Of a stretch of 64,000 nucleotides of DNA, positions 1 to 64,000 are shown in pieces. The position numbers and the translations under genes were made by a program. The DNA is taken from assembly GCA_905221605.1 (NCBI GenBank), contig CAJNDS010002098.1:124001-188000 (forward strand), given 5' to 3'. The notes below the pieces were generated by a model. That model made no database searches, was not told where the DNA came from, and saw only the letters and a program-made list of their open reading frames with translations. The stretch comes from Symbiodinium natans (lineage: Eukaryota > Sar > Dinophyceae > Suessiales > Symbiodiniaceae). Every line of letters begins with the position of its first letter. Position 1 is the stretch's first letter.

Positions 1-842
1 TCCTACCTCAGCAGTTCCAATTTTGAGGTGAACATGGTAGTCTAGCTTCGAGACAAGTAGTACTACTGCCCCTCCTTCTTGCTAAAACTGAACAACTTCA
101 GTCAGGTCATATCCTGCCAGCAATCGACTCCTCTAGATCCATATCGTCCGTTTGAAAACAAGAGCTCAACTCAGCTTGACGGACACTATATCGCTATTCG
201 ACATCTAGAATCTAGACCCGACACCACTTGAAGCGGGGCTTTGATAAAGGTTTGTTAAGAGATGTCTAGTTATTGTGTTTCAACATCCGCCATGGTACAT
301 TAGCTCCTGAGACGAGATCAGATTGTCTTAAGAGTTCCTCAATTACTAGTGCGAAGCCGTAGCAATGCGTGAACATGCTCATGAACCAAGACCCACTTAC
401 TATAGTGTCACTTCCTCATCCATGACAGATGCGGAGGGGAACGTGGCGATAGGGGGCAGGTCTCATCGTTTAGTTTGCAGGTGCAGCAAGCAGTTGCTGG
501 CGCAGCAACTGCGAGTTCTCTTCAGGGAAGTTCTTCAATCCGAAGCCCCTACCACTAGTAGGCCCTCTATGCCCTCTGACATCCCTGACAAAGCTGCAAG
601 CTGAGCCCAAGCCGGGCAAATTACTCGCAGCGCATGCCCTTCAGTAAAGAGCCCTTCACAGTTTTAGCAAAGCAACTATACCCTGGTCAAAACCACATTT
701 GCCTTCAAACACAACAACTCCAAACTGGTTTCCAGAAGGATTTAGCTCCCTTTCTGAAGAAGCACGAACCATCACGAACCACTCCATACCCCAGAATTCC
801 CAGAACCCAGCCTTAAACTTTCCCACTCTTGAGTCCAAAAGC

Positions 843-907
843 CGCTCGAAGATGAGAAAGGGGAGGAGCGGGCCAAGCAGAAGGATGGACACATGGATTG
901 CGATGTC
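843..907 (-). CDS. candidate internal exon, transmembrane segment
   Basis: The minus strand reads a 21-residue hydrophobic segment (DIAIHVSILLLGPLLPFLIF) directly after AAAAAG and before a GC donor, which matches the GC-donor habit seen in the E1 gene of this window. Codons are GC-rich at third positions. Probably one membrane-spanning helix of a multi-exon membrane protein whose other exons may be at 1,096-1,168 and 1,426-1,491. Family not recognised. Confidence 0.35.
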
Positions 908-1095
908 CTTTTTGAACATTTTAGCTTTTCTGAACTGCTGCCTTGTCAGTGAGATACGCTCAAACTAAGATTCAGGCATCGGGTAGACGAGTCAATGCAC
1001 GGCGTCCAACAAACCAAGCAAACCAAGCAGACTTTCTGCGCAACCCAGCAGCAGCACTTTGCAAACTATTCCTATGCTCCACAAGCCTTGGCCAC

Positions 1096-1168
1096 CTGTC
1101 CTGCCCAGCCGCGACGATGCTGCACCAAGGAAACAGGACATCCCCGTCCGTGAAGTAGGCCAGCAGGC
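1096..1168 (-). CDS. candidate internal exon, unidentified membrane protein
   Basis: Minus-strand exon of 73 nt. A strong polypyrimidine acceptor (tctcctcgtgcaag) precedes it and AG|GTGGCC follows. It encodes LLAYFTDGDVLFPWCSIVAA and continues GQD(R). Codon choice is coherent. The protein family was not recognised. Phases do not join directly to the neighbouring candidate exons, so at least one exon is unseen. Confidence 0.45.
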
Positions 1169-1425
1169 CTTGCACGAGGAGACAAAGGCAGGAGTAAAGG
1201 CTTCAAAGACCCAAACTGCAGGAGATTGCAGGAGTACCGCAAAGTAGCTGATCTATGGTGGTCAATACTGTAATTAGGAACAGCAATGCGTCAAACAGGG
1301 TCTAACTGCATCTCCCCCCTGCTTGGTTGTCCGCTTCCTCTGCTTCGAAGCCAGGGTTTCAGTAGACTTGCTAACAGGGGCCCCCTTCGAAACTACGACG
1401 CAGTTCGTTTTTGGAGAAACAGGAC

Positions 1426-1491
1426 CTTTTCGCGCCCATGGCAAAGACCCCGCCTGCGCAGATGCAGAGTGACTCGGTCATGGTGGTGCTC
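1426..1491 (-). CDS. candidate internal exon, unidentified protein
   Basis: Minus-strand exon of 66 nt between a tatccag acceptor and AG|GTCCTG. It encodes STTMTESLCICAGGVFAMGA plus K(R). Likely the same gene as 1,096-1,168, lying upstream of it on the minus strand. No family recognised. Confidence 0.4.
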
Positions 1492-3079
1492 CTGGATACA
1501 AGGTTACTAGGCAGACTTGACCTCCCCATGGCCCCCTGCCCGCCGCACAAGCCCGAAAAGTCTGCTGAAACCAATCCCAGATTCCAGGTTACCGATGTCA
1601 GCACCAACCACGAGACCTGCAGAAGCTGTGGGTGAAGCTCCAGGGTGCAGAGACCAATCTACTGCGCCTGTATCCTGCTATAGCCTTTTTCCTCCGATGT
1701 TGACAAGTCTTCTTGAAGAATGAGTCAGACAAGAAAGTTCTACTGTGGGAAATCCTTAAGCTGCAGCGCTATGGCTCTGGCAGCACGTGAAGCGTGCAGA
1801 TCGAACGGAATAACACTGGCTACTGAGGTCTCCTTCTGCACGCAGCACCCAAAGAACTGCCAAGTTGATGACCATGTCTACACTGCCACAGTTCGACATG
1901 AAACGGCTGTAGTTGGAACACCGTTGTCCTCCCTGAATGCCTTGTCGCTAGTGATGCTGCAGGAAACGAACCTTTGAGCAGGAAGTTTGGGATCCCAAGG
2001 CCTTGATGAAGACCATGGCCGCCCTGCAGGGAACAGATGGTTCACCTCATTCCTGGCCTCGGCCTGTTTCAAAGGTTTGTAGCCTTCTTCTGCAAGAAAA
2101 GATTTTGAGAAGCAAGCCGCAAACCATTCCAGTCACACCATGTCGCACCTCGCCCTCCGCCACCCAGCCCCTCCCAAAAAAATGGAACCTTTGTACTTTG
2201 TAAGGTGCGAATCCAAACCCCCTCGTCCCTCCAATCTTCCAATCGTCCACCATGAATGGGAAAGAGACCACGCAGAATCTGCACAATGGATGCACGGAAC
2301 TAAGGCTGAGAACAGTTGCACGCGGAGGACGCGAGTGGATTGGCGACTACAGTATCAAGTCCAAACCTTCACGCCCCGTGAATATTTGAAGGGCCACCCC
2401 GCCAAACGAGCGCTCGCTGAGAACGAAGCAAAATGCACCCGCTAACATCTACCCAGTCAAACCAGAAAAACTTGCAGAGGAAACAAAAATTAGAGAGTAG
2501 TTTGGTGTACTTATTCGGGGGGCCGGTGTCTTGGGAAATACTCATGTGCTTCCCAGCATACCCTTAAACCATCGGCCTCGATGGGGTGGCATGCGCTGCC
2601 CAGCCGCAGATGGCGAGAAGAGTCAGGCAGTTGATAAGGATCACGAGTGCGGAAAAACCCACCGCACCTGGTAGACACTGCTAGAAGCAGCTTCTGCGTC
2701 AATAAATAGGGCTCCAGCCAGAGCTTTACGACTTTACCTGGGGGGTAGAAGCGGAATGCATGCCATGCACCACAACTGAAGGCTACAAGAGTCAGTTGCG
2801 TTGCAGTCACTGTTTTTCTGCATTCAGGAAATGAAGTGTGCCGGGTATGCACATCTCTGCACTATGCCCCCTGAACTATCCTGGATCGCCATGCGCACAG
2901 AGATCTCGGGTTCTCGATGAGAGGGCGTAGCTACCACGACAAGAAAAAGGATTCACACCATGACAAGGAAATTTTCGGCACCATGACAGAAAGAAAACTT
3001 ACCACGACAGCGAATGAAACCTGAACGCGACAAGGAATGAAAACCTCGCGATGGTTAGGAGAAACCCAAACCTCATTTT
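1492..3079. other. no supportable gene
   Basis: Several short open frames occur on both strands but none shows recognisable domains or paired splice signals. From about 2,930 the sequence becomes rich in short tandem words (tacgacaagg/accatgaca type) leading into the hairpin array. Confidence 0.5.
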
Positions 3080-3830
3080 CAAGCCTCAGAAGCTCCAAAA
3101 CGATGGTTCCCCCGCATTTAAGCAGAAAATGCGGGGGAATCACCGTTTTGGAGCTTTTGAGGCTTGAAAACGCCAAAACGGTGATTCCCCCGCATCCGTG
3201 GGGGGGGGGGGTCTGGGGCAAGCAGAAAATGCGGGGGAATCACCGTTTTGGAGCTTTTGAGGCTTGAAAACGCCAAAACGGTGATTCCCCGCATCCGGGG
3301 GGGGGGGGGGGGTCTGGGGCAAGCAGAAAATGCGGGGGAAGTCTGGGGCAAACGAGAAAATGCGGGGGAATCACCGTTTTGGAGCTTTTGGGGCTTGAAA
3401 ACGCCAAAACGGTGATTCCCCCCATCCGTGGGGGGGGGGGTCTCTTGGGCAAGCAGAAAATGCGGGGGAATCACCGTTTTGGAGCTTTTGAGGCTTGAAA
3501 ACGCCAAAACGGTGATTCCCCCGCATCCGTGGGGGGGGGGGGTCTGGGGCAAGCAGAAAATGCGGGGGAATCACCGTTTTGGAGCTTTTGAGGCTTGAAA
3601 ACGCCAAAACGGTGATTCCTCCGCATCCGTGGCGGGGGAGGGGGGGGGTCTGGGCAAGCAGAAAATGTGGGGGAATCACCGTTTTGGAGCTTTTGAGGCT
3701 TGAAAACGCCAAAACGGTGATTCCCCCGCATCCGTGGGGGGGGGGGTCTGGGGCAAGCAGAAAATGCGGGGGAATCACCGTTTTGGAGCTTTTCTGAGCT
3801 TGAACACTGCAACCACGTGACCACTTCCCC
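3080..3830 (+). repeat. tandem hairpin array, forward half
   Basis: About six complete copies plus partial ends of a ~100-bp unit. Each unit holds a ~21-bp stem, gcgggggaatcaccgttttgg, and its complement ccaaaacggtgattccccc around a ~21-nt loop, followed by a G-tract of 9-16 and tctggggcaagcagaaaat. Complete hairpins start near 3,131, 3,231, 3,362, 3,462, 3,562 and 3,667. Copies differ by a few bases and in G-tract length. Proline-rich open frames across the array are repeat artefacts. Confidence 0.9.
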
Positions 3831-3849
3831 CGGGGGGGGTTTTGGCTCG

Positions 3850-4630
3850 TTTCTTCATTACCCAACGCTCAAAAGCTTCAAAACTGTGATTTCCCTCCCC
3901 CTCCTCTCCGCATTTTCTGCTTGCCCCAGACCCCCCCCCCCACCCCTCACAGATCGGGGGAATCACCGCTCTCTTTGGCGCTCTTTTGTCTCCTAGCCTA
4001 CAGCCCAAGCTCCAAAGCTTCCTGATGGTCTCCTCTCCCCGCCCCAGAAATTTTCTGCTTGCGCTCCCAGGTCCCCCTCCCCCCCCCACGAACCACTTGC
4101 GGGGGAATCACCGCTCTTTTGGCCGTTGCACGCACTCAAAGCCATAGAAAACAGCGTTGCACATGCTCTCCCCCCACCGCTTTGTCTCACCGTCTAGCTT
4201 TCCGGCCCTCCGCAGACGGCCCCCCCCCCCCACAGATGCGGGGGAATCACCGTTTTGGCGTTTTCAAGCCTCAAAAGCTCCAAAACGGTGATTCCCCGCA
4301 TTTTCTGCTTGCCGCAGCCCCCCCCCCCACGGATGCGGGGGAATCACCGTTTTGGCGTTTTCAAGCCTCAAAAGCTCCAAAACGGTGATTCCCCCGCATT
4401 TTCTGCTTGCCCCAGACCCCCCCCCCCACGGATGCGGGGGAATCACCGTTTTGGCGTTTTCAAGCCTCAAAAGCTCCAAAACGGTGATTCCCCCGCATTT
4501 TCTGCTTGCCCCAGACCCCCCCCCCCCACGGATGCGGGGGAATCACCGTTTTGGCGTTTTCAAGCCTCAAAAGCTCCAAAACGGGGATTCCCCCGCATTT
4601 TCTGCTTGCCCCAACCCCCCCCCCCCCAGC
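3850..4630 (-). repeat. tandem hairpin array, inverted half
   Basis: The same ~100-bp hairpin unit in the opposite orientation. Four near-perfect copies start near 4,234, 4,335, 4,434 and 4,533, preceded by degenerate reverse copies from about 3,880 to 4,230. With the forward half it makes an inverted pair of arrays about a symmetry point near 3.83-3.85 kb. Confidence 0.88.
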
Positions 4631-6186
4631 CCGAAGCCTGTGTTACCACTTGCTTGTCGAAGCGGGAAGAGGCAGGCATATTGACCCCTAAACCCTTATC
4701 AAGCTAAACCCTAAATCCTTGTCAGGCTGAACCCTAAACCCTTGTCAGTGTAAGAAAAAACCTTGTCGCTGCAGTTGTAAAGCTTGTCATTGTGCAGAAA
4801 ACTGTGTCGTGGTAAGAACGTACTGTCGGTTCTCGATCTGCTCTCGCCCGAAGCTACTGAGCTGGTGCGGTCCAGCTCAAGCCCTGAAGCAACTATCTTG
4901 CCAAGTGCTGGCTTTGTCCCAAACTGTCCACGTAATCAATCTTCCTTTGCTTGAGCTGAGGTGCTGGTCCATTCTTCTGTATACTCCAGAACCTCCGGGC
5001 ACTTTGTGGGATTCAGTTGTTTGGCAAGCTGCGAACTTGTCTGAGGTATGCCGCGACCGACAAGACTCCCTCAGGACAGTAGTTTAACAAGGGGCCCATA
5101 GATGTCAAGTGGTGAAGAAGATGCCGAAGAGCCAAACCGATCACAAGGCTGAAAAGGGGCTCCTGGCAGAACTAAACTTAATGCGAATTGGTTTCCAAGT
5201 AAAATTTAGGGAAGAGGTCTAGAACGAGATTTCTGAGTGTCATTTCCTTTGCATGAAGTCCACAAAACGAGGGAAGAGATCCGGCACAAAAGGCCTGAGA
5301 GGAACATAGTTTTTAGCTAAAGCTGCTTGTTCATAATCTTTAGGGAAGAGGCTAGAAGCGGGATTCCTTCAAGAAGCTTTCTATATAGGTTCTTGAATAG
5401 ACAGAAGGCAACCAACAAGATTGAGGGGCAGTTGTTCTACATGTTCGTGTGTGGAAGAGGAGGCAGGGACAAGATTCCTGAGAGTAGATAGCTTTGTGTG
5501 CGTAACTTCCTCATGAGTTTTACATTCGGGAAGAAACCCGTAACGGGATTCCTGATAGCATCGTTTTCTTGGCAAAGTTTTTGTCACATTCAGTACGAAA
5601 CCCGGACACAGCTGCTCTGAGAGTGGAGTTCTGGAATGCAGAAGCAAATGCCGCACCGAGACACCGACGACATCCGAGAATACTGCGAGCCGATATTCGG
5701 TTTTTTCTGTATTCTTCGAAGAGCAGCCCCGCCCAATCAGAAATGCTATTCTGAGTTCCGCCCTCCTCTTGCCTTCCGCCGAAACTTCAGAACCAGACCG
5801 TGGGGGGTGAGTATGTACGGTTCGCTAGGAGGTCCCTCGGTGTCTTCATGTGGTGGGTATGGTCAGCCCGCTTCGGGTGTCCTTGCTTTGTCTTCGCTTC
5901 AGTTCGACACAGCTCCAGGAACTCAACCGACATGCAATTATATAAAAGGTATCTATAAGTAAATAATATATATATATATAATTAGATATACACAGCTCTC
6001 GGGACAATTTTTGGCCACCTGCCCAGCCGCATCTAGGCATGTTAAAGTGTCGACTCTCACACTGGCGCACGCCGTAAATTAAATTCTGGTACAATGTCCA
6101 AACCGCAAGGCACCTCCTCTTTTAAGGAAGCGAGATTTATTGCAGCCAAGTGAAACTCATCTGAGCTCTACTAGCCTACCGCGCTC
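4631..6186. other. intergenic, degenerate short repeats, no gene supported
   Basis: Contains CCCTAAA-like words (4,690-4,745). Between 5,200 and 5,560 a recurrent motif (gggaagagg...gattcctg) appears at roughly 5,212, 5,343, 5,455 and 5,530. A (TA)n tract lies at about 5,967-5,981. No frame with paired splice signals or a recognisable domain was found. Confidence 0.5.
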
Positions 6187-6963
6187 TCAGCCCATCTGGT
6201 ACACCCTGACGTCGCCATTCTCCAAAGCCGCCAGGACCTGACCAACCACAGCAGGATTGACTCGAAGAGAGTTGACGGAACCAGCCTTTGTGTCCAGCTC
6301 ACACCACAACTTCTTCTCTCCTGGGATCCACAACAGCAAAAGGCCGAAGGCGTGACCCGAGTAGATATTGTTGCCGCCCGGGATCACTTCCAACGACCGA
6401 ACAGCCCCGGCATGGGCAGCGTACAACTCGCCTTGCGGCTTGCCGCTGAAGACATCCCACATGCGAATGACGCCATCTTGCCCACCGGAATACAAGGTGT
6501 TCCCAGCCGGAGCCGAAACCAAGGCGTTGACCGATCCTTCATGGGCCTTTGGGATCAAGCTCTTCAAGAAGCCGTTGTAGGTCTTCCAAACACGGATGCT
6601 ACCATCCTCGTAGCCGACTGCATAGAGGATGTCGAAGGGGATCGCTGCTATGCACATCACCTTTCCCCAGCCGTCCGGCTCGTAGAAATAGACCGGGACA
6701 TCGCCCCAACGCTCATTGGTGAACCAATTGGTAAACGGGGCTGTGCGATCGGCAGGACGGAGTCTCCGCGCCTGTGCCTGCACCTCCTCAGACACCTTGC
6801 CTTCCAGAGACGTCACGATAGCCGGAGACATGTCTCCGCCCCGGGACGTGTCGCTGCCGTCCAGGAGGCGCCGGCTGCCGCCCAGGAATCCCTGATGTGG
6901 ATGAATCCCGAACAGATTCTTCCTCCACTCCGTGAAGCCTTTTTGGAGTGCACCGGGATGGCC
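6187..6963 (-). CDS. WD40 membrane protein, 3' exon
   Basis: Second exon (777 nt with stop) of the gene starting at 8,422. It carries the last four propeller blades, recognisable from their d-strand signatures IRVWKT, IRMWDV, LLLWIP and VRVYQM, the last being the C-terminus. The exon is placed at CAAG|GGC (6,963) because an in-frame TGA lies just upstream on the minus strand and this boundary restores the frame of the 5' exon. The first ~45 residues (GHPGALQKGF...) are read by extending the frame above the nearest ATG. Confidence 0.8.
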   Translation of the reverse strand, partial: GHPGALQKGFTEWRKNLFGIHPHQGFLGGSRRLLDGSDTSRGGDMSPAIVTSLEGKVSEEVQAQARRLRPADRTAPFTNWFTNERWGDVPVYFYEPDGWGKVMCIAAIPFDILYAVGYEDGSIRVWKTYNGFLKSLIPKAHEGSVNALVSAPAGNTLYSGGQDGVIRMWDVFSGKPQGELYAAHAGAVRSLEVIPGGNNIYSGHAFGLLLLWIPGEKKLWCELDTKAGSVNSLRVNPAVVGQVLAALENGDVRVYQMG

Positions 6964-7054
6964 CTTGAGCCTCGTTCATGGTTGGGATACTCTTAAAAAT
7001 GTGTTTTTTATTCCTTATCCGGGCTTAAGTACCCTCAAAAATGTAAAATGGTAC
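6964..7054 (-). mobile_element. 91-nt intron with MITE-like inverted ends (introner candidate)
   Basis: Intron of the WD40 gene. On the plus strand gttgggatac (6,981-6,990) faces gtacccaac (7,051-7,059), an inverted pair close to both splice sites. Internally, acatttttgagggtac and acatttttaagagtat on the minus strand form a direct repeat. The intron is inferred from the frame and from in-frame stops on both sides. Confidence 0.5.
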
Positions 7055-8422
7055 CCAACTATGACAAAGGATCGAGTCAGGCCAGCAGACAAAGATCGCA
7101 TCTCGGTCAATCTGCCAAGCCCACTCGGCGTCCGGGTCGACTGGAACTGTGAGGGTTCCCTTAAATTTCCAGTGCCAGATGACCGTGAGGCTGTCAGTCT
7201 GACCCACAATGACGGTTTCCCACGTGGGGACGCTCATGCAGAACGTGGTCTGGACTTCGGTTGTGTTGTAGGTATTAAACTCCACGGAAAGGGTTCCTGC
7301 ATCTTCAGGGCCTGAGCTGCGCCAGACGATTACTTCTGTCGAGCTGGCAGCACAGAAGAAGGTGGCATCGCGGAACGTGCTGATCGCACGAATGCCGGAA
7401 TAATGGGCCGAGTAGTTTCGGAGGAAGTGGCCATCCTCAATCCTCCAGATGAAAATTAGCATGTCATCTCCACCACTGACCGCTTGAGTGCCACCAGCGA
7501 TGATATCCACGGCGTTCGCTGACACGTATTCGCCACTGGCTTTGTGCCAAGGGAAGGTAGCTTTCACTCTGAACTTGAGCAAGTCCTCACACTGTGGAAC
7601 TTCCTTCACCTCACAGCCAGGCTCCAGCAAGCCTTGCATGACCATCTCGAAGGCTTTCTGGTTCCACTCATGCCTGGGTGTCGTCGCGAAGTCGAGGCTC
7701 ATCATGTTCTCACAATATGTCGTCAGCGACATGCAACTCTTGCATGCCGACGTGTAGGCATTGGCACCACCATTGCCACAGTACTCATCGCCATTGTAGC
7801 AGCATTGCTCCGGGCACTTGGAAGGAGTGCACCGCTCTGGTGGGAATGGCCTCTGGCAGGGGTTTGCGCCGTTGCAAGTAGTGGTGGCGCACTCGCCTTG
7901 ACAACACGTGTCCTTGCAATTCTCTTCTCCTTTGCACTTTCCACTTTTTCCCATTTTGAAGAATGTAATCTTCCTTTTGAAGAATGACGGACCAAGGGCA
8001 GCCACGCACGAGAAAGCTGGAATGTCATCGCACTCGATCTCGAGACAGCACTTCTCCAAACAGTCATCGGAAGTCTCGGGTCCCTCACATGTGCCGGTGG
8101 GGTCATGGGTGGAGTAGGCGTCACACGTAACTCCAGCACATGAAACTTCAGCAAGCATTCGCAATTCCGATGCCATTCCCTCCATCGAAGCATCGCTGGA
8201 AGATTTCTCCATTTCTCCAGCCTGCATTGGGAAGACTGTGGCTGTGGCCATGACCACGAGCGCAGCGCCGAGGAGAAAGAGTGCATAGGCCGCCCGGCGG
8301 AAGACAGCACTTTGGTATTGGTGCGTCGCCTCCTGGGCGGATTCTGGCAAAGTCGGCGTAAGTTCGCTATCCACATCGCCGGGCTCATGCGGAGAGATCT
8401 GTGGGCTGTGCTGCAAAGCCAT
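7055..8422 (-). CDS. type II membrane protein with Cys-rich domain and WD40 propeller, 5' exon
   Basis: The first exon encodes 456 residues; with the 6,187-6,963 exon the protein is about 714 residues. Order seen: a cytoplasmic N-terminus of ~43 residues; one hydrophobic helix at ~45-66 (ALFLLGAALVVMATATVF) without a cleavable signal, suggesting type II orientation; a Cys-rich region (~95-260) with three spaced CxxxCC motifs (CLEKCC, CKDTCC, CPEQCC); then the first WD40 blades (LIFIWRIEDG, VIVWRSSG, TVIWHW). With four blades in the next exon this gives seven, one complete propeller, so it is probably a scaffold or receptor-like protein exposing a binding platform. A substrate cannot be inferred. 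The start is the first ATG of a long open frame. The donor is chosen as TGG|GTACCA, phase 0. A frame reading through the donor ends at TAA, 7,025-7,027. Not a family I can name. Confidence 0.85.
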
Positions 8423-9341
8423 GGCAAGAGGTGGCCGAGCTGATAGAGGAGAGGGCTTAGGCTTGTTCTACGACTCCAGAGCTTGACATCAGCCCGCATG
8501 TGAGCCGGCCGCGGCGAAAAGTCCGGCCTCTGCACAGGGCCCACATCACTCCTTGCCTAATCTTTGCTTTGCACATACTGGCGCGATCTTTGAACGCTAA
8601 ACTAATAAACCACACCCGGCTTCCGCCGCATTACCTTCGCAGGCCATACTTGTCGAAATTTCGTGCCCCAGCAACATACTTCCCCTAAGCACCCCAGGAA
8701 GGAATGTCTCCGAGATCGCAGGTTCCTGCAAATCCTTCAGCCCCAAAGTCGACCCTCCTAAACGCATCAAGTCATCAAGTTCCATGCCTCATCTTGTGGC
8801 CGTAGAACAGCACCTGTACGGGATCAACGGCGGTCATAGCTTGACCGTGAACGACAGGACGTGGAAACATTTGTCAATTAACAACGTATTTCTGGCATGC
8901 AAGCGAATGATGAGCAATCAATGTTACATTCAATTGAATTGCGGGAGGTGTGCTTTTCCTTCTCCGGACATTTGCGCTCCAACATACTCCAACGAGCTCA
9001 ATGACAATCAAGACTGTAGCATGCAATCGGGAACCAATATTTCGACGCAGCTGATCTTTTTTGCACGTCGGAAAACTAAACCCTTGTCCCTTCAACCCTC
9101 AGACCCTCAATCCGACCCTAAATCCTAAACCCTAGAGTACACCATGTTGGTGATGACGGCTCTGGGGAGGGCTCAACTCGAGGAGCGCATGTGTTGGGAC
9201 CCTAGTCATGTGACCTCGGGCAGGGCCCTCTTAACGCATGACGCGGCGGAAAGCTAAGGACAAGCTTGGACTAAGGCCTCAGTGAAGGATAGGTTCGCCA
9301 CTTCGCGCACTGAGGATACTGTTGACTGCGTTTAGGACTGC
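8423..9341. other. upstream region of WD40 gene, no gene supported
   Basis: The minus-strand upstream region of the WD40 gene starts here. No TATA box or trans-spliced leader relic could be confidently identified. CCCTAAA-like words occur at 9,080-9,135. Confidence 0.4.
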
Positions 9342-9436
9342 CTGCTCGAAGCCATGCCATGGAATGTTGAGGAGCAAGAAAAGGATTACCATCTGGCCTG
9401 CAACCCTCCGAGGCAGTCGCTGCAAGCCATTGCGAC
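9342..9436 (-). CDS. candidate internal exon with hydrophobic segment
   Basis: Minus strand, 95 nt, acceptor ccctccag and GC donor (CAG|GCAGTC). It encodes RNGLQRLPRRVAGQMVILFL followed by LLNIPWHGFEQ: a basic stretch then a membrane-like segment. Splice phases are 1 and 0. Family not recognised. Confidence 0.4.
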
Positions 9437-10824
9437 CTGGAGGGAACTCCAACATTTTCGTTCCCAACAGGATGCAATGCAGAATTTGTTTGCAGTGGTT
9501 TTTTAAACCCTAAACCCTAAACCCCTCTAGGAGCATCGCTGGCAGTAGGATTCTTATGGGCCCACGCGCCTGAGGAGAGCAAACAGCAGCAGGAGTCGAA
9601 GGCGCTTGAGCCGATGTGGCATAACAAGCACGTGTGGATGTAGGGTGTTACGTTGTCCTTGAAACGTATGGAAAGATTTAACTCTCATCGAAAAAGCCAT
9701 ACAGTAGCAATCTGGGTCCGCCACCTGCCAAGCCCTGTTGCTCCTGCTGCGCCTTGAGCCCAGGGCTTAGTCTGTCGTGAGACGGTCTGCAGTTCGGGTA
9801 GGGTGCGTGCCGCACAGCGAGAATCTGCAAAGAACGTTGCTGTTGGAGATTGCTTGGTGCTTTGGAGGGCGGGTTAAGACATGTTACACCAGAATTGAAA
9901 TCGTGCCTCCTAAGTTGCATTGGTGCCGAACTGGACTTCCTTAAACACCTGAACCTTAACACCCCAAACCCGAAGAAACTGAAGCTTCAGACAGACTTCC
10001 CCCATAAACTCCTGAACCTTAACATCCCAAACCCGACGAACCCGAAGCTTAAAAGGAAGCAAAGCCTAAAGCCGACCCTGGGATCTGCGTGGCCATGCAT
10101 GTACGTGGCACATAGACATATGGAGGGGTACCTTGTTGGGGTCCTTATTATAAGGGGGTCCTACTGTGGGCATCTATGTTTCGGGGTCCCTATTTTCGTA
10201 AGCCCCCAGAAACGTATCCTTAGCAAGACCATGCACTACATGAGCTGGTTTCTGCGTGTGTGCATGTGGTAACATGTACACAAGAATTGTGTACAAGTCG
10301 ATCAATGCACAAGTGCAAACTTAGCGGCGCAGACTTTTTAATGTGAACATTGCACTTCGGAACTCATCACGAGAACCAACAGTCCGTTTGCGTCGTATAG
10401 GCGTGCGATCATGTGACCAGATCAAGAAAGCCAGGTAAAAATGAGGTACGCACTTTATCAGGGCTATCCCGCATCGAGACTCTGCTGAACCTGTAAAAGA
10501 AGCTTCGAGACCCGTAGTGTTCCTGTGCCTCCGAAAGCCTTACGTGCTAAAGACCAAGACCAGAAGCTCCCGTCTGCCTTTGCCATCTCAATCGCTCGCA
10601 TCTGTCGCTGCCTCTCCTGCAGATCGCCAGCGGTGCTTTCAAATGAAGCCCTTTTCGATGTTGGTTCCTTTGCAAAGCAAGGTTCTCGTAAACTTTACTC
10701 AGTAAACTGCAGCAGTGTACACTGTGCGAGACCCCTCGCTGTAGCAGCAAGAGGTGCTGCACCAGCCCGTGAAGAAATATGTCGTAAGAGTGGGGGGCCA
10801 CAGCGTTCCTTTCTGCTCTTCTGC
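9437..10824. other. spacer; telomere-like words and one degenerate MITE
   Basis: CCCTAAA repeats at 9,508-9,524 and a degenerate copy of the GGGGTACC/TTATTATAAGGGG repeat family at about 10,127-10,205. No supportable gene. Confidence 0.45.
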
Positions 10825-10919
10825 TCCCCAGAATCGCTGACCCGTCCTCTTCTGGCATGTCGCCCTTGCTGTCTTGCAGGACGGCGTACTTCATGTTTTG
10901 GGCGAAAGACCGCATAAAC
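10825..10919 (-). CDS. candidate internal exon, unidentified
   Basis: The minus-strand segment after acaccag encodes FMRSFAQNMKYAVLQDSKGD and continues MPEEDGSAILG, then meets a possible GC donor. Codon choice is coding-like. No family recognised; the 3' boundary is approximate. Confidence 0.35.
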
Positions 10920-11266
10920 CTGGTGTATGATTGAGTCTGGGGCCGTGAGTTTCTCTGAAGAAGAGGTTTAAGCACTAAGCTTTTGTGGGCGGTACGAAAC
11001 ACCAGAGAAGGAAACAACTAAGAGGGGTCAGTCAGACCCAGGTGATGACCATTGTCCACAACTCTCCACATGGACAGCTTGCACGTACCCTCACCCTCGA
11101 CACTGCCAGACCTGAGCTGCGTGCTGGGACATGAGGCTTCCGCTGCGCATGTGCCGCGCACGGGCGCGGTCCTCTGAGAAGCACATGTACCAGGATTTTG
11201 GGGGGACTGGGGTGCAAGTGCCATCGAAAAAACTCGCCGAGTAACATCACAACGACCGACTTCCAG

Positions 11267-11380
11267 GATGCATCTATGGATCCGCATGTGCGCAGACTGT
11301 GTGAAGAACCTTTGTGGTTATTCCATGGCAGGGACAATGTCCATTCGGAAGTCCCCATTGCACTCGACAAGAAACGGAGG
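11267..11380 (+). CDS. candidate exon next to GT-rich microsatellite
   Basis: Plus-strand frame after a gacttccag acceptor reads DASMDPHVRRLCEEPLWLFH and on to ALDKKR, ending at CGGAG|GTGTGC immediately before the (GTGC/GGTG)n tract. The opposite strand is also open, so the strand is not certain. Confidence 0.25.
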
Positions 11381-11431
11381 TGTGCGTGCGTGCGTGCGTG
11401 GGTGGGTGGGTGGGCGGGTGGGTGGGTGGGT
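11377..11431 (+). repeat. (GTGC)n/(GGTG)n microsatellite
   Basis: Runs of gtgcgtgcgtgcgtg followed by ggtgggtgggtgg are directly visible. Confidence 0.9.
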
Positions 11432-11529
11432 GTACGTGTGTGGCAAGCGATGAACACCAAATATCAAGCTGGACCGCAAAGCCCCAAACTTCTCTTCTTC
11501 AAGACTTTGCTGCACCAAGGACGACTACT

Positions 11530-11580
11530 GCTACTATTTCTGCTGCTGCTGCTGCTACTACTACTGCTACTGCTATTGCT
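11530..11580 (+). repeat. (CTG/CTA)n trinucleotide repeat
   Basis: Runs of ctgctgctgctgctactactactgctactgc are directly visible in the sequence. Confidence 0.85.
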
Positions 11581-12399
11581 AGCCCGTAAACCGCACACCC
11601 TTTTGGCTGCAAATGGGCGTTTTGCCTAAGCGGCGCCTGCATGGTACAGTACTGCTTGACTTTAGGAACATGTCTTCGCCCGCACAAGTTTTGCACGACC
11701 GATACCATCTGCTACCGCTGTCGCGAATGCTTCTCTACTACTTCTACTCCTGCATGGGCCCCACAAGCGGCTACAAGTCACAAACCCTCCGAACATGCTG
11801 CAGCCCAATCTGTGCCTAAGTTTCCCAACGTGCTGGGACTGAAGCGTTCCAGCCTTGTAATCCCGAACAAGATCCCAACAAAAACCTGCAAAACCCTTCA
11901 ACCCCAAACCTTCAACCACGGGTGTGGGACAGGTCCTCTAGCGCTTCGACGAGATCTTCTTGGCCCGCCGGTGCGACCGGCTCCTCTTCAGCTGCCAGCG
12001 GCACGAAAGGTCTCCTTGCGGGGTGAGCTGACATGGGCTTGAGAATCATCTTGAGGATTCTTGAGGGCTTTGCTTGAACGTGCAAGTCTTTAGCATCAAG
12101 ATGCTTGCAACTGGGGCGGTTGCTCTGGGCTCTGCTAGGGTTGGCTCTGAGAAGCTGGAATTGGGGCTGCTGCCCTCGCTGGGCGTAGCTTCACTCTGAA
12201 GCCATGAATGAAGCAACAGGGTCCCCGAGTAGCGACATCCTTAAAGGAGGAGATCGACGTGACTGAACAAGAGCCAACCCTAAACCCTAAACCCTCAAAT
12301 GTAAGGCTGTCCTTGCAGTCTTGGCTCGCGCCGGCACCGACGCCGCCAAGGCCTCACATCGCCCGAATCAGGACCAAGCTTAGCAATGCATGCCAGGGC

Positions 12400-12452
12400 A
12401 TATATATATATATATATGTATATGTATGGTACCCCCTATCTATCTATCCATC

Positions 12453-12484
<32 letters not shown>

Positions 12485-12485
12485 C
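12400..12485 (+). repeat. (TA)n, TATC and (GA)n microsatellite cluster
   Basis: tatatatatatatatgtatatg, then ctatctatctatccatc, then tatatatatatagagagagagagagaga are directly visible. A CCCTAAA tract lies nearby at 12,275-12,297. Confidence 0.9.
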
Positions 12486-12969
12486 CGCATTGGGAAAATG
12501 TCAAGGAGGCGCACGAGCCTAAGTCTCAGCTTTTGTCAGGTGAGTGCTGTTTCGTTCGCTTAAACTGATGAAGCGAAGCAGAAAATCAACCAGGCTCTTG
12601 TTGATGAGGTCGGTCATCCGCTTGCCCCTGTCAAGCCACTTTTTCCAGAAGACTCGCCGGCTTACCAGCTGTGGCCTTCGCCATGGCTGCCGCTCTTGGT
12701 GCTTAAGCTCCTTTGCTCGATGATGCCTTTGCTTGGTCCGCTATCTTCTTGAAGTGCGGCTCGGCTCTTGGCTGCAGGGGATGGGAAGATGCCGACAGAG
12801 GCCGACGAGACCGGTTCTGGTCCTGAACTTCTTGAAGACGATGGAGATCAAGTGCCGGGGCTCAGAAAGCGCGCTCCGGAGGACATGCTACACCTCTGCC
12901 CGGCTTTTGACTCATAAACCACCCCAAAAGCTGGGTGGGGCGCGGAGACATGCGGTTCCAGGCTGACCT

Positions 12970-13150
12970 CAGTTTCCGCTCAATATGAGCTGCCCAAACT
13001 GCTTCGTTATCTTCGCTGTTGCCCTTCGTCACTCTACGAAACCATGCTGGGAGACCTGAGTCAAATTCACTGTCTAGTCTTGCAAGAGACAGTTGGCGAA
13101 TGGACTGGGAGGTGTAGGTCCCGAAGGCTGATTGAGGGGCCATGACTTTG
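12970..13150 (-). CDS. candidate exon region, unidentified
   Basis: A minus-strand frame stays open for about 60 coding-like residues, including QSAFGTYTSQSIRQLSLARL and DSGLPAWFRRVTKGNSEDNE. No recognisable family, and splice borders could not be fixed. Confidence 0.3.
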
Positions 13151-14901
13151 GGGCTTCGGGTTTCACACCTCGTGGTCACTCCCTTCGGTCTCTTTTCATG
13201 AACTGAAATAAAAGAGGGATCCTTGCCCCATACTTCTGCCACCAGCAGGCCGCCTAAGGTGCCTCCAAGAACGTCATGGCTACTTCGTATTTCTGGGCGT
13301 TCCTGGGCTCTAGAACGAAGGTTCTGCAACGAAGCATTGTGAACAACGGTACAGACAAGCCTACTCGTGATGAACCCGCGAAGCTTCGGCCCGGAATCCG
13401 GACTCTAGCAGCATTCCCTTTTTCTCTCATCTCCCCCTTAACCGCCCCCCCCATGGTATCCCCCTTTCTACCCCTCCCCCCGCCCGCCCCGAAGTAGCGT
13501 TGGTCCGGGCCCATCGTGGGTTTAGGGGTTGGGGGCCGGGGGGAGGTCGAGAATCTACCGCTGTTCTTTCCGTCTCCCGAGCTTCGCGCGGCATCGTCGA
13601 AGTCATCTCCGGCCTCTACTGTGAGGCCTGAAACCATAAAGGTCGGACTCGGACTGTCATGGGAACGACAAGCTAGAACTATTCTTGGCTGGGCGGGGCA
13701 TTTCTTCATTCTCTATCACCCCTGCTGGCTGAGAGCAAAAGGTGTGGGGAGGAAGACGCTGGGAGGCGTCGGGGAAGAAGCTGATGATCAAAGTGAGCAA
13801 TGTTTAGGTGTGACAAAGAAACGTCACAGCCACTAGACATACGTAGTGCCGAAAGCTAGCTAGCATGTGAGGGTTCTGTGTACTAAAACTCAGACACCAA
13901 AAGCCCACAAACCTCCCAAAAAAACCCTTCCTCTTGTCTCAAACCCCGAAGAATGCTGCAACTGCACTGTGGGAGCAGGGTCCCTCATCCGCCTCGAAAA
14001 AACTCAGAGCCTCCCAGACTTACCGTGGTGAGCTTGGATCCGGACTTCCGAGCACGAGGCATGCGAAGCCTCATTGCTTCGTAGGCTTGTGTGCAGAGTG
14101 CCCCTTTGCCAATGCCTGATTCGGGTGAAGCCTCTCCCAACCCAACGCCGCCAGTGGAACAGGAATGCTTGCAAGGAAGCATGAACTTGAAGAGAACAGG
14201 TGCAAGCACGCAAAGGGTGAGCTAAGGAGGGTTGAAAGATCTATGAAAGCTGGGCAAAGCTTTGCAGAAGGCAGAGAGCTCGAAGTATGCCCTTCAAAGG
14301 CTTCGAGTGCGTCCCACATGGAGGCTTCCGATAATAGGGGTACCCTTGTTATGGGTTCTCTTTACAGGGGAGTCTACCATTTTTCTTAGGTAAAAAGTTG
14401 TACCGCAATTGTATTTATTTAGTTGTCAGCTGCATGGATGAAGGCATAGGGACTGTCGAACTGGGCAAGGGGCAGATCCGCAGAAGACGGAAGTTCGACT
14501 GGGCAGCAGTGGCAGCAGCCATCCCAGCATGTGGAGGGGCAGAAGGCCGTTGAGCTCTAAATTGCCCTCCACAAGATTTCGAACTGCTACCTGGGCTGGC
14601 TGTAGATGAAGTATCCTGGCCCCTCGCAAGAGCGGCAACTGCTATGCACCCTGGCTCCCCAGAATGAAAGGGGGAAAGGGCTTCTAGGTCGGGGGTTCGG
14701 CAGGAAGGGTCTGTGCGCTCTGCTCTGCCCTGCCTACGGCCCCTTGGCCCGCTTCATTGCTGCGGAGGCGCCGCGGTCCCTAGCGGTGTCAACTTCGAGC
14801 ACCCAAGGTGTCATTTCCCATGTGTGTAGATCCTAAAAGACGAGCCCCAAACCAGAGACGCTGCAAACTTAACCCGAAACCCTCCGCCATCATACGGCAA
14901 C

Positions 14902-15024
14902 CTGGGAAAACCCTCACACAATTCGTCTATTCGGGATGTCTCGGACCAAGTGTATGACCCCAACTGCCAGAACCCTGCATAATTGCCCTCGAGCTTCTGC
15001 GCAAAAGCCCTACAGTCTTCAGAA
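14902..15024 (-). CDS. candidate internal exon abutting a MITE
   Basis: Minus strand. The acceptor ...ctatattag|GTG is formed by the end of the repeat at 15,025-15,115; the donor is CCCAG|GTTGCC. It encodes VHESSEDCRAFAQKLEGNYA then GFWQLGSYTWSETSRIDELC. Soluble and family unknown. Codon use looks coding. Confidence 0.4.
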
Positions 15025-15115
15025 CTCTCGTGCACCTAATATAGGGGCCTTTCATGTTAGTATAGAATATTTATAAAGGGACCATAAGGGAATACTAGTA
15101 ATTATTCCGACCCGA
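15025..15115 (-). mobile_element. MITE-like element (TAATATAGGGGCC family)
   Basis: ctaatataggggcc at one end and a ggaat/attcc-rich other end (ccgaccc near 15,106-15,112). It shares its terminal word with 29,914-29,991 and the ggggtcggaata word with 53,929-53,990. Its left terminus supplies the AG of the neighbouring exon acceptor on the minus strand. Confidence 0.5.
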
Positions 15116-17957
15116 ATGGTACACTCCAATCTCTGAGCCCTCCCAGCAGCAACCAAAGACCCTGCGGCGCTTCTTGCCAGCATGGATCTCATGGATCTGC
15201 TAGGCTGAGTTTATTCGAGCCCTTGGTTCACTGGCTGGCTCAGGTCTCAAGTTTCTGGACGTCGTGGCAATAAAGACCCCTTTTTTGGGGGGGAATCTCG
15301 TGGAAGACACCTACTTTGGCTGAATATATACTCGGTGTCCTGCATAATGTTGAAGCTTCGGCACTTCCCCAAGTGCCAGCACAAGGGCGAAGCTGGGACT
15401 TCTGCTGGGGGGGGAGACATGGGAAAAGCGCGGTTTGAGCTCTTGTGCCGTTCCTACAGGGCTCCCAAGTTTAGGGAAGCTACAGGTTGCCAGCAACATG
15501 GGCGCGGGGGTCTTGTATCTGGCCTCATCTAGAGAGCTGCACCAGATTTCCAAATCCTACCAGAGTAGAGCAAAACATAGCCTTCTACACTTGCACATGC
15601 TGGCAGCGTTTTTTGCTCAAGAATTGTCTGGAATGCTATGCACCCAGGCGTCCCCCAGCCAGAGAACTTTCGAGCTTCAAGGACCCACACGATCGGTCAC
15701 CCATGAAGAGTGAAGTATCGGCAAGCGGCGAGTGCAAGTGGTGCTCTTCACCCGCATCGATTATTTTGGAGCAAGAAAAAATGGACTACTGTTGGTAGCG
15801 AAACGCAAGGTGCTTTACTGCAATCACTAAACCCAACTCACATCCGTGAAAAGTCCAACTTGCAGGCCGATCGGTGTCGCAATTTGATCGAGGCAGGCGT
15901 GGGATGAGTGAACACCGGATCTCATCGCCTTCCGGCCCAGATGCAGTTGTACACATTTTACACTCATGCCCATGTCCCCCATGTCTTTACACCATGTTGA
16001 ACCCAAAACCGGCCACCAACCAGGCCTTGCAACTTGGCAATTTCTGAAGGCTTTTCCCCCCAGGCCAATGTGTTTGATGCACTCATGTTTTAAAGATTTT
16101 CAGGATTGGTTGGTTTGGCAAGGAATGCTGCACGCCGGGCCTCTAAAAGAAAGCTTCTAGCATTGCTCCTCCAAACGCGTCTAGTCCCCAAACAAGCGAT
16201 ACCGACCGGAGACCTCAACCCCGCGTTCCACAAAAAAAAGGCGACGTCACATGACACGACCACAACCCTCGTCCAAACTAAGTTGCCAGCAGCAACACAA
16301 AGCAGGGATGGGCACGTGGAGCCACAGCAACGTGCGAAAAATTAGGCACGACAGCCTTCTCGAAACTGGTGCCAACGAGGGCGAACCGGACGACTCCCAG
16401 GTTCCCAAAAGGGACCAGGCTGTTGAGGATGCCGAAGGCCAAGGATGCCCACGATCACGGCAGGGGGTTCAGTTCATCAGCACGTCCGGTGGATTCCGGC
16501 GGCACGGAAAGTGGTAGCCAAAGCATCGAAACAGCATGTTCAACCTGTGACCGCACAAGATCCGAGCGTAAGTAAGCTCAAGTGCAGGCAGGGCTTTGGG
16601 CGCAGTACTCACCAGAAAGGCTGCATGGCGCACATCCCTTGATGCGGTGCTTGCGGTGGTGTTCTTCGTGCCACTGGTAGGATGCGGGGAAATCTTACCA
16701 CAAGTGCCCTTGTTTGGCTGCCTAGCTTTAGAAAACAACTTGAGATGTAGCTGCTACAAAGAGGAAAGTCCTTCTTAGGTCGGATGAGCTCACTGAGCTC
16801 ACATCCATGAAGCATCCTTGGGGTTCCCACGCCTGCCTACAAATTGCATGAGTCAGCGCCCCGCAAAGTCTGACTTCAGTCATGGGCATTCATCAAACTG
16901 ATCAAGCTGAGGTCTGTTCATGGTACAGGCCGTCATACATGTTAAACCTTCTGTGCAAGTGTTCGTGAGAGGCCTCGTTAATATCACCTTGTTGGGTCCA
17001 GGTGGGTCCAGTTATCTACCGAGACCACTTAGACTTACACATGTGAGTCCACCAACAGAAGGACTTGAAGGACTGAACAGATCTGAACCGCAGATTCAGG
17101 TCTCCCCCCCCTGAGTCGACAGACCGCAAGTGCTGATCAGCAGCCCTATGGACTGGCTCACAGGTCTTTGGAAACTGCTTTTCTGTGCTGCAGCTTTGCA
17201 AGTGACTTTTTCTTGCGCCTGGCTGACAGTAGACCCCCTGAAATCACAGGCTCATGAGCATCATCCTCGGGTCTAAGTCAAGCTACGACGCAACCTACAC
17301 GGATAGCGCTACTTAAGTCCTACCTGTGCAGGCGCTGTGTAAGAAAAGGGCCCTGCATCTCCTAAGGTCCCAAACTGCACTGTTAGACGGTTAGGGCTTT
17401 GATCTTGGACAGCGCAGTTGCAAGTCCCAAACCTTCCAAACTCTGCCTCAAAACCTCAGCTCAACGAGGTTGCCGTCTCAGTCGTCCCAGTTCTGTAACG
17501 CATTCGAGGAGGTGCAGGTCTCAGGCGATTACCTGCGCAGTCCGGAACTACCCGAATAGTTACATGGGCCCCCCGTTTTAAGGGCCCATGCCATGTAGCT
17601 ACCCCTAAGAAAGGGCCAAAGCCCAAGGCCCCACGATCTGACCTCAGCCGCATGGGCGCTGCCAGATTTGGGGTGAAATTTACAGTAGGGTTTAGGGTTA
17701 GGGTGGGCTTAGGGGCTAAGCTTTGTGCCTTAAGAGGTTTGCGGTCTGAGGTTCAGGGTTCGTTAAGCCTAATTGATAGCAAGGGAATGGGAATCGTGTT
17801 CCTCAAGGACGTTCTTGGTTACCTGACTAAGACGCCTCCTCAAACCCAAAAGTCGAGAGCTGCTCGTCTCTGTGTCTCTGTGTCTCCGTGTCTCTGCGTG
17901 TCTGTGTGTCTCTGTGTCTGCGTGTCGGTGTCTCTGTGTGTCTGTGTGTCTGTGTGC
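15116..17957. other. spacer with weak exon candidates only
   Basis: A minus-strand membrane-like frame near 16,340-16,450 (AFGILNSLVPFGNLGVVRFA) is possible, but the plus strand is equally open. A short inverted repeat (tagttacatgggcccccc / gggcccatgccatgtagcta) lies at about 17,557-17,600. A TTTAGGG word cluster is at 17,684-17,702. No gene is called. Confidence 0.4.
17871..17957 (+). repeat. (GTCTCT/GTGTCT)n microsatellite just 3' of the E1 gene
   Basis: Alternating gtctctgtgtct words fill this stretch, immediately downstream (minus strand) of the E1 stop codon at 17,958-17,960. Confidence 0.85.
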
Positions 17958-18071
17958 TTACCTTGCAGGGCTTAGGAATGTCCATCGTTGGCAGAGTACG
18001 CCGGGCCTGAACTGGAACTTGACAGTGGGGATCACGACGTCGACGCCATCGTCCAAATCCGATGCCGACAC
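17958..18071 (-). CDS. UBA1: E1 exon 27, C-terminal
   Basis: [20 protein letters not shown] then [10 protein letters not shown]..., corresponding to the acidic-DV-x-VP-x-V-x-Y tail of E1. Ends at TAA 17,958-17,960; a GTAAGC donor overlaps the stop (AAG|GTAAGC), so a further 3' exon is possible. Confidence 0.82.
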   Translation of the reverse strand: MSASDLDDGVDVVIPTVKFQFRPGVLCQRWTFLSPAR

Positions 18072-21000
18072 CTCGTGCGGAAAAGGGGGCGGTTATGGTC
18101 TCATTGCTTGACGTCGGAATGTGGGATGTTGGGGCTTATAGGGCTTAGGGTATCTGACTTCGGGGGTTCGACTTCGGGTTGTTGGGGAAAGGAGAGGGCA
18201 TGGTCGCCAAAGACCTTCGCAGGGGCATTGCACCGGCATTAGGTCAGGCAACTGCACCAGCAAACATCGCTGCGGCCTGTGATTCACTGTTAAAGCTCCA
18301 CTAAAAGCCAGTCTGTCGTCGGGCGTTTTCTTGATTCACCTCGAAAGTAATGCATGCTGTTCCCTGAAGAATTAAGCCTTCTAGAATTACCGCTCTGTGT
18401 GCGGGCTTCCGGAGCTGTCCTGACACCGCCCTGTCAGCCTCAGCCTCAAACCCTCAGCAACCGTACGCCATTGGCATTCCTGAACTAAGTATGATCCCAA
18501 AGCCCTCGATCCAGTACTCTGCACTCTCAAACTTCACTCTGAAGATAGACAACATCTTGCCCAGGCTCAGCTTCGTAAGGATGATTGTATTTGATTTTGA
18601 GGGCTTGCCATTGGCCAGGCTACACTTTAAGTTTGGGGGTTGCAGCTCCTTCGGATCCCTGAGCCTGAGAAGCCATACATCTTACCTTCAACCCCCATAA
18701 TGAGCTAAAGCGAGTGTGCCTCCAGGGTCAGGTAGGTCTTCTTTGGCGACAGCGTCTGTTTGGTGATCGTCTCCCAAAGCGTCGTAATCTCAGGAGGCCA
18801 GACTTGAAGGCTCTTTGCGAGCTTAAAACGCGTTGGAACTGTGGCAGTTGCAGCTCCAGGGATGAGAGCACTTTACCAGCCCGAAGGCTTCGAATGAGGT
18901 CATCTCCCGAAACCCTCAACCCTAAACCCTGAAGCCTCAACCCCAGACCCGAAACCCTAAACCCTAAACCTCTGCATGCATCGAGATGAGCATCTTTCAT
19001 TGGAGCAGCTTTCACTGCTTAGGTTTGAGAAACGTGCGAGAGCCCGTCTCTGATTCGAAGCATGTTTCACGGGCACGACCCTTCTTAGTCATAAAGTTCT
19101 ATGCCCTGTAGGAAAGCTCCACTGGCTGGAAGCACGGTGCAGAAAGTGAAGGGAATGATGGCTCAATGGGCATCGCAGGGATCCCGTTTCTGGATATGGG
19201 AGAAGATGCCGTCAGTGACGTGAATGTGCCTCTTGAAGACTATTGTTTTGTGTAGCGCCGGAAGCGCTTGAAACCCTGCCGAGCCTTCTCCTGCAGGCGC
19301 TTCCTATGCGCGGGAATGTACCTCGCGACCACTCAAGCTTCTGGGGGTGCACGACCTAAGCTCTCCGTTTGCTCAGGACTGGGCGGATACTGCCCAAATC
19401 GAAAAAAAAAAGAACGTCGACAAGTCCGGTTTCGGTAGGAACCTTCTTGTGTCTGGGTTTGCCTGACCAACAAAAGTGGCTGTTTTCTTATTGGCAGCCG
19501 AGGATCCTCCATCATGCATCCGCGCAAAACCGTCTTTCTATGTATCTTTGCTTGTTGGCGACTTGCCACGTCTGAGTCTGGGTTGGACTACATGCGCTTG
19601 CTTGCGTTAGTGCTGTGCCTGAGGATCATCCAACTTACCGTCCTTGTTCTTTTGATTGGCGCGCTAGGCCTACCCATGGCCGATCTTCCATCCGGCTTTA
19701 CCCGTTTGGTCAGATTGCGTGCTTGTTGGTTTGCTCTCCTGGGCTTTGGGGCGTAGGGTTTCAGGGATCAGGGTCTCAACCTTCAAAACAGTGTCGCAGC
19801 GCACGAATTGTACAAGCACGCATTGCCCGAAGACATGATCATGACCTCGATGCTGACCTGCAAAGTCTGGACAAGAGGCTCAGAGCTTTCAGCTTTGAGA
19901 TTCAAGAGGAGCACGGTTCGAGTGCTTCAGTGGAGGCATGGCAAGACACCACCTGGAGATGAGCAAAGCAGGCTCTACACCCTGAGCTGTGGCTGCAGCT
20001 ACGTGTTAGGTTGGCTCCCCCGGTTCCTAGTAGGAATTGGGGGAATTGGGCACCCTACATAACATTCCCTCATTCCCTACTAAGAACCAGCAAGGGCAAG
20101 GAGACATCCGCGTCGCGGTGCCTCTGCGGTCAGCCAGTCGAGGAACTGCTTCCTTGCATAGGGGGGGGGGGGGGGCGGGGGGGGGGGGGGGGGGGGGGGG
20201 GCGGGGGCGGGGGGGGTGGAAAAGGCAGTTGGGATGTTCCCGCTTGTTACGAACATTTACGAACAGCTCCTAATAGGGATTGCATTGGGGGGTACTACAA
20301 TCCCGATTAAGGAGCTGTTCGTATCAGGGGGAACATCCCAGGTCTTTTCATGCTTAAGGATGCTTCAAGGATTACAAGGTTCCGGTTGCGGAGGGTTGAA
20401 GGCACCTTGAAGGCTCACAGCCTTGCAAGCTGCCGCCGGTTCGGTTTGTGAGACTCTAGAGTCTTGGGAAGGGTTTCGGAACTGGTCCGGCAGGATCTGG
20501 GTGCAAGTTGGCCCGGTTGTTGCAACCTTTCATGCGGCAGACCTAAGCCCCCACATATTGCTATCCCTTCTCATGAATCTAATTTCCTTTCTCGCCGTCT
20601 GCACTGCCCTTCCAGCTTTGAGCTTGTACTCTGGAGAAGTGCTATCGAAGTCCCGCGTGCAACGGTTTGAGATCTGACTGCCGGGCGCAGTAGCAGCCGA
20701 GTGTCAGCGTCACGTCCCCCAACTTGCAGTCTACCTGCACGCAGAATATGAAGATCCATCTTCGTGGTCAGCAACGCCTTGATCAAACCTATCTTTCTAG
20801 CCCAAACAGGCCGACTAGCCTTCGCGAATTCCATCAATGATGACTCCTTGCTTTACAGGGCCGTTGTTGAAATCGATTGTGGTCCTTCCTGCTGCCCTTT
20901 AGAGCAATTTCAGGGTGGTTCCTGCTGGAGGGAGTGCAGGAGTACGGAAGATGTAACGTTCGAAGCTGTTTCGGGGATGTCAGGTGGAGGCGCGGGCCTT

Positions 21001-24000
21001 GGACTTTGTGAAACTTCTGAGAGCGAAGCCTGTTCACGTTGTCCACATTCTGCTTACTTATCACGGGTAACGTAGCGAGTAAATGCACTGTAAGGCTCGT
21101 AGTGTTCATGCTGCTTCGTCGAGTTCGGGCTGAGCACTCGTTGGCTGAAGAACCGCCACAGAGTCCAGCCCGACCAAGCCTTGTCCCACGTGGTGAAGCC
21201 TTCTGGTCTTGCTTTGACCTGACTTTTTGACAAGGGTTTCTCATTCTCCGCCTTGAATCCTAAAGGTGAAGGTTTGGGGCTTCTCAAGGGATGTAGGAAC
21301 AAGCCCTCAACACGAACCCATCCTAGACCTGGACCTAAACGAGCTACCATGTCAAGCCAACTCGCTAAAGGGGTCCTCGCCATTTTTGGGGGGCCAAGGT
21401 TGTGAGACAAGTGCGGAGCTGTCGGGCTTTGAGGTGGCTCTGCCAGCATCCAAGCTGGGCATGTCCTCCGACACCCTGCCATGACGGAGCTTGTTGATGC
21501 AAGCGTGTTCTAAGTTGTAAAGGCTACAGTAGTGCTTGTCCAATTCAACGATGAGAACAGCCGGAATCCGACTCTTAAGCCGTCAGCTCTACTCAGCGTG
21601 GCAAAGCAGCACGCTGGCTCATGGAACGGGATGGCGGACTGTAGCAAACAAACGATGCACCCAAGACTGACATGAACTGCGCAACACTTCCCGAGAATGG
21701 CAACCCAGGGCGGAAAAAAAAAAAAAAAACAAAACAAAAAACAACAAGCGCACAACTGTCCCCCGGGTCCACCCACCCTTACTTTGTGATGGAGACTCGA
21801 ACGAAACAACATAGGTTGCAGCACACCAGCTACAGGAAAAAACACAGGATCCTGGGAAGGCCCAGAGCTCTTGCTTTGGGATCCAGAAATCCCAAGCCTG
21901 AGAAAGGCGAACCTGAACCCTGGAACCTGTAAAGCCTCCACCCCCCCAACCCCAAAACGCTGTGATTGTGAGAGGGCGGACCACTATCTTGAGCTACAAC
22001 ACCGGCTCCAGAAGCTTCACCTCGAATCTCTCTCCCGAAGGCTTCTCACTTCTACCCTCGACCCTTTGGGCGCAGCGCCGGCCCCATCACTATTGGGTCA
22101 TGCTCCTTGCTCACTGTCTTCAGTGGCGGGAGAGGCTCGGACCTGCAGTTCAGCTGTGGAGGGTCTGGGAGTTCAAAGTCAGGTCCTTGGGGAGCTTCGG
22201 GCTGTGTACAGTATACCTAGGCAAAAGAGTAGCCTAGGAAAGACAAAGGGTGATAAGCCAGTCCAACATGGGCCAACGGGCTCACGGGCCCAGTGGCTGA
22301 CAGGCTCACCGACCCGTGTTTTTCTGGCTAATCAGGGCTTCAGCCTTCACCTCAAACACTTCCCAGCAATATTCGAAGATTATACACGCTGCAAACTAAA
22401 AAGTGCGGACTCATGCTGCCTAGGCTCGGCTTTGTGTAGGGCTCGAGCTAGGGTCCACTGTATGCTTCCACGAAGACTCAGAGCTGGGGTCGGGGGCTTT
22501 CTCCCTTTCTCCCCCTCCCTCTGCCTCTCCCCCGTTTGCCGCAACTTGGTCTGCACTTTGCTAGTCACCCCCTCTTGAACCCTTTGCGGAGATTGGCAAG
22601 GTCGATTACGGCGCTGTCCCGAGATGCGAGGTGGACGAGCGTGGGCGGCTGCAGCTACTGCTGCAAGCCTTCTCCACTCCACTCCACTCCTTTTAGATCG
22701 ACTTGATATTATCGAGGTGCATAGGTCGTGAGGATAGGTGCTCACAACAAGCATGTGCTGATTCTGTGTATGTACTCGTTTGAGCAACCATTGAGTCGTG
22801 ACACGTCGTCGTTTTCGGACCGAACTATCTCTTACGCAGACTGCCGAATCAGCCGAATCAAAATCGAAAATTGGGCAATGAGTCGAGCCAGTGTACATCA
22901 GTCCGCTAAAGCACAAACAGCCCTGTTGCGGACGCTCTTGGAGAGAATGACCAAACGCATCTGTGGAAAAAAAGGTGCATCAACATTTGTTCAACCCCCT
23001 CGGTGCACGCTGCACATCGGTGGAGTATGTGAGAGCTCAAACCCGATGTTTCAACACCCTAACCCTAAACCCATCTGAGTGTCTGTGTGCAGCAAGTCCT
23101 CAAGGAGATGCTTGCATTGTTTCACGAGTGCAAGAACCGGCCACAGTGCAGTTCCAGAATTTGGCGGATGTTTGCAGATGTGAGAGAACACCGGTGTTAC
23201 CATAAATTCTCGTCACTACCTCCTCCTTTTTTGATTGGCCAGCCTTTTCAGGAAGCCTGAACAACCTAGTTCAACTGAAGACCGCCCAAAGCCCAAACTG
23301 CAGGCAACGGCTACACGCCTTCATGCGTGCTCCCAACACATCCTCTCAAACCCTAAAAACACTGTTTGCCTAAGAGCCCGCCGTTTCTTAAACAAAAAAA
23401 CCAAGTGTAAAAGACAATAATCCCTTTATTACCCGTATGAGGAAGAATAATTTGAATTTTTTTTTGGGGGGGGAACTTCAGCAACTAGTAGTTAGTAGTA
23501 AACACTACCTGACCTGCGTAACAACGCAGACTCAGCTCATGGCAGCACCCAGAGAGGCAACGCCAGCGTCACAAAGGCATTCTTGAAGTCCTCCACCTCC
23601 GATTAGGGTGATTAGGGCTTAGGGCTTAGGAAGTGCCTTGACAATCTGGTGATTGGGCAGAAGCAGGAAACGACAGACACATTCATTAAACCAATCAAGC
23701 AATCAAAGTGTAAACATGTTGCCAATTGTAGTCCCCATTCTACCTCCCTCCATGCCGTCGCCATGTCGTTCAAGTTACGCTTGCTAGAAGACCCGCTTCA
23801 ATTAAGATCGAAACCTGTGCACCACTCCTTGGTAGCCCAGTAACCATATTCTGAAAAGGGTGCCCTTTTTGGGACGGCTACTCTATCAGGGAAGGGGCAA
23901 GAGGGTACCGCTGGGCTACCAGGACTCTATGGGCTGGGGTCCCGAGAGGCCAAGGCACCTTGCGGTTTCGCAGGGTGACGATCTTCAGGAGCTCGGCCTT

Positions 24001-27000
24001 CGCTTTTGGGGGGGGGGGGGCCATTGAGGGGGGCTGCGATTTTACAGGGTACCTTATTGAGGGGTACCTTCTTTCTACTAAGGGAATCCTACTATCTGGG
24101 GTCATATAATGAGGGGTCCTAAAATCGTACAACTTGAGGGACCAGGTCAGCTTCGTCAACACTTGTAGAGACTATGAGCTGCTTCGAAAAGGCCAGCTGC
24201 CAGCAACCGTTTCGGAATCTTCAACAAGTCGACTTGTGAGAGGATCGGGATTTTTGCGTAGGAAAACCGCTATCTGAGACAGAGATTCGCAATGTAGGAT
24301 ATGGAGGACTGCATGAGTTGTAGCCAGATCCAGAGGGTAGGGAAGGGCTGGAAGTGTGGGGAGAGGGGAGTGGGCACTGAGGGGTGGTGGCGACGGCTAA
24401 GGTGGTGATGACGGTCTCGCTCATGTCTGCAAAGTAAGCGAGATGGCAGCGGGCATCGAGAACAGTGGGGAGACTATCAGAGGTCTGGGAACTTATGAGC
24501 CAAACGCACCATCACACGCAGCACCATGCATGTGCTCTGACGATTTTGGCCCACAAGGAGCTTGACCGCCAGAACAGCTGGGCCATGTTTCCTGATGCAG
24601 CCTTCAAGAGCGCTCTTCCCTCGTCCAGTCTATCAGAGCCTATATGCAGTTTAACCCTAAACCCTGAACCCCTAAAGCCTAAACTCCTAAACCCCTAAAT
24701 CCCTAAACCCCCAAGTCCTAAGCTCCTAAACCCCTAAACCTTATAACCCTAAGGCAAAAACTCCCTCGGATGCCCCCTGAGGTCTTCGCGCTCACGAGGC
24801 CGGTCACCATGGCAGTGGTGGTGGCGATGGCCGGGATGATCTTCCCCGCGGTCATCTTGACCTCGCTTTGAGAGGATCTTTTTGAGGTCTCAAGGGGTCC
24901 CAACGTTAGGGTTTAGGGTTTAGGGTTTAAGGTTTAGCGTTTAGGGTTTAGGGTTTAGGGCTAGCCCTCGCGACGACCACGGCATTAACGCCATGTGGTC
25001 TCTAGTCTACTTGTATGCTGCGTTAGCAACGTGAAGTACATCTGAAGTACACCCCAGATCCAGATCCAGATCCTCAAAATCTACAGGCACCTTGAGAAAG
25101 TCCACCTCCTGGATTTTGTAGTTCCGGGCCCGCCTCGGACGGGGCCATGGTGTCACGTGCCATGTCATGTAGGGGCGTTAGCGGTTTGACCCTCTCCATG
25201 GCCCTCCCTGGAGGAGGTTCTCAAAAGGATCTGGAAGGGGGCTGTGATCCCAACGCCCAAAACCACAAAACCACAAGCGCAAGCCCAACGTCGACTTCTG
25301 CAGGGGAAAGGGTGAAGTGGTAACTGGCCTGAAAAACCAAGGTGTGGGGCTACCATGAGGAGTGCATGAGTGCCTGTGGTGGGCGCCTACGCAAACTCTC
25401 CCTTCGCTTGGAAGTGAGGGCGTCACTCATGACGATGTCGGGTTTGCAAGTGAACTCAAGGTATCGAGAGTGTCTGGGGTTGTGTTGTGCAACTCGTGCA
25501 TGTCCATGCCCTCAAGGACCCAAAACTTGCACTGCGTGGTGGAGCTCCCCCCCAAAGATTAAAGAAGCTCGGCAGCTTCCAAAGCTCAAAACACCCTGCT
25601 TGCGGGATGTGCTACGATCTTGCGGGGTCTGTAGCTTGGATGTTGAGGCTCGTGATGAAATGCTCGTTCTGACGGGACCTTCTGCCTGGGGGCCTAGCTT
25701 GTGCACCTGTCCTAGAAGAAAAGACTAAGACGCTTTCAGCGCAGAGGTGTCGCAGTTTTGTCAATTGCTGGTGTAGCTGTCTGTCGACATAACTGCTCAG
25801 GCCAAATGGGAAACATTGACCGGACCGCCTTCCCATTCTGGAGGCTGTTCTGAGGCCGCGGCAAATTTGCAGCTGCCGCGATGAACTGAATGTGGAAGTT
25901 CGAGTCGTCGTCCTGAACAAACGAGTTGTGGACTCAGGTAATGAACCCCTCGATCTGCCCGAGGATGGCATCTTGCACACGGCCCAATAACAACATCTTG
26001 CGAGAACGTTGATTTCTGAACACTGACAGGAAGAACCCCTCCCAGGGCAGAGCATATTGGTCTCATGCTCTTTGTCGGAGCACCTCCAGCTTTGAACCCC
26101 CAAAGTCCTAGAGCCGCTAAATGCCAAGCAAAATTCCTCAAACCTTTCCTCATATGGGGATTTCCGAAAATATGGGGGGCACCCCTCATATACCCAAAAT
26201 GCTATGATCCCTTTAAAGAACCCCCCCAAAAAGGGTACCCCTACTGTCGGAAACCCCCATATGTCAAGGGCACAAAATTGGCCAAGCAATCTGCAACCTT
26301 CAGCTCCACAGCGCACCAACAAGCCTTCAAGCCACACATTCCTGGATTGTCGAAATTTGGGATGTTGATGGATGTTCCCCTTTCAACTAAGAGTCCTTAC
26401 ATGATAATCCCCATTAAGGACTGTTACGATAAGGGGGAACATCAGGCGCTGCGGCGGTCCTTCTCGAACTCTGCTGGTCGGAGGTCCGCTGCCGACTGCG
26501 ACCCCCCAAAGGTCCCAGTTGGCTCAAGTCTCGTGTGGGGGATTTAGGAAAGGAGGGGGGGGCCCGTAAAATAGACCCCGATCACCTTGCCTTCTAACAA
26601 TGGGGAACCCAATAAGGTACCCCTAATGTCGTCAACCCCCGTGTGGCTTCTGGGTTTAGGGCTCATTCATCTCGGAAGGCCTCAATAACGGGAACGGCAA
26701 AGACTTGAGGTTTTGGTCCATTGGCAATGTTTCAATGTTGAAGATTTGTATGGCGAACATAATCTGCACAATGCGTGTAGGCCCTAAACTCACAGGCGCC
26801 AGGAGATGTGGATGCAGCAGATCCAGTAACATGGAACATTGCGTGGAGATCACTGGGCACACAGGCACCCTTCCAATCCCAACTCGCTACATACACGCAA
26901 AGCCATGTACCCAGCTGCCTGAAGGCCAACATCACTCTTTTTTGACGAAGACCTTGAACCCCAAAACCTCTACGCTCAATATTCGGCTAAATCCGTCCAT

Positions 27001-30000
27001 CTCAGCCCCAAACCTTTTGACACTTGGGATGGCGGGTTTTAAGGCGCAAAGATGTCTGCAGTACATGTTTCCATGCCTCGTCCTCTTTGTGCAAACTTGA
27101 ACATGAGCCATCTCCCAAGCCCCTAAATGTTGCCCTCTTGAGGCCTCTGTTTGCATGGTCTGGGGATTTCTAAGGTCGGCCAATCCCCCGAGGACGGTGT
27201 CGCGGCCAGTTGAATTAAAAGTTCCGTGGTGCGCCGTACGAAATATTCCTAGGACGCCTGGACAACTTGATCTTAGAAGGGAAACTCCCGGACCCGAACA
27301 GTCGAACTTGACTGTATGGCGGGCACTGTCAGGCCTCAGACACTGAATCCCCCCCCCCCCCCCACCTTGAAGGACTTCATCTGCTCGGACATCTCTGCCA
27401 TCAGCTTCTTGGCCTCACAACACTTTGCGGTTTAGGGTTTAGGGGTTGAGGGTTTAGTCAGATGGACAAACTTTTTGGCTCTGGAGGGCACGACAAGAAG
27501 CACAAGCTGGAGTTGCCGTTGAGCTTGCGCACTCAGCCTCCTGATTTGTTCCAGAAAAAGCCGCGGCAAACCTTTTTTGGGGCTTAGGGTTTAGGCTTTA
27601 GGGTTCGGCATACATTCGGAAAACACAGCACGTAATTCCAACACCTAAGGAAAGCAGCCCAGTGGACATAATCTGTGGTGGTTGGTTCTGTATCCTTCCA
27701 CCCTCGTACTGTAAGCAAGTTGCGCCCACTAGCCACATCAATATGTTTTGCAGGAACGGTGCCATCGCAAGACATGAAGATTTATGGTTCCATGGCAACC
27801 CAACTTGGTAGGTCACGTTCAAACACACCGGATATTCAACAGAATCAGCACGATTTGATTTTAGATCGTTTCTGAAGCTGAAGACTTGCGAGTGAAGATT
27901 CCAACCCCGAAAACCTGTGGCGACCGCACTCGTCGGCTTACTGAGGTTCATAAAACCGGAAGAGAGGGAGCTGCCCCCCCCCCCCCCAAACAAAAAAAAA
28001 CAAAACAAAAAAGTACCGGCTTTGGACTCGGGGCTTCCCAAAGTGTTCAACACAAGTGTTCAAAACTTTGAATTCAAGGGTTGAGGGTTAAGGCTTAGGG
28101 TTTAGGGTTGGGATGTTCCCCTTCGTCGCAACAGCCCTTATAGGGATCATAATAGGGGGTACTATAATCCCAATTCAGGACGGCTAGTATAAGGGGGAAC
28201 ATCACAGGTTTAGGGTTCAGACTGGAAGCTCCCAACACTGGAGACCCTGATGCAATTCAGTGATCGGCAAGAGCATCGTCGTCCATGCAAGCTTCTGCGC
28301 TTGTGTCCTGGTTCAGGGTTGAGGGTTGTTCCAGAATCGGGACAACCAGCCGATGATGGGATTCTGGACTGAGATTCCCTTAGACTCAATTAGGGCTTGG
28401 CTTGTGGGGCCTGTTGGTTCGACATGGTTTATGGAGTCCGGATGGCCGGCCGCACCGACTTGCTTCTCCTCAAGTCCTACGACCACGACTCGAGGGGAGT
28501 TAAATCAAAAGGCTGCTTTGCTAGCTAAGGGTCGACGATGTGGAGATTGGAAAGTTGGCAATGCAACATGTGGCATCGCAGAGAAAGTGGCGGAATCACT
28601 CGAGAGGTTGCACATGCAGTTGAATGCACTCTCGTTCCTTAAGCAACTCCACATGGAACTGCGTTCATACTGCCTGCAAACTTGCACTGCAAAGCCGTGA
28701 TTTTGATAACGAAGACCTTACTGAACCTAGATGCAAGCTCTTCAAACTCTAAGTCTGTAACGCTTGGTAGCCCGAAACCTTATGATGGTAAGGGTACCCC
28801 TTTTTTGGGGTTGGTTACTCCTAAGGGAACCTTGCACCAAGAAAAGGGCAAAAGGGTGCCACTGCGTTAACAAACAAGAACTTATATACTAACTATTCCC
28901 TAAACCCTAAACCCCAAACCCCATATGACATCGTGGAAGCCGGCTAGAGACCCGCGGGAACCACGAGCACACGCCAAAGCCCCGAGCCCTCAGAGGCCTT
29001 GTCGTCGACCTTGATCTTCATTTCCCGCGGCTTGAAGTCTGGCACCTGCCAGTGCTGAGAAAGTGGTCTATAGGGTTTAGGGTTCATTCAGGGGATGATT
29101 AGTAAAGTGCAGCACTCCTTAGGCGTTTGGACTAACGTGTGCCTCCTGACTACACCTCTTACACCTGTGGTGTTCCTGCTCAACCCTAAGCCTCAGTGCT
29201 AGACATCCAGGCCCGAGTACACTTGCTATGGTGCGAATGGTGAGCAAGGCAGCAATTATTAATGTGCCTAGAAATTGAAGCGCTACCTGCAAACATCAGA
29301 GAGTCTATCTGGTGGACAGAGGTTGCAACTAGCTTACGTGGCCCGTCTTGTACTACGATCAGGAGCTTGAGGGTCTTTAAGGGTGCAGAAGGTGCAGGAG
29401 CGAACCTCCCCCCCAAGCCCTTGCCCTGACATATCTAACCTCTATCGCTCAGAGCCTGAAACCCCGAACACTGAGGTTGCTAATTACACCTTCAGCTCGA
29501 AAACCCCAACCTGCGAACGTACGTTTTAAGCTTCGAGGGCTTTAGTTGAAGCTCTTGGCCTTCACGGCCGCTGCCATCTTTGCCACCTGTGCGCGGTCGC
29601 GATTCTCGGGAACGCCTCGCAGGCTGCGATCGGCTTCTCCAGCTGCTTGCGGATGTTTTTGAGTAAACTCTACCCTACCCCACATCATAGGTTGACCTTT
29701 GACATCGGAGATCCAGATTGGGAAATTTTGGAATCTGTGGCTTCGGGCATTCTAGAGGCTTTGCTCTTCAAGTTTCTTGAGTGTGCATGGCGTAGCAGAA
29801 ATGGCGCTTGGAGCTGTGCAGACTCAGGACTGTTCGAGCTGGGTTCTACCGAAGGCCCTCTCGACTCAGCCCCAAGCAAAGCTCTCTTACTGCGGTGCTC
29901 CCTGGCCTAGGCTTTATGTTCCCTTCATAATTATACTAGTAGAATAACCACCAAAACTTAACCCTATTCTAATTATTAAGGCCCCTATATTACTGTGGTG

Positions 30001-33000
30001 CTCCCTGGCCTAGGCTGGTGGCATAAAGGTTGGCAGCCGCAAGGAGGAAGTCGACGTGCAGCGCGTCGTTGGCATCGAACTGCGGAGGTTCCAAGTGCGC
30101 AACTACGGCGACCCGAGAGCTAAGGCGAGAAACTGGGCACAACAGGGGCCTGTAATGCATCCTCATAAGGTCGTATAAAGGTCCTAGTAAGGTCCTAATA
30201 TCATTATTTGAGAGTGGCTTTTGCAGTTTGAGCGGTTTCAGGAACTACTGTGGGGCACCGGACTGCTTCCTTTCCGGCGAAAGAGGCTTCCGTTGTTTAG
30301 CTTTCGCGGGCCTGCCTCTCAGTAGCATGAAAGCTCGCAGCATGATGTGGGACTGATGCGGGCTTGTGTTTCTGTTCCCCAAGCAAGCCCTCAACATCAA
30401 ACCTGGAATCTAAGAGGGCGATTGCAGCTCACGAAATATCTCGGAGAGTTCGGCTATGGTTTGAGGGATCGGGGTTTGAGGGATCGGGGTTTGGGATTTA
30501 AGGTTCCGGATGTCGAAGCTTAGGGTTTTTTGCTTCTCAGGTTCAGTACAGCTTGCGAAGACCTCCTAAACCCTAAACCCTAAACCCTAAACCCTAAACC
30601 CTAAACCCTAAACCCTAAACCCTAAAGGGCACTTTCAAGACTTTGCTTCGACGATTCAGCCCATGCCTTGATCGGCGCCGGCGGACGCTTTGGTCCACTC
30701 CAGAACTTGGTGCCTTCGGACGTGACCTGATACTTGGGATGTTCCCCCTTATACTAACAGCTCCTTAATGGGGATTATAGTACCCCCCCCCCCCCTATAG
30801 TCCCTGTGAATAAGGACTGTTCGTATAAGGGGGAACATCCGACCTGATACCATCACGTACAATCCTTGCGATCCCAATAGCCCGACCCAAAGCCGAAAAA
30901 AACCCAAATCTGCCACCCACCTAGGTTCGACTTGCAGTCGCACTTTGGTGACTGGGGCTCCGGGTGATGCTTCTGCGAAAGCAGCCAGCTTCGGGCTCGG
31001 AATCGTTTGAGCTGGTTGGCAACTGGTTGACAGTGCTTGGAACATCTTGGAAGGATCTCGGTCATAGAAGTTGGACCCAGTCTGCACATCAAGGTCGCTC
31101 ATGCGGGGTGCCTGCAGGGTGCTTCAGGCGCAGGCGCTGAGAATACCTTAAGCCACAGACCTGAAGAGTAGACCTTCTAAAGTCAAAGAGAGTAGGACTC
31201 AGAATCATTTGCCAAAAAGGAGCCTATGCATCCTATGCCCAATGCCCGCATGCCTAGAACCTTGGAAGAGCCGTAAGAGCTTCGGCAACCCTTTTAACGC
31301 CATTAGCGTTTGTAGAGGCTTTCAGGAATCTGTCCCGTGAATCTTTCAAGTGTTCCGCCAATAAGGCCCCAGGCGTGATCCAGCGGGAAGGTGTGGAGCA
31401 GCTGCACGATGGAGTCGTGAAACCTTTGCTTCAGCTTCAGGGACTTTGAGCCTTCGGTTCTGAACTTCACGGGGGGGCGCTCCCAAAATGTTTCTAGGAA
31501 GCCTTAGCCTTATCGCAACCTAGGATGCCCCTCACTCAGAACACATACGGACGTCTGGAGCAGAACTTGGAAACCGTATGCTACTCACATGAGTGCCGGT
31601 CCAAGAGCTACTCAATGGGCAACAAATCCAGCAATCATGTGCGACTGTTGTTGTCATCTTCTGAAACTAGAATACATAGGTAGGGGTCAGGTTGTTTACT
31701 CATGCTGTTTCTGGACGCTTGGGACGCAAGCCCGACCTGCCAAAACACAGCCAAAGGCCCTTGCTCGCGACTTTTTGCTATGATGCCGAGCTAGTACAGG
31801 GGCGACGGACCGAGAAACATTCCTCATGATGCTGGGCTTTCACAACCTCCTTTCGGCTAAAGTCAACCCCTCCGACCTTTTCGTGATGCTTTAACAAAAT
31901 CCCAACACAACCCGCAACAACCCGCACCTTGCAGCGCTAGAAGACGTAGTTGCTGACGCATGCCTTGGGCCGCCACTTCTCCTGGAACTCCATCACTGCA
32001 TACTCGGCACACGCGTCGAAGGGCTGCTTGCGCTGGCACGAAGCACGCTGTCAAGGTGCGGGGTTGGGGATGTGGAGCGTACAGTTATGGGGTCTGTGGT
32101 TCAAGCGGATTCAGTGGTTCTCAAAATAGTGACCCAACATGCATTTACCTTCGGCGAACCATAACCCTGCGAGAACTTCAGAGACATCGAAGGCAGTTCG
32201 TTAAGGGGTATAAGGAGGGACCCCTAGAAGGGACCCTTAGTCTTATTCAAAACCCCTACCTTAGATAGTCCCTAGAAATCTAAGAAGCCCCGAAGTAACC
32301 CCTAAAGAACCTCTCAGGCCCCTTACAAGGGTCCCTCCTTTAGTCCCTTGAGTTTGGGGCTTGGGGGAGGTTTGGGCCCTACCTTCTGCAGCATTTGCTG
32401 GAGGGAGCGCAGGCGCTGCACTTGTGACGTGCCGGAGCCCATGGAGGGCACCTTCTTCAAGTACCTCTTCAATGCAAGAGAATCTGAGTTTAGGGTTTAG
32501 GGTTTAGGGTTTAGGGTTTAGGATTTAGGGGACTCTGGGGTTCGCGGGCTCAGGGCTTTAGGGTATCTTGGGGAACTGGCTACGGTTTCTTCAGAAAAAG
32601 ACTTGAACAGGTCTGGGCTTTGACGATTTGAGAACTTGAGAGCTCGAAAATGCCCTGCGCGATTCGATAAAGCTTTAAAATCACTGAGAACCCTGCAAGC
32701 ACGCTGCAAATCAGATTCAAGCTGCTAAATAGCTCCCGTAAAACACGGAAGGGCCATGCAATCAGTTGAAGTCGCACATACAAACACAAACCCTAAACCC
32801 GAAACCCCAGCCTCAAACCGCGAATCACAAAATCCTGCCAAACCTTCCGCGGCATCCCCTCAACACCTCGAATCCAAAGCCTCAAAGGCACTATATTGAC
32901 TATAGCCCCCAAGCAGATTGAATACACTGCGCAAACCGGTGCAGCAAGCCAATTATTCAAGACTCTTGATGTAAGTTCAGCCGCCGGGGCTCGGACAGGT

Positions 33001-34133
33001 TCAGGACGACTGGTGGTCGTTGTTGTGCCGGGTGGGCTATTGTTGGGTGCATGCCGGAACTCATGCCAAATTGCACTCGAAGCCCAAAGCCCTAAACCCC
33101 AAACGTCCTGAACACCTGAAGCCGGAACTCGACCCTGCAAAAAGAGGTTGAGGACGCATATGCCAACAACCGGCAGGGCACGACTCCGGGTCTTCGAGGA
33201 AGTTGTTTCCCTGCGCATCAGGAACTTGCATAATCCCTGCAGTACTGTGTTCAAAACTTAGAGTGCCTCGCTCTTCGGAATGCCAAGACGGAAGAGACAA
33301 CTTAGAATCTTGGGCTGCGCAGTCGCTCGTCTGTAAGGCACCCTTCAAAAACCGCACGAATAGGCGCACCTACGTGATTGCAAAGCAAAAACAGGTGCAA
33401 GAGGGTCGAACGCGTTTTTTCTGTGCGGTCGCTCATGTTTCGCGTCTTAGGCATCCGACAAAGCACCCGAATAGGCTCTATACGCGACCGCGGAGCACAC
33501 AAAACACATTCGGTGATTATAGGGTCATGGATCGCCCATTCTAAAGCCCATGTGTACCCACTCAATTCCTCAAATTAAGCTTGAGCTTGGCTTCCTAGTG
33601 GCACTGTTGCCGAGCACGCTGCAGATCCCAGTTGGCTTCATTGCTCCACTGTGGCATAAGCCCCAAAAAGCCTCAAGCCTTGAGGCCTGGATGCCTTAGC
33701 AAGAGTCAACCACTCAACTTGCGGCTCTCCACGAGCAGAAGCCGTGAACCACATCTTAACATACGCGGGGGCGCGGAGCTTCGGGCAATCACTATTGGAA
33801 AAGAGGACTCTCTTGCTTCTCTCTCCAGAGTCCAGTTTCTGGGGTCAGCATTCTGAAAAATGGTGGGCCGGGGTGGGGTGGGGGGGTCACACTACTTCAA
33901 TAATATGCTGTTCCGGCAACAGTTCCGGCAAGATCTCGTGCTATACTGGGGCTTTGACAACAGGCCCACTTACACCGCACATTCACCCCAATACCTGAAC
34001 CCTAAACCGCAGAACGAAACCTTGAAAACGCGCCAAAACAAATCCAAGGCATCCCCGGAATCTAAACCCTCACACTGTCTCTGTGTGTGTGTGTGTGTGT
34101 GTGTTTTCGTGTGTGTGTTTTCGTGTGTGTGTT

Positions 34134-34165
<32 letters not shown>

Positions 34166-34205
34166 TTCGTGTTCGTGTTCGTGTTTTCGTGTTCGTGTTC
34201 GTGTT

Positions 34206-34241
<36 letters not shown>

Positions 34242-37200
34242 CGGAAGATGTGCCGTCCTCGCGGGGGGTCTCCACAAAGAGCTGCTCGAATGCCTCCCGT
34301 GCCTTGGTGTAAATTATTCCTGGGGTTTGGCGGTTTGGCCATTAGGGTTTAGGGTTTTGGGTTAGGGGGGATGTTTCCGGTATACTTTGGCAAGGTTTGA
34401 GGTCAATGTGCGGTGTCAGGACTCTAGAGGCCGTACGCTGGACCCATACAAGAAGTTATCGGACGGCCGAGGCACCCGAGAGAAGCCTCAGCCCGAACTT
34501 GAGCTTGGCCCTCAAGCCTTAATCTTCTAACCCCAGACCCTCAAAAGGCTGCTTCCTGAACTTTCTATCCCCAGACTTCAGACATCTTCAAACTGCAAAG
34601 CTTCACAAGCTCAACAAGGGCTCTAAACCGCCCACGCCCTTGCACTTTATAGGATCTTAGGATCTGTAGTTCAGCATCATCGCTTCTTAAGCGCTGTCGT
34701 AGAGTAGAGATGCGCTGTCATCCTAACGAGCTCCTGAAATCTCAAGAAAATGAAGTGGCCGGGTTCGGGCTCGTAGCTGAGGGGTTAGGGTTTGGAGGTG
34801 TACGGTTTACTGCGAAGGCTTCTATAGACTCCTCACATTTGGATCCCAGAGTTCAGGATAAACCTGGCTCCCGCTTCACACTGAACATGGCCAGCGGCCC
34901 ACTCGATGGTGTGCTCGATGGCATTCGGGAAGTGCTGGACGAGAGGCAAGAGCGTGTGGAATCAGTCTCAAGCTTAAGCTACTGAGTTGCATAAGCCGCA
35001 AGGTCCTCAAACTCAAAAGCACTCACAAGACCCAGAAGTCCAAATTCCTCAAAGGCCGCCGAGCCGGAGAACAGCCAAAACCCCAAGGCCTGAACCCAAA
35101 GTCGAGCCACCCCCTACACCCCTCAAAGGCTTCTAGTTTGTTTAGAGAGGGCTTGAGTCGCCCCTTTTGGTATGAAGAATGCAAACATTCACATTATTAA
35201 ACTCGCTATCATCCATCAGCTCATATGTAATATATATGTACGCTGCACGATATGCGCAGTATAAAGGTTCAGGGTACTTCGGGGGGTCGTGGTGGCACAC
35301 GAACCCCCAGTTCGTGAGCAACACTCTCGCACAGGATGACATCGCCTAGAGCTTCCATGCCTGGGTTCGTGTCTTGGGAAAACATCGAAACGATCCAAGC
35401 CCTGAGCCCCACATAATTCTCGGTGCTGGTGGGGCCGAACCCTACGTCAGTCACCCGCTCTCAACATGAAGGCGCCTTGACGGTACAAAGCGGGATCGAC
35501 TCCTCTGGAGGATCCTCCGTCAGTGATGCCAGATGCGGTGAGGCTTAGACCACAAACCAACTCAACTAGGACCTAAAACAAGGGAGGGTTTGAGACCGCT
35601 AATAGGGGTGCATATAAGCCACGGCTTTTGTTGGGCCCTCCGCTACGCCTTTGCTGCAGGAAACCTGGTGCCCCGAGCCTGCGAGTCTCCGTAGGACTGC
35701 GTCATCTTCGGCCTTTAGTGTCAAGCCACGGATGACAGGAGCTGCTGGGTCAACGTCCGCTTGTGCTAAGCTGCAACATGTTTCTGCATGGATGCGGGCC
35801 CGGAGCCCTTCTCACAAGCCTAATCCGCCTCGAAGTACTCAGAACCATGCCTTCGAGGGTTGAGTTGGTATGGCGTTGAAGGTTCTACAACACACAGAAC
35901 ATTGGACGTATCTGCTATATTGGACTATATCGCAGAGCCCGGAACCTAAACCAGGAAAATTAGCTAAAGTTGCCGCTGCCCTCCTACCACACACACCCAG
36001 ATCTGGGGCTCACGCAGCACCACCTGCACATTGGCTTTTGTACCCAGCCTGCAGGAGACTACAACAAGCCGGGCAAGAAACCAAAACCGACAAAACAAAA
36101 CCGGGAACTCCTGGAAACAATGCTCATTTATGTTCTGTCTGTCAATTGTTGTGTTGTTTTCTGGTTTTCTTTCTTTGTGCTGGTGGGCTTTGTGTTTTAA
36201 ATTTCCATACCTACGTGAGACAAGTCATGAATGCGCAAAAAAAGGCAAGGGGGGATACCCGCATGCCCATATAAAAGGCATATATGTATATTATGTATAC
36301 ATAATATATATATATATATATATATGTATACATATGATCAGGGTGCGCCCGTTCCCCTCTCTCCGCCCCATGGTGCCCCTGGTGCTGTTGTATCCCCCCA
36401 CCTGTGGTGCTTGTAGATTGGGATAAGTTCAGGGCTTTGAGTTTTGGGTGGAGGTTAGGATCTGGGACAAGGGTCTCGGGGGAAATGTGGTTGTGGGGTT
36501 CTGGGATTAAACTCAAGGGTTCAGGCTCAGGACTATGGTTGCAGGCTTTTTGGCAAAGGGGTTAGAGCTGGGGCTTTCGGGCTTCAGGGGGAGGGCCAGA
36601 ACCTCCATTTGACCAAGTGCAGGTTTCCACGGCATCCTTCTGGTCTGAGGGATCTTGAAGGGCTTCGGTTTCATTCAGTTCTGAATCCCACGCGCTAGAC
36701 AGCTCTCTGCAGGTCCAGTGCTTGACATGCCCATCGCCAGAAGGCGCGCGCGCGCGCGCCGTTCTAAGAACTGCTGCAACTCCTGTCGAAACCTTCGAAT
36801 TTTGGGGAGTTTTGCTCGGCGTTTGTGGTTCATGCCCCTGAGCCCTCAACATGCCCTAAACCCTAAACCCTAAGCCCTACATCCCTAAACCCTCAAGGTT
36901 TCCAACCTGGTCCATCCTGAAGCTTCCCTCCACAGCTGGCACGATTAGGGCCCGGGCGTCCCGGACTCCAGGAGCGGCTTACTAAACCACACGCAGCGGG
37001 AGTCCACGTACATGCGGGCCTGTGGGGGAAGCGGGGAACGGGGGTGCGCGCTGAAGTGGGTATGTTTCTTGCAGAGCATCATGGAGAGGAGGATGCATGG
37101 CAGGTTTTGCCGGTTGGAACGGGAAGAGGGGAAGCAGTGGATCGACATCCAGGACGCCATCTCCGAATGTTTAAAGGAGCCGAGGCTCCAAAGCTGTGAG

Positions 37201-38511
37201 CCTGGAAGCCAACATCTAAGGATATCCAAGGCCAGCAAAGCCCCCCAAGCCCCAGAGCCTAAACGCCACGCCCGAAACCCCCCAAGACTTTGACGCCTGG
37301 ATGTTGTCGAGAGCATTGACCACGCAGTCCAGGCTATCCCAGAACTCGTCGTCAAAGGTGTCTTCTGTGTCTGGCCCCACGCCTCAGGCCGCTCAAGCCC
37401 GTTCAAGTGGACAGAGGATTTGATTAAGAAGGTTTTGAAGGTTTCAGGACTGGGGCTCAGTGGGACTGCTTATGTCTAGGGCCCCATAGGGGCTGGGCAC
37501 TCCGAGGGCGAGCATGTCATGCTTTCCGGACATCTCAGAAGCGCACCCGAGACAGAAGAGACCACATATGAGGCGTCGGCCCAAACCACCCCCCCTAAGC
37601 CTCAAATTGTTTCTCATATGGGCTGGCGGCGTCTTCTCTCTGCTTCGTATGCTTTTCCAGTTTTCTTCTCTTCCTATGCCTATTCCGCTCAATTCGTCCG
37701 GGTGCGTTTCAGGATAAGCAGAAATCCGAAGTGCTTTCCCAGCGGCCTGGAGCAATGTTACTTTAGAGCTTTGTAGGGTTGAACTGGTTCCAAAAGCTTA
37801 ATAAAGTCGTGCGCGAATGTTCACAGTCTGGTGTTTTAGGGTCATGGGGCTTGGGGCTTGGGGGCTTAACCCGAAGCCCTAAACAACCACACTGAATCAC
37901 TGAAGGCAAGGGGCGTACTTCCATAGCTTCCACCTTCAGGTCGGCGTTCATCGCCTGCTTTTTTAAAGCGGCTTCTGGGCTTTCAGGCGCATCTTGAGGG
38001 TTTGCAGGTGCAGAGGAAACCCTAAACCCTAAACCTCTTTTATCGATACAGAAACCTCTCTAGCCATGCCGTAGTCGTTGCTTTGGAGGGCACCTCGCTC
38101 CTTCAAAACGCCGTTGCAACCCATTGAGGTGTGGCCACCGTCTTACAAGCAGGCTCTAAGTGGGGCTTCTTCCGTGTGTGCTGCGTGTCCTTCCGACAAG
38201 ACGTTTTTGCTTGGTAGTTTGCTTCATGTCTGCACAAACATCAATGCTACAGAAGACACTTTCGGGGCACCGAGGCAGAAACGTGGGAGAACTGCATTGA
38301 AATCTTAACCTACACACCAAGACCCTCATCCTCAACATTCAAACCCGAAACCCGAAACCCGAAACCCGAAACCCTAAACCCTAAATCCTAAACCCTAAAC
38401 CCTAAACCCATGGGCGGAAGCATCCCAGAGGGCTCTCTTTGCAGGCTTAAGAGCACCCTGTCCTTGGCAGCCCGCGCCGCCACCTGCGATTTCGAGCTGC
38501 CGACGTCCGTC
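17958..38511 (-). CDS. UBA1: ubiquitin-activating enzyme E1, 3' two-thirds of gene in 27 traced exons
   Basis: E1 adenylates ubiquitin, binds it as a thioester and passes it to E2 enzymes (cytosol and nucleus). Exons read on the minus strand follow the known E1 order: end of the active adenylation domain ([35 protein letters not shown]), the catalytic-Cys motif ([16 protein letters not shown], the Cys of SIPLC being the thioester residue), the Cys-domain helices ([20 protein letters not shown]), the crossover ([21 protein letters not shown]) and the C-terminal ubiquitin-fold domain that recruits E2 ([32 protein letters not shown]). Reading phase agrees at every junction between consecutive traced exons. 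About 1.46 kb of 20.5 kb is coding. Short pieces are unplaced between 36,958 and 35,514, between 23,549 and 21,218, and between 21,180 and 20,148. The N-terminal half (inactive adenylation domain, first catalytic Cys half) was not found up to 41 kb. Donors: 17 GC, 7 GT, 2 GA. UBA6-like E1 cannot be excluded. Confidence 0.93.
18720..18788 (-). CDS. UBA1: E1 exon 26
   Basis: [20 protein letters not shown] then TLE, equivalent to the TEIVxxVxK...LxLEL segment near the E1 C-terminus. Acceptor ctcctgag; GC donor GAG|GCACAC. Confidence 0.78.
18906..18970 (-). repeat. telomere-like CCCTAAA tract
   Basis: Degenerate CCCTAAA/CCCGAAA words in an E1 intron. Confidence 0.75.
19285..19303 (-). CDS. UBA1: E1 exon 25, 19-nt microexon (tentative)
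   Basis: Completes Ser then KRLQEK. Acceptor gcatag and GC donor AAG|GCTCGG; phases fit both neighbours. Only six codons, so chance is possible. Confidence 0.35.
19805..19857 (-). CDS. UBA1: E1 exon 24
   Basis: [17 protein letters not shown] plus TC of Ser, matching LEITMLSxGxSxLY in length and pattern. Acceptor gactttgcag; GT donor (TC|GTGCGC). Confidence 0.8.
20027..20087 (-). mobile_element. MITE-like hairpin, GGTTCTTAGTAGGG family
   Basis: The ends ggttcctagtaggaatt and attccctactaagaacc are near-perfect inverted repeats. Lies in the E1 intron 35 bp downstream (minus strand) of the exon 23 donor. A second copy is at 38,512-38,573. Confidence 0.7.
20122..20148 (-). CDS. UBA1: E1 exon 23
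   Basis: QFLDWLTAE, aligning with the TLxxFLDYF segment. GC donor GAG|GCACCG. It may start four bases earlier at 20,152. A ~57-nt poly-C on the minus strand precedes it. Confidence 0.65.
20161..20217 (+). repeat. poly-G tract, ~57 bp
   Basis: Nearly uninterrupted G with four C interruptions. On the minus strand this is a poly-C run just before the acceptor of E1 exon 23. Confidence 0.95.
20230..20340 (+). mobile_element. MITE copy, GGGATGTTCCCC family
   Basis: gggatgttcccgctt at one end and gggggaacatccca at the other; internal subterminal inverted words gaacagctcctaa/ttaaggagctgttc. In an intron of the E1 gene. Confidence 0.75.
20735..20792 (-). CDS. exon-like segment in the E1 intron (possible E1 or other)
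   Basis: Minus strand: [19 protein letters not shown] plus one base before GCAG|GTAGAC. The pattern is somewhat like the TLxxLL...L part of the ubiquitin-fold domain, but the phase does not fit exon 23, so membership in E1 is doubtful. Confidence 0.3.
21180..21218 (-). CDS. UBA1: E1 exon 22, start of ubiquitin-fold domain
   Basis: [13 protein letters not shown], the T-x-WD+ motif that opens the ubiquitin-fold domain. Acceptor aaaaagtcag; GC donor AAG|GCTTGG. A few residues expected before it are missing. Confidence 0.78.
23093..23179 (+). CDS. plus-strand exon inside an E1 intron (unidentified)
   Basis: Acceptor gtctgtgtgcag, donor GAT|GTGAGA (canonical). 29 codons: [20 protein letters not shown] then SRIWRMFAD. 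Antisense to E1 and lies in the intron between 21,218 and 23,549. Family not recognised. Confidence 0.42.
23549..23596 (-). CDS. UBA1: E1 exon 21
   Basis: [16 protein letters not shown], the YKNxFxNLALPxF motif. GT donor TGG|GTGCTG. Confidence 0.85.
23831..23920 (+). mobile_element. MITE copy, GGTAGCCCAGTAACC family
   Basis: The terminal words ggtagcccag and ctgggctacc are inverted repeats, with an AAGGGTGCCC-like core. Relatives at 28,765-28,860 and 55,571-55,682. In an E1 intron. Confidence 0.7.
23959..23997 (-). CDS. UBA1: E1 exon 20
   Basis: [13 protein letters not shown], equivalent to the GLxxLELxKxV segment. GT donor AAG|GTGCCT. Its acceptor is preceded by a poly-C tract on the minus strand (24,008-24,020). 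Confidence 0.78.
24045..24122 (+). mobile_element. degenerate MITE, GGGGTACC/TTATTATAAGGGG family
   Basis: Shares ggggtacctt, gggaatcctactatctgggg and aggggtccta words with copies near 10,127, 40,065 and 63,593. In an E1 intron. Confidence 0.5.
24522..24599 (+). CDS. plus-strand exon-like segment inside an E1 intron
   Basis: After cacacgcag reads [20 protein letters not shown] then AMFPDA, before a GC donor. Antisense to E1. Family unknown. Confidence 0.35.
24652..24755 (-). repeat. telomere-like CCCTAAA/CCTAAAC tract
   Basis: About a dozen degenerate heptamers (ccctaaaccctgaacccctaaa...) in the intron between E1 exons 19 and 20. Confidence 0.8.
24796..24861 (-). CDS. UBA1: E1 exon 19
   Basis: 22 codons containing [20 protein letters not shown], the most diagnostic E1 signature in the window. 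GT donor CTC|GTGAGC. Confidence 0.96.
24906..24963 (+). repeat. TTTAGGG tract
   Basis: Eight near-perfect TTTAGGG heptamers in the intron between E1 exons 18 and 19. Confidence 0.9.
25091..25133 (-). CDS. UBA1: E1 exon 18
   Basis: Completes Leu then [14 protein letters not shown], the NLRAxNYxI motif. GT donor AAG|GTGCCT. Confidence 0.92.
25363..25460 (+). CDS. plus-strand exon-like segment inside an E1 intron
   Basis: Possible acceptor gaggag, donor TCAAG|GTATCG. 32 codons including [20 protein letters not shown]. Antisense to E1, between exons 17 and 18. Confidence 0.33.
25863..25912 (-). CDS. UBA1: E1 exon 17
   Basis: [16 protein letters not shown] plus TT of Leu, the E1 DDDSNFHxxFIxAAxNL motif. 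Acceptor ctcgtttgttcag. GC donor (TTT|GCCGCG). Confidence 0.93.
26147..26266 (+). mobile_element. MITE, catatggggatttccg family
   Basis: The ends catatggggatttccg and cggaaacccccatatg are inverted repeats, with a gggggcaccc/gggtacccc core resembling the GGGGTACC family. Confidence 0.7.
26369..26443 (+). mobile_element. MITE copy, GGGATGTTCCCC family
   Basis: gatgttcccct at one end and aagggggaacatc at the other, with a ccccattaaggact core. Lies 17 bp from the donor of E1 exon 16. Confidence 0.7.
26460..26495 (-). CDS. UBA1: E1 exon 16
   Basis: [12 protein letters not shown], leading into the FEKDDxSNxH motif. GA donor AAG|GACCGC. A MITE begins 17 bp downstream of the donor (26,369-26,443). 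Confidence 0.82.
26556..26646 (+). mobile_element. degenerate MITE related to the GGGGTACC family
   Basis: Contains caataaggtacccctaatgtcg and flanking cccccgtgtgg; weak inverted ends. Confidence 0.4.
27366..27413 (-). CDS. UBA1: E1 exon 15
   Basis: [16 protein letters not shown], equivalent to the LxxLKxxLP...F segment. Acceptor tgttgtgag, donor AAG|GTGGGG. Confidence 0.72.
27462..27587 (+). CDS. small plus-strand ORF bounded by TTTAGGG tracts
   Basis: ATG opens directly after ggtttagtcag and closes at TAG inside ggcttaggg: 41 residues, [20 protein letters not shown] then [20 protein letters not shown]. Basic, GC3-rich codons. Antisense within the intron between E1 exons 14 and 15. It may be an exon rather than a complete gene. 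Confidence 0.33.
   Translation: MDKLFGSGGHDKKHKLELPLSLRTQPPDLFQKKPRQTFFGA
28109..28206 (+). mobile_element. MITE copy, GGGATGTTCCCC family, with 10-bp TSD
   Basis: tgggatgttcccc...gggggaacatcaca, flanked by direct repeats ggtttagggt at 28,099-28,108 and 28,207-28,216. The target was itself a telomere-like tract. Confidence 0.85.
28765..28860 (+). mobile_element. MITE copy, GGTAGCCC family
   Basis: ggtagcccgaaacc start and the core aagggtacccc...ggttggttactcctaagggaacctt shared with 55,571-55,682; the right end is degraded. Confidence 0.55.
28998..29045 (-). CDS. UBA1: E1 exon 14
   Basis: [16 protein letters not shown] (VPxFxPxxxxKIxV motif). Acceptor cactggcag. A GC donor follows AAG. An alternative GT donor at 28,961 would add 12 residues and gives a loop length closer to known E1s. 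Confidence 0.8.
29560..29615 (-). CDS. UBA1: E1 exon 13
   Basis: [18 protein letters not shown]; matches the region before VPxFxP. Phase 1 start joins exon 12 as Gly; GC donor AAG|GCCAAG. Confidence 0.8.
29914..29991 (+). mobile_element. 78-bp insert flanked by 25-bp duplication at an E1 splice donor
   Basis: The 25-bp blocks 29,889-29,913 and 29,992-30,016 (tgctccctggcctaggct core) match with one mismatch. They flank an insert whose right end, aggcccctatatta, is shared with the 15,025-15,115 element. The second block contains the exon 12 donor. Confidence 0.75.
30010..30079 (-). CDS. UBA1: E1 exon 12
   Basis: [20 protein letters not shown] plus TSL(G), the FDxxxxxHxxFxxAAANL motif. GC donor (G|GCCAGG), which lies inside a 25-bp duplication flanking a small insert. 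Confidence 0.9.
30564..30626 (-). repeat. perfect CCCTAAA telomere-like array
   Basis: About nine perfect heptamers, 40 bp from the 3' end (minus strand) of E1 exon 11, within the intron. Confidence 0.95.
30667..30726 (-). CDS. UBA1: E1 exon 11
   Basis: [20 protein letters not shown], the E1 PFWSGPKRxP motif. GC donor AAG|GCATGG. The acceptor (atcag|GTC) is inside the 10-bp target duplication of the adjacent MITE. Confidence 0.92.
30734..30840 (+). mobile_element. MITE copy, GGGATGTTCCCC family, with 10-bp TSD at E1 exon 11 acceptor
   Basis: gggatgttcccccttatac at one end and gtataagggggaacatcc at the other, with a C-tract centre. The 10-bp direct repeats gacctgatac at 30,724-30,733 and 30,841-30,850 include the acceptor (minus strand gtatcag|gtc), so the splice site is present on both sides of the element. 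Confidence 0.92.
31375..31423 (-). CDS. UBA1: E1 exon 10
   Basis: [16 protein letters not shown], the conserved IxQLLxxFPxD motif. GC donor; phase 2 start completes Trp from exon 9. Confidence 0.88.
31974..32032 (-). CDS. UBA1: E1 exon 9
   Basis: [19 protein letters not shown] plus TG of Trp; corresponds to the segment before the IxQLLxxFP motif. GC donor. Read-through would end at TAG 31,937-31,939. Confidence 0.75.
32207..32340 (+). mobile_element. MITE-like element, TAAGGAGGGACCC ends
   Basis: taaggagggacccctagaaggg faces cccttacaagggtccctccttta; the ~22-bp inverted ends are readily seen. In the intron between E1 exons 8 and 9 region. Confidence 0.7.
32383..32483 (-). CDS. UBA1: E1 exon 8
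   Basis: [20 protein letters not shown] followed by [13 protein letters not shown]; aligns with the weakly conserved helical part of the Cys domain. GT donor AAG|GTAGGG. Phase 1 joins exon 7 as Asp. Confidence 0.75.
32488..32526 (+). repeat. TTTAGGG tract
   Basis: About five perfect heptamers immediately upstream (minus strand) of the acceptor of E1 exon 8. Confidence 0.9.
32527..34080. other. long E1 intron, contents unassigned
   Basis: A minus-strand frame at 32,800-32,980 ([20 protein letters not shown]) is membrane-like but lacks convincing splice borders. Otherwise degenerate CCCTAAA words. Confidence 0.35.
34081..34241 (+). repeat. (GT)n followed by TTCGTG hexamer array
   Basis: gtgtgtgtgt then repeated ttcgtg with ttttcgtg variants, starting 13 bp beyond the E1 exon 7 donor. 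Confidence 0.95.
34254..34302 (-). CDS. UBA1: E1 exon 7
   Basis: [16 protein letters not shown] plus one base, the ARxxFExxF motif. The GC donor (G|GCACAT) lies beside a hexamer repeat array (34,081-34,241). Confidence 0.85.
34899..34934 (-). CDS. UBA1: E1 exon 6
   Basis: [12 protein letters not shown], the conserved FPNxIEHxIxWA motif directly after the catalytic Cys loop. Acceptor cctctcgtccag; GC donor TGG|GCCGCT. Confidence 0.9.
35476..35514 (-). CDS. UBA1: E1 exon 5, catalytic cysteine
   Basis: [13 protein letters not shown] contains the thioester-forming cysteine in the IPxCT context. GC donor AAG|GCGCCT, phase 0. The ~20-residue segment expected before it (TKGNxQVxxP region) was not located. 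Confidence 0.88.
36253..36331 (+). repeat. (TA)n-rich tract
   Basis: tatatgtatattatgtatac then a run of ~12 TA units; in the intron between E1 exons 4 and 5. Confidence 0.9.
36746..36760 (+). repeat. (GC)n tract
   Basis: gcgcgcgcgcgcgcc; possible Z-DNA-forming run. Confidence 0.85.
36853..36893 (-). repeat. CCCTAAA telomere-like tract
   Basis: About five heptamers, two perfect runs, 65 bp from E1 exon 4. Confidence 0.85.
36958..37019 (-). CDS. UBA1: E1 exon 4
   Basis: [20 protein letters not shown], nearly identical in pattern to the E1 [21 protein letters not shown] motif. Acceptor ttcccccacag; probable GC donor inside the Thr codon. Confidence 0.9.
37075..37190 (+). CDS. plus-strand exon nested in E1 intron 3
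   Basis: A strong acceptor (tatgtttcttgcag) is followed by [20 protein letters not shown] then [15 protein letters not shown]. Charged and coding-like. Lies wholly within the 277-nt intron between E1 exons 3 and 4 on the opposite strand. The donor is not fixed. Confidence 0.4.
37297..37382 (-). CDS. UBA1: E1 exon 3
   Basis: Begins (R)[14 protein letters not shown] and ends VVNALDNIQ, the conserved E1 stretch before the ARxYxDxxC motif. GC donor CAG|GCGTCA. Confidence 0.88.
37915..37954 (-). CDS. UBA1: E1 exon 2
   Basis: [13 protein letters not shown] plus the first base of Arg, corresponding to the xMNPxIxV segment of E1. GC donor, phase 1, which restores Arg at the next junction. Confidence 0.75.
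38341..38409 (-). repeat. CCCGAAA then CCCTAAA array
   Basis: Five CCCGAAA variants followed by CCCTAAA units, 53 bp from E1 exon 1; a variant telomere-type array. Confidence 0.92.
38463..38511 (-). CDS. UBA1: E1 exon 1 of those traced
   Basis: Encodes [16 protein letters not shown], matching the DVG-x-x-KS segment after NLNRQFLFR in adenylation domains. Ends AAG|GACAGG (GA donor, phase 0). Its acceptor (ctactgag) is the terminus of the inverted-repeat element 38,512-38,573. Confidence 0.75.
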
Positions 38512-38573
38512 CTCAGTAGGGAATGGATGGGTTTTCTATAGGGCCCCTAATTCCCTCATTCCCTACTAAGAAC
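38512..38573 (-). mobile_element. 62-bp MITE-like element forming the E1 exon 1 acceptor
   Basis: On the minus strand it begins GTTCTTAGTAGGGAATGAGG and ends TTCCCTACTGAG, directly before the exon. It therefore has GT at one end and AG at the other, as expected of an introner. Related to 20,027-20,087. Confidence 0.65.
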
Positions 38574-39116
38574 CAGGGGAAAAGGGCTCTCAGGTTTTCA
38601 GATGCACATAGGCGCACTCAGCTTAGCAACTTTGCCTGTGTGCTCAGCTTTGAGAGGCAGAAAGAATAGCAATGCAGTGGTACCAGAACCAAGTGCAGGC
38701 GCTGGCATTAGCGCGTGCTCATAAGTCTTTTGAGCTCTCTGGCCAGGGAGCCTCTACAGCCAATCCTAAACCACTCAAGTAGTTCTGGGCCTTCGGGCTT
38801 CCTTGTGTTTAGAGTCCCTAGGCAATCCCACAAACCCTAAACCCTCAACCCGCAACCCTAAAAACCCCTAACTTCGCGGCATGTTTTGGCTCGAGGTGTT
38901 CCGGGTCAGTGGTGCCCGTGAGGGATTTCGGGTTTTGTTCCCTAAGCCCTTAACGGTACTTCCAAACTTAGACCTGGCACCACACCACATTCCACGCTGG
39001 GCTTCATGGGATCTGTCGAGGTTTAACAGTCTACTGGGGTAATCTTTGCATAGTCAGCAGGCTGTCGATGCAAGGCAGCCATGCTACTTGGCAGGTAGAA
39101 CATTAAGCCCCAAAAC

Positions 39117-39195
39117 CTGCTGCCCAGCGGTGCCGCCAGGAATTCCGGCGGCAGCCGGTCGTTTGCAGGCGCTCATTTTCTGCGGCGATCTCGCA
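39117..39195 (-). CDS. candidate coiled-coil exon
   Basis: Acceptor ccaacctttttcag, donor GCAG|GTTTTG. 26 codons: CEIAAENERLQTTGCRRNSW then RHRWAA. Possibly the same gene as 39,490-39,672. Whether it belongs to the E1 transcript is unknown, but it does not resemble E1. Confidence 0.42.
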
Positions 39196-39489
39196 CTGAA
39201 AAAGGTTGGTGGCATGGAGCTTGGAGTTTTCGGCTTGAAAAGCGCGAGGGGGTTCAGGTTTTTATGACTTCAAGGCTGAAGGCTTAGCATTTTGGGGGTG
39301 CAGCCGGTGTTCTGGGAACTTAAAGACTAAAGTAACTAAAGCAGCATTACTTGAGGACCTCGGGTAGCCCTGGGGGTGCAGGGGGTGTTCTGGGAACTTG
39401 AGACTAAAGTTACTGAAGCAGCACTTTGTTACTTCGGCTGAACTCCAAGCTCGGCCACTGGTCGGAGGGCGCACCCCCGTTCATCCTTG

Positions 39490-39672
39490 CTCTTGTGCCC
39501 AGCATTCTTTTAGCTGCATCCAGGCCTCGTCGGCGTGCAAAACAGCATCGTTCGATTCCTGCAAACTCTTGAGCAAATCACCACGGACCCCACGCTCGCC
39601 AATCTGTCGTTGTTGTTGCAGGCTGTGATCCGCTGAAGAGCTACGCTGAGCTCGGGCGAGAAGTTCATGGCA
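39490..39672 (-). CDS. candidate coiled-coil exon
   Basis: Minus-strand frame after ttcgtacag: CHELLARAQRSSSADHSLQQ, QRQIGERGVRGDLLKSLQES, NDAVLHADEAWMQLKECW. Heptad-like Leu and charged residues. An alternative frame is partly open. Family unknown. Confidence 0.42.
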
Positions 39673-40060
39673 ACCTGTACGAAAGACAAGAAATGCGAGT
39701 TCTGCCGGCTTGGCGTCTGACATGCTGCGGCGTTACAGCTATAATTGAAAGCACCAGTGCATGACGGATGTGGCGACGCAATCCTTTGTTTACTGGGCTG
39801 CCATTCTTAGGCATCTTGAACCCCTGAGTCCGAGGCTGCCCTTCTCCAAGGCTTCCCATCCCTCTTGATCTGAACAAACAAAGCCAACACTGAAAGAAAC
39901 TGCGGGTTTGGGAGATCATGCACAAGTTCTGCATGTTGGCTCTCGAAATCTGCGATGCCTACGACGATGACGACGATGAAGAGGAGTCGGAATCGGAGCC
40001 TGGGTCGACGGGTGCAGGCTTTAAGAGACCAATGCGCCGCACTACGCATCTCCTACGGAG

Positions 40061-40165
40061 GTTTACGATATTAGGGGGTGCCCTATTGGGGTTCTTATTA
40101 TAAGGGGATCCCACTATCTGGGGGTGCAGATTAGGGGCCCCTTATTCTCGAAAATCCCCACTGTA
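40061..40165 (+). mobile_element. MITE copy, GGGGTACC/TTATTATAAGGGG family
   Basis: Inverted ends tttacgatattaggggg and ccccttattctcgaaaatcccc; core ttggggttcttattataagggg shared with 10,127 and 63,593. Confidence 0.6.
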
Positions 40166-41230
40166 TACAGCACCCGTGATTCCTTCAAAGAGGCCCCCCC
40201 GATTTGAAAGGAAATGTCGGTCTCGGTTCGGACGAAGGGTTTGCTCTAAGAACCTGAAAACTCGGTTCGGGGGGGGGGGGGGGCGGTAGACCTTCACGAA
40301 CGGTGCCCCGCTGTCACACAGCAAAACTTCTCAGAAGTTCAGCTCGGTGGTGGAGTTTCTCAACCAGAATGGGGATCCTGCTTGGCATGGCTGTTTAAGT
40401 GATGAAGGGTCTCAGGAAAGGACCAGTCTTCCAACCAGAGTGTAAAAGATAAGAGGCCTACACTCTAAGCCCTTCAGCCAACACTCGCATGCTACAACCT
40501 TCAGCAATCGGCCACCAATCTGCGATTCTTCGTCGCAATGTCAAAATTTGCCGCAAGCCCCCAAACCCTCCATTTTGAGACCGGGCTGCTAAACTACAAA
40601 GATCTGCGAAGCCTCGAAAATTATCAACGCCTCACCCAACCTTTCCACAACTCTCAGTCCGGCGCTTTCTGGATCCGATGCGGCCTGTCCGGCGTAACAC
40701 AAGCCCGACAGTAGTTACTTCAGTCTGAAGAGAACCTATTCTGTAGAATGTTTGAGAGCTCATGTTAAAAAAACCAAAATAAAACAGGAATATCAGCAGG
40801 CTTGACGGGGATTAGGGAACAGGTTTTCAGTCGGCTTGAGTGGCTAGAGGGTCCGCGAAGCACGTGCGCACGCTGTACGCTGAAGGAAAAGGAAGCGTGG
40901 CTTAGGGCATGGGCCGCCACACTACAAACATAACTTCAAACACATCTCTTGCCTCATCCTTGGCGTCCTTCAGAGACAGCCTCGGATGACAAACAGTACT
41001 AGGCGGCAAAGCTATGGGTGCTGAGCCTCCCAATCCTGCTGAGTGGCACTCTCCTTGCAGTTGTGCCCATTCGTTGAAGCACTTCACGGGCCACCTGCCA
41101 GAGGTGCACTGAGCAACGGCTTAAGCGTGCAGGGCTTCAGCAAAGCTCAGCAAAGTGATAAGAGTAACCCCCCTCAACAAATAGAAGTCATGGGGGGGAG
41201 GCAACTTAGGAGGGGGGGGGGGGGGGGTGG
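40166..41230. other. spacer, no gene supported
   Basis: G-tracts at 40,267-40,284 and 41,213-41,227. Short open frames without domains. Leads into the repeat block. Confidence 0.5.
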
Positions 41231-42126
41231 CTTAAATAGGGTCTATTTGGAAGCTGAGAGTCGTGTTTTGGTGTGGTAGATAGAAAGGAAAGGGCATGAT
41301 AAAGTAGCGAGAGGAGCTCTTCAATTCCCTTCCTTATCTCCTATGCTCTTTTCCTTCTTTATTGCAACAGGAGAAGACAGGAAAAGGGCTTCCATTCCCC
41401 ACTTGTTCTTCCTTTCTTGTGTTTTTGTCATTTAGAGGGGAACAGGAGAAGAGGAGGGAGAGAGAAGGAGAGGGGAGAGAGAACAGGAATCCAATTTCAG
41501 TGGAATAGCAAAGAAAAGAATAGAAGAGAGATGAATAGAGAAGAGGGAGAGACAAAACGAGGCGCTGAGAAGATGGCACTCTTCTTTATCTATCCTATCT
41601 CCCTTATCTCCTTTACCTTCCTAGGCTTTATCATTCAAGTTCTTTTCTTGTGTTTTATCAGTTAAACGGAAACAGAAGGAGAGAAGGGAACGGGAAGTGA
41701 GAGAGGAGAGACAAAAAGGAGGCCATTTTAATTTTCTGGAAGGGTACTGAACAGAAGAGAGGAGACAAGAAACAAGGAGACGGAGGAACACAACAAGGCG
41801 CAAAGAAGATGGCACTCTTCTTTATCTATCATCTCTCCCTTCCTTGTCTCTCCCTTTTCCCTCTATTATTAAAAAGGACAAGACCTCTTCGCAGATAGGT
41901 GCCCTCTCTCTTCTTCAGGAAGCCCCCTTGCCCTTATTTTGCTTGCCTTCTGAAACGACAAGGAAAACAACACATAGAAAGAGAGGAAATGGAATGAACC
42001 AATAGGCAATGGAGCTCTTCAATTTCTTTCCCTATCTCTTTTCTTCTTTTTTCATTCTTCATTCAACAAGGAAAAGAAGCTTCCTTTTGTGTGTTTTTGA
42101 GATTTAAAGGAGAACAAGAGAAGAGA

Positions 42127-42174
<48 letters not shown>

Positions 42175-42368
42175 GAGGAGAGATCAAAAGGAATGCAACT
42201 CTAAATGGAAGAGCAATGAAAAGAATGGAAGAGAAATGAGGACAGGCGAAATGCAAAAATCAGGCAAAGAGAAGACGGTGCTCGTTTTCATCTTTCCTCT
42301 GGTTCTTATTTTTCTCTTCTCTTGTTCATTTCCGTTAGAAAAAACAAAAGGAATAACAATGAACATGT

Positions 42369-43215
42369 AAGCAAACCCAGCTGATGCTCATGATTTTTTC
42401 CTTTCTCCCTCTCTCTCTCTCTCTCATATATGGGCGATGGAACGGGTGTCCTTGTTGGGCCGTTTCCTGCATCTTCAAGTGAGGAACCTAAGTGTTTTCT
42501 TTTGTTCGTTTGAAGACACAGAAAGCGATTAAAAGGGACGTCCATTTTGGATTGGCAGCCAACCTCTCTCTCCCTATATATGGGCGATGGAATGGGTTTC
42601 CTTTTTGATCGTTTTCTGCATCTTCAAGCGAGGAAAAGGGACACCCCATAAGAAAGCACTTAGGGTGTCCCTTTTGCTCGTTTGAAGACACAGCAAGCGA
42701 TCAAAAGGGACGCCCATTTTGGATTGGCAGCAAACCCAGCTGATGCTCATGATTTCTCTCTCTCCCCATATATGGGCGATGGAACGGGTGTCCTTCTTGG
42801 ATCGTTTTCTGCATCTTCAAGCGAAGAAAAGGGACACCACAAAAAAACACTTAGGGTGTCCCTTTTGCTCGTTTCAAGAAACAGAAAGCGATTAAAAGGG
42901 ACGCCCATTTTGGATCGGCAGCAAACCCAGCCGATGCTCATGATTTATCTCTGTCTATATATGGGCGATGGAACGGGTGTCCTTCTTGGATCGTTTTCTG
43001 CGTCTTCAAGCGAAGAAAAGGGACACCACAAGAAAACACTTAGTAAGGGTGCCCCTTTTGCTCGTTTCAAGACACAGAAAGCGATTAAAAGGGACGCCCA
43101 TTTTGGATCGGCAGCAAACCCAGCTGATGCTCATGATTTATCTCTGTCTATATATGGGAGATGGAACGGGTGTTCCTGATCGCTTTCTGCATCTTCAAGG
43201 GAGAAAGAAGGGCAC
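42369..43215 (+). repeat. ~190-bp tandem subrepeats, unit A
   Basis: Copies marked by gctgatgctcatgat at ~42,379, 42,737, 42,929 and 43,118, with a truncated copy near 42,557. Each has a (CT)n stretch, tatatgggcgatggaacggg, and the inverted words aaagggacacc/agggtgtccctt. Confidence 0.92.
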
Positions 43216-43739
43216 CACCCAAGAAGGAAAAGTAACATCAGATATAGGGAGGGAAATTGAAGAGCTCCTCTCTTTACTTAGTCATTCCCTTTCATCTCTT
43301 CTTATCTGTTGTTTTCTTCGCTTCAAAAAGCAAAATAAGGGAAAAGAGATTTCCTGAAGAGGAGGGAGGGCACCTATTGAAGAGCTCCTGTCTTTACTTA
43401 GTCATTCCCTTTCCTCTCTTATCCGTTGTTTTATTCGCTTCAAAAAGCAAAATAAGCGAAAAGAGATTTCCTGACGAGGAGGGAGGGCACCTATCTGTAA
43501 AGAGCAATCGTTTAGAGGGGAACAGGAGAAGAGGAGCGAGAGAGAAGGACAGAGGAGAGATACAGGGAATCCAATTTCAATAGAACAGCAAAGAAAAGAA
43601 TAGAAGAGAGATGAATAGAGAAGAGGGAGAGACAAAACAAGGCGCAGAGAAGATGGCACTCTTCTTTATCTATCCTATCTCCCTTATCTCTCCCTTCCCT
43701 CTTTCTTTTCGAAATAAGAACAACTAAAGAGGAAGAATT

Positions 43740-45860
43740 TATGAAAAGGAGAAGAGTAAGGAAAAGAGCAGAAGTAGGCCGAGAAGAGGGACATGATGAA
43801 GTACGGCAAGGTCCAAGCGCAAGGAGTCACCCTCTGCTTTACCTTCCACTGCTTTATCATACAAGTTCCTGTCTTGTGTTTTATCAGTTAAACGGAAACA
43901 GAAGGAGAGAAGGGAAAGGGAAGTGAGAGAGGAGAGACAACAAGGAGGCCATTTTAATTTTCTGGAAGGGTACTGAACAGAAGAGAGGAGACAAGGAACA
44001 AGGAGACGGAGGAACACAACAAGGCGCAAAGAAGATGGCACTCTTCTTTATCTATCATCTCTCCCTTCCTTGTCTCTCTCTTTTCCCTCTATTATTAAAA
44101 AGGACAAGACCTCTTCGCAGATAGGTGCCCTCTCTCCTCTTCAGGAAGCCCCCTTGCCCTTATTTTGCTTGCTTTCTGAAACGACAAGGAAAACAACACA
44201 TAGAAAGAGAGGAAATGGAATGAACCAATAGGCAGTGGAGCTCTTCAATTTCTTTCCCTATCTCTTTTCTTCTTTTTTCATTCTTCATTCAACAAGGAAA
44301 AGAAACTTCCTTTTGTGTGTTTTTGAGATTTAAAGGAGAACAAGAGAAGAGAAGGGAGAGAGAAAGGAGAGAGGAGAGATCAAAAGGAATGCAACTCTAA
44401 ATGGAAGAGCAATGAAAAGAATGGAAGAGAAATGAGGACAGGCGAAATGCAAAAGTCAGGCAAAGAGAAGATGGTGCTCGTTTTCATCTTTCCTCTGGTT
44501 CTTATTTTTCTCTTCTCTTGTTCATTTCCGTTAGAAAAAAAACAACAGGAATAACAATGAACATGTAAGCAAACCCAACTGATGCTCATGATTTTTTCCC
44601 TTCTCCCTCTCTCTCTCTCTCCATATATGGGCGATGGAACGGGTGTCCTTGTTGGGCCGTTTTCTGGATCTTCAAGTGAGGAACCTAGGTGTTTTCTTTT
44701 GTTCGTTTGAAGACACAGAAAGCGATTAAAAGGGACGTCCATTTTGGATTGGCAGCCAACCCAGCTGATGCTCATGATCTCTCTCTCTCTCTCTCCCTAT
44801 ATATGGGCGATGGAACAGGTGTCCTTTTAGATCGTTTTCTGCATCTTCAAGCGAAGAAAAGGGACACCACAAGGAAACACTTAGGCTGTCCCTTTTGCTC
44901 GTTTGAAGACACAGCAAGCGATTAAAAGGGGCGCCCATTTGGATTGGCAGCAAACCCAGCTGATGCTCATGATTTATCTCTGTCCCCATATATGGGCGAT
45001 GGAACGGGTGTCCTTTTTGGATCGTTTTCTGCGTCTTCAAGCGAAGAAAAGGGACACTACAAGAAAACACTTAGTAAGGGTGCCCCTTTTGCTCGTTTCA
45101 AGACACAGAAGGCGATTAAAAGGGACGCCCATTTTGGATCGGCAGCAAACCCAGCTGATGCTCATGATTTATCTCTGTCTATATACGGGCGATGGAACGG
45201 GTGCCCTTCCTGATCGTTTTCTGCATCTTCAAGGGAGAAAGAAGGGCACCGCCCAAGAAGGAAAAGTAACATCAGATATAGGGAGGGAAATTGAAGAGCT
45301 CCTCTCTTTACTTAGTCATTCCCTTTCCTCTCTTCTTATCTGTTGTTTTCTTCGCTTCAAAAAGCAAAATAAGGGAAAAGAGATTTCCTGAAGAGGAGGG
45401 AGGGCACCTATTGAAGAGCTCCTGTCTTTACTTAGTCATTCCCTTTCCTCTCTTATCCGTTGTTTTATTCGCTTCAAAAAGCAAAATAAGCGAAAAGAGA
45501 TTTCCTGACGAGGAGGGAGGGCACCTATCTGTAAAGAGCAATCGTTTAGAGGGGAACAGGAGAAGAGGAGCGAGAGAGAAGGACAGAGGAGAGATACAGG
45601 GAATCCAATTTCAGTGGAATAGCAAAGAAAAGAATAGAAGAGAGATGAATAGAGAAGAGGGAGAGACAAAACAAGGCGCAGAGAAGATGGCACTCTTCTT
45701 TATCTATCCTATCTCCCTTATCTCTCCCTTCCCTCTTTCTTTTCCAGATAAGAACAACTAAAGAGGAAGAATTTATGAAAAGGAGAAGAGTAAGGAAAAG
45801 AGCAGAAGTAGGCCGAGAAGAGGGACATGATGAAGTACGGCAAGGTCCACGCGCAACGTC
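43740..45860 (+). repeat. internal direct repeat B of copy 1
   Basis: Near-identical to unit A from the polypurine section onward (for example 43,950-44,570 repeats 41,725-42,370 at an offset of ~2,226), with four ~190-bp subrepeats near 44,576, 44,762, 44,957 and 45,156. Confidence 0.9.
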
Positions 45861-45865
45861 TGCCC

Positions 45866-46273
45866 AGAATTAAATAATTTAAATAATTTAAATCCGAAAG
45901 GGGCGTTTCGGATTTAAATTATTAAAATTATTTAATTCTGGGAAGGGGGGGGGCCCGGTCCTGCCCCCCCCCCCCCCTTTTCGGATTTAATTTATTTAAA
46001 TTATTTAATTCAGGGGGTGGAATTAAATAATTTAAATAATTTAAATCCGAAAGGGGGGGTTCGGATTTAAATTATTGAAATTATTTAATTCCCCCCCCCC
46101 GGAATTAAATAATTTAAATAATTTAAATAATTTAAATAATTTTAATAATTCAAATAATTTAAATAATTTAAATAATTTAAATAATTTAAATAATTTAAAT
46201 AATTTAAATAATTTAAATCCGAAAAGGGGGGGGGCCAGGCCCGACCAGGCCCCCCCCCTTCCCAGAATTAAAT
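45866..46273 (+). repeat. AT-rich cruciform array, copy 1
   Basis: Runs of the 9-mer aaataattt with palindromic modules such as cccagaattaaataattt...aaattatttaattctggg around a ccgaaaggggcgtttcgg centre, separated by G/C clamps (gggggggcccgg, cctgcccccc). Truncated by the assembly gap. Confidence 0.92.
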
Positions 46274-46373
46274 NNNNNNNNNNNNNNNNNNNNNNNNNNN
46301 NNNNNNNNNNNNNNNNNNNNNNNNNNNNNNNNNNNNNNNNNNNNNNNNNNNNNNNNNNNNNNNNNNNNNNNNN
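46274..46373. other. assembly gap (100 N)
   Basis: Exactly 100 N, the usual placeholder for an unknown length; it interrupts the AT-rich array. Confidence 0.99.
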
Positions 46374-47950
46374 GAGGGCACCTATTTTTTAATTATAGAG
46401 GGAAAAGCGAGAGACAAGGAAGGGAGAGATGATAGATAAAGAAGAGTGCTATCCGTCTCCTTGTTTATTGTGTCTTCTCTTCTTTCCAGTACCCCTCCAG
46501 AAAATTCAAATGGCCTCCTTGTTGTCTCTCCTCTCTCACTTCCCTTGCCCTTCTCTCCTTCTGTTACATTTTAACTAATAAAACACAAGAAAGGAACTTG
46601 TGTGATAAAGCAGTGGAAGGGTAAGCAGAGGGTGACTCCTTGCGCGTGGACCTTGCCCATACTTCATCATATCCCTCTTTTCGGCCTGTCTCTTCTGCTC
46701 TTTTCCTTACCCTTCTCCTTTTCAAGTTCTTCCTTTTTAGTTTTTCTGTTTCGAAAAGAAAGAGGGAAGGGAGAGGGAAGGGAGAGAGGATAGATAAAGA
46801 AGAGTGCCATCTTCTTTGCGCCTTGTTTTGTCTCTCCATCTTCTTTGTTCATCTCTCTTCTATTCTTTTCTTGGCTCTTCCCATTAAAACTGTGTTCCTT
46901 TTATCTCTGCTCTCTCCTTCTCTTTCCCTTCTCTTCTCCTGTTCCCCTTTAAATGACAAAAACACAAGAAAGGAAGAACAAGAGGGGAATGGAGGCCCTT
47001 TTCCTGTATTCTCCTGTAAAGAAAAGAGGATAGGAGATAAGGAAGGGAATTGAGGAGCTCCTTTCGCTACTTTCTTATGCCCTTTTCTTTGTATCTACCA
47101 CACAAAAACACGACTCTCAGCTTCCAAATAAACCCTATTTAAGCCACCCACCCCCCCCCCCCACGTGGGTGGCTTAAATAGGGTCTATTTGGAAGCTGAG
47201 AGTCGTGTTTTGGTGTGGTAGATAGAAAGGAAAGGGCATGATAAAGTAGCGAGAGGAGCTCTTCAATTCCCTTCCTTATCTCCTATGCTCTTTTCCTTCT
47301 TTATTGCAACAGGAGAAGACAGGAAAAGGGCTTCCATTCCCCACTTGTTCTTCCTTTCTTGTGTTTTTGTCATTTAGAGGGGAACAGGAGAAGAGGAGGG
47401 AGAGAGAAGGAGAGGGGAGAGATAACAGGAATCCAATTTCAGTGGAATAGCAAAGAAAAGAATAGACGAGAGATGAATAGAGAAGAGGGAGAGACAAAAC
47501 GAGGCGCTGAGAAGATGGCACTCTTCTTTATCTATCCTATCTCCCTTATCTCCTTTACCTTCCTAGGCTTTATCATTCAAGTTCTTTTCTTGTGTTTTAT
47601 CAGTTAAACGGAAACAGAAGGAGAGAAGGGAACGGGAAGTGAGAGAGGAGAGACAAAAAGGAGGCCATTTTAATTTTCTGGAAGGGTACTGAACAGAAGA
47701 GAGGAGACAAGAAACAAGGAGACGGAGGAACACAACAAGGCGCAAAGAAGATGGCACTCTTCTTTATCTATCATCTCTCCCTTCCTTGTCTCTCCCTTTT
47801 CCCTCTATTATTAAAAAGGACAAGACCTCTTCGCAGATAGGTGCCCTCTCTCTTCTTCAGGAAGCCCCCTTGCCCTTATTTTGCTTGCCTTCTGAAACGA
47901 CAAGGAAAACAACACATAGAAAGAGAGGAAATGGAATGAACCAATAGGCA
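46374..47950 (+). repeat. large imperfect palindrome
   Basis: 46,374-47,150 is the reverse complement of roughly 47,168-47,850 with indels; the centre is the C-tract and cacgtg at 47,150-47,167. Best seen from gtatctaccacac...ctatttaagccacc versus its inverted counterpart. Confidence 0.88.
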
Positions 47951-48289
47951 ATGGAGCTCTTCAATTTCTTTCCCTATCTCTTTTCTTCTTTTTTCATTCT
48001 TCATTCAACAAGGAAAAGAAGCTTCCTTTTGTGTGTTTTTGAGATTTAAAGGAGAACAAGAGAAGAGAAGGGAGAGAGAGAGAGAGAGAAAGGAAAGAGG
48101 AGAGATCAAAAGGAATGCAACTCTAAATGGAAGAGCAATGAAAAGAATGGAAGAGAAATGAGGACAGGCGAAATGCAAAAATCAGGCAAAGAGAAGATGG
48201 TGCTCGTTTTCATCTTTCCTCTGGTTCTTATTTTTCTCTTCTCTTGTTCATTTCCGTTAGAAAAAACAAAAGGAATAACAATGAACATG

Positions 48290-48700
48290 TAAGCAAACCC
48301 AGCTGATGCTCATGATTTTTTCCCTTCTCCCTCTCTCTCTCTCTCCATATATGGGCGATGGAACGGGTGTCCTTGTTGGGCCGTTTCCTGCATCTTCAAG
48401 TGAGGAACCTAAGTGTTTTCTTTTGTTCGTTTGAAGACACAGAAAGCGATTAAAAGGGACGTCCATTTTGGATTGGCAGCCAACCCAGCTGATGCTCATG
48501 ATTTTTTTTTCTCTCTCTCTCTCTCTATATATGGGCGATGGAATGGGTGCCCTTTTTGATCGTTTTCTGCATCTTCAAGCGAGGAAAAGGGACACCCCAC
48601 AAGAAAGCACTTAGGGTGTCCCTTTTGCTCGTTTGAAGACACAGAAAGCGATTAAAAGGGACGCCCGTTTTGGATTGGCAGCCAACCCAGCTGATGCTCA

Positions 48701-48731
<31 letters not shown>

Positions 48732-49195
48732 CCTCTCTCTCTCCCTATATATGGGCGATGGAACAGGTGTCCTTTTAGATCGTTTTCTGCATCTTCAAGC
48801 GAAGAAAAGGGACACCACAAGAAACACTTAGGCTGTCCCTTTTGCTCGTTTGAAGACACAGCAAGCGATTAAAAGGGGCGCCCATTTTGGATTGGCAGCA
48901 AACCCAGCTGATGCTCATGATTTATCTCTGTCTATATATGGGCGATGGAACGGGTGTCCTTTTTGGATCGTTTTCTGCGTCTTCAAGCGAAGAAAAGGGA
49001 CACTACAAGAAAACACTTAGTAAGGGTGCCCCTTTTGCTCGTTTCAAGACACAGAAGGCGATTAAAAGGGACGCCCATTTTGGATCGGCAGCAAACCCAG
49101 CTGATGCTCATGATTTATCTCTGTCTATATACGGGCGATGGAACGGGTGCCCTTCCTGATCGTTTTCTGCATCTTCAAGGGAGAAAGAAGGGCGC
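48290..49195 (+). repeat. ~190-bp tandem subrepeats, unit A'
   Basis: Five copies marked by gctgatgctcatgat near 48,298, 48,486, 48,685, 48,905 and 49,103, with expanded (CT)n in the second and third. Confidence 0.92.
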
Positions 49196-50529
49196 CGCCC
49201 AAGAAGGAAAAGTAACATCAGATATAGGGAGGGAAATTGAAGAGCTCCTCTCTTTACTTAGTCATTCCCTTTCCTCTCTTCTTATCTGTTGTTTTCTTCG
49301 CTTCAAAAAGCAAAATAAGGGAAAAGAGATTTCCTGAAGAGGAGGGCACCTATTGAAGAGCTCCTGTCTTTACTTAGTCATTCCCTTTCCTCTCTTATCC
49401 GTTGTTTTATTCGCTTCAAAAAGCAAAATAAGCGAAAAAGAGATTTCCTGAAGAGGAGGGAGGGCACCTATCTGTAAAGAGCAATCGTTTAGAGGGGAAC
49501 AGGAGAAGAGGAGCGAGAGAGAAGGACAGAGGAGAGATACAGGGAATCCAATTTCAATAGAACAGCAAAGAAAAGAATAGAAGAGAGATGAATAGAGAAG
49601 AGGGAGAGACAAAACAAGGCGCAGAGAAGATGGCACTCTTCTTTATCTATCCTATCTCCCTTATCTCTCCCTTCCCTCTTTCTTTTCGAAATAAGAACAA
49701 CTAAAGAGGAAGAATTTATGAAAAGGAGAAGAGTAAGGAAAAGAGCAGAAGTAGGCCGAGAAGAGGGACATGATGAAGTACGGCAAGGTCTAAGCGCAAG
49801 GAGTCACCCTCTGCTTTACCTTCCACTGCTTTATCATACAAGTTCCTGTCTTGTGTTTTATCAGTTAAACGGAAACAGAAGGAGAGAAGGGAAAGGGAAG
49901 TGAGAGAGGAGAGACAACAAGGAGGCCATTTTAATTTTCTGGAAGGGTACTGAACAGAAGAGAGGAGACAAGGAACAAGGAGACGGAGGAACACAACAAG
50001 GCGCAAAGAAGATGGCACTCTTCTTTATCTATCATCTCTCCCTTCCTTGTCTCTCTCTTTTCCCTCTATTATTACAAAGGACAAGACCTCTTCGCAGATA
50101 GGTGCCCTCTCTCCTCTTCAGGAAGCCCCCTTGCCCTTATTTTGCTTGCTTTCTGAAACGACAAGGAAAACAACACATAGAAAGAGAGGAAATGGAATGA
50201 ACCAATAGGCAGTGGAGCTCTTCAATTTCTTTCCCTATCTCTTTTCTTCTTTTTTCATTCTTCATTCAACAAGGAAAAGAAACTTCCTTTTGTGTGTTTT
50301 TGAGATTTAAAGGAGAACAAGAGAAGAGAAGGGAGAGAGAAAGGAGAGAGGAGAGACCAAAAGGAATGCAACTCTAAATGGAAGAGCAATGAAAAGAATG
50401 GAAGAGAAATGAGGACAGGCGAAATGCAAAAGTCAGGCAAACAGAAGATGGTGCTCGTTTTCATCTTTCCTCTGGTTCTTATTTTTCTCTTCTCTTGTTC
50501 ATTTCCGTTAGAAAAAACAAAAGGAATAA

Positions 50530-50749
50530 CAATGAACATGTAAGCAAACCCAGCTGATGCTCATGATTTTTTCCTTTCTCCCTCTCTCTCTCTCTCCATA
50601 AATGGGCGATGGAACGGGTGTCCTTGTTGGGCCGTTTTCTGGATCTTCAAGTGAGGAACCTAGGTGTTTTCTTTTGTCCGTTTGAAGACACAGAAAGCGA
50701 TTAAAAGGGACGTCCATTTTGGATTGGCAGCCAACCCAGCTGATGCTCA

Positions 50750-50785
<36 letters not shown>

Positions 50786-50959
50786 ATATATGGGCGATGG
50801 AATGGGTGTCCTTTTTGATCGTTTTCTGCATCTTCAAGCGAGGAAAAGGGACACCCCACAAGAGCACACTTAGGGTGTCCCTTTTGCTCGCTTGAAGACA
50901 CAGAAGGCGATTAAAAGGGACGCCCATTTTGGATTGGCAGCCAACCCAGCTGATGCTCA

Positions 50960-51005
<46 letters not shown>

Positions 51006-51440
51006 ATATATGGGCGATGGAACAGGTGTCCTTTTAGATCGTTTTCTGCATCTTCAAGCGAAGAAAAGGGACACCACAAGGAAACACTTAGGCTGTCCCT
51101 TTTGCTCGTTTGAAGACACAGCAAGCGATTAAAAGGGGCGCCCATTTTGGATTGGCAGCAAACCCAGCTGATGCTCATGATTTATCTCTGTCCCCATATA
51201 TGGGCGATGGAACGGGTGTCCTTTTTGGATCGTTTTCAGCGTCTTCAAGCGAAGAAAAGGGACACTAAAAGAAAACACTTAGTAAGGGTGCCCCTTTTGC
51301 TCGTTTCAAAACACAGAAAGCGATTAAAAGGGACGCCCATTTTGGATCGGCAGCAAACCCAGCTGATGCTCATGATTTATCTCTGTCTATATACGGGCGA
51401 TGGAACGGGTGCCCTTCCTGATCGTTTTCTGCATCTTCAA
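50530..51440 (+). repeat. ~190-bp tandem subrepeats, unit B'
   Basis: Five copies near 50,538, 50,738, 50,947, 51,166 and 51,361; (CT)n stretches of up to ~36 bp. Confidence 0.92.
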
Positions 51441-52069
51441 GGGAGAAAGAAGGGCACCGCCCAAGAAGGAAAAGTAACATCAGATATAGGGAGGGAAATT
51501 GAAGAGCTCCTCTCTTTACTTAGTCATTCCCTTTCCTCTCTTCTTATCTGTTGTTTTCTTCGCTTCAAAAAGCAAAATAAGGGAAAAGAGATTTCCTGAA
51601 GAGGAGGGCACCTATTGAAGAGCTCCTGTCTTTACTTAGTCATTCCCTTTCCTCTCTTATCCGTTGTTTTATTCGCTTCAAAAAGCAAAATAAGCGAAAA
51701 GAGATTTCCTGACGAGGAGGGAGGGCACCTATCTGTAAAGAGCAATCGTTTAGAGGGGAACAGGAGAAGAGGAGCGAGAGAGAAGGACAGAGGAGAGATA
51801 CAGGGAATCCAATTTCAGTGGAATAGCAAAGAAAAGAATAGAAGAGAGATGAATAGAGAAGAGGGAGAAACAAAACAAGGCGCAAAGAAGATGGCACTCT
51901 TCTTTATCTATCCTATCTCCCTTATCTCTCCCTTCCCTCTTTCTTTTCGAAACAAGAACAACTAAAGAGGAAGAATTATGAAAAGGAGAAGAGTAAGGAA
52001 AGGAGCAGAAGAGATAGGCCGAGAAGAGGGATATGATGAAGTACGGCAAGGTCCACGCGCAACGTCTGC

Positions 52070-52856
52070 CCAGAAATAAATAATTTGAATAATTTAAATC
52101 CGAAAGGGGCGTTTCGGATTTAAATTATTTAAATTATTTAATTCTGGGAAGGGGGGGGGCCCGGTCCTGCCCCCCCCCCCCCCTTTCCGGATTTAATTTA
52201 TTTAATTTATTTAATTTATTTAAATTATTTAAATTATTTAAATTATTTAATTCCGGGGGGGGAATTAAATAATATAAATAATTTAAATCCGAAAGGGGGG
52301 GTTCGGATTTAAATTATTTAAATTATTTCATTCCCCCCCCCCGGAATTAAATAATTTAAATAAATTAAATAATATAAATCCGAAAAGGAAAAGGGGGGGG
52401 CCGGACCCGACCAGGCTCCCCCCCCTTCCCAGAATTAAATAATTTAAAAAATTTAAATCCGAAACGCCCCTTTCGGATTTAAATTATTTAAATTATTTAA
52501 TTCTGGGAAGGGGGGGGGGGCCCGGGCCTGGCCCCACCCTTTTCGGATTTAATTTATTTAAATTATTTAAATTATTTAAATTATTTAATTCCGGGGGGGG
52601 GAATTAAATAATTTAAATAATTTAAATCCGAAAGGGGGGGTTCGGATTTAAATTATTTAAATTATTTAATTCCCCCCCCGGAATTAAATAATTTAAATAA
52701 TTTAAATAATTTAAATAATTTAAATAATTTAAATCCGAAAAGGGGGGGGGGCCAGGCCCGACCAGGCCCCCCCCCCTTCCCAGAATTAAATAATTTAAAT
52801 AATTTAAATCCGAAACGCCCCTTTCGGATTTAAATTATTTAAATTATTTAATTCCT
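52070..52856 (+). repeat. AT-rich cruciform array, copy 2
   Basis: At least six palindromic modules of aaataattt arrays, ccgaaa/tttcgg joints and G/C clamps. It ends in a complete hairpin (ccagaattaaataattt...aaattatttaattcc). Same type as 45,866-46,273 but longer and ungapped. Confidence 0.93.
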
Positions 52857-52985
52857 TGCCCCAGAACCCCCAGAAACGACAACAGGGTCTATTTGGCAGA
52901 TGGCTTTTGTGAATAAGCATACGTTTTGGGGCCTTATTTCCTCTTTAAAACCCGAGTCTCAGCTTCCAAATAGACCCTATTTAAG

Positions 52986-55227
52986 CTGCACACGGGGGGG
53001 GGTCTCTGGGAGCAATGGTGGCAATCGGTGAGTTTTATATAAGACGGCTGCCTCGCCAACTTTCTGACCCGAAACCCTTGACTCAATGCCGTGGGATCCC
53101 GCTCAAGAACTTCGGAAAATTACCACAAGGCCTCACCACTAAACTTGACGCCCTAAATCCTGCAGCCCCCCGCAACCCGAAGTTCTTGAACATGTAACCC
53201 TAAAGCCCAATGTGGGCTGGGAAAGCGATCTGCTTGGGCGCGTGCACCGTAGCACCACAAAGAAAACAAAATGCTGCCAGAGGCGGTTACTTAAGAACTC
53301 GATTCTCTTCTGTGGGCTGTACTCCGTGTTCTGTGTTCTCTTGTGAACCCTTCTACAGTTCGGGTTAGGTAACCACAGAGACCCAATTACGCAGTTCGCA
53401 CTTCGGGCTTAGAACAAAACGACCGAAACCTCTTCAGAAGGCTGGAATCTCATCCTTTTGAGGCTGAACTCGCACCGCTGCCTCCGTCACCAGTTGCTGA
53501 CCCAGCTTTGCTGGACTGTGTGCCTTTGCTCAGAGCATGGGATGTTGTTTGGGTGGGTTGAAGAAGCAACAATGAAATTATTCAATTTTGCCAGCCCATC
53601 GAGCAGAGGAACATCAGCTAGAGCAAACTCTAACCCTAAGCCATAAACCCTAAACCCTAAACCCAAACAGTGGCAAACTCTGCTTGCTTTGCTTGCTTGG
53701 CGAGTGGCAGCCTTCGCCTCATGCGTTCTTTGCTTCATTGCCCTGCAACGGTCCCTAAACCCTAAACCCTAACCCGAAACCCTAAAAACAAGCGGGTGTG
53801 TCAGTCGATCTTCGCTTTCATATGTGGCTCGACATTGATATTTACAGGCCTCGTGTGTGAGAGGTTTGCATAGAAGGCCTAAGTGAAATACAGCTACCTT
53901 GCGCGACCAGCAACCCTAAACGGTGGATATAGGGGTCGGAATAACTACTAGAAGGATAGTATTCCCTCATAGTATCCCCCCAAAACCCTTTTCGAATTGG
54001 TAAGACGCAGGAGACGCTCAAAGCTGCTAAAACCCTCTGAGATGAGGACAGGTGAGCTTCCTCAAACTGGGCTTTGGAGGCCCCTTGCCTCGGCGTGTCA
54101 AAAGAATCCACGCCCTGGCCCCCTACCACGTAAACTCATCCAACCCCGAATTGGGGCCGATGTGGCTTTAACGTCTAAGGACTTTATAGGGCTACAACAA
54201 GCGAAGAACTCATGAAGCCTTCTGAGCTCGGAATCAAACAGCTGAGGGGCCAGGGAAGTTCGGAGTTCTGGGCTGAAATGAAACGTTGGGGACGAAGTGT
54301 CTCAGGACCTTTTGGGGATTTAGGCATCTAGGCTTGGGAGCAAAAAAAACGGTACGCGAAACAGCACCATGCCAAGACACCCAAAACCATGCCAAGTTCA
54401 GCACCGGCCTAAACGCCGAATCTTCACGATCCCCAGGCCAGATCATGCTTAGATGTTGCGGAGAGAGAAGTCCAGGGAGAAGTCAGTTCAGGGCTCTACG
54501 TTCCACATCTCCGCCACACAGCCAAGGCACTGGACTAAGCGTTGAAAGGTACGCCGATCCTTCAGCACCTCCTCAATGTCGCTTGTGTCCCTGATTGAAG
54601 GCGGAGGCTCTTTCGCTCGGCGGGCTTAGGGCTTAGGGCTTAGGGTTTAGGGTTTAGGGGGTCTTGAACTGGTTTGGGGTTTAGGGCTTCAGGGCTTCAG
54701 GGCCTCAAGGATGCTGGGACAGATATCTTTGCATCAAGCGAGGGGCTTTGAGCTTCGGGGGGGGGGGGGGCTGGGGGGTGGGGGGGGGGGGGGGGGTGGG
54801 GGGGGGGGGCCTTGGGCCCTGTGGGGCCGTCTGGGGTTGAGGGCTGGATGCTTTTGCCGGGCGGTGAACAGTGCAGGCTCTACAAAAGATGAAAACGGCA
54901 TCGAAGACTAAGCTGGCTAAGGTTGACCTGCAAGACTGGTCTTACCTTGCTCACCTTGTCAACTCGTTTTGGCTTAACCCGAAACACAGCCCAGGCTCGG
55001 CGTCATGTGGCGAATCGTCTTGTCGTGTCTAAAGTCGTAGCGGAACCTCGGGGCGAAACCCTACAGCCCTACAGTACATCTTTTGGACTTCTTATTGGGC
55101 TCAAGGTGTCGCAAGCCTCTATTTGCCTACTATGCCGTCAGCAGATCGGCCTAACAATCGAAACCCCTAAAAGCTCAATGGCGGAATGCTCCTAAGATCC
55201 GAAGAATGAGTCCCAGACCTCATAAAG
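52986..55227. other. spacer with telomere-like tracts, no firm gene
   Basis: CCCTAAA tracts at 53,640-53,668 and 53,754-53,786, a TTTAGGG tract at 54,632-54,660, and a G-tract at 54,761-54,810. A degenerate repeat at 53,929-53,990 shares ggggtcggaata with the 15.0 kb element. Confidence 0.5.
54761..54810 (+). repeat. poly-G tract, ~50 bp
   Basis: Nearly pure G with short ctgg/tgg interruptions; quadruplex-prone. Confidence 0.93.
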
Positions 55228-55301
55228 AATATGGTGTCTTGGTCGGTGACACGCCGTTCCTGTACGGCAGCACGCAGCCCACCTGGCAACAGGGGCTGAA
55301 G
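55228..55301 (+). CDS. candidate exon of an unidentified plus-strand gene
   Basis: Encodes YGVLVGDTPFLYGSTQPTWQ then QGLK, donor AAG|GTACTA, phase 0. Joins in phase to the next exon. Family not recognised. Confidence 0.45.
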
Positions 55302-55347
55302 GTACTAGGATGGCCCTTAAAACCCTCTGAAGAATGTTCCTGAAGAG

Positions 55348-55402
55348 GATCCGCTTGAACCCAAGAAGGGAAATTACAACATGCCCCAATGGGCCTACCC
55401 AG
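55348..55402 (+). CDS. candidate exon of the same plus-strand gene
   Basis: Acceptor ctgaagag, donor CCAG|GTATTC. Encodes DPLEPKKGNYNMPQWAYP plus one base. The intron would be only 46 nt. Family not recognised. Confidence 0.45.
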
Positions 55403-55570
55403 GTATTCAATTGTTTCGGTTTATCAAGTTCATAACGCATTGGGGCGTGGGGTCTGTTGCCTGAGGATGATCTGCAGAGCCTGCAAGCTTGTCTGGATTT
55501 TCGTCACGGCCCTCAGGCGCCTTCCAAATCGTCTGGGTGTCTTTTGACAATGTTTCGGATCTCTTTCCTC

Positions 55571-55682
55571 GGTAGCCCAGTAACCACAGTATAAACAAGG
55601 GTACCCTTCAAATTCTTGGGTTGGTTACTTTACAAGGGAACCTTGAACCAACAAAACGGGAAATGGCTACCACTGGGTTTCC
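55571..55682 (+). mobile_element. MITE copy, GGTAGCCCAGTAACC family
   Basis: ggtagcccagtaacc start, gctaccactgggtttcc end, and the internal pair aagggtaccc/ggttggttactttacaagggaacctt shared with the 28.8 kb copy. Confidence 0.7.
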
Positions 55683-58600
55683 AAGCTTCAGAGCAATGCC
55701 CGCATCGATGGCTTCGGTGAGGCTGGCCAGCTTGGAGGTCACGCCTGGGCTCTCAGGTCGACTTGGTCAGCTCTGAAACATCTGGCTTTTGTTTGAGGTG
55801 CCCAAAGATTAGTGGCCGCCTTATAGCGGTAACCCCAAACCACTGTTTGCTGAAGAACCTCCCCCCCCCCCCCCAAAAAAAAAAAAAGTCACAAAGAACA
55901 TGACCTCATACAATCTCTAAACCCTAAACACCATGAAATGGAGAAGTGCTCAGTTCAGGCTTGAAAGTTCAAGGGCTCCAGGCTTACAGTCGTGCAGTCC
56001 TGTGTCAAAAGTTCTCGGAACGCCTTGTGGTTTAGGGTTTAGGGTAGAGGGTCTGGGGTTTAGGATGGCGTCCGAGGGCGTGAACCCTGATTGCAACAAG
56101 GCCATCAAGCACGGAACCCTTGTAGCTAGCATCTGCAGATGGGTACTTCGGGACCCTAAACGGCTTACTCCATGAGTCTCTTACCGACCTACAGCCGAGT
56201 TGCTTATGCCGCTCATTGAGATTTTCGCCATGTATGTGTTGCCATGACGGCAAATACCTGCTGCAGTGGAGAGTCGACATTTTGTTTGTCGTGTTAGGGT
56301 TGAGGCATCCGTCTGAACTGCGGGAATAGCTTCGGAGAAAGCCTCTCAGAGAACCCCTCACCCTGGAGTAGCCTTTCGATTCATGTCTGTCCTAGCTCAG
56401 TGATGCAGGAGTTTGTTTCCTTTAAGCTCTGGTGCCTAATTCCGAGCTTCTCCTACATTCTCCTACATCCGTAAGCCTCCAAGACTGAAAACCCGAAACC
56501 TGGCATCAATCCTAAAGCTGAAATCCTGAAGCCTCTTTGGCGCTCAACTCCAAACTGCAGTCAACCCCCGCCACCCAAATTCGCTAGCAAAACCAAGAGC
56601 CTTGGCTTGCGCTTTCATCCCTAAGGAAGGCCTGGAACTCCCTGCCTGCTGTGCTGCGGCGGGAGCTTGCCCCGGAACTCCTGGCAAGGTTTTTTGGGAT
56701 CCAGGGTCTAGGGTTTAGGGAGTAGATGCTTTGAAACGTGCTGAGGGGTCTCATCCGCGTTTTTTCGCTTGGAAGCTCAGGCTCCGAGCGTAAGTTCAGG
56801 GATAAGCTCGAGAGGCTCAAGAGCGCCCAGCGGACGACATCCCGGTACACCAAGAAGTCGAATACGTGCTTGACAGTGGAACGGACAGTGCAAAATTGCA
56901 GCACATTTGTAGCGCATAGGCTTTGGCTTGGTCGACTGGGATGAATTAGGTTTTTGCGTAGGGCGGGGGGGTTGAGTTGACCTCACTTTTCACAAAAAGG
57001 CTCTATAAGCCTGAGCCCAGCACCACTACATGGCAGTGGGGAGAGGCAACGCACACCCACGAAGCCATACCGACGAAAGGGGGGAACCTAAAAGTCAATA
57101 GCTTTCAACATATGCGGGCCCAAACACAATGCTTTGAGGTCAGGCGCAACTTTGGCCACCCTACTTACATACCCTGTAAGCTTAAGCCGAATCCACGCCA
57201 CACGGAGGTCTAAACCAGGGTACGAGAGGCGTAAGCTAAACACCACTGCAGTGAACACCACATTCTGCGTGGCGTCGATTGGGCTGGGCTTGGGGCTTCT
57301 TTCTCTCTTTGTTTCGTTGAGTGGTCTACATCCTGAAAGCCCAGAACACACACTGAAACCAACTAAGCAGAAACAGCCTGATTGCAGCTCCCAAGAGCTT
57401 CTCCTCGGCAAGAATGCGCTGCTCTTGCTGTGTGAGGCCGAGGAAATTCTGCAGCCTGGTCGGGCTTGGCGTTTAGGGTTAACAAGTGAAATACACCGTG
57501 CGTAATCAAGCAAACTAGCCTATCGGTTTCACCTCAAACTGACCCCCAAAATATTCTGCCAAAGCACGTCTTCAGATTTTCATCTGTCAGCTTGTCTAGC
57601 AGATAGGGCCAATGCTTTGGAGCGGTTCCTTGGATAGAAGACGGTTGCGTGGGTTCAGGGCTCAGACTACACTGATTCGAGACCTTTCGAACTGCGGCGG
57701 AAAAGCAGCTTTCAGCCATTCACAAGGGGTGAATTGAATCGAGAGGATACCTCGACTCTTGGTTTTTCGGCTTTGTGGGCACCTGGAGCGGAATCCGAAT
57801 CCGACTGATAAAGCAGGGCCGACTTGTCAGCAGTAGTCTTTGGACATGAGGTTGCAATTGTCCGGAGCTTTAGGTCTTAGGGTAGTCACCCTGTATGTAC
57901 CCCTTATACCCCATAAAAGCTAAGGGCCCATACCTCAGAACCCTTTCAAGGAGTTTAGGGACCAGATTAAGGGCCCATGAAACTACCCTCAGATAGGGCC
58001 TGACGAAGTGCTCCGATGCGAGGTGAGAAAAATGGCATGTTGCAGTATCTTGATGCCCTAAAGCCAACCGGCTGTTGGAAAACGCAAACTGGAATGTTCA
58101 CCTCGCAGTGTCTTTCTAGAGGTTTCGGGCGTTCAGGCCCCGTTGGACTCGGGATCTCATTATTTTCGGAGTGCATCAGTTTTGCACATGCTTTCCCGCT
58201 CTTGCGCGCGAAACCAATGGCGAAGCTAGAAGAACACCCAAACCGTTGCCCAAACCTTTACACAACAGTGGTTTGCTCAAGCCTTGCGACGCCATGCCCG
58301 AACCACTTCAGAATCCAGGAGACTTTGTGGTTTTGTGAATTCAACGATCCACACGGCCGCATATCACGAACCCACCCCTCAAGAATGCTCCCTGAAGGCC
58401 TGCAGCTTGAGTTCCTTCGCCCTCGAACATCGAAAATTCGGCAAGTCCTGAGACCCAGGCCAAGGCAGCTTCAGGGGTGGAAATTAGGGGGTGGAAATTA
58501 GGACTGCCCAGGCACCCATCAGCGCATCCCGCAGCATCACGGGCGAGGTGGCAGTGGGCTGCACAACGGGACCAGAATCCGTTAGACCATTGCCTGCGCG

Positions 58601-58887
58601 AGCTCAGCAACTTAAGGATATTTCCGATAAGGAGGCTCAAGAGCTTAGGTTACCTATGGCTGGAGTTCGGTGTAAGTCGGGTGCTAGGTCTTTCCTGAAC
58701 GTGAACTGGGCTGGGCTGACTCTCAGAAACCTGAAGCGCAAAGACCATCTCGGAACTGCAAGGACTGTTTTCAGAGTGATACTTCCTCGAAATTTTGAAA
58801 AAGCTGGCTCGAGGGTGTGCTGACAACTGTCAAACACAGCCTTCGAGCCTGAAGCGAGGATTCAAGTTCACGGATTGATTGTGAGAC
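55683..58887. other. spacer with weak exon candidates
   Basis: A (C)n(A)n tract at 55,860-55,886 and a TTTAGGG tract at 56,026-56,044. Both strands are open at 56,780-56,890. A carrier-like word TLLTYPVSLSRI is at 57,140-57,190 (plus). A MITE-like inverted element with gggtagt/actaccc ends lies at about 57,886-57,990. No gene is called. Confidence 0.4.
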
Positions 58888-59017
58888 GTGGTTTCGAGCA
58901 GCTTCTCGGCTTCGGGCAGCTTCAGTGATGCAAGTCAGGCGCGTCAGCTCCATCTTTGGGACAACGTCATCCGCGCGGCCGGCCCATGTCATCACGCGCG
59001 TCCGCACCCCCACACAC
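58888..59017 (-). CDS. candidate internal exon, unidentified
   Basis: Minus strand, 130 nt, acceptor gggacttcag, donor CAC|GTCTCA. 43 codons: RVMTWAGRADDVVPKMELTR then LTCITEAARSREAARNH, with strong coding-like codon use. May be a downstream exon of the J-domain gene at 60.6-62.1 kb, but this is unproven. Confidence 0.45.
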
Positions 59018-59109
59018 CTGAAGTCCCAAAATGTGAGCGATGTGAAGGCCGCTCTCAGGATTTGTTAGGGCGTGAGGCAAAAGATATATTTTATTGCATG
59101 CACGCCCAG

Positions 59110-59500
59110 TTATTCCATTAATGATTTTGTTCAGCATTCTTGTCTTCGTTCCCGCGCGAATAAACGAAGAAGAATACCATTAGGGCACCCGTGATAAGAA
59201 AACCACGTAAAATATAATATCGGAGGTGCGCAAAGGAAGTCAACTAATTAGAACTTCCAGGATTTGTAGTTACAACTACGAACCCGTGAATATAATGATA
59301 CTAGTACAGGGACACATAAGAAAGATCTTTGTGTCTTCGTATTCGTGCCCCTATGCGCATACTAAATGATTATAAATTGCGCAGAATGAAAAGAAGAGTG
59401 CACGCGCGACAATAATTAAATTGGTGCAAAACGAGAAAAGAAAAAGAGCGCCCAATTTTCGTCGTTCAAAGTAGATTTATTTCGCGTGTCATTCATATTG
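59110..59500 (+). other. AT-rich compositional island with inverted ends
   Basis: Markedly lower GC than its surroundings. cgcgcgaataaacgaag near the left edge is mirrored by tttatttcgcgtg near the right edge. No gene found. Could be an inserted element or transferred organellar DNA. Confidence 0.5.
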
Positions 59501-60013
59501 TTCGTTCCTTGACAGGGAGATGCAGGCGCTTGAGCCAAGGGATACCCCGCATGCCATGCGAGAGCAGGCAAGCTATGGGCCATGGAGCAATCATCGTCAT
59601 CTCTTGGGATGCTCCCCTCTCATCCCTTCCCCCTACTACGCAACCCCACCCTAATGTTGAAAAAAACTTCCCCGGACCGGCCCGGACACTCTCGGCACCC
59701 AGCCCAATACTAAACCTGTTTGAGAATTGGGGGGGGGGGGGGTTGAGGGCCTCTGCCCTTGAGTTGAGCCATTGGGGTTTCGGCGTAAGGCCCAGAGGGT
59801 TTCAGGGTTTAACCCGAACTAAACCCGAACCCCTATACTCCCTCCTTCTCCCCCCATTTCAACTCCAGTCGCTCAGCTCCAGCCGTGCTTTGCCTCTCTC
59901 GCTTTTTGGGCTTCCCATTTCAGGCTTTGGGGCTTAGGTCCCCCTAATTTTAAATATTTTTTTGGCCGACGCGAATTTTAGAATTACGGGGGGAGGGGGG
60001 GTTTTAGCATTAG

Positions 60014-60110
60014 GGGGGAAGGGATTATACTAACAGTCCTTAATGGGGATTATAGTACCCTCCTGTTATAATCCCGATTTAAGGACTGCTAGTAGAAGGG
60101 GGAACATGCC
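60014..60110 (+). mobile_element. MITE copy, GGGATGTTCCCC family
   Basis: attatactaacagtccttaatgggg at the left and aaggactgctagtagaaggg...ggaacatg at the right. The left end is degraded. Confidence 0.65.
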
Positions 60111-60643
60111 AAGTCATCTCTGGCAAGACAAAGCATGTGTGCCTACTTGCCCATCGCGGCTCCGCGATGTCCGCAGCTCCCGGTCGTAGGCTTTCCTCTC
60201 CGCCTGGAAAGGAATGTTCTTCACCAGTTCAGTTCAACATTTTCATAATAGTTTCAGAAAGGTCACTGAGAGCTTTAGGGTCATGAGGGTTTGTTCTTCA
60301 GGTTGGACTCACAGTTCGGGGTTCAACAAGGTTCAGGCCCTTTGCAGAAACGTGTGCGAGCCGCCGCTGGGCATGTGATCCGAGTGAGCTATGCACTTAG
60401 GAGCACTCTTGAACCCCCGTTGACGTTGTTTGAAGCACAGGACAACAGGGTTCAGGCTAGGGCATGTCGCAGTCTCCATTTCGAGCATCTGGGGCTGCAG
60501 TGTCTTCGGTCATACTGTTTGGGGGTAGCAGAGCTGTAGCCAAAGCAAGACGCTATGCATTTCAACAAGAACCCTCGAGGTACAAATGGGGGGTCTGCGC
60601 ACGCTGCTCACAGCTTAGGCTTAAACTTTTGCAAGCCAAGAGC

Positions 60644-60666
60644 CTCGTCTTGAAGCACGTCGAAGG
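60644..60666 (-). CDS. J-domain protein, exon with C-terminal J helix
   Basis: After tgcaagcag the minus strand reads (A)FDVLQDE, helix IV of a J domain, then a GC donor (GAG|GCTCTT). The acceptor phase matches the donor of 61,164. Read-through stops at 60,608. Confidence 0.6.
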
Positions 60667-61163
60667 CTGCTTGCAGGGAGCAGAAAGCCTTACCAAAAGT
60701 CCATGTAGTGCGTGCGTCAAAGGTGGAGTCTTGTGTGATAAACGCCAAGCTGCAAATTACAGCATGTCGATGGCTAGACTGCTTCGTGGGGTTCCCCCCC
60801 TTTTCAGAATGAACAGAACCAGAAGTCATCATAGGAGGATCCCAAAGGGAGCAGAAGGGACCAGGCGAGAGGGCTCCAGGTCCAGGCTTAGCAAAGAAAA
60901 CCCATGCAAACACGCAGCAAGGAAGCACAAAATCACGCGACACCCGCTTCTGACAATGATGCGGGATCAGTACACCTGCGGATCGACATTGAACTGGGGA
61001 AATGTTCTGTGCAACTTCTGTCAGATAAAAAACCGAAACCCAAACTCTTGAATCCCCAAGCTCCTGAACCCCGTCGCCGAAACCCCAAAGTGAACAGTTT
61101 TGAGTTGCCAGAACTCCAAACAAAACTCGCAAGCCAATAATACAGCTATAGCACAGCCACAAC

Positions 61164-61254
61164 CCACTGCGATCTTTGCAAGCTTCGAAACTTTGTGGTT
61201 GCCACCCTTGTCCGGATGCATCGAGATCGCCAGTGAACGGTATGCTCGCTTCAC
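61164..61254 (-). CDS. J-domain protein, exon with HPD motif
   Basis: Encodes VKRAYRSLAISMHPDKGGNH then KVSKLAKIAV plus one base. The HPD tripeptide that stimulates Hsp70 ATPase is intact and followed by KGGN as in many J domains. GT donor G|GTTGTG; acceptor cttggag. Confidence 0.85.
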
Positions 61255-61609
61255 CTCCAAGCGGCTGGAAGCCGTTTCGCATCCGGTTTAGGGGCTTAGG
61301 GTTAGGGTTTGGGGGTTCAGAAGTTAAGCATGTCCACGACGAAATGCTGGATGGGCTTCATAGTTTGCAAGGTTTGCCGTCGCCGGTCGCCAGCTTTGAT
61401 TGTTGCAGCAACTGTTTTGCGGTCTCAGACCTTCAGAGCAATTGGACGCCTTACAACCCGATACCTGTAGAACTGGAGGTCTGGGGTTGCTTCCAGTCTG
61501 CAGAGTTGACATATATAGTCCTCCAACCGCTCAATCCGACGTCAGCTCTACGAACAAACTCTTCAAAGGTGCTTGGGGTTTAGGGTTTTTGGTTTAGGGT
61601 CTTCCCTGC

Positions 61610-61689
61610 CTGCTCCAGCGTCGCTTCCCTGTCGATCTTCAGCATGTCGTAGCAACAGTGCGCCGCCCGAGGATCCTGTTTGTGGCTTC
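61610..61689 (-). CDS. J-domain protein, exon with helix I
   Basis: Encodes SHKQDPRAAHCCYDMLKIDR then EATLEQ. YDxLxIxREAT is the J-domain start, and it joins in phase (GC donor CAG|GCAGGG) to VKRAYRSLA of the next exon, giving a continuous J domain across a 355-nt intron. Confidence 0.8.
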
Positions 61690-62030
61690 CTACGTAAGGT
61701 GCAGGCAGCGGAGGCTTTTTCAGTTTGGGGTGCAGGGCTTGCCCTCGAAGGGAATTACAGGATATCAAGGGAGGCACACCGGAACCTTCATGTTTTAGGC
61801 AGACCAGAACCTTCATGTTTGGGTGCGGCTTCAGAAGCTGGGGGTTTGAGGGAGGAGAATTGGTTGAGGAATCCTGAAGCCCTCAATTTCCGGACAGATT
61901 TTAGAGCTTTCAAGTAAGGGGAGCAAGAAGAGCAAATTTCATGAATTCACTTCCCAAAATCTCCATTTGAGATGTAACTTGTAAGCCTTCCTGCGCGAAA
62001 TTTTCCTGAAAGCTTCAATCGCTAGCAAAC

Positions 62031-62094
62031 CTGACCCCACTGAGTTATAGGGTCGCGCAGCACACTTGTCAGCCCAAGCCACTGCTGGAATCAC
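62031..62094 (-). CDS. J-domain protein, upstream exon
   Basis: VIPAVAWADKCAARPYNSVG S plus one base, donor TCAG|GTTTGC; phase 1 joins 61,689 as Gly. The open frame continues upstream (LSPWDQILDLTQTVAPAQ) to about 62,150, so the exon may be longer. Its function before the J domain is unknown. Confidence 0.55.
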
Positions 62095-62150
62095 CTGGGC
62101 AGGGGCAACTGTTTGCGTGAGGTCAAGAATCTGGTCCCATGGGCTTAAAG

Positions 62151-64000
62151 CTTGGTTCAGCGGCGGTGGTTCGCAAGACGGCTTCGCCAAAGTGTCTGCC
62201 AGCTAGTTTGGGAAATAACAAAAAATGCCCTCCCTTTTGCAATCTCAGCCTGACAAAGCCCTCCAAAACGATCGCATCCATTTGCGTATGTAGTGCTAAC
62301 TTCGGGTTTAGGAAGGCGGTGCGATCTTTGACTGCGAAGAGGCACCAGTCACCTGAAACTACTGTAAACGCCTGAACTTGGGATTTCAAGATTGGATGAA
62401 GAGATGCTCAGTTCTATGAGATGTTCCAGGGGTCCGGGTTTGTTTTGTACAAATCTTCGGGACTTTGGCCGCCCTCCCTCCCTTTTTAAGGGCGGAATGC
62501 TGCGGTAACGTTTAAAGCTTTCGAGTTTGCCTTGCGATGCCCTGCCTTGTTGGCAACATCCAGTGGCTCGGTCTTGCTCCCCCCAGGGCCTGTCAGACTG
62601 CTTCTTTTTGAGTCTTTCCCATGGGTTTAGGGTTTAGGGTTTTAGGGTTTAGGGTTCAGTGCCCTTGAAAAAATCTAAACCCAACCTTCTTTGAAATCCT
62701 GCACCCGACGATGCACGATGCCATCCCGCCCTCAGCCAGAGCCTGCGGCGTTTTCCGCTTCCTGCTTTGCCGCCGGTGGCCTAAGGAATCACGCTCAAAG
62801 CTGAGATCCTTGATTAACATATTTAAGGTGCTTACAACGTGGTAGATGTCAACCATCTTTGCACAACTGAAAAACCAAGGAAGTTGCATGTTCTTCAATG
62901 TAGAACTTGCTGAACTTTAAACTGTGACCTGATATAACCGGATATGAAGACTTAACAGATGGTTGATGTTAAATGGCGAGCACCAAAAAACAGTTCTTGA
63001 AACTGCTCAACAGCGGTTCAAGCTTGTTCAAAATGCGTGCCTTCTCCGACTTCAACCCGGAGATCCGCCACGAAATGCTCTAGATAGGTGTGGCTCGCTT
63101 TTTGTTTGCCAAGGTGTGGCCGGGCCTCTGTAGAAGGTTTGTTAGTTTTTGCTTGTGTACGTCTCCGGCCTGTAGAATTTTTCCTAGCGGTGCACCTTTG
63201 CACTGTCACCTTCCGACCCTCGTGTCTCTGCAGAATACAGCGGTCATGGCGGTTTGGATGACGGTCCGCATGCCGGTCTTTAAGTGACTAAACCGATCAA
63301 CCCTTATCCTAGACGCCCCCACCACAAAGGGGCTCCACAAGGGGGATATCTATATATGTATATATTATTTATGTACTTATTTGTAGATGTTTATAGATTT
63401 ATATAGTACTGTATAGATCTGCAGAACCTGCGATGCGCGGCCAGCGGACCCTGAATGTTGCACCATGAACATGCTCTCAGAGGCGCTCAAAAAAGCTCTA
63501 AATCTTGCAACCTAAACGCTGCATAAGGAGCCTCTTGGCCAAAGCCCACAAAATCCCTTCCGTTGAAATGATTTGGTGAATGTCCCTGAAATATGGTCCT
63601 TTTTGGGGTCCCTATTGTAAGGTGGCCCCTCTTATTTAGGGTACCCAACGAGGACCCTTATTTTGAGAACTGACCATGGGGGTACGCACGCTTCCCTCCC
63701 CCCCCCCCCTCCAGGGAACAGCCTTTATTCGGGAGCCCTGTAATGTCCGAACAACGGGCCGGGGATTTTTCCCTTATTTTTTTTCAGTTTTTTTTTTGTT
63801 TTTTGTTTTTCCGTTTTCTCGTCGGGAACCTCCTGGCTTCCCCCCTCTGTCGAGGGGGCGCGAAGAATGCGAACCCTAATTCCGGCGCTCAGAGTTTTAG
63901 GAGCGTTTTGGGGGGCTTTAGGGGTTTTAGGGTGTTCCGTACGGGCCTTGCAGATTTAAGGGCTCGCAGGGCCCGAAAGCCTCTCAGGGCTCTAAGAGCT
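62151..64000. other. region without firm gene
   Basis: Minus-strand coding-like frames at 62,150-62,380 and 62,690-62,850 (DLSFERDSLGHRRQSRKRKT) may be 5' exons of the J-domain gene. A TTTAGGG tract is at 62,624-62,659. A GGGGTACC-family MITE is at about 63,593-63,673. T-rich and C-tract stretches lie at 63,695-63,810. Confidence 0.4.
62624..62659 (+). repeat. TTTAGGG tract
   Basis: Five heptamers with one extra T. Confidence 0.9.

Follow-up and report, generated by a model that had tools for sequence, protein, structure and literature searches.

A MITE flanked by two copies of an intron acceptor in a ubiquitin-activating enzyme gene of Symbiodinium natans

The minus strand of the window (a stretch of 64,000 nucleotides of the Symbiodinium natans genome, contig CAJNDS010002098.1) carries a ubiquitin-activating enzyme (E1) gene, one intron of which ends with a 107-bp MITE placed between two copies of the intron acceptor. 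Our preferred explanation, which we hold to be probable, is that a member of a common MITE family inserted across this acceptor and lengthened the intron in a splice-neutral manner, the downstream acceptor being the one used. If so, the E1 case means that a high-copy element can strike the splice junction of a conserved gene and yet spare the protein. Coordinates are given in Table 1.

Table 1. Positions in the window of the E1 exons and intron, the element with its flanking copies, and other copies of the family
Feature	Position	Strand	Remarks
Preceding E1 exon, 3' part (22 residues, ...HTFPLDH)	31375..31440	-	ends at 31375, followed by GCCTGG, a GC donor
E1 intron, phase 0, GC donor, AG acceptor	30727..31374	-	648 nt in all, element included; 531 nt if counted to the upstream copy
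Upstream target copy	30841..30850	-	intron probably terminated here before the insertion; AG up to 30844, then the potential donor GTCGGA
107-bp non-autonomous MITE	30734..30840	-	terminal inverted repeats (TIRs) at 30737-30754 and 30823-30840
Downstream target copy (GTATCAGGTC, gene strand)	30724..30733	-	acceptor AG ends at 30727, exon from 30726
E1 exon after the element (20 residues)	30667..30726	-	begins with GTC; followed by another GC donor
Next E1 exon, part (24 residues)	30008..30079	-	acceptor CCGCAG/TTC, placed from the alignment
Family copy, target duplication GTTTAGGG	28111..28204		TIR search of the window
Shorter, diverged family copy	26370..26444		TIR search of the window
Family copy, no clear target duplication	20232..20338		TIR search of the window
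Right arm of a partial family copy, left end not recognised	60092..60109		TIR search of the window

The E1 intron and the element at its 3' end

Pieces of the gene match E1 structures. Compared with E1 proteins, the joined exons gave a match with E = 6.3e-13, with a query that retained some intron read-through after PIK. Three exon pieces joined at the downstream acceptor matched the Pfam family UBA_E1_SCCH (E = 5.8e-26), in agreement with the initial annotation, which had read the repeat flanking the element, on the minus strand, as the acceptor of an E1 exon. In this match 63 residues were aligned to 63 profile positions, which indicates that the E1 exons join without net gap. A tblastn search with a fragment of human UBA1 gave collinear minus-strand matches at 31425, 30738, 30088, 25921 and 24858; the match at 31425 was weak when taken alone (E = 3.0), whereas the remaining four had E < 3e-4. 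The end of the exon that follows the element was placed by means of a 14-residue alignment gap caused by intron read-through.

In S. natans, most donors are GC (58%) and nearly all acceptors are AGG (97.1%) (PMC10666404, Table 2). The GC donors and the AGG acceptor of the E1 locus fit this norm, and this was counted in favour of the preferred explanation. No branch point was located in the E1 intron. A stop-to-stop frame of 124 codons (30749-31123, minus strand) overlaps the intron and the end of the element, and a possible GT donor is present inside it. The open reading frame MSDLDVQ..., which lies within this stretch, was considered as an E1 exon and rejected: a splice from its GT donor would be out of phase with the exon that follows, and the tested part had no Pfam match above the cut-off, AraC_N alone being returned below it (E 0.14).

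The two ends of the element are complementary at 18 of 18 bases, and arms extended to 24 nt are still 96% complementary. The perfect 10-bp repeat that flanks the 107-bp insert, GACCTGATAC, has a chance expectation of about 4e-5 in a simple calculation that assumes 42 offsets and equal base frequencies, and together the repeat and the inverted ends are certainly beyond chance. An inverted-repeat element of this length, with a 10-bp duplication both copies of which keep AG/GTC, had been described in the initial annotation, and this description was confirmed, each copy reading GTATCAG/GTC on the minus strand. The target duplication itself is shorter. A 10-bp duplication as the rule of the family was rejected, as the family copies show 8 bp (see below). 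The E1 element has TTG at one end and GA at its right end, where the family has CAA; in view of this replacement and of the family rule, we take the 10-bp repeat to be an 8-bp target duplication (CCTGATAC) with two further matching bases. The presence of GA in place of CAA means that the element is not a textbook fresh insertion, a point that counts against the preferred explanation. The E1 insertion is a clean and probably recent example of its kind.

A high-copy MITE family

The 18-bp terminal repeat of the element had 6149 exact matches in the genome (759.4 Mb) and the reversed control had none. The earlier proposal that insertion of a MITE duplicated an acceptor of the E1 gene is supported. 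With two arms for each element, these matches correspond to at least 3,075 elements, to which diverged copies have to be added. Within the window, the first 17 bases of the TIR gave 8 matches with at most 3 mismatches, compared with 0.21 in shuffled sequences. Among the 40 candidates scored, of 2591, 39 places other than the E1 locus were 82-88% identical to the element.

Family copies were read at 38 loci, consisting of the 8 best-matching loci and of the first 30 terminal-repeat places; all 30 of these places are on one contig, so that the 38 loci are not a random sample. These loci and the window together gave 33 distinct elements, identical cores being counted once, and elements being excluded when their 14-base end had more than 3 mismatches or their outer ends were 170 or more bases apart. 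The copies end with TTGGG...CCCAA and are 63-160 bp long (median 99 for the 33 copies, only lengths below 170 having been considered). Of the 33 distinct copies, 18 are flanked by an 8-bp duplication that has no more than one mismatch and that is perfect in 10 of them, compared with 26 of 858 (3.0%) in a control in which one flank was slid. Members of this family are MITEs: they are short and have TIRs, a duplication of fixed length and a high copy number, and they are too short to encode a transposase. At one locus (L036, 1501-1778) two MITE copies, both with a perfect 8-bp duplication of their own, are no more than 90 bases apart.

Splicing of the lengthened intron

According to the preferred explanation, a transposase encoded elsewhere would have inserted the short MITE precisely where an E1 intron that was already present meets its exon, at an empty site reading GTATCAG/GTCACG. 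Through the target duplication, seven bases from the intron end and one from the exon start would have come to flank the element on either side, and the copy that adjoins the exon would have retained the real acceptor, which could then be used by the spliceosome. The element would fall in the last 117 nt of an intron lengthened from 531 to 648 nt, and the working acceptor would be shifted by 117 nt from the rest of the intron. With use of the downstream acceptor the E1 protein would not be altered; it would be intact because the target duplication copied the acceptor.

The upstream copy has the same acceptor sequence, 531 nt past the donor. According to the initial annotation, splicing at either copy can remove the element. 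This is not supported for the upstream copy, which, when used alone, keeps in the message 117 nt that are in frame and contain a TAA, unless a second splice takes place from GTCGGA. For removal by a single splice the downstream acceptor is required. Of the two AGs, which stand in identical 10-bp copies, the upstream one is the first to be reached, and in the preferred explanation it is assumed to be skipped. Alternatively, the upstream acceptor might be used and the element kept in part of the E1 transcripts, resulting in a truncated protein or in transcript decay. Such a use would be in line with the position of the upstream AG, first of two with the same sequence and in its original upstream context; we nevertheless regard it as quite unlikely, since it introduces a stop into a gene that is presumably essential and since the downstream acceptor is intact.

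At 30844/30843 an AG is directly followed by GT, as in a recursive splice site: the upstream copy reads CAG/GTCGGA, an acceptor that abuts a GT donor. The element could in principle be an intron of its own, the upstream acceptor being used first and the GTCGGA donor being joined next to the downstream AG, a route to which we assign little probability. On this reading the upstream copy would be a recursive splice site with a zero-length exon, which a single transposition event would have created. The 117-nt piece does terminate in AG, and the one-step and two-step routes yield the same mRNA; however, a single splice is enough, and once the first of two splices was made, CAC rather than CAG would stand before the donor. 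The terms 'introner' and 'recursive splicing' occur together in PMC10228655, PMC8469720, PMC9024468 and PMC6310983.

Transcribed in the sense of the gene, the element is predicted to form a single long hairpin (-56 kcal/mol, z -5.2; -66 kcal/mol when folded with the flanks). If this hairpin forms, the two AGs are 13 nt apart instead of 117, and on this folding model the hairpin would probably help the spliceosome to reach the downstream AG. It was also observed that in the predicted fold with flanks the downstream acceptor is partly paired with the end of the intron, a pairing that could hinder rather than help.

Target preference and comparison with introners

S. natans has 35,270 genes with 14.7 introns per gene, as given in PMC10666404. 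Random insertions would have AG/G wholly inside the duplication in 0.41% of cases (six suitable registers per acceptor), and about 12.6 acceptor insertions are expected by chance among 3,075 elements. The landing place on an acceptor is therefore explicable by chance and need not be more than that. As dinoflagellate introners are already known and a dozen or more chance hits are expected, the single case described here changes little.

Some features of the duplications point to a choice of target. AGG, on either strand, was present in both copies of the duplication in 12 of 18 elements (background 34.5%, P = 0.005), a count that includes the E1 element and becomes 11 of 17 without it. Several duplications read GTTTAGGG, GTTCAGGG or GTATCAGG on one strand, which is close to an acceptor. 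In view of the AGG enrichment, target choice may raise the number of acceptor insertions above the chance level; the case is weakened by the presence of AGG in only 5 of the 10 perfect duplications, by telomere-like TTAGGG sequence in 5 of 18 duplications (background 5.2%) and by the small, non-random sample. It is a rather doubtful proposition that the target preference of the family overlaps the dinoflagellate acceptor (GTTTAG/G-like), with repeated insertions on 3' splice sites that would give longer introns with the same mRNA, or recursive sites, the hairpin hiding the insertion from the acceptor search. If it were true, transposition would directly generate recursive splice sites and would lengthen introns at their 3' end. 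A preference for AG/G would also provide many natural tests of the choice made by dinoflagellate spliceosomes between two equal acceptors with a hairpin in between, and of the formation of recursive sites.

The same duplications bear on whether the element belongs to an introner family, which creates introns in exons at AG/G sites and of which the E1 locus would be a by-product. The mechanism would be that the final G of the target duplication and the TT of the element form GT, and that the AG of the second copy serves as acceptor. The geometry alone would allow this: a duplication ending with AGG followed by TT reads AG/GTT, the second copy provides the acceptor, and the element could be spliced out with restoration of the sequence present before insertion. 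The TTGGG...CCCAA ends with 8-bp duplications and the AGG enrichment are compatible with such an origin, and introners with TIRs and target duplications are known in Symbiodinium microadriaticum (legend of Fig. 2B of PMC9860276). On the other hand, the AGG that permits exact repair, at positions 6-8 of both copies of the duplication, was found in only 3 of 18 cases (the E1 element and the elements at loci L005 and L030), AGG is present in only half of the perfect duplications, and the copies were sampled non-randomly. Altogether, we consider an introner origin of the family unlikely, though less so than the alternatives discussed above.

The surroundings of the copies may point in the same direction. 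Flanks were joined across 32 distinct elements, those less than 400 bases from the end of a locus being dropped, and the open frames obtained had a median of 59.5 codons, compared with 58 codons at 3000 random sites, and an upper quartile of 86 compared with 85 codons. One copy (26370) was above the 95% point of the random sites, which is about the chance level, and ten of the 32 copies, when translated, appeared non-coding by eye. In this small, non-random sample, the open-frame test revealed no indication that the elements had landed in coding sequence.

At the E1 locus itself, the initial annotation had recognised the geometry proposed for introners. The TIRs, the AG/G-bearing duplication and the GT at the junction are indeed present, but the part of this view that concerns intron gain was not borne out, the 531-nt intron being already there. 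The element with one target copy accounts for 117 of the 648 nt between the exons, the remainder lying upstream, and it was therefore rejected as the creator of the intron, whereas an introner is nearly the whole of its intron. The methods described in PMC9860276 look for introns whose similarity extends almost to the donor and the acceptor, and 'secondary insertion of TEs ... within preexisting introns' is filtered out. By this rule, the E1 locus is not introner-derived, since the intron pre-existed.

The introners of S. microadriaticum, as presented in passages of PMC9860276, resemble the E1 element in being short dinoflagellate elements with inverted ends and target duplications, and their duplications can supply splice sites. 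They differ in that the intron consists of the element itself, with a 4-bp target duplication and a 3' splice site of its own, whereas the E1 MITE has an 8-bp duplication and a canonical end, CCCAA, that is devoid of AG, and it extends an existing intron. Dinoflagellate introners are also the subject of Roy et al. 2023, as cited in PMC11453091. In Amoebophrya, the inverted repeats of introner elements can fold the intron into a hairpin that unites the exon borders, and direct repeats are present at the borders, as at E1 (passages of PMC7789003). According to the same source, however, these direct repeats are 3-5 nt long, the splice motifs are non-canonical and the inverted repeat is not family-specific, in contrast to the one family, the one terminal repeat and the 8-bp duplication of the E1 MITE. 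Fungal stwintrons (passages of PMC12403724) are similar in that one intervening sequence consists of two intron units, some with near-terminal inverted repeats that join the ends; they have a split donor, RNA reads in support and no target duplication, whereas at the E1 locus the acceptor is duplicated rather than split and the second intron is only a possible one.

Insertions of the maize elements Ds and dSpm, which make short target duplications, are likewise removed from transcripts by splicing; these are plant elements, and their splicing was shown by RNA.

Other repeats were observed in the window. Two arrays of an inverted-repeat unit of about 100 bp (AATGCGGGGGAATCACCG... / ...CGGTGATTCCCCCGCAT) lie at 3120-3793 and 4221-4625, in mutually opposite orientation. 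Nested long repeats occupy 41200-52850, with units of about 2 kb, 193-218 bp and 113-117 bp, some of which are inverted, and they contain TTAAATAAT arrays at 46105-46218 and 52684-52734. Short telomere-like CCCTAAA/TTTAGGG arrays are scattered in the window, for example at 30565-30626 and 38341-38409.
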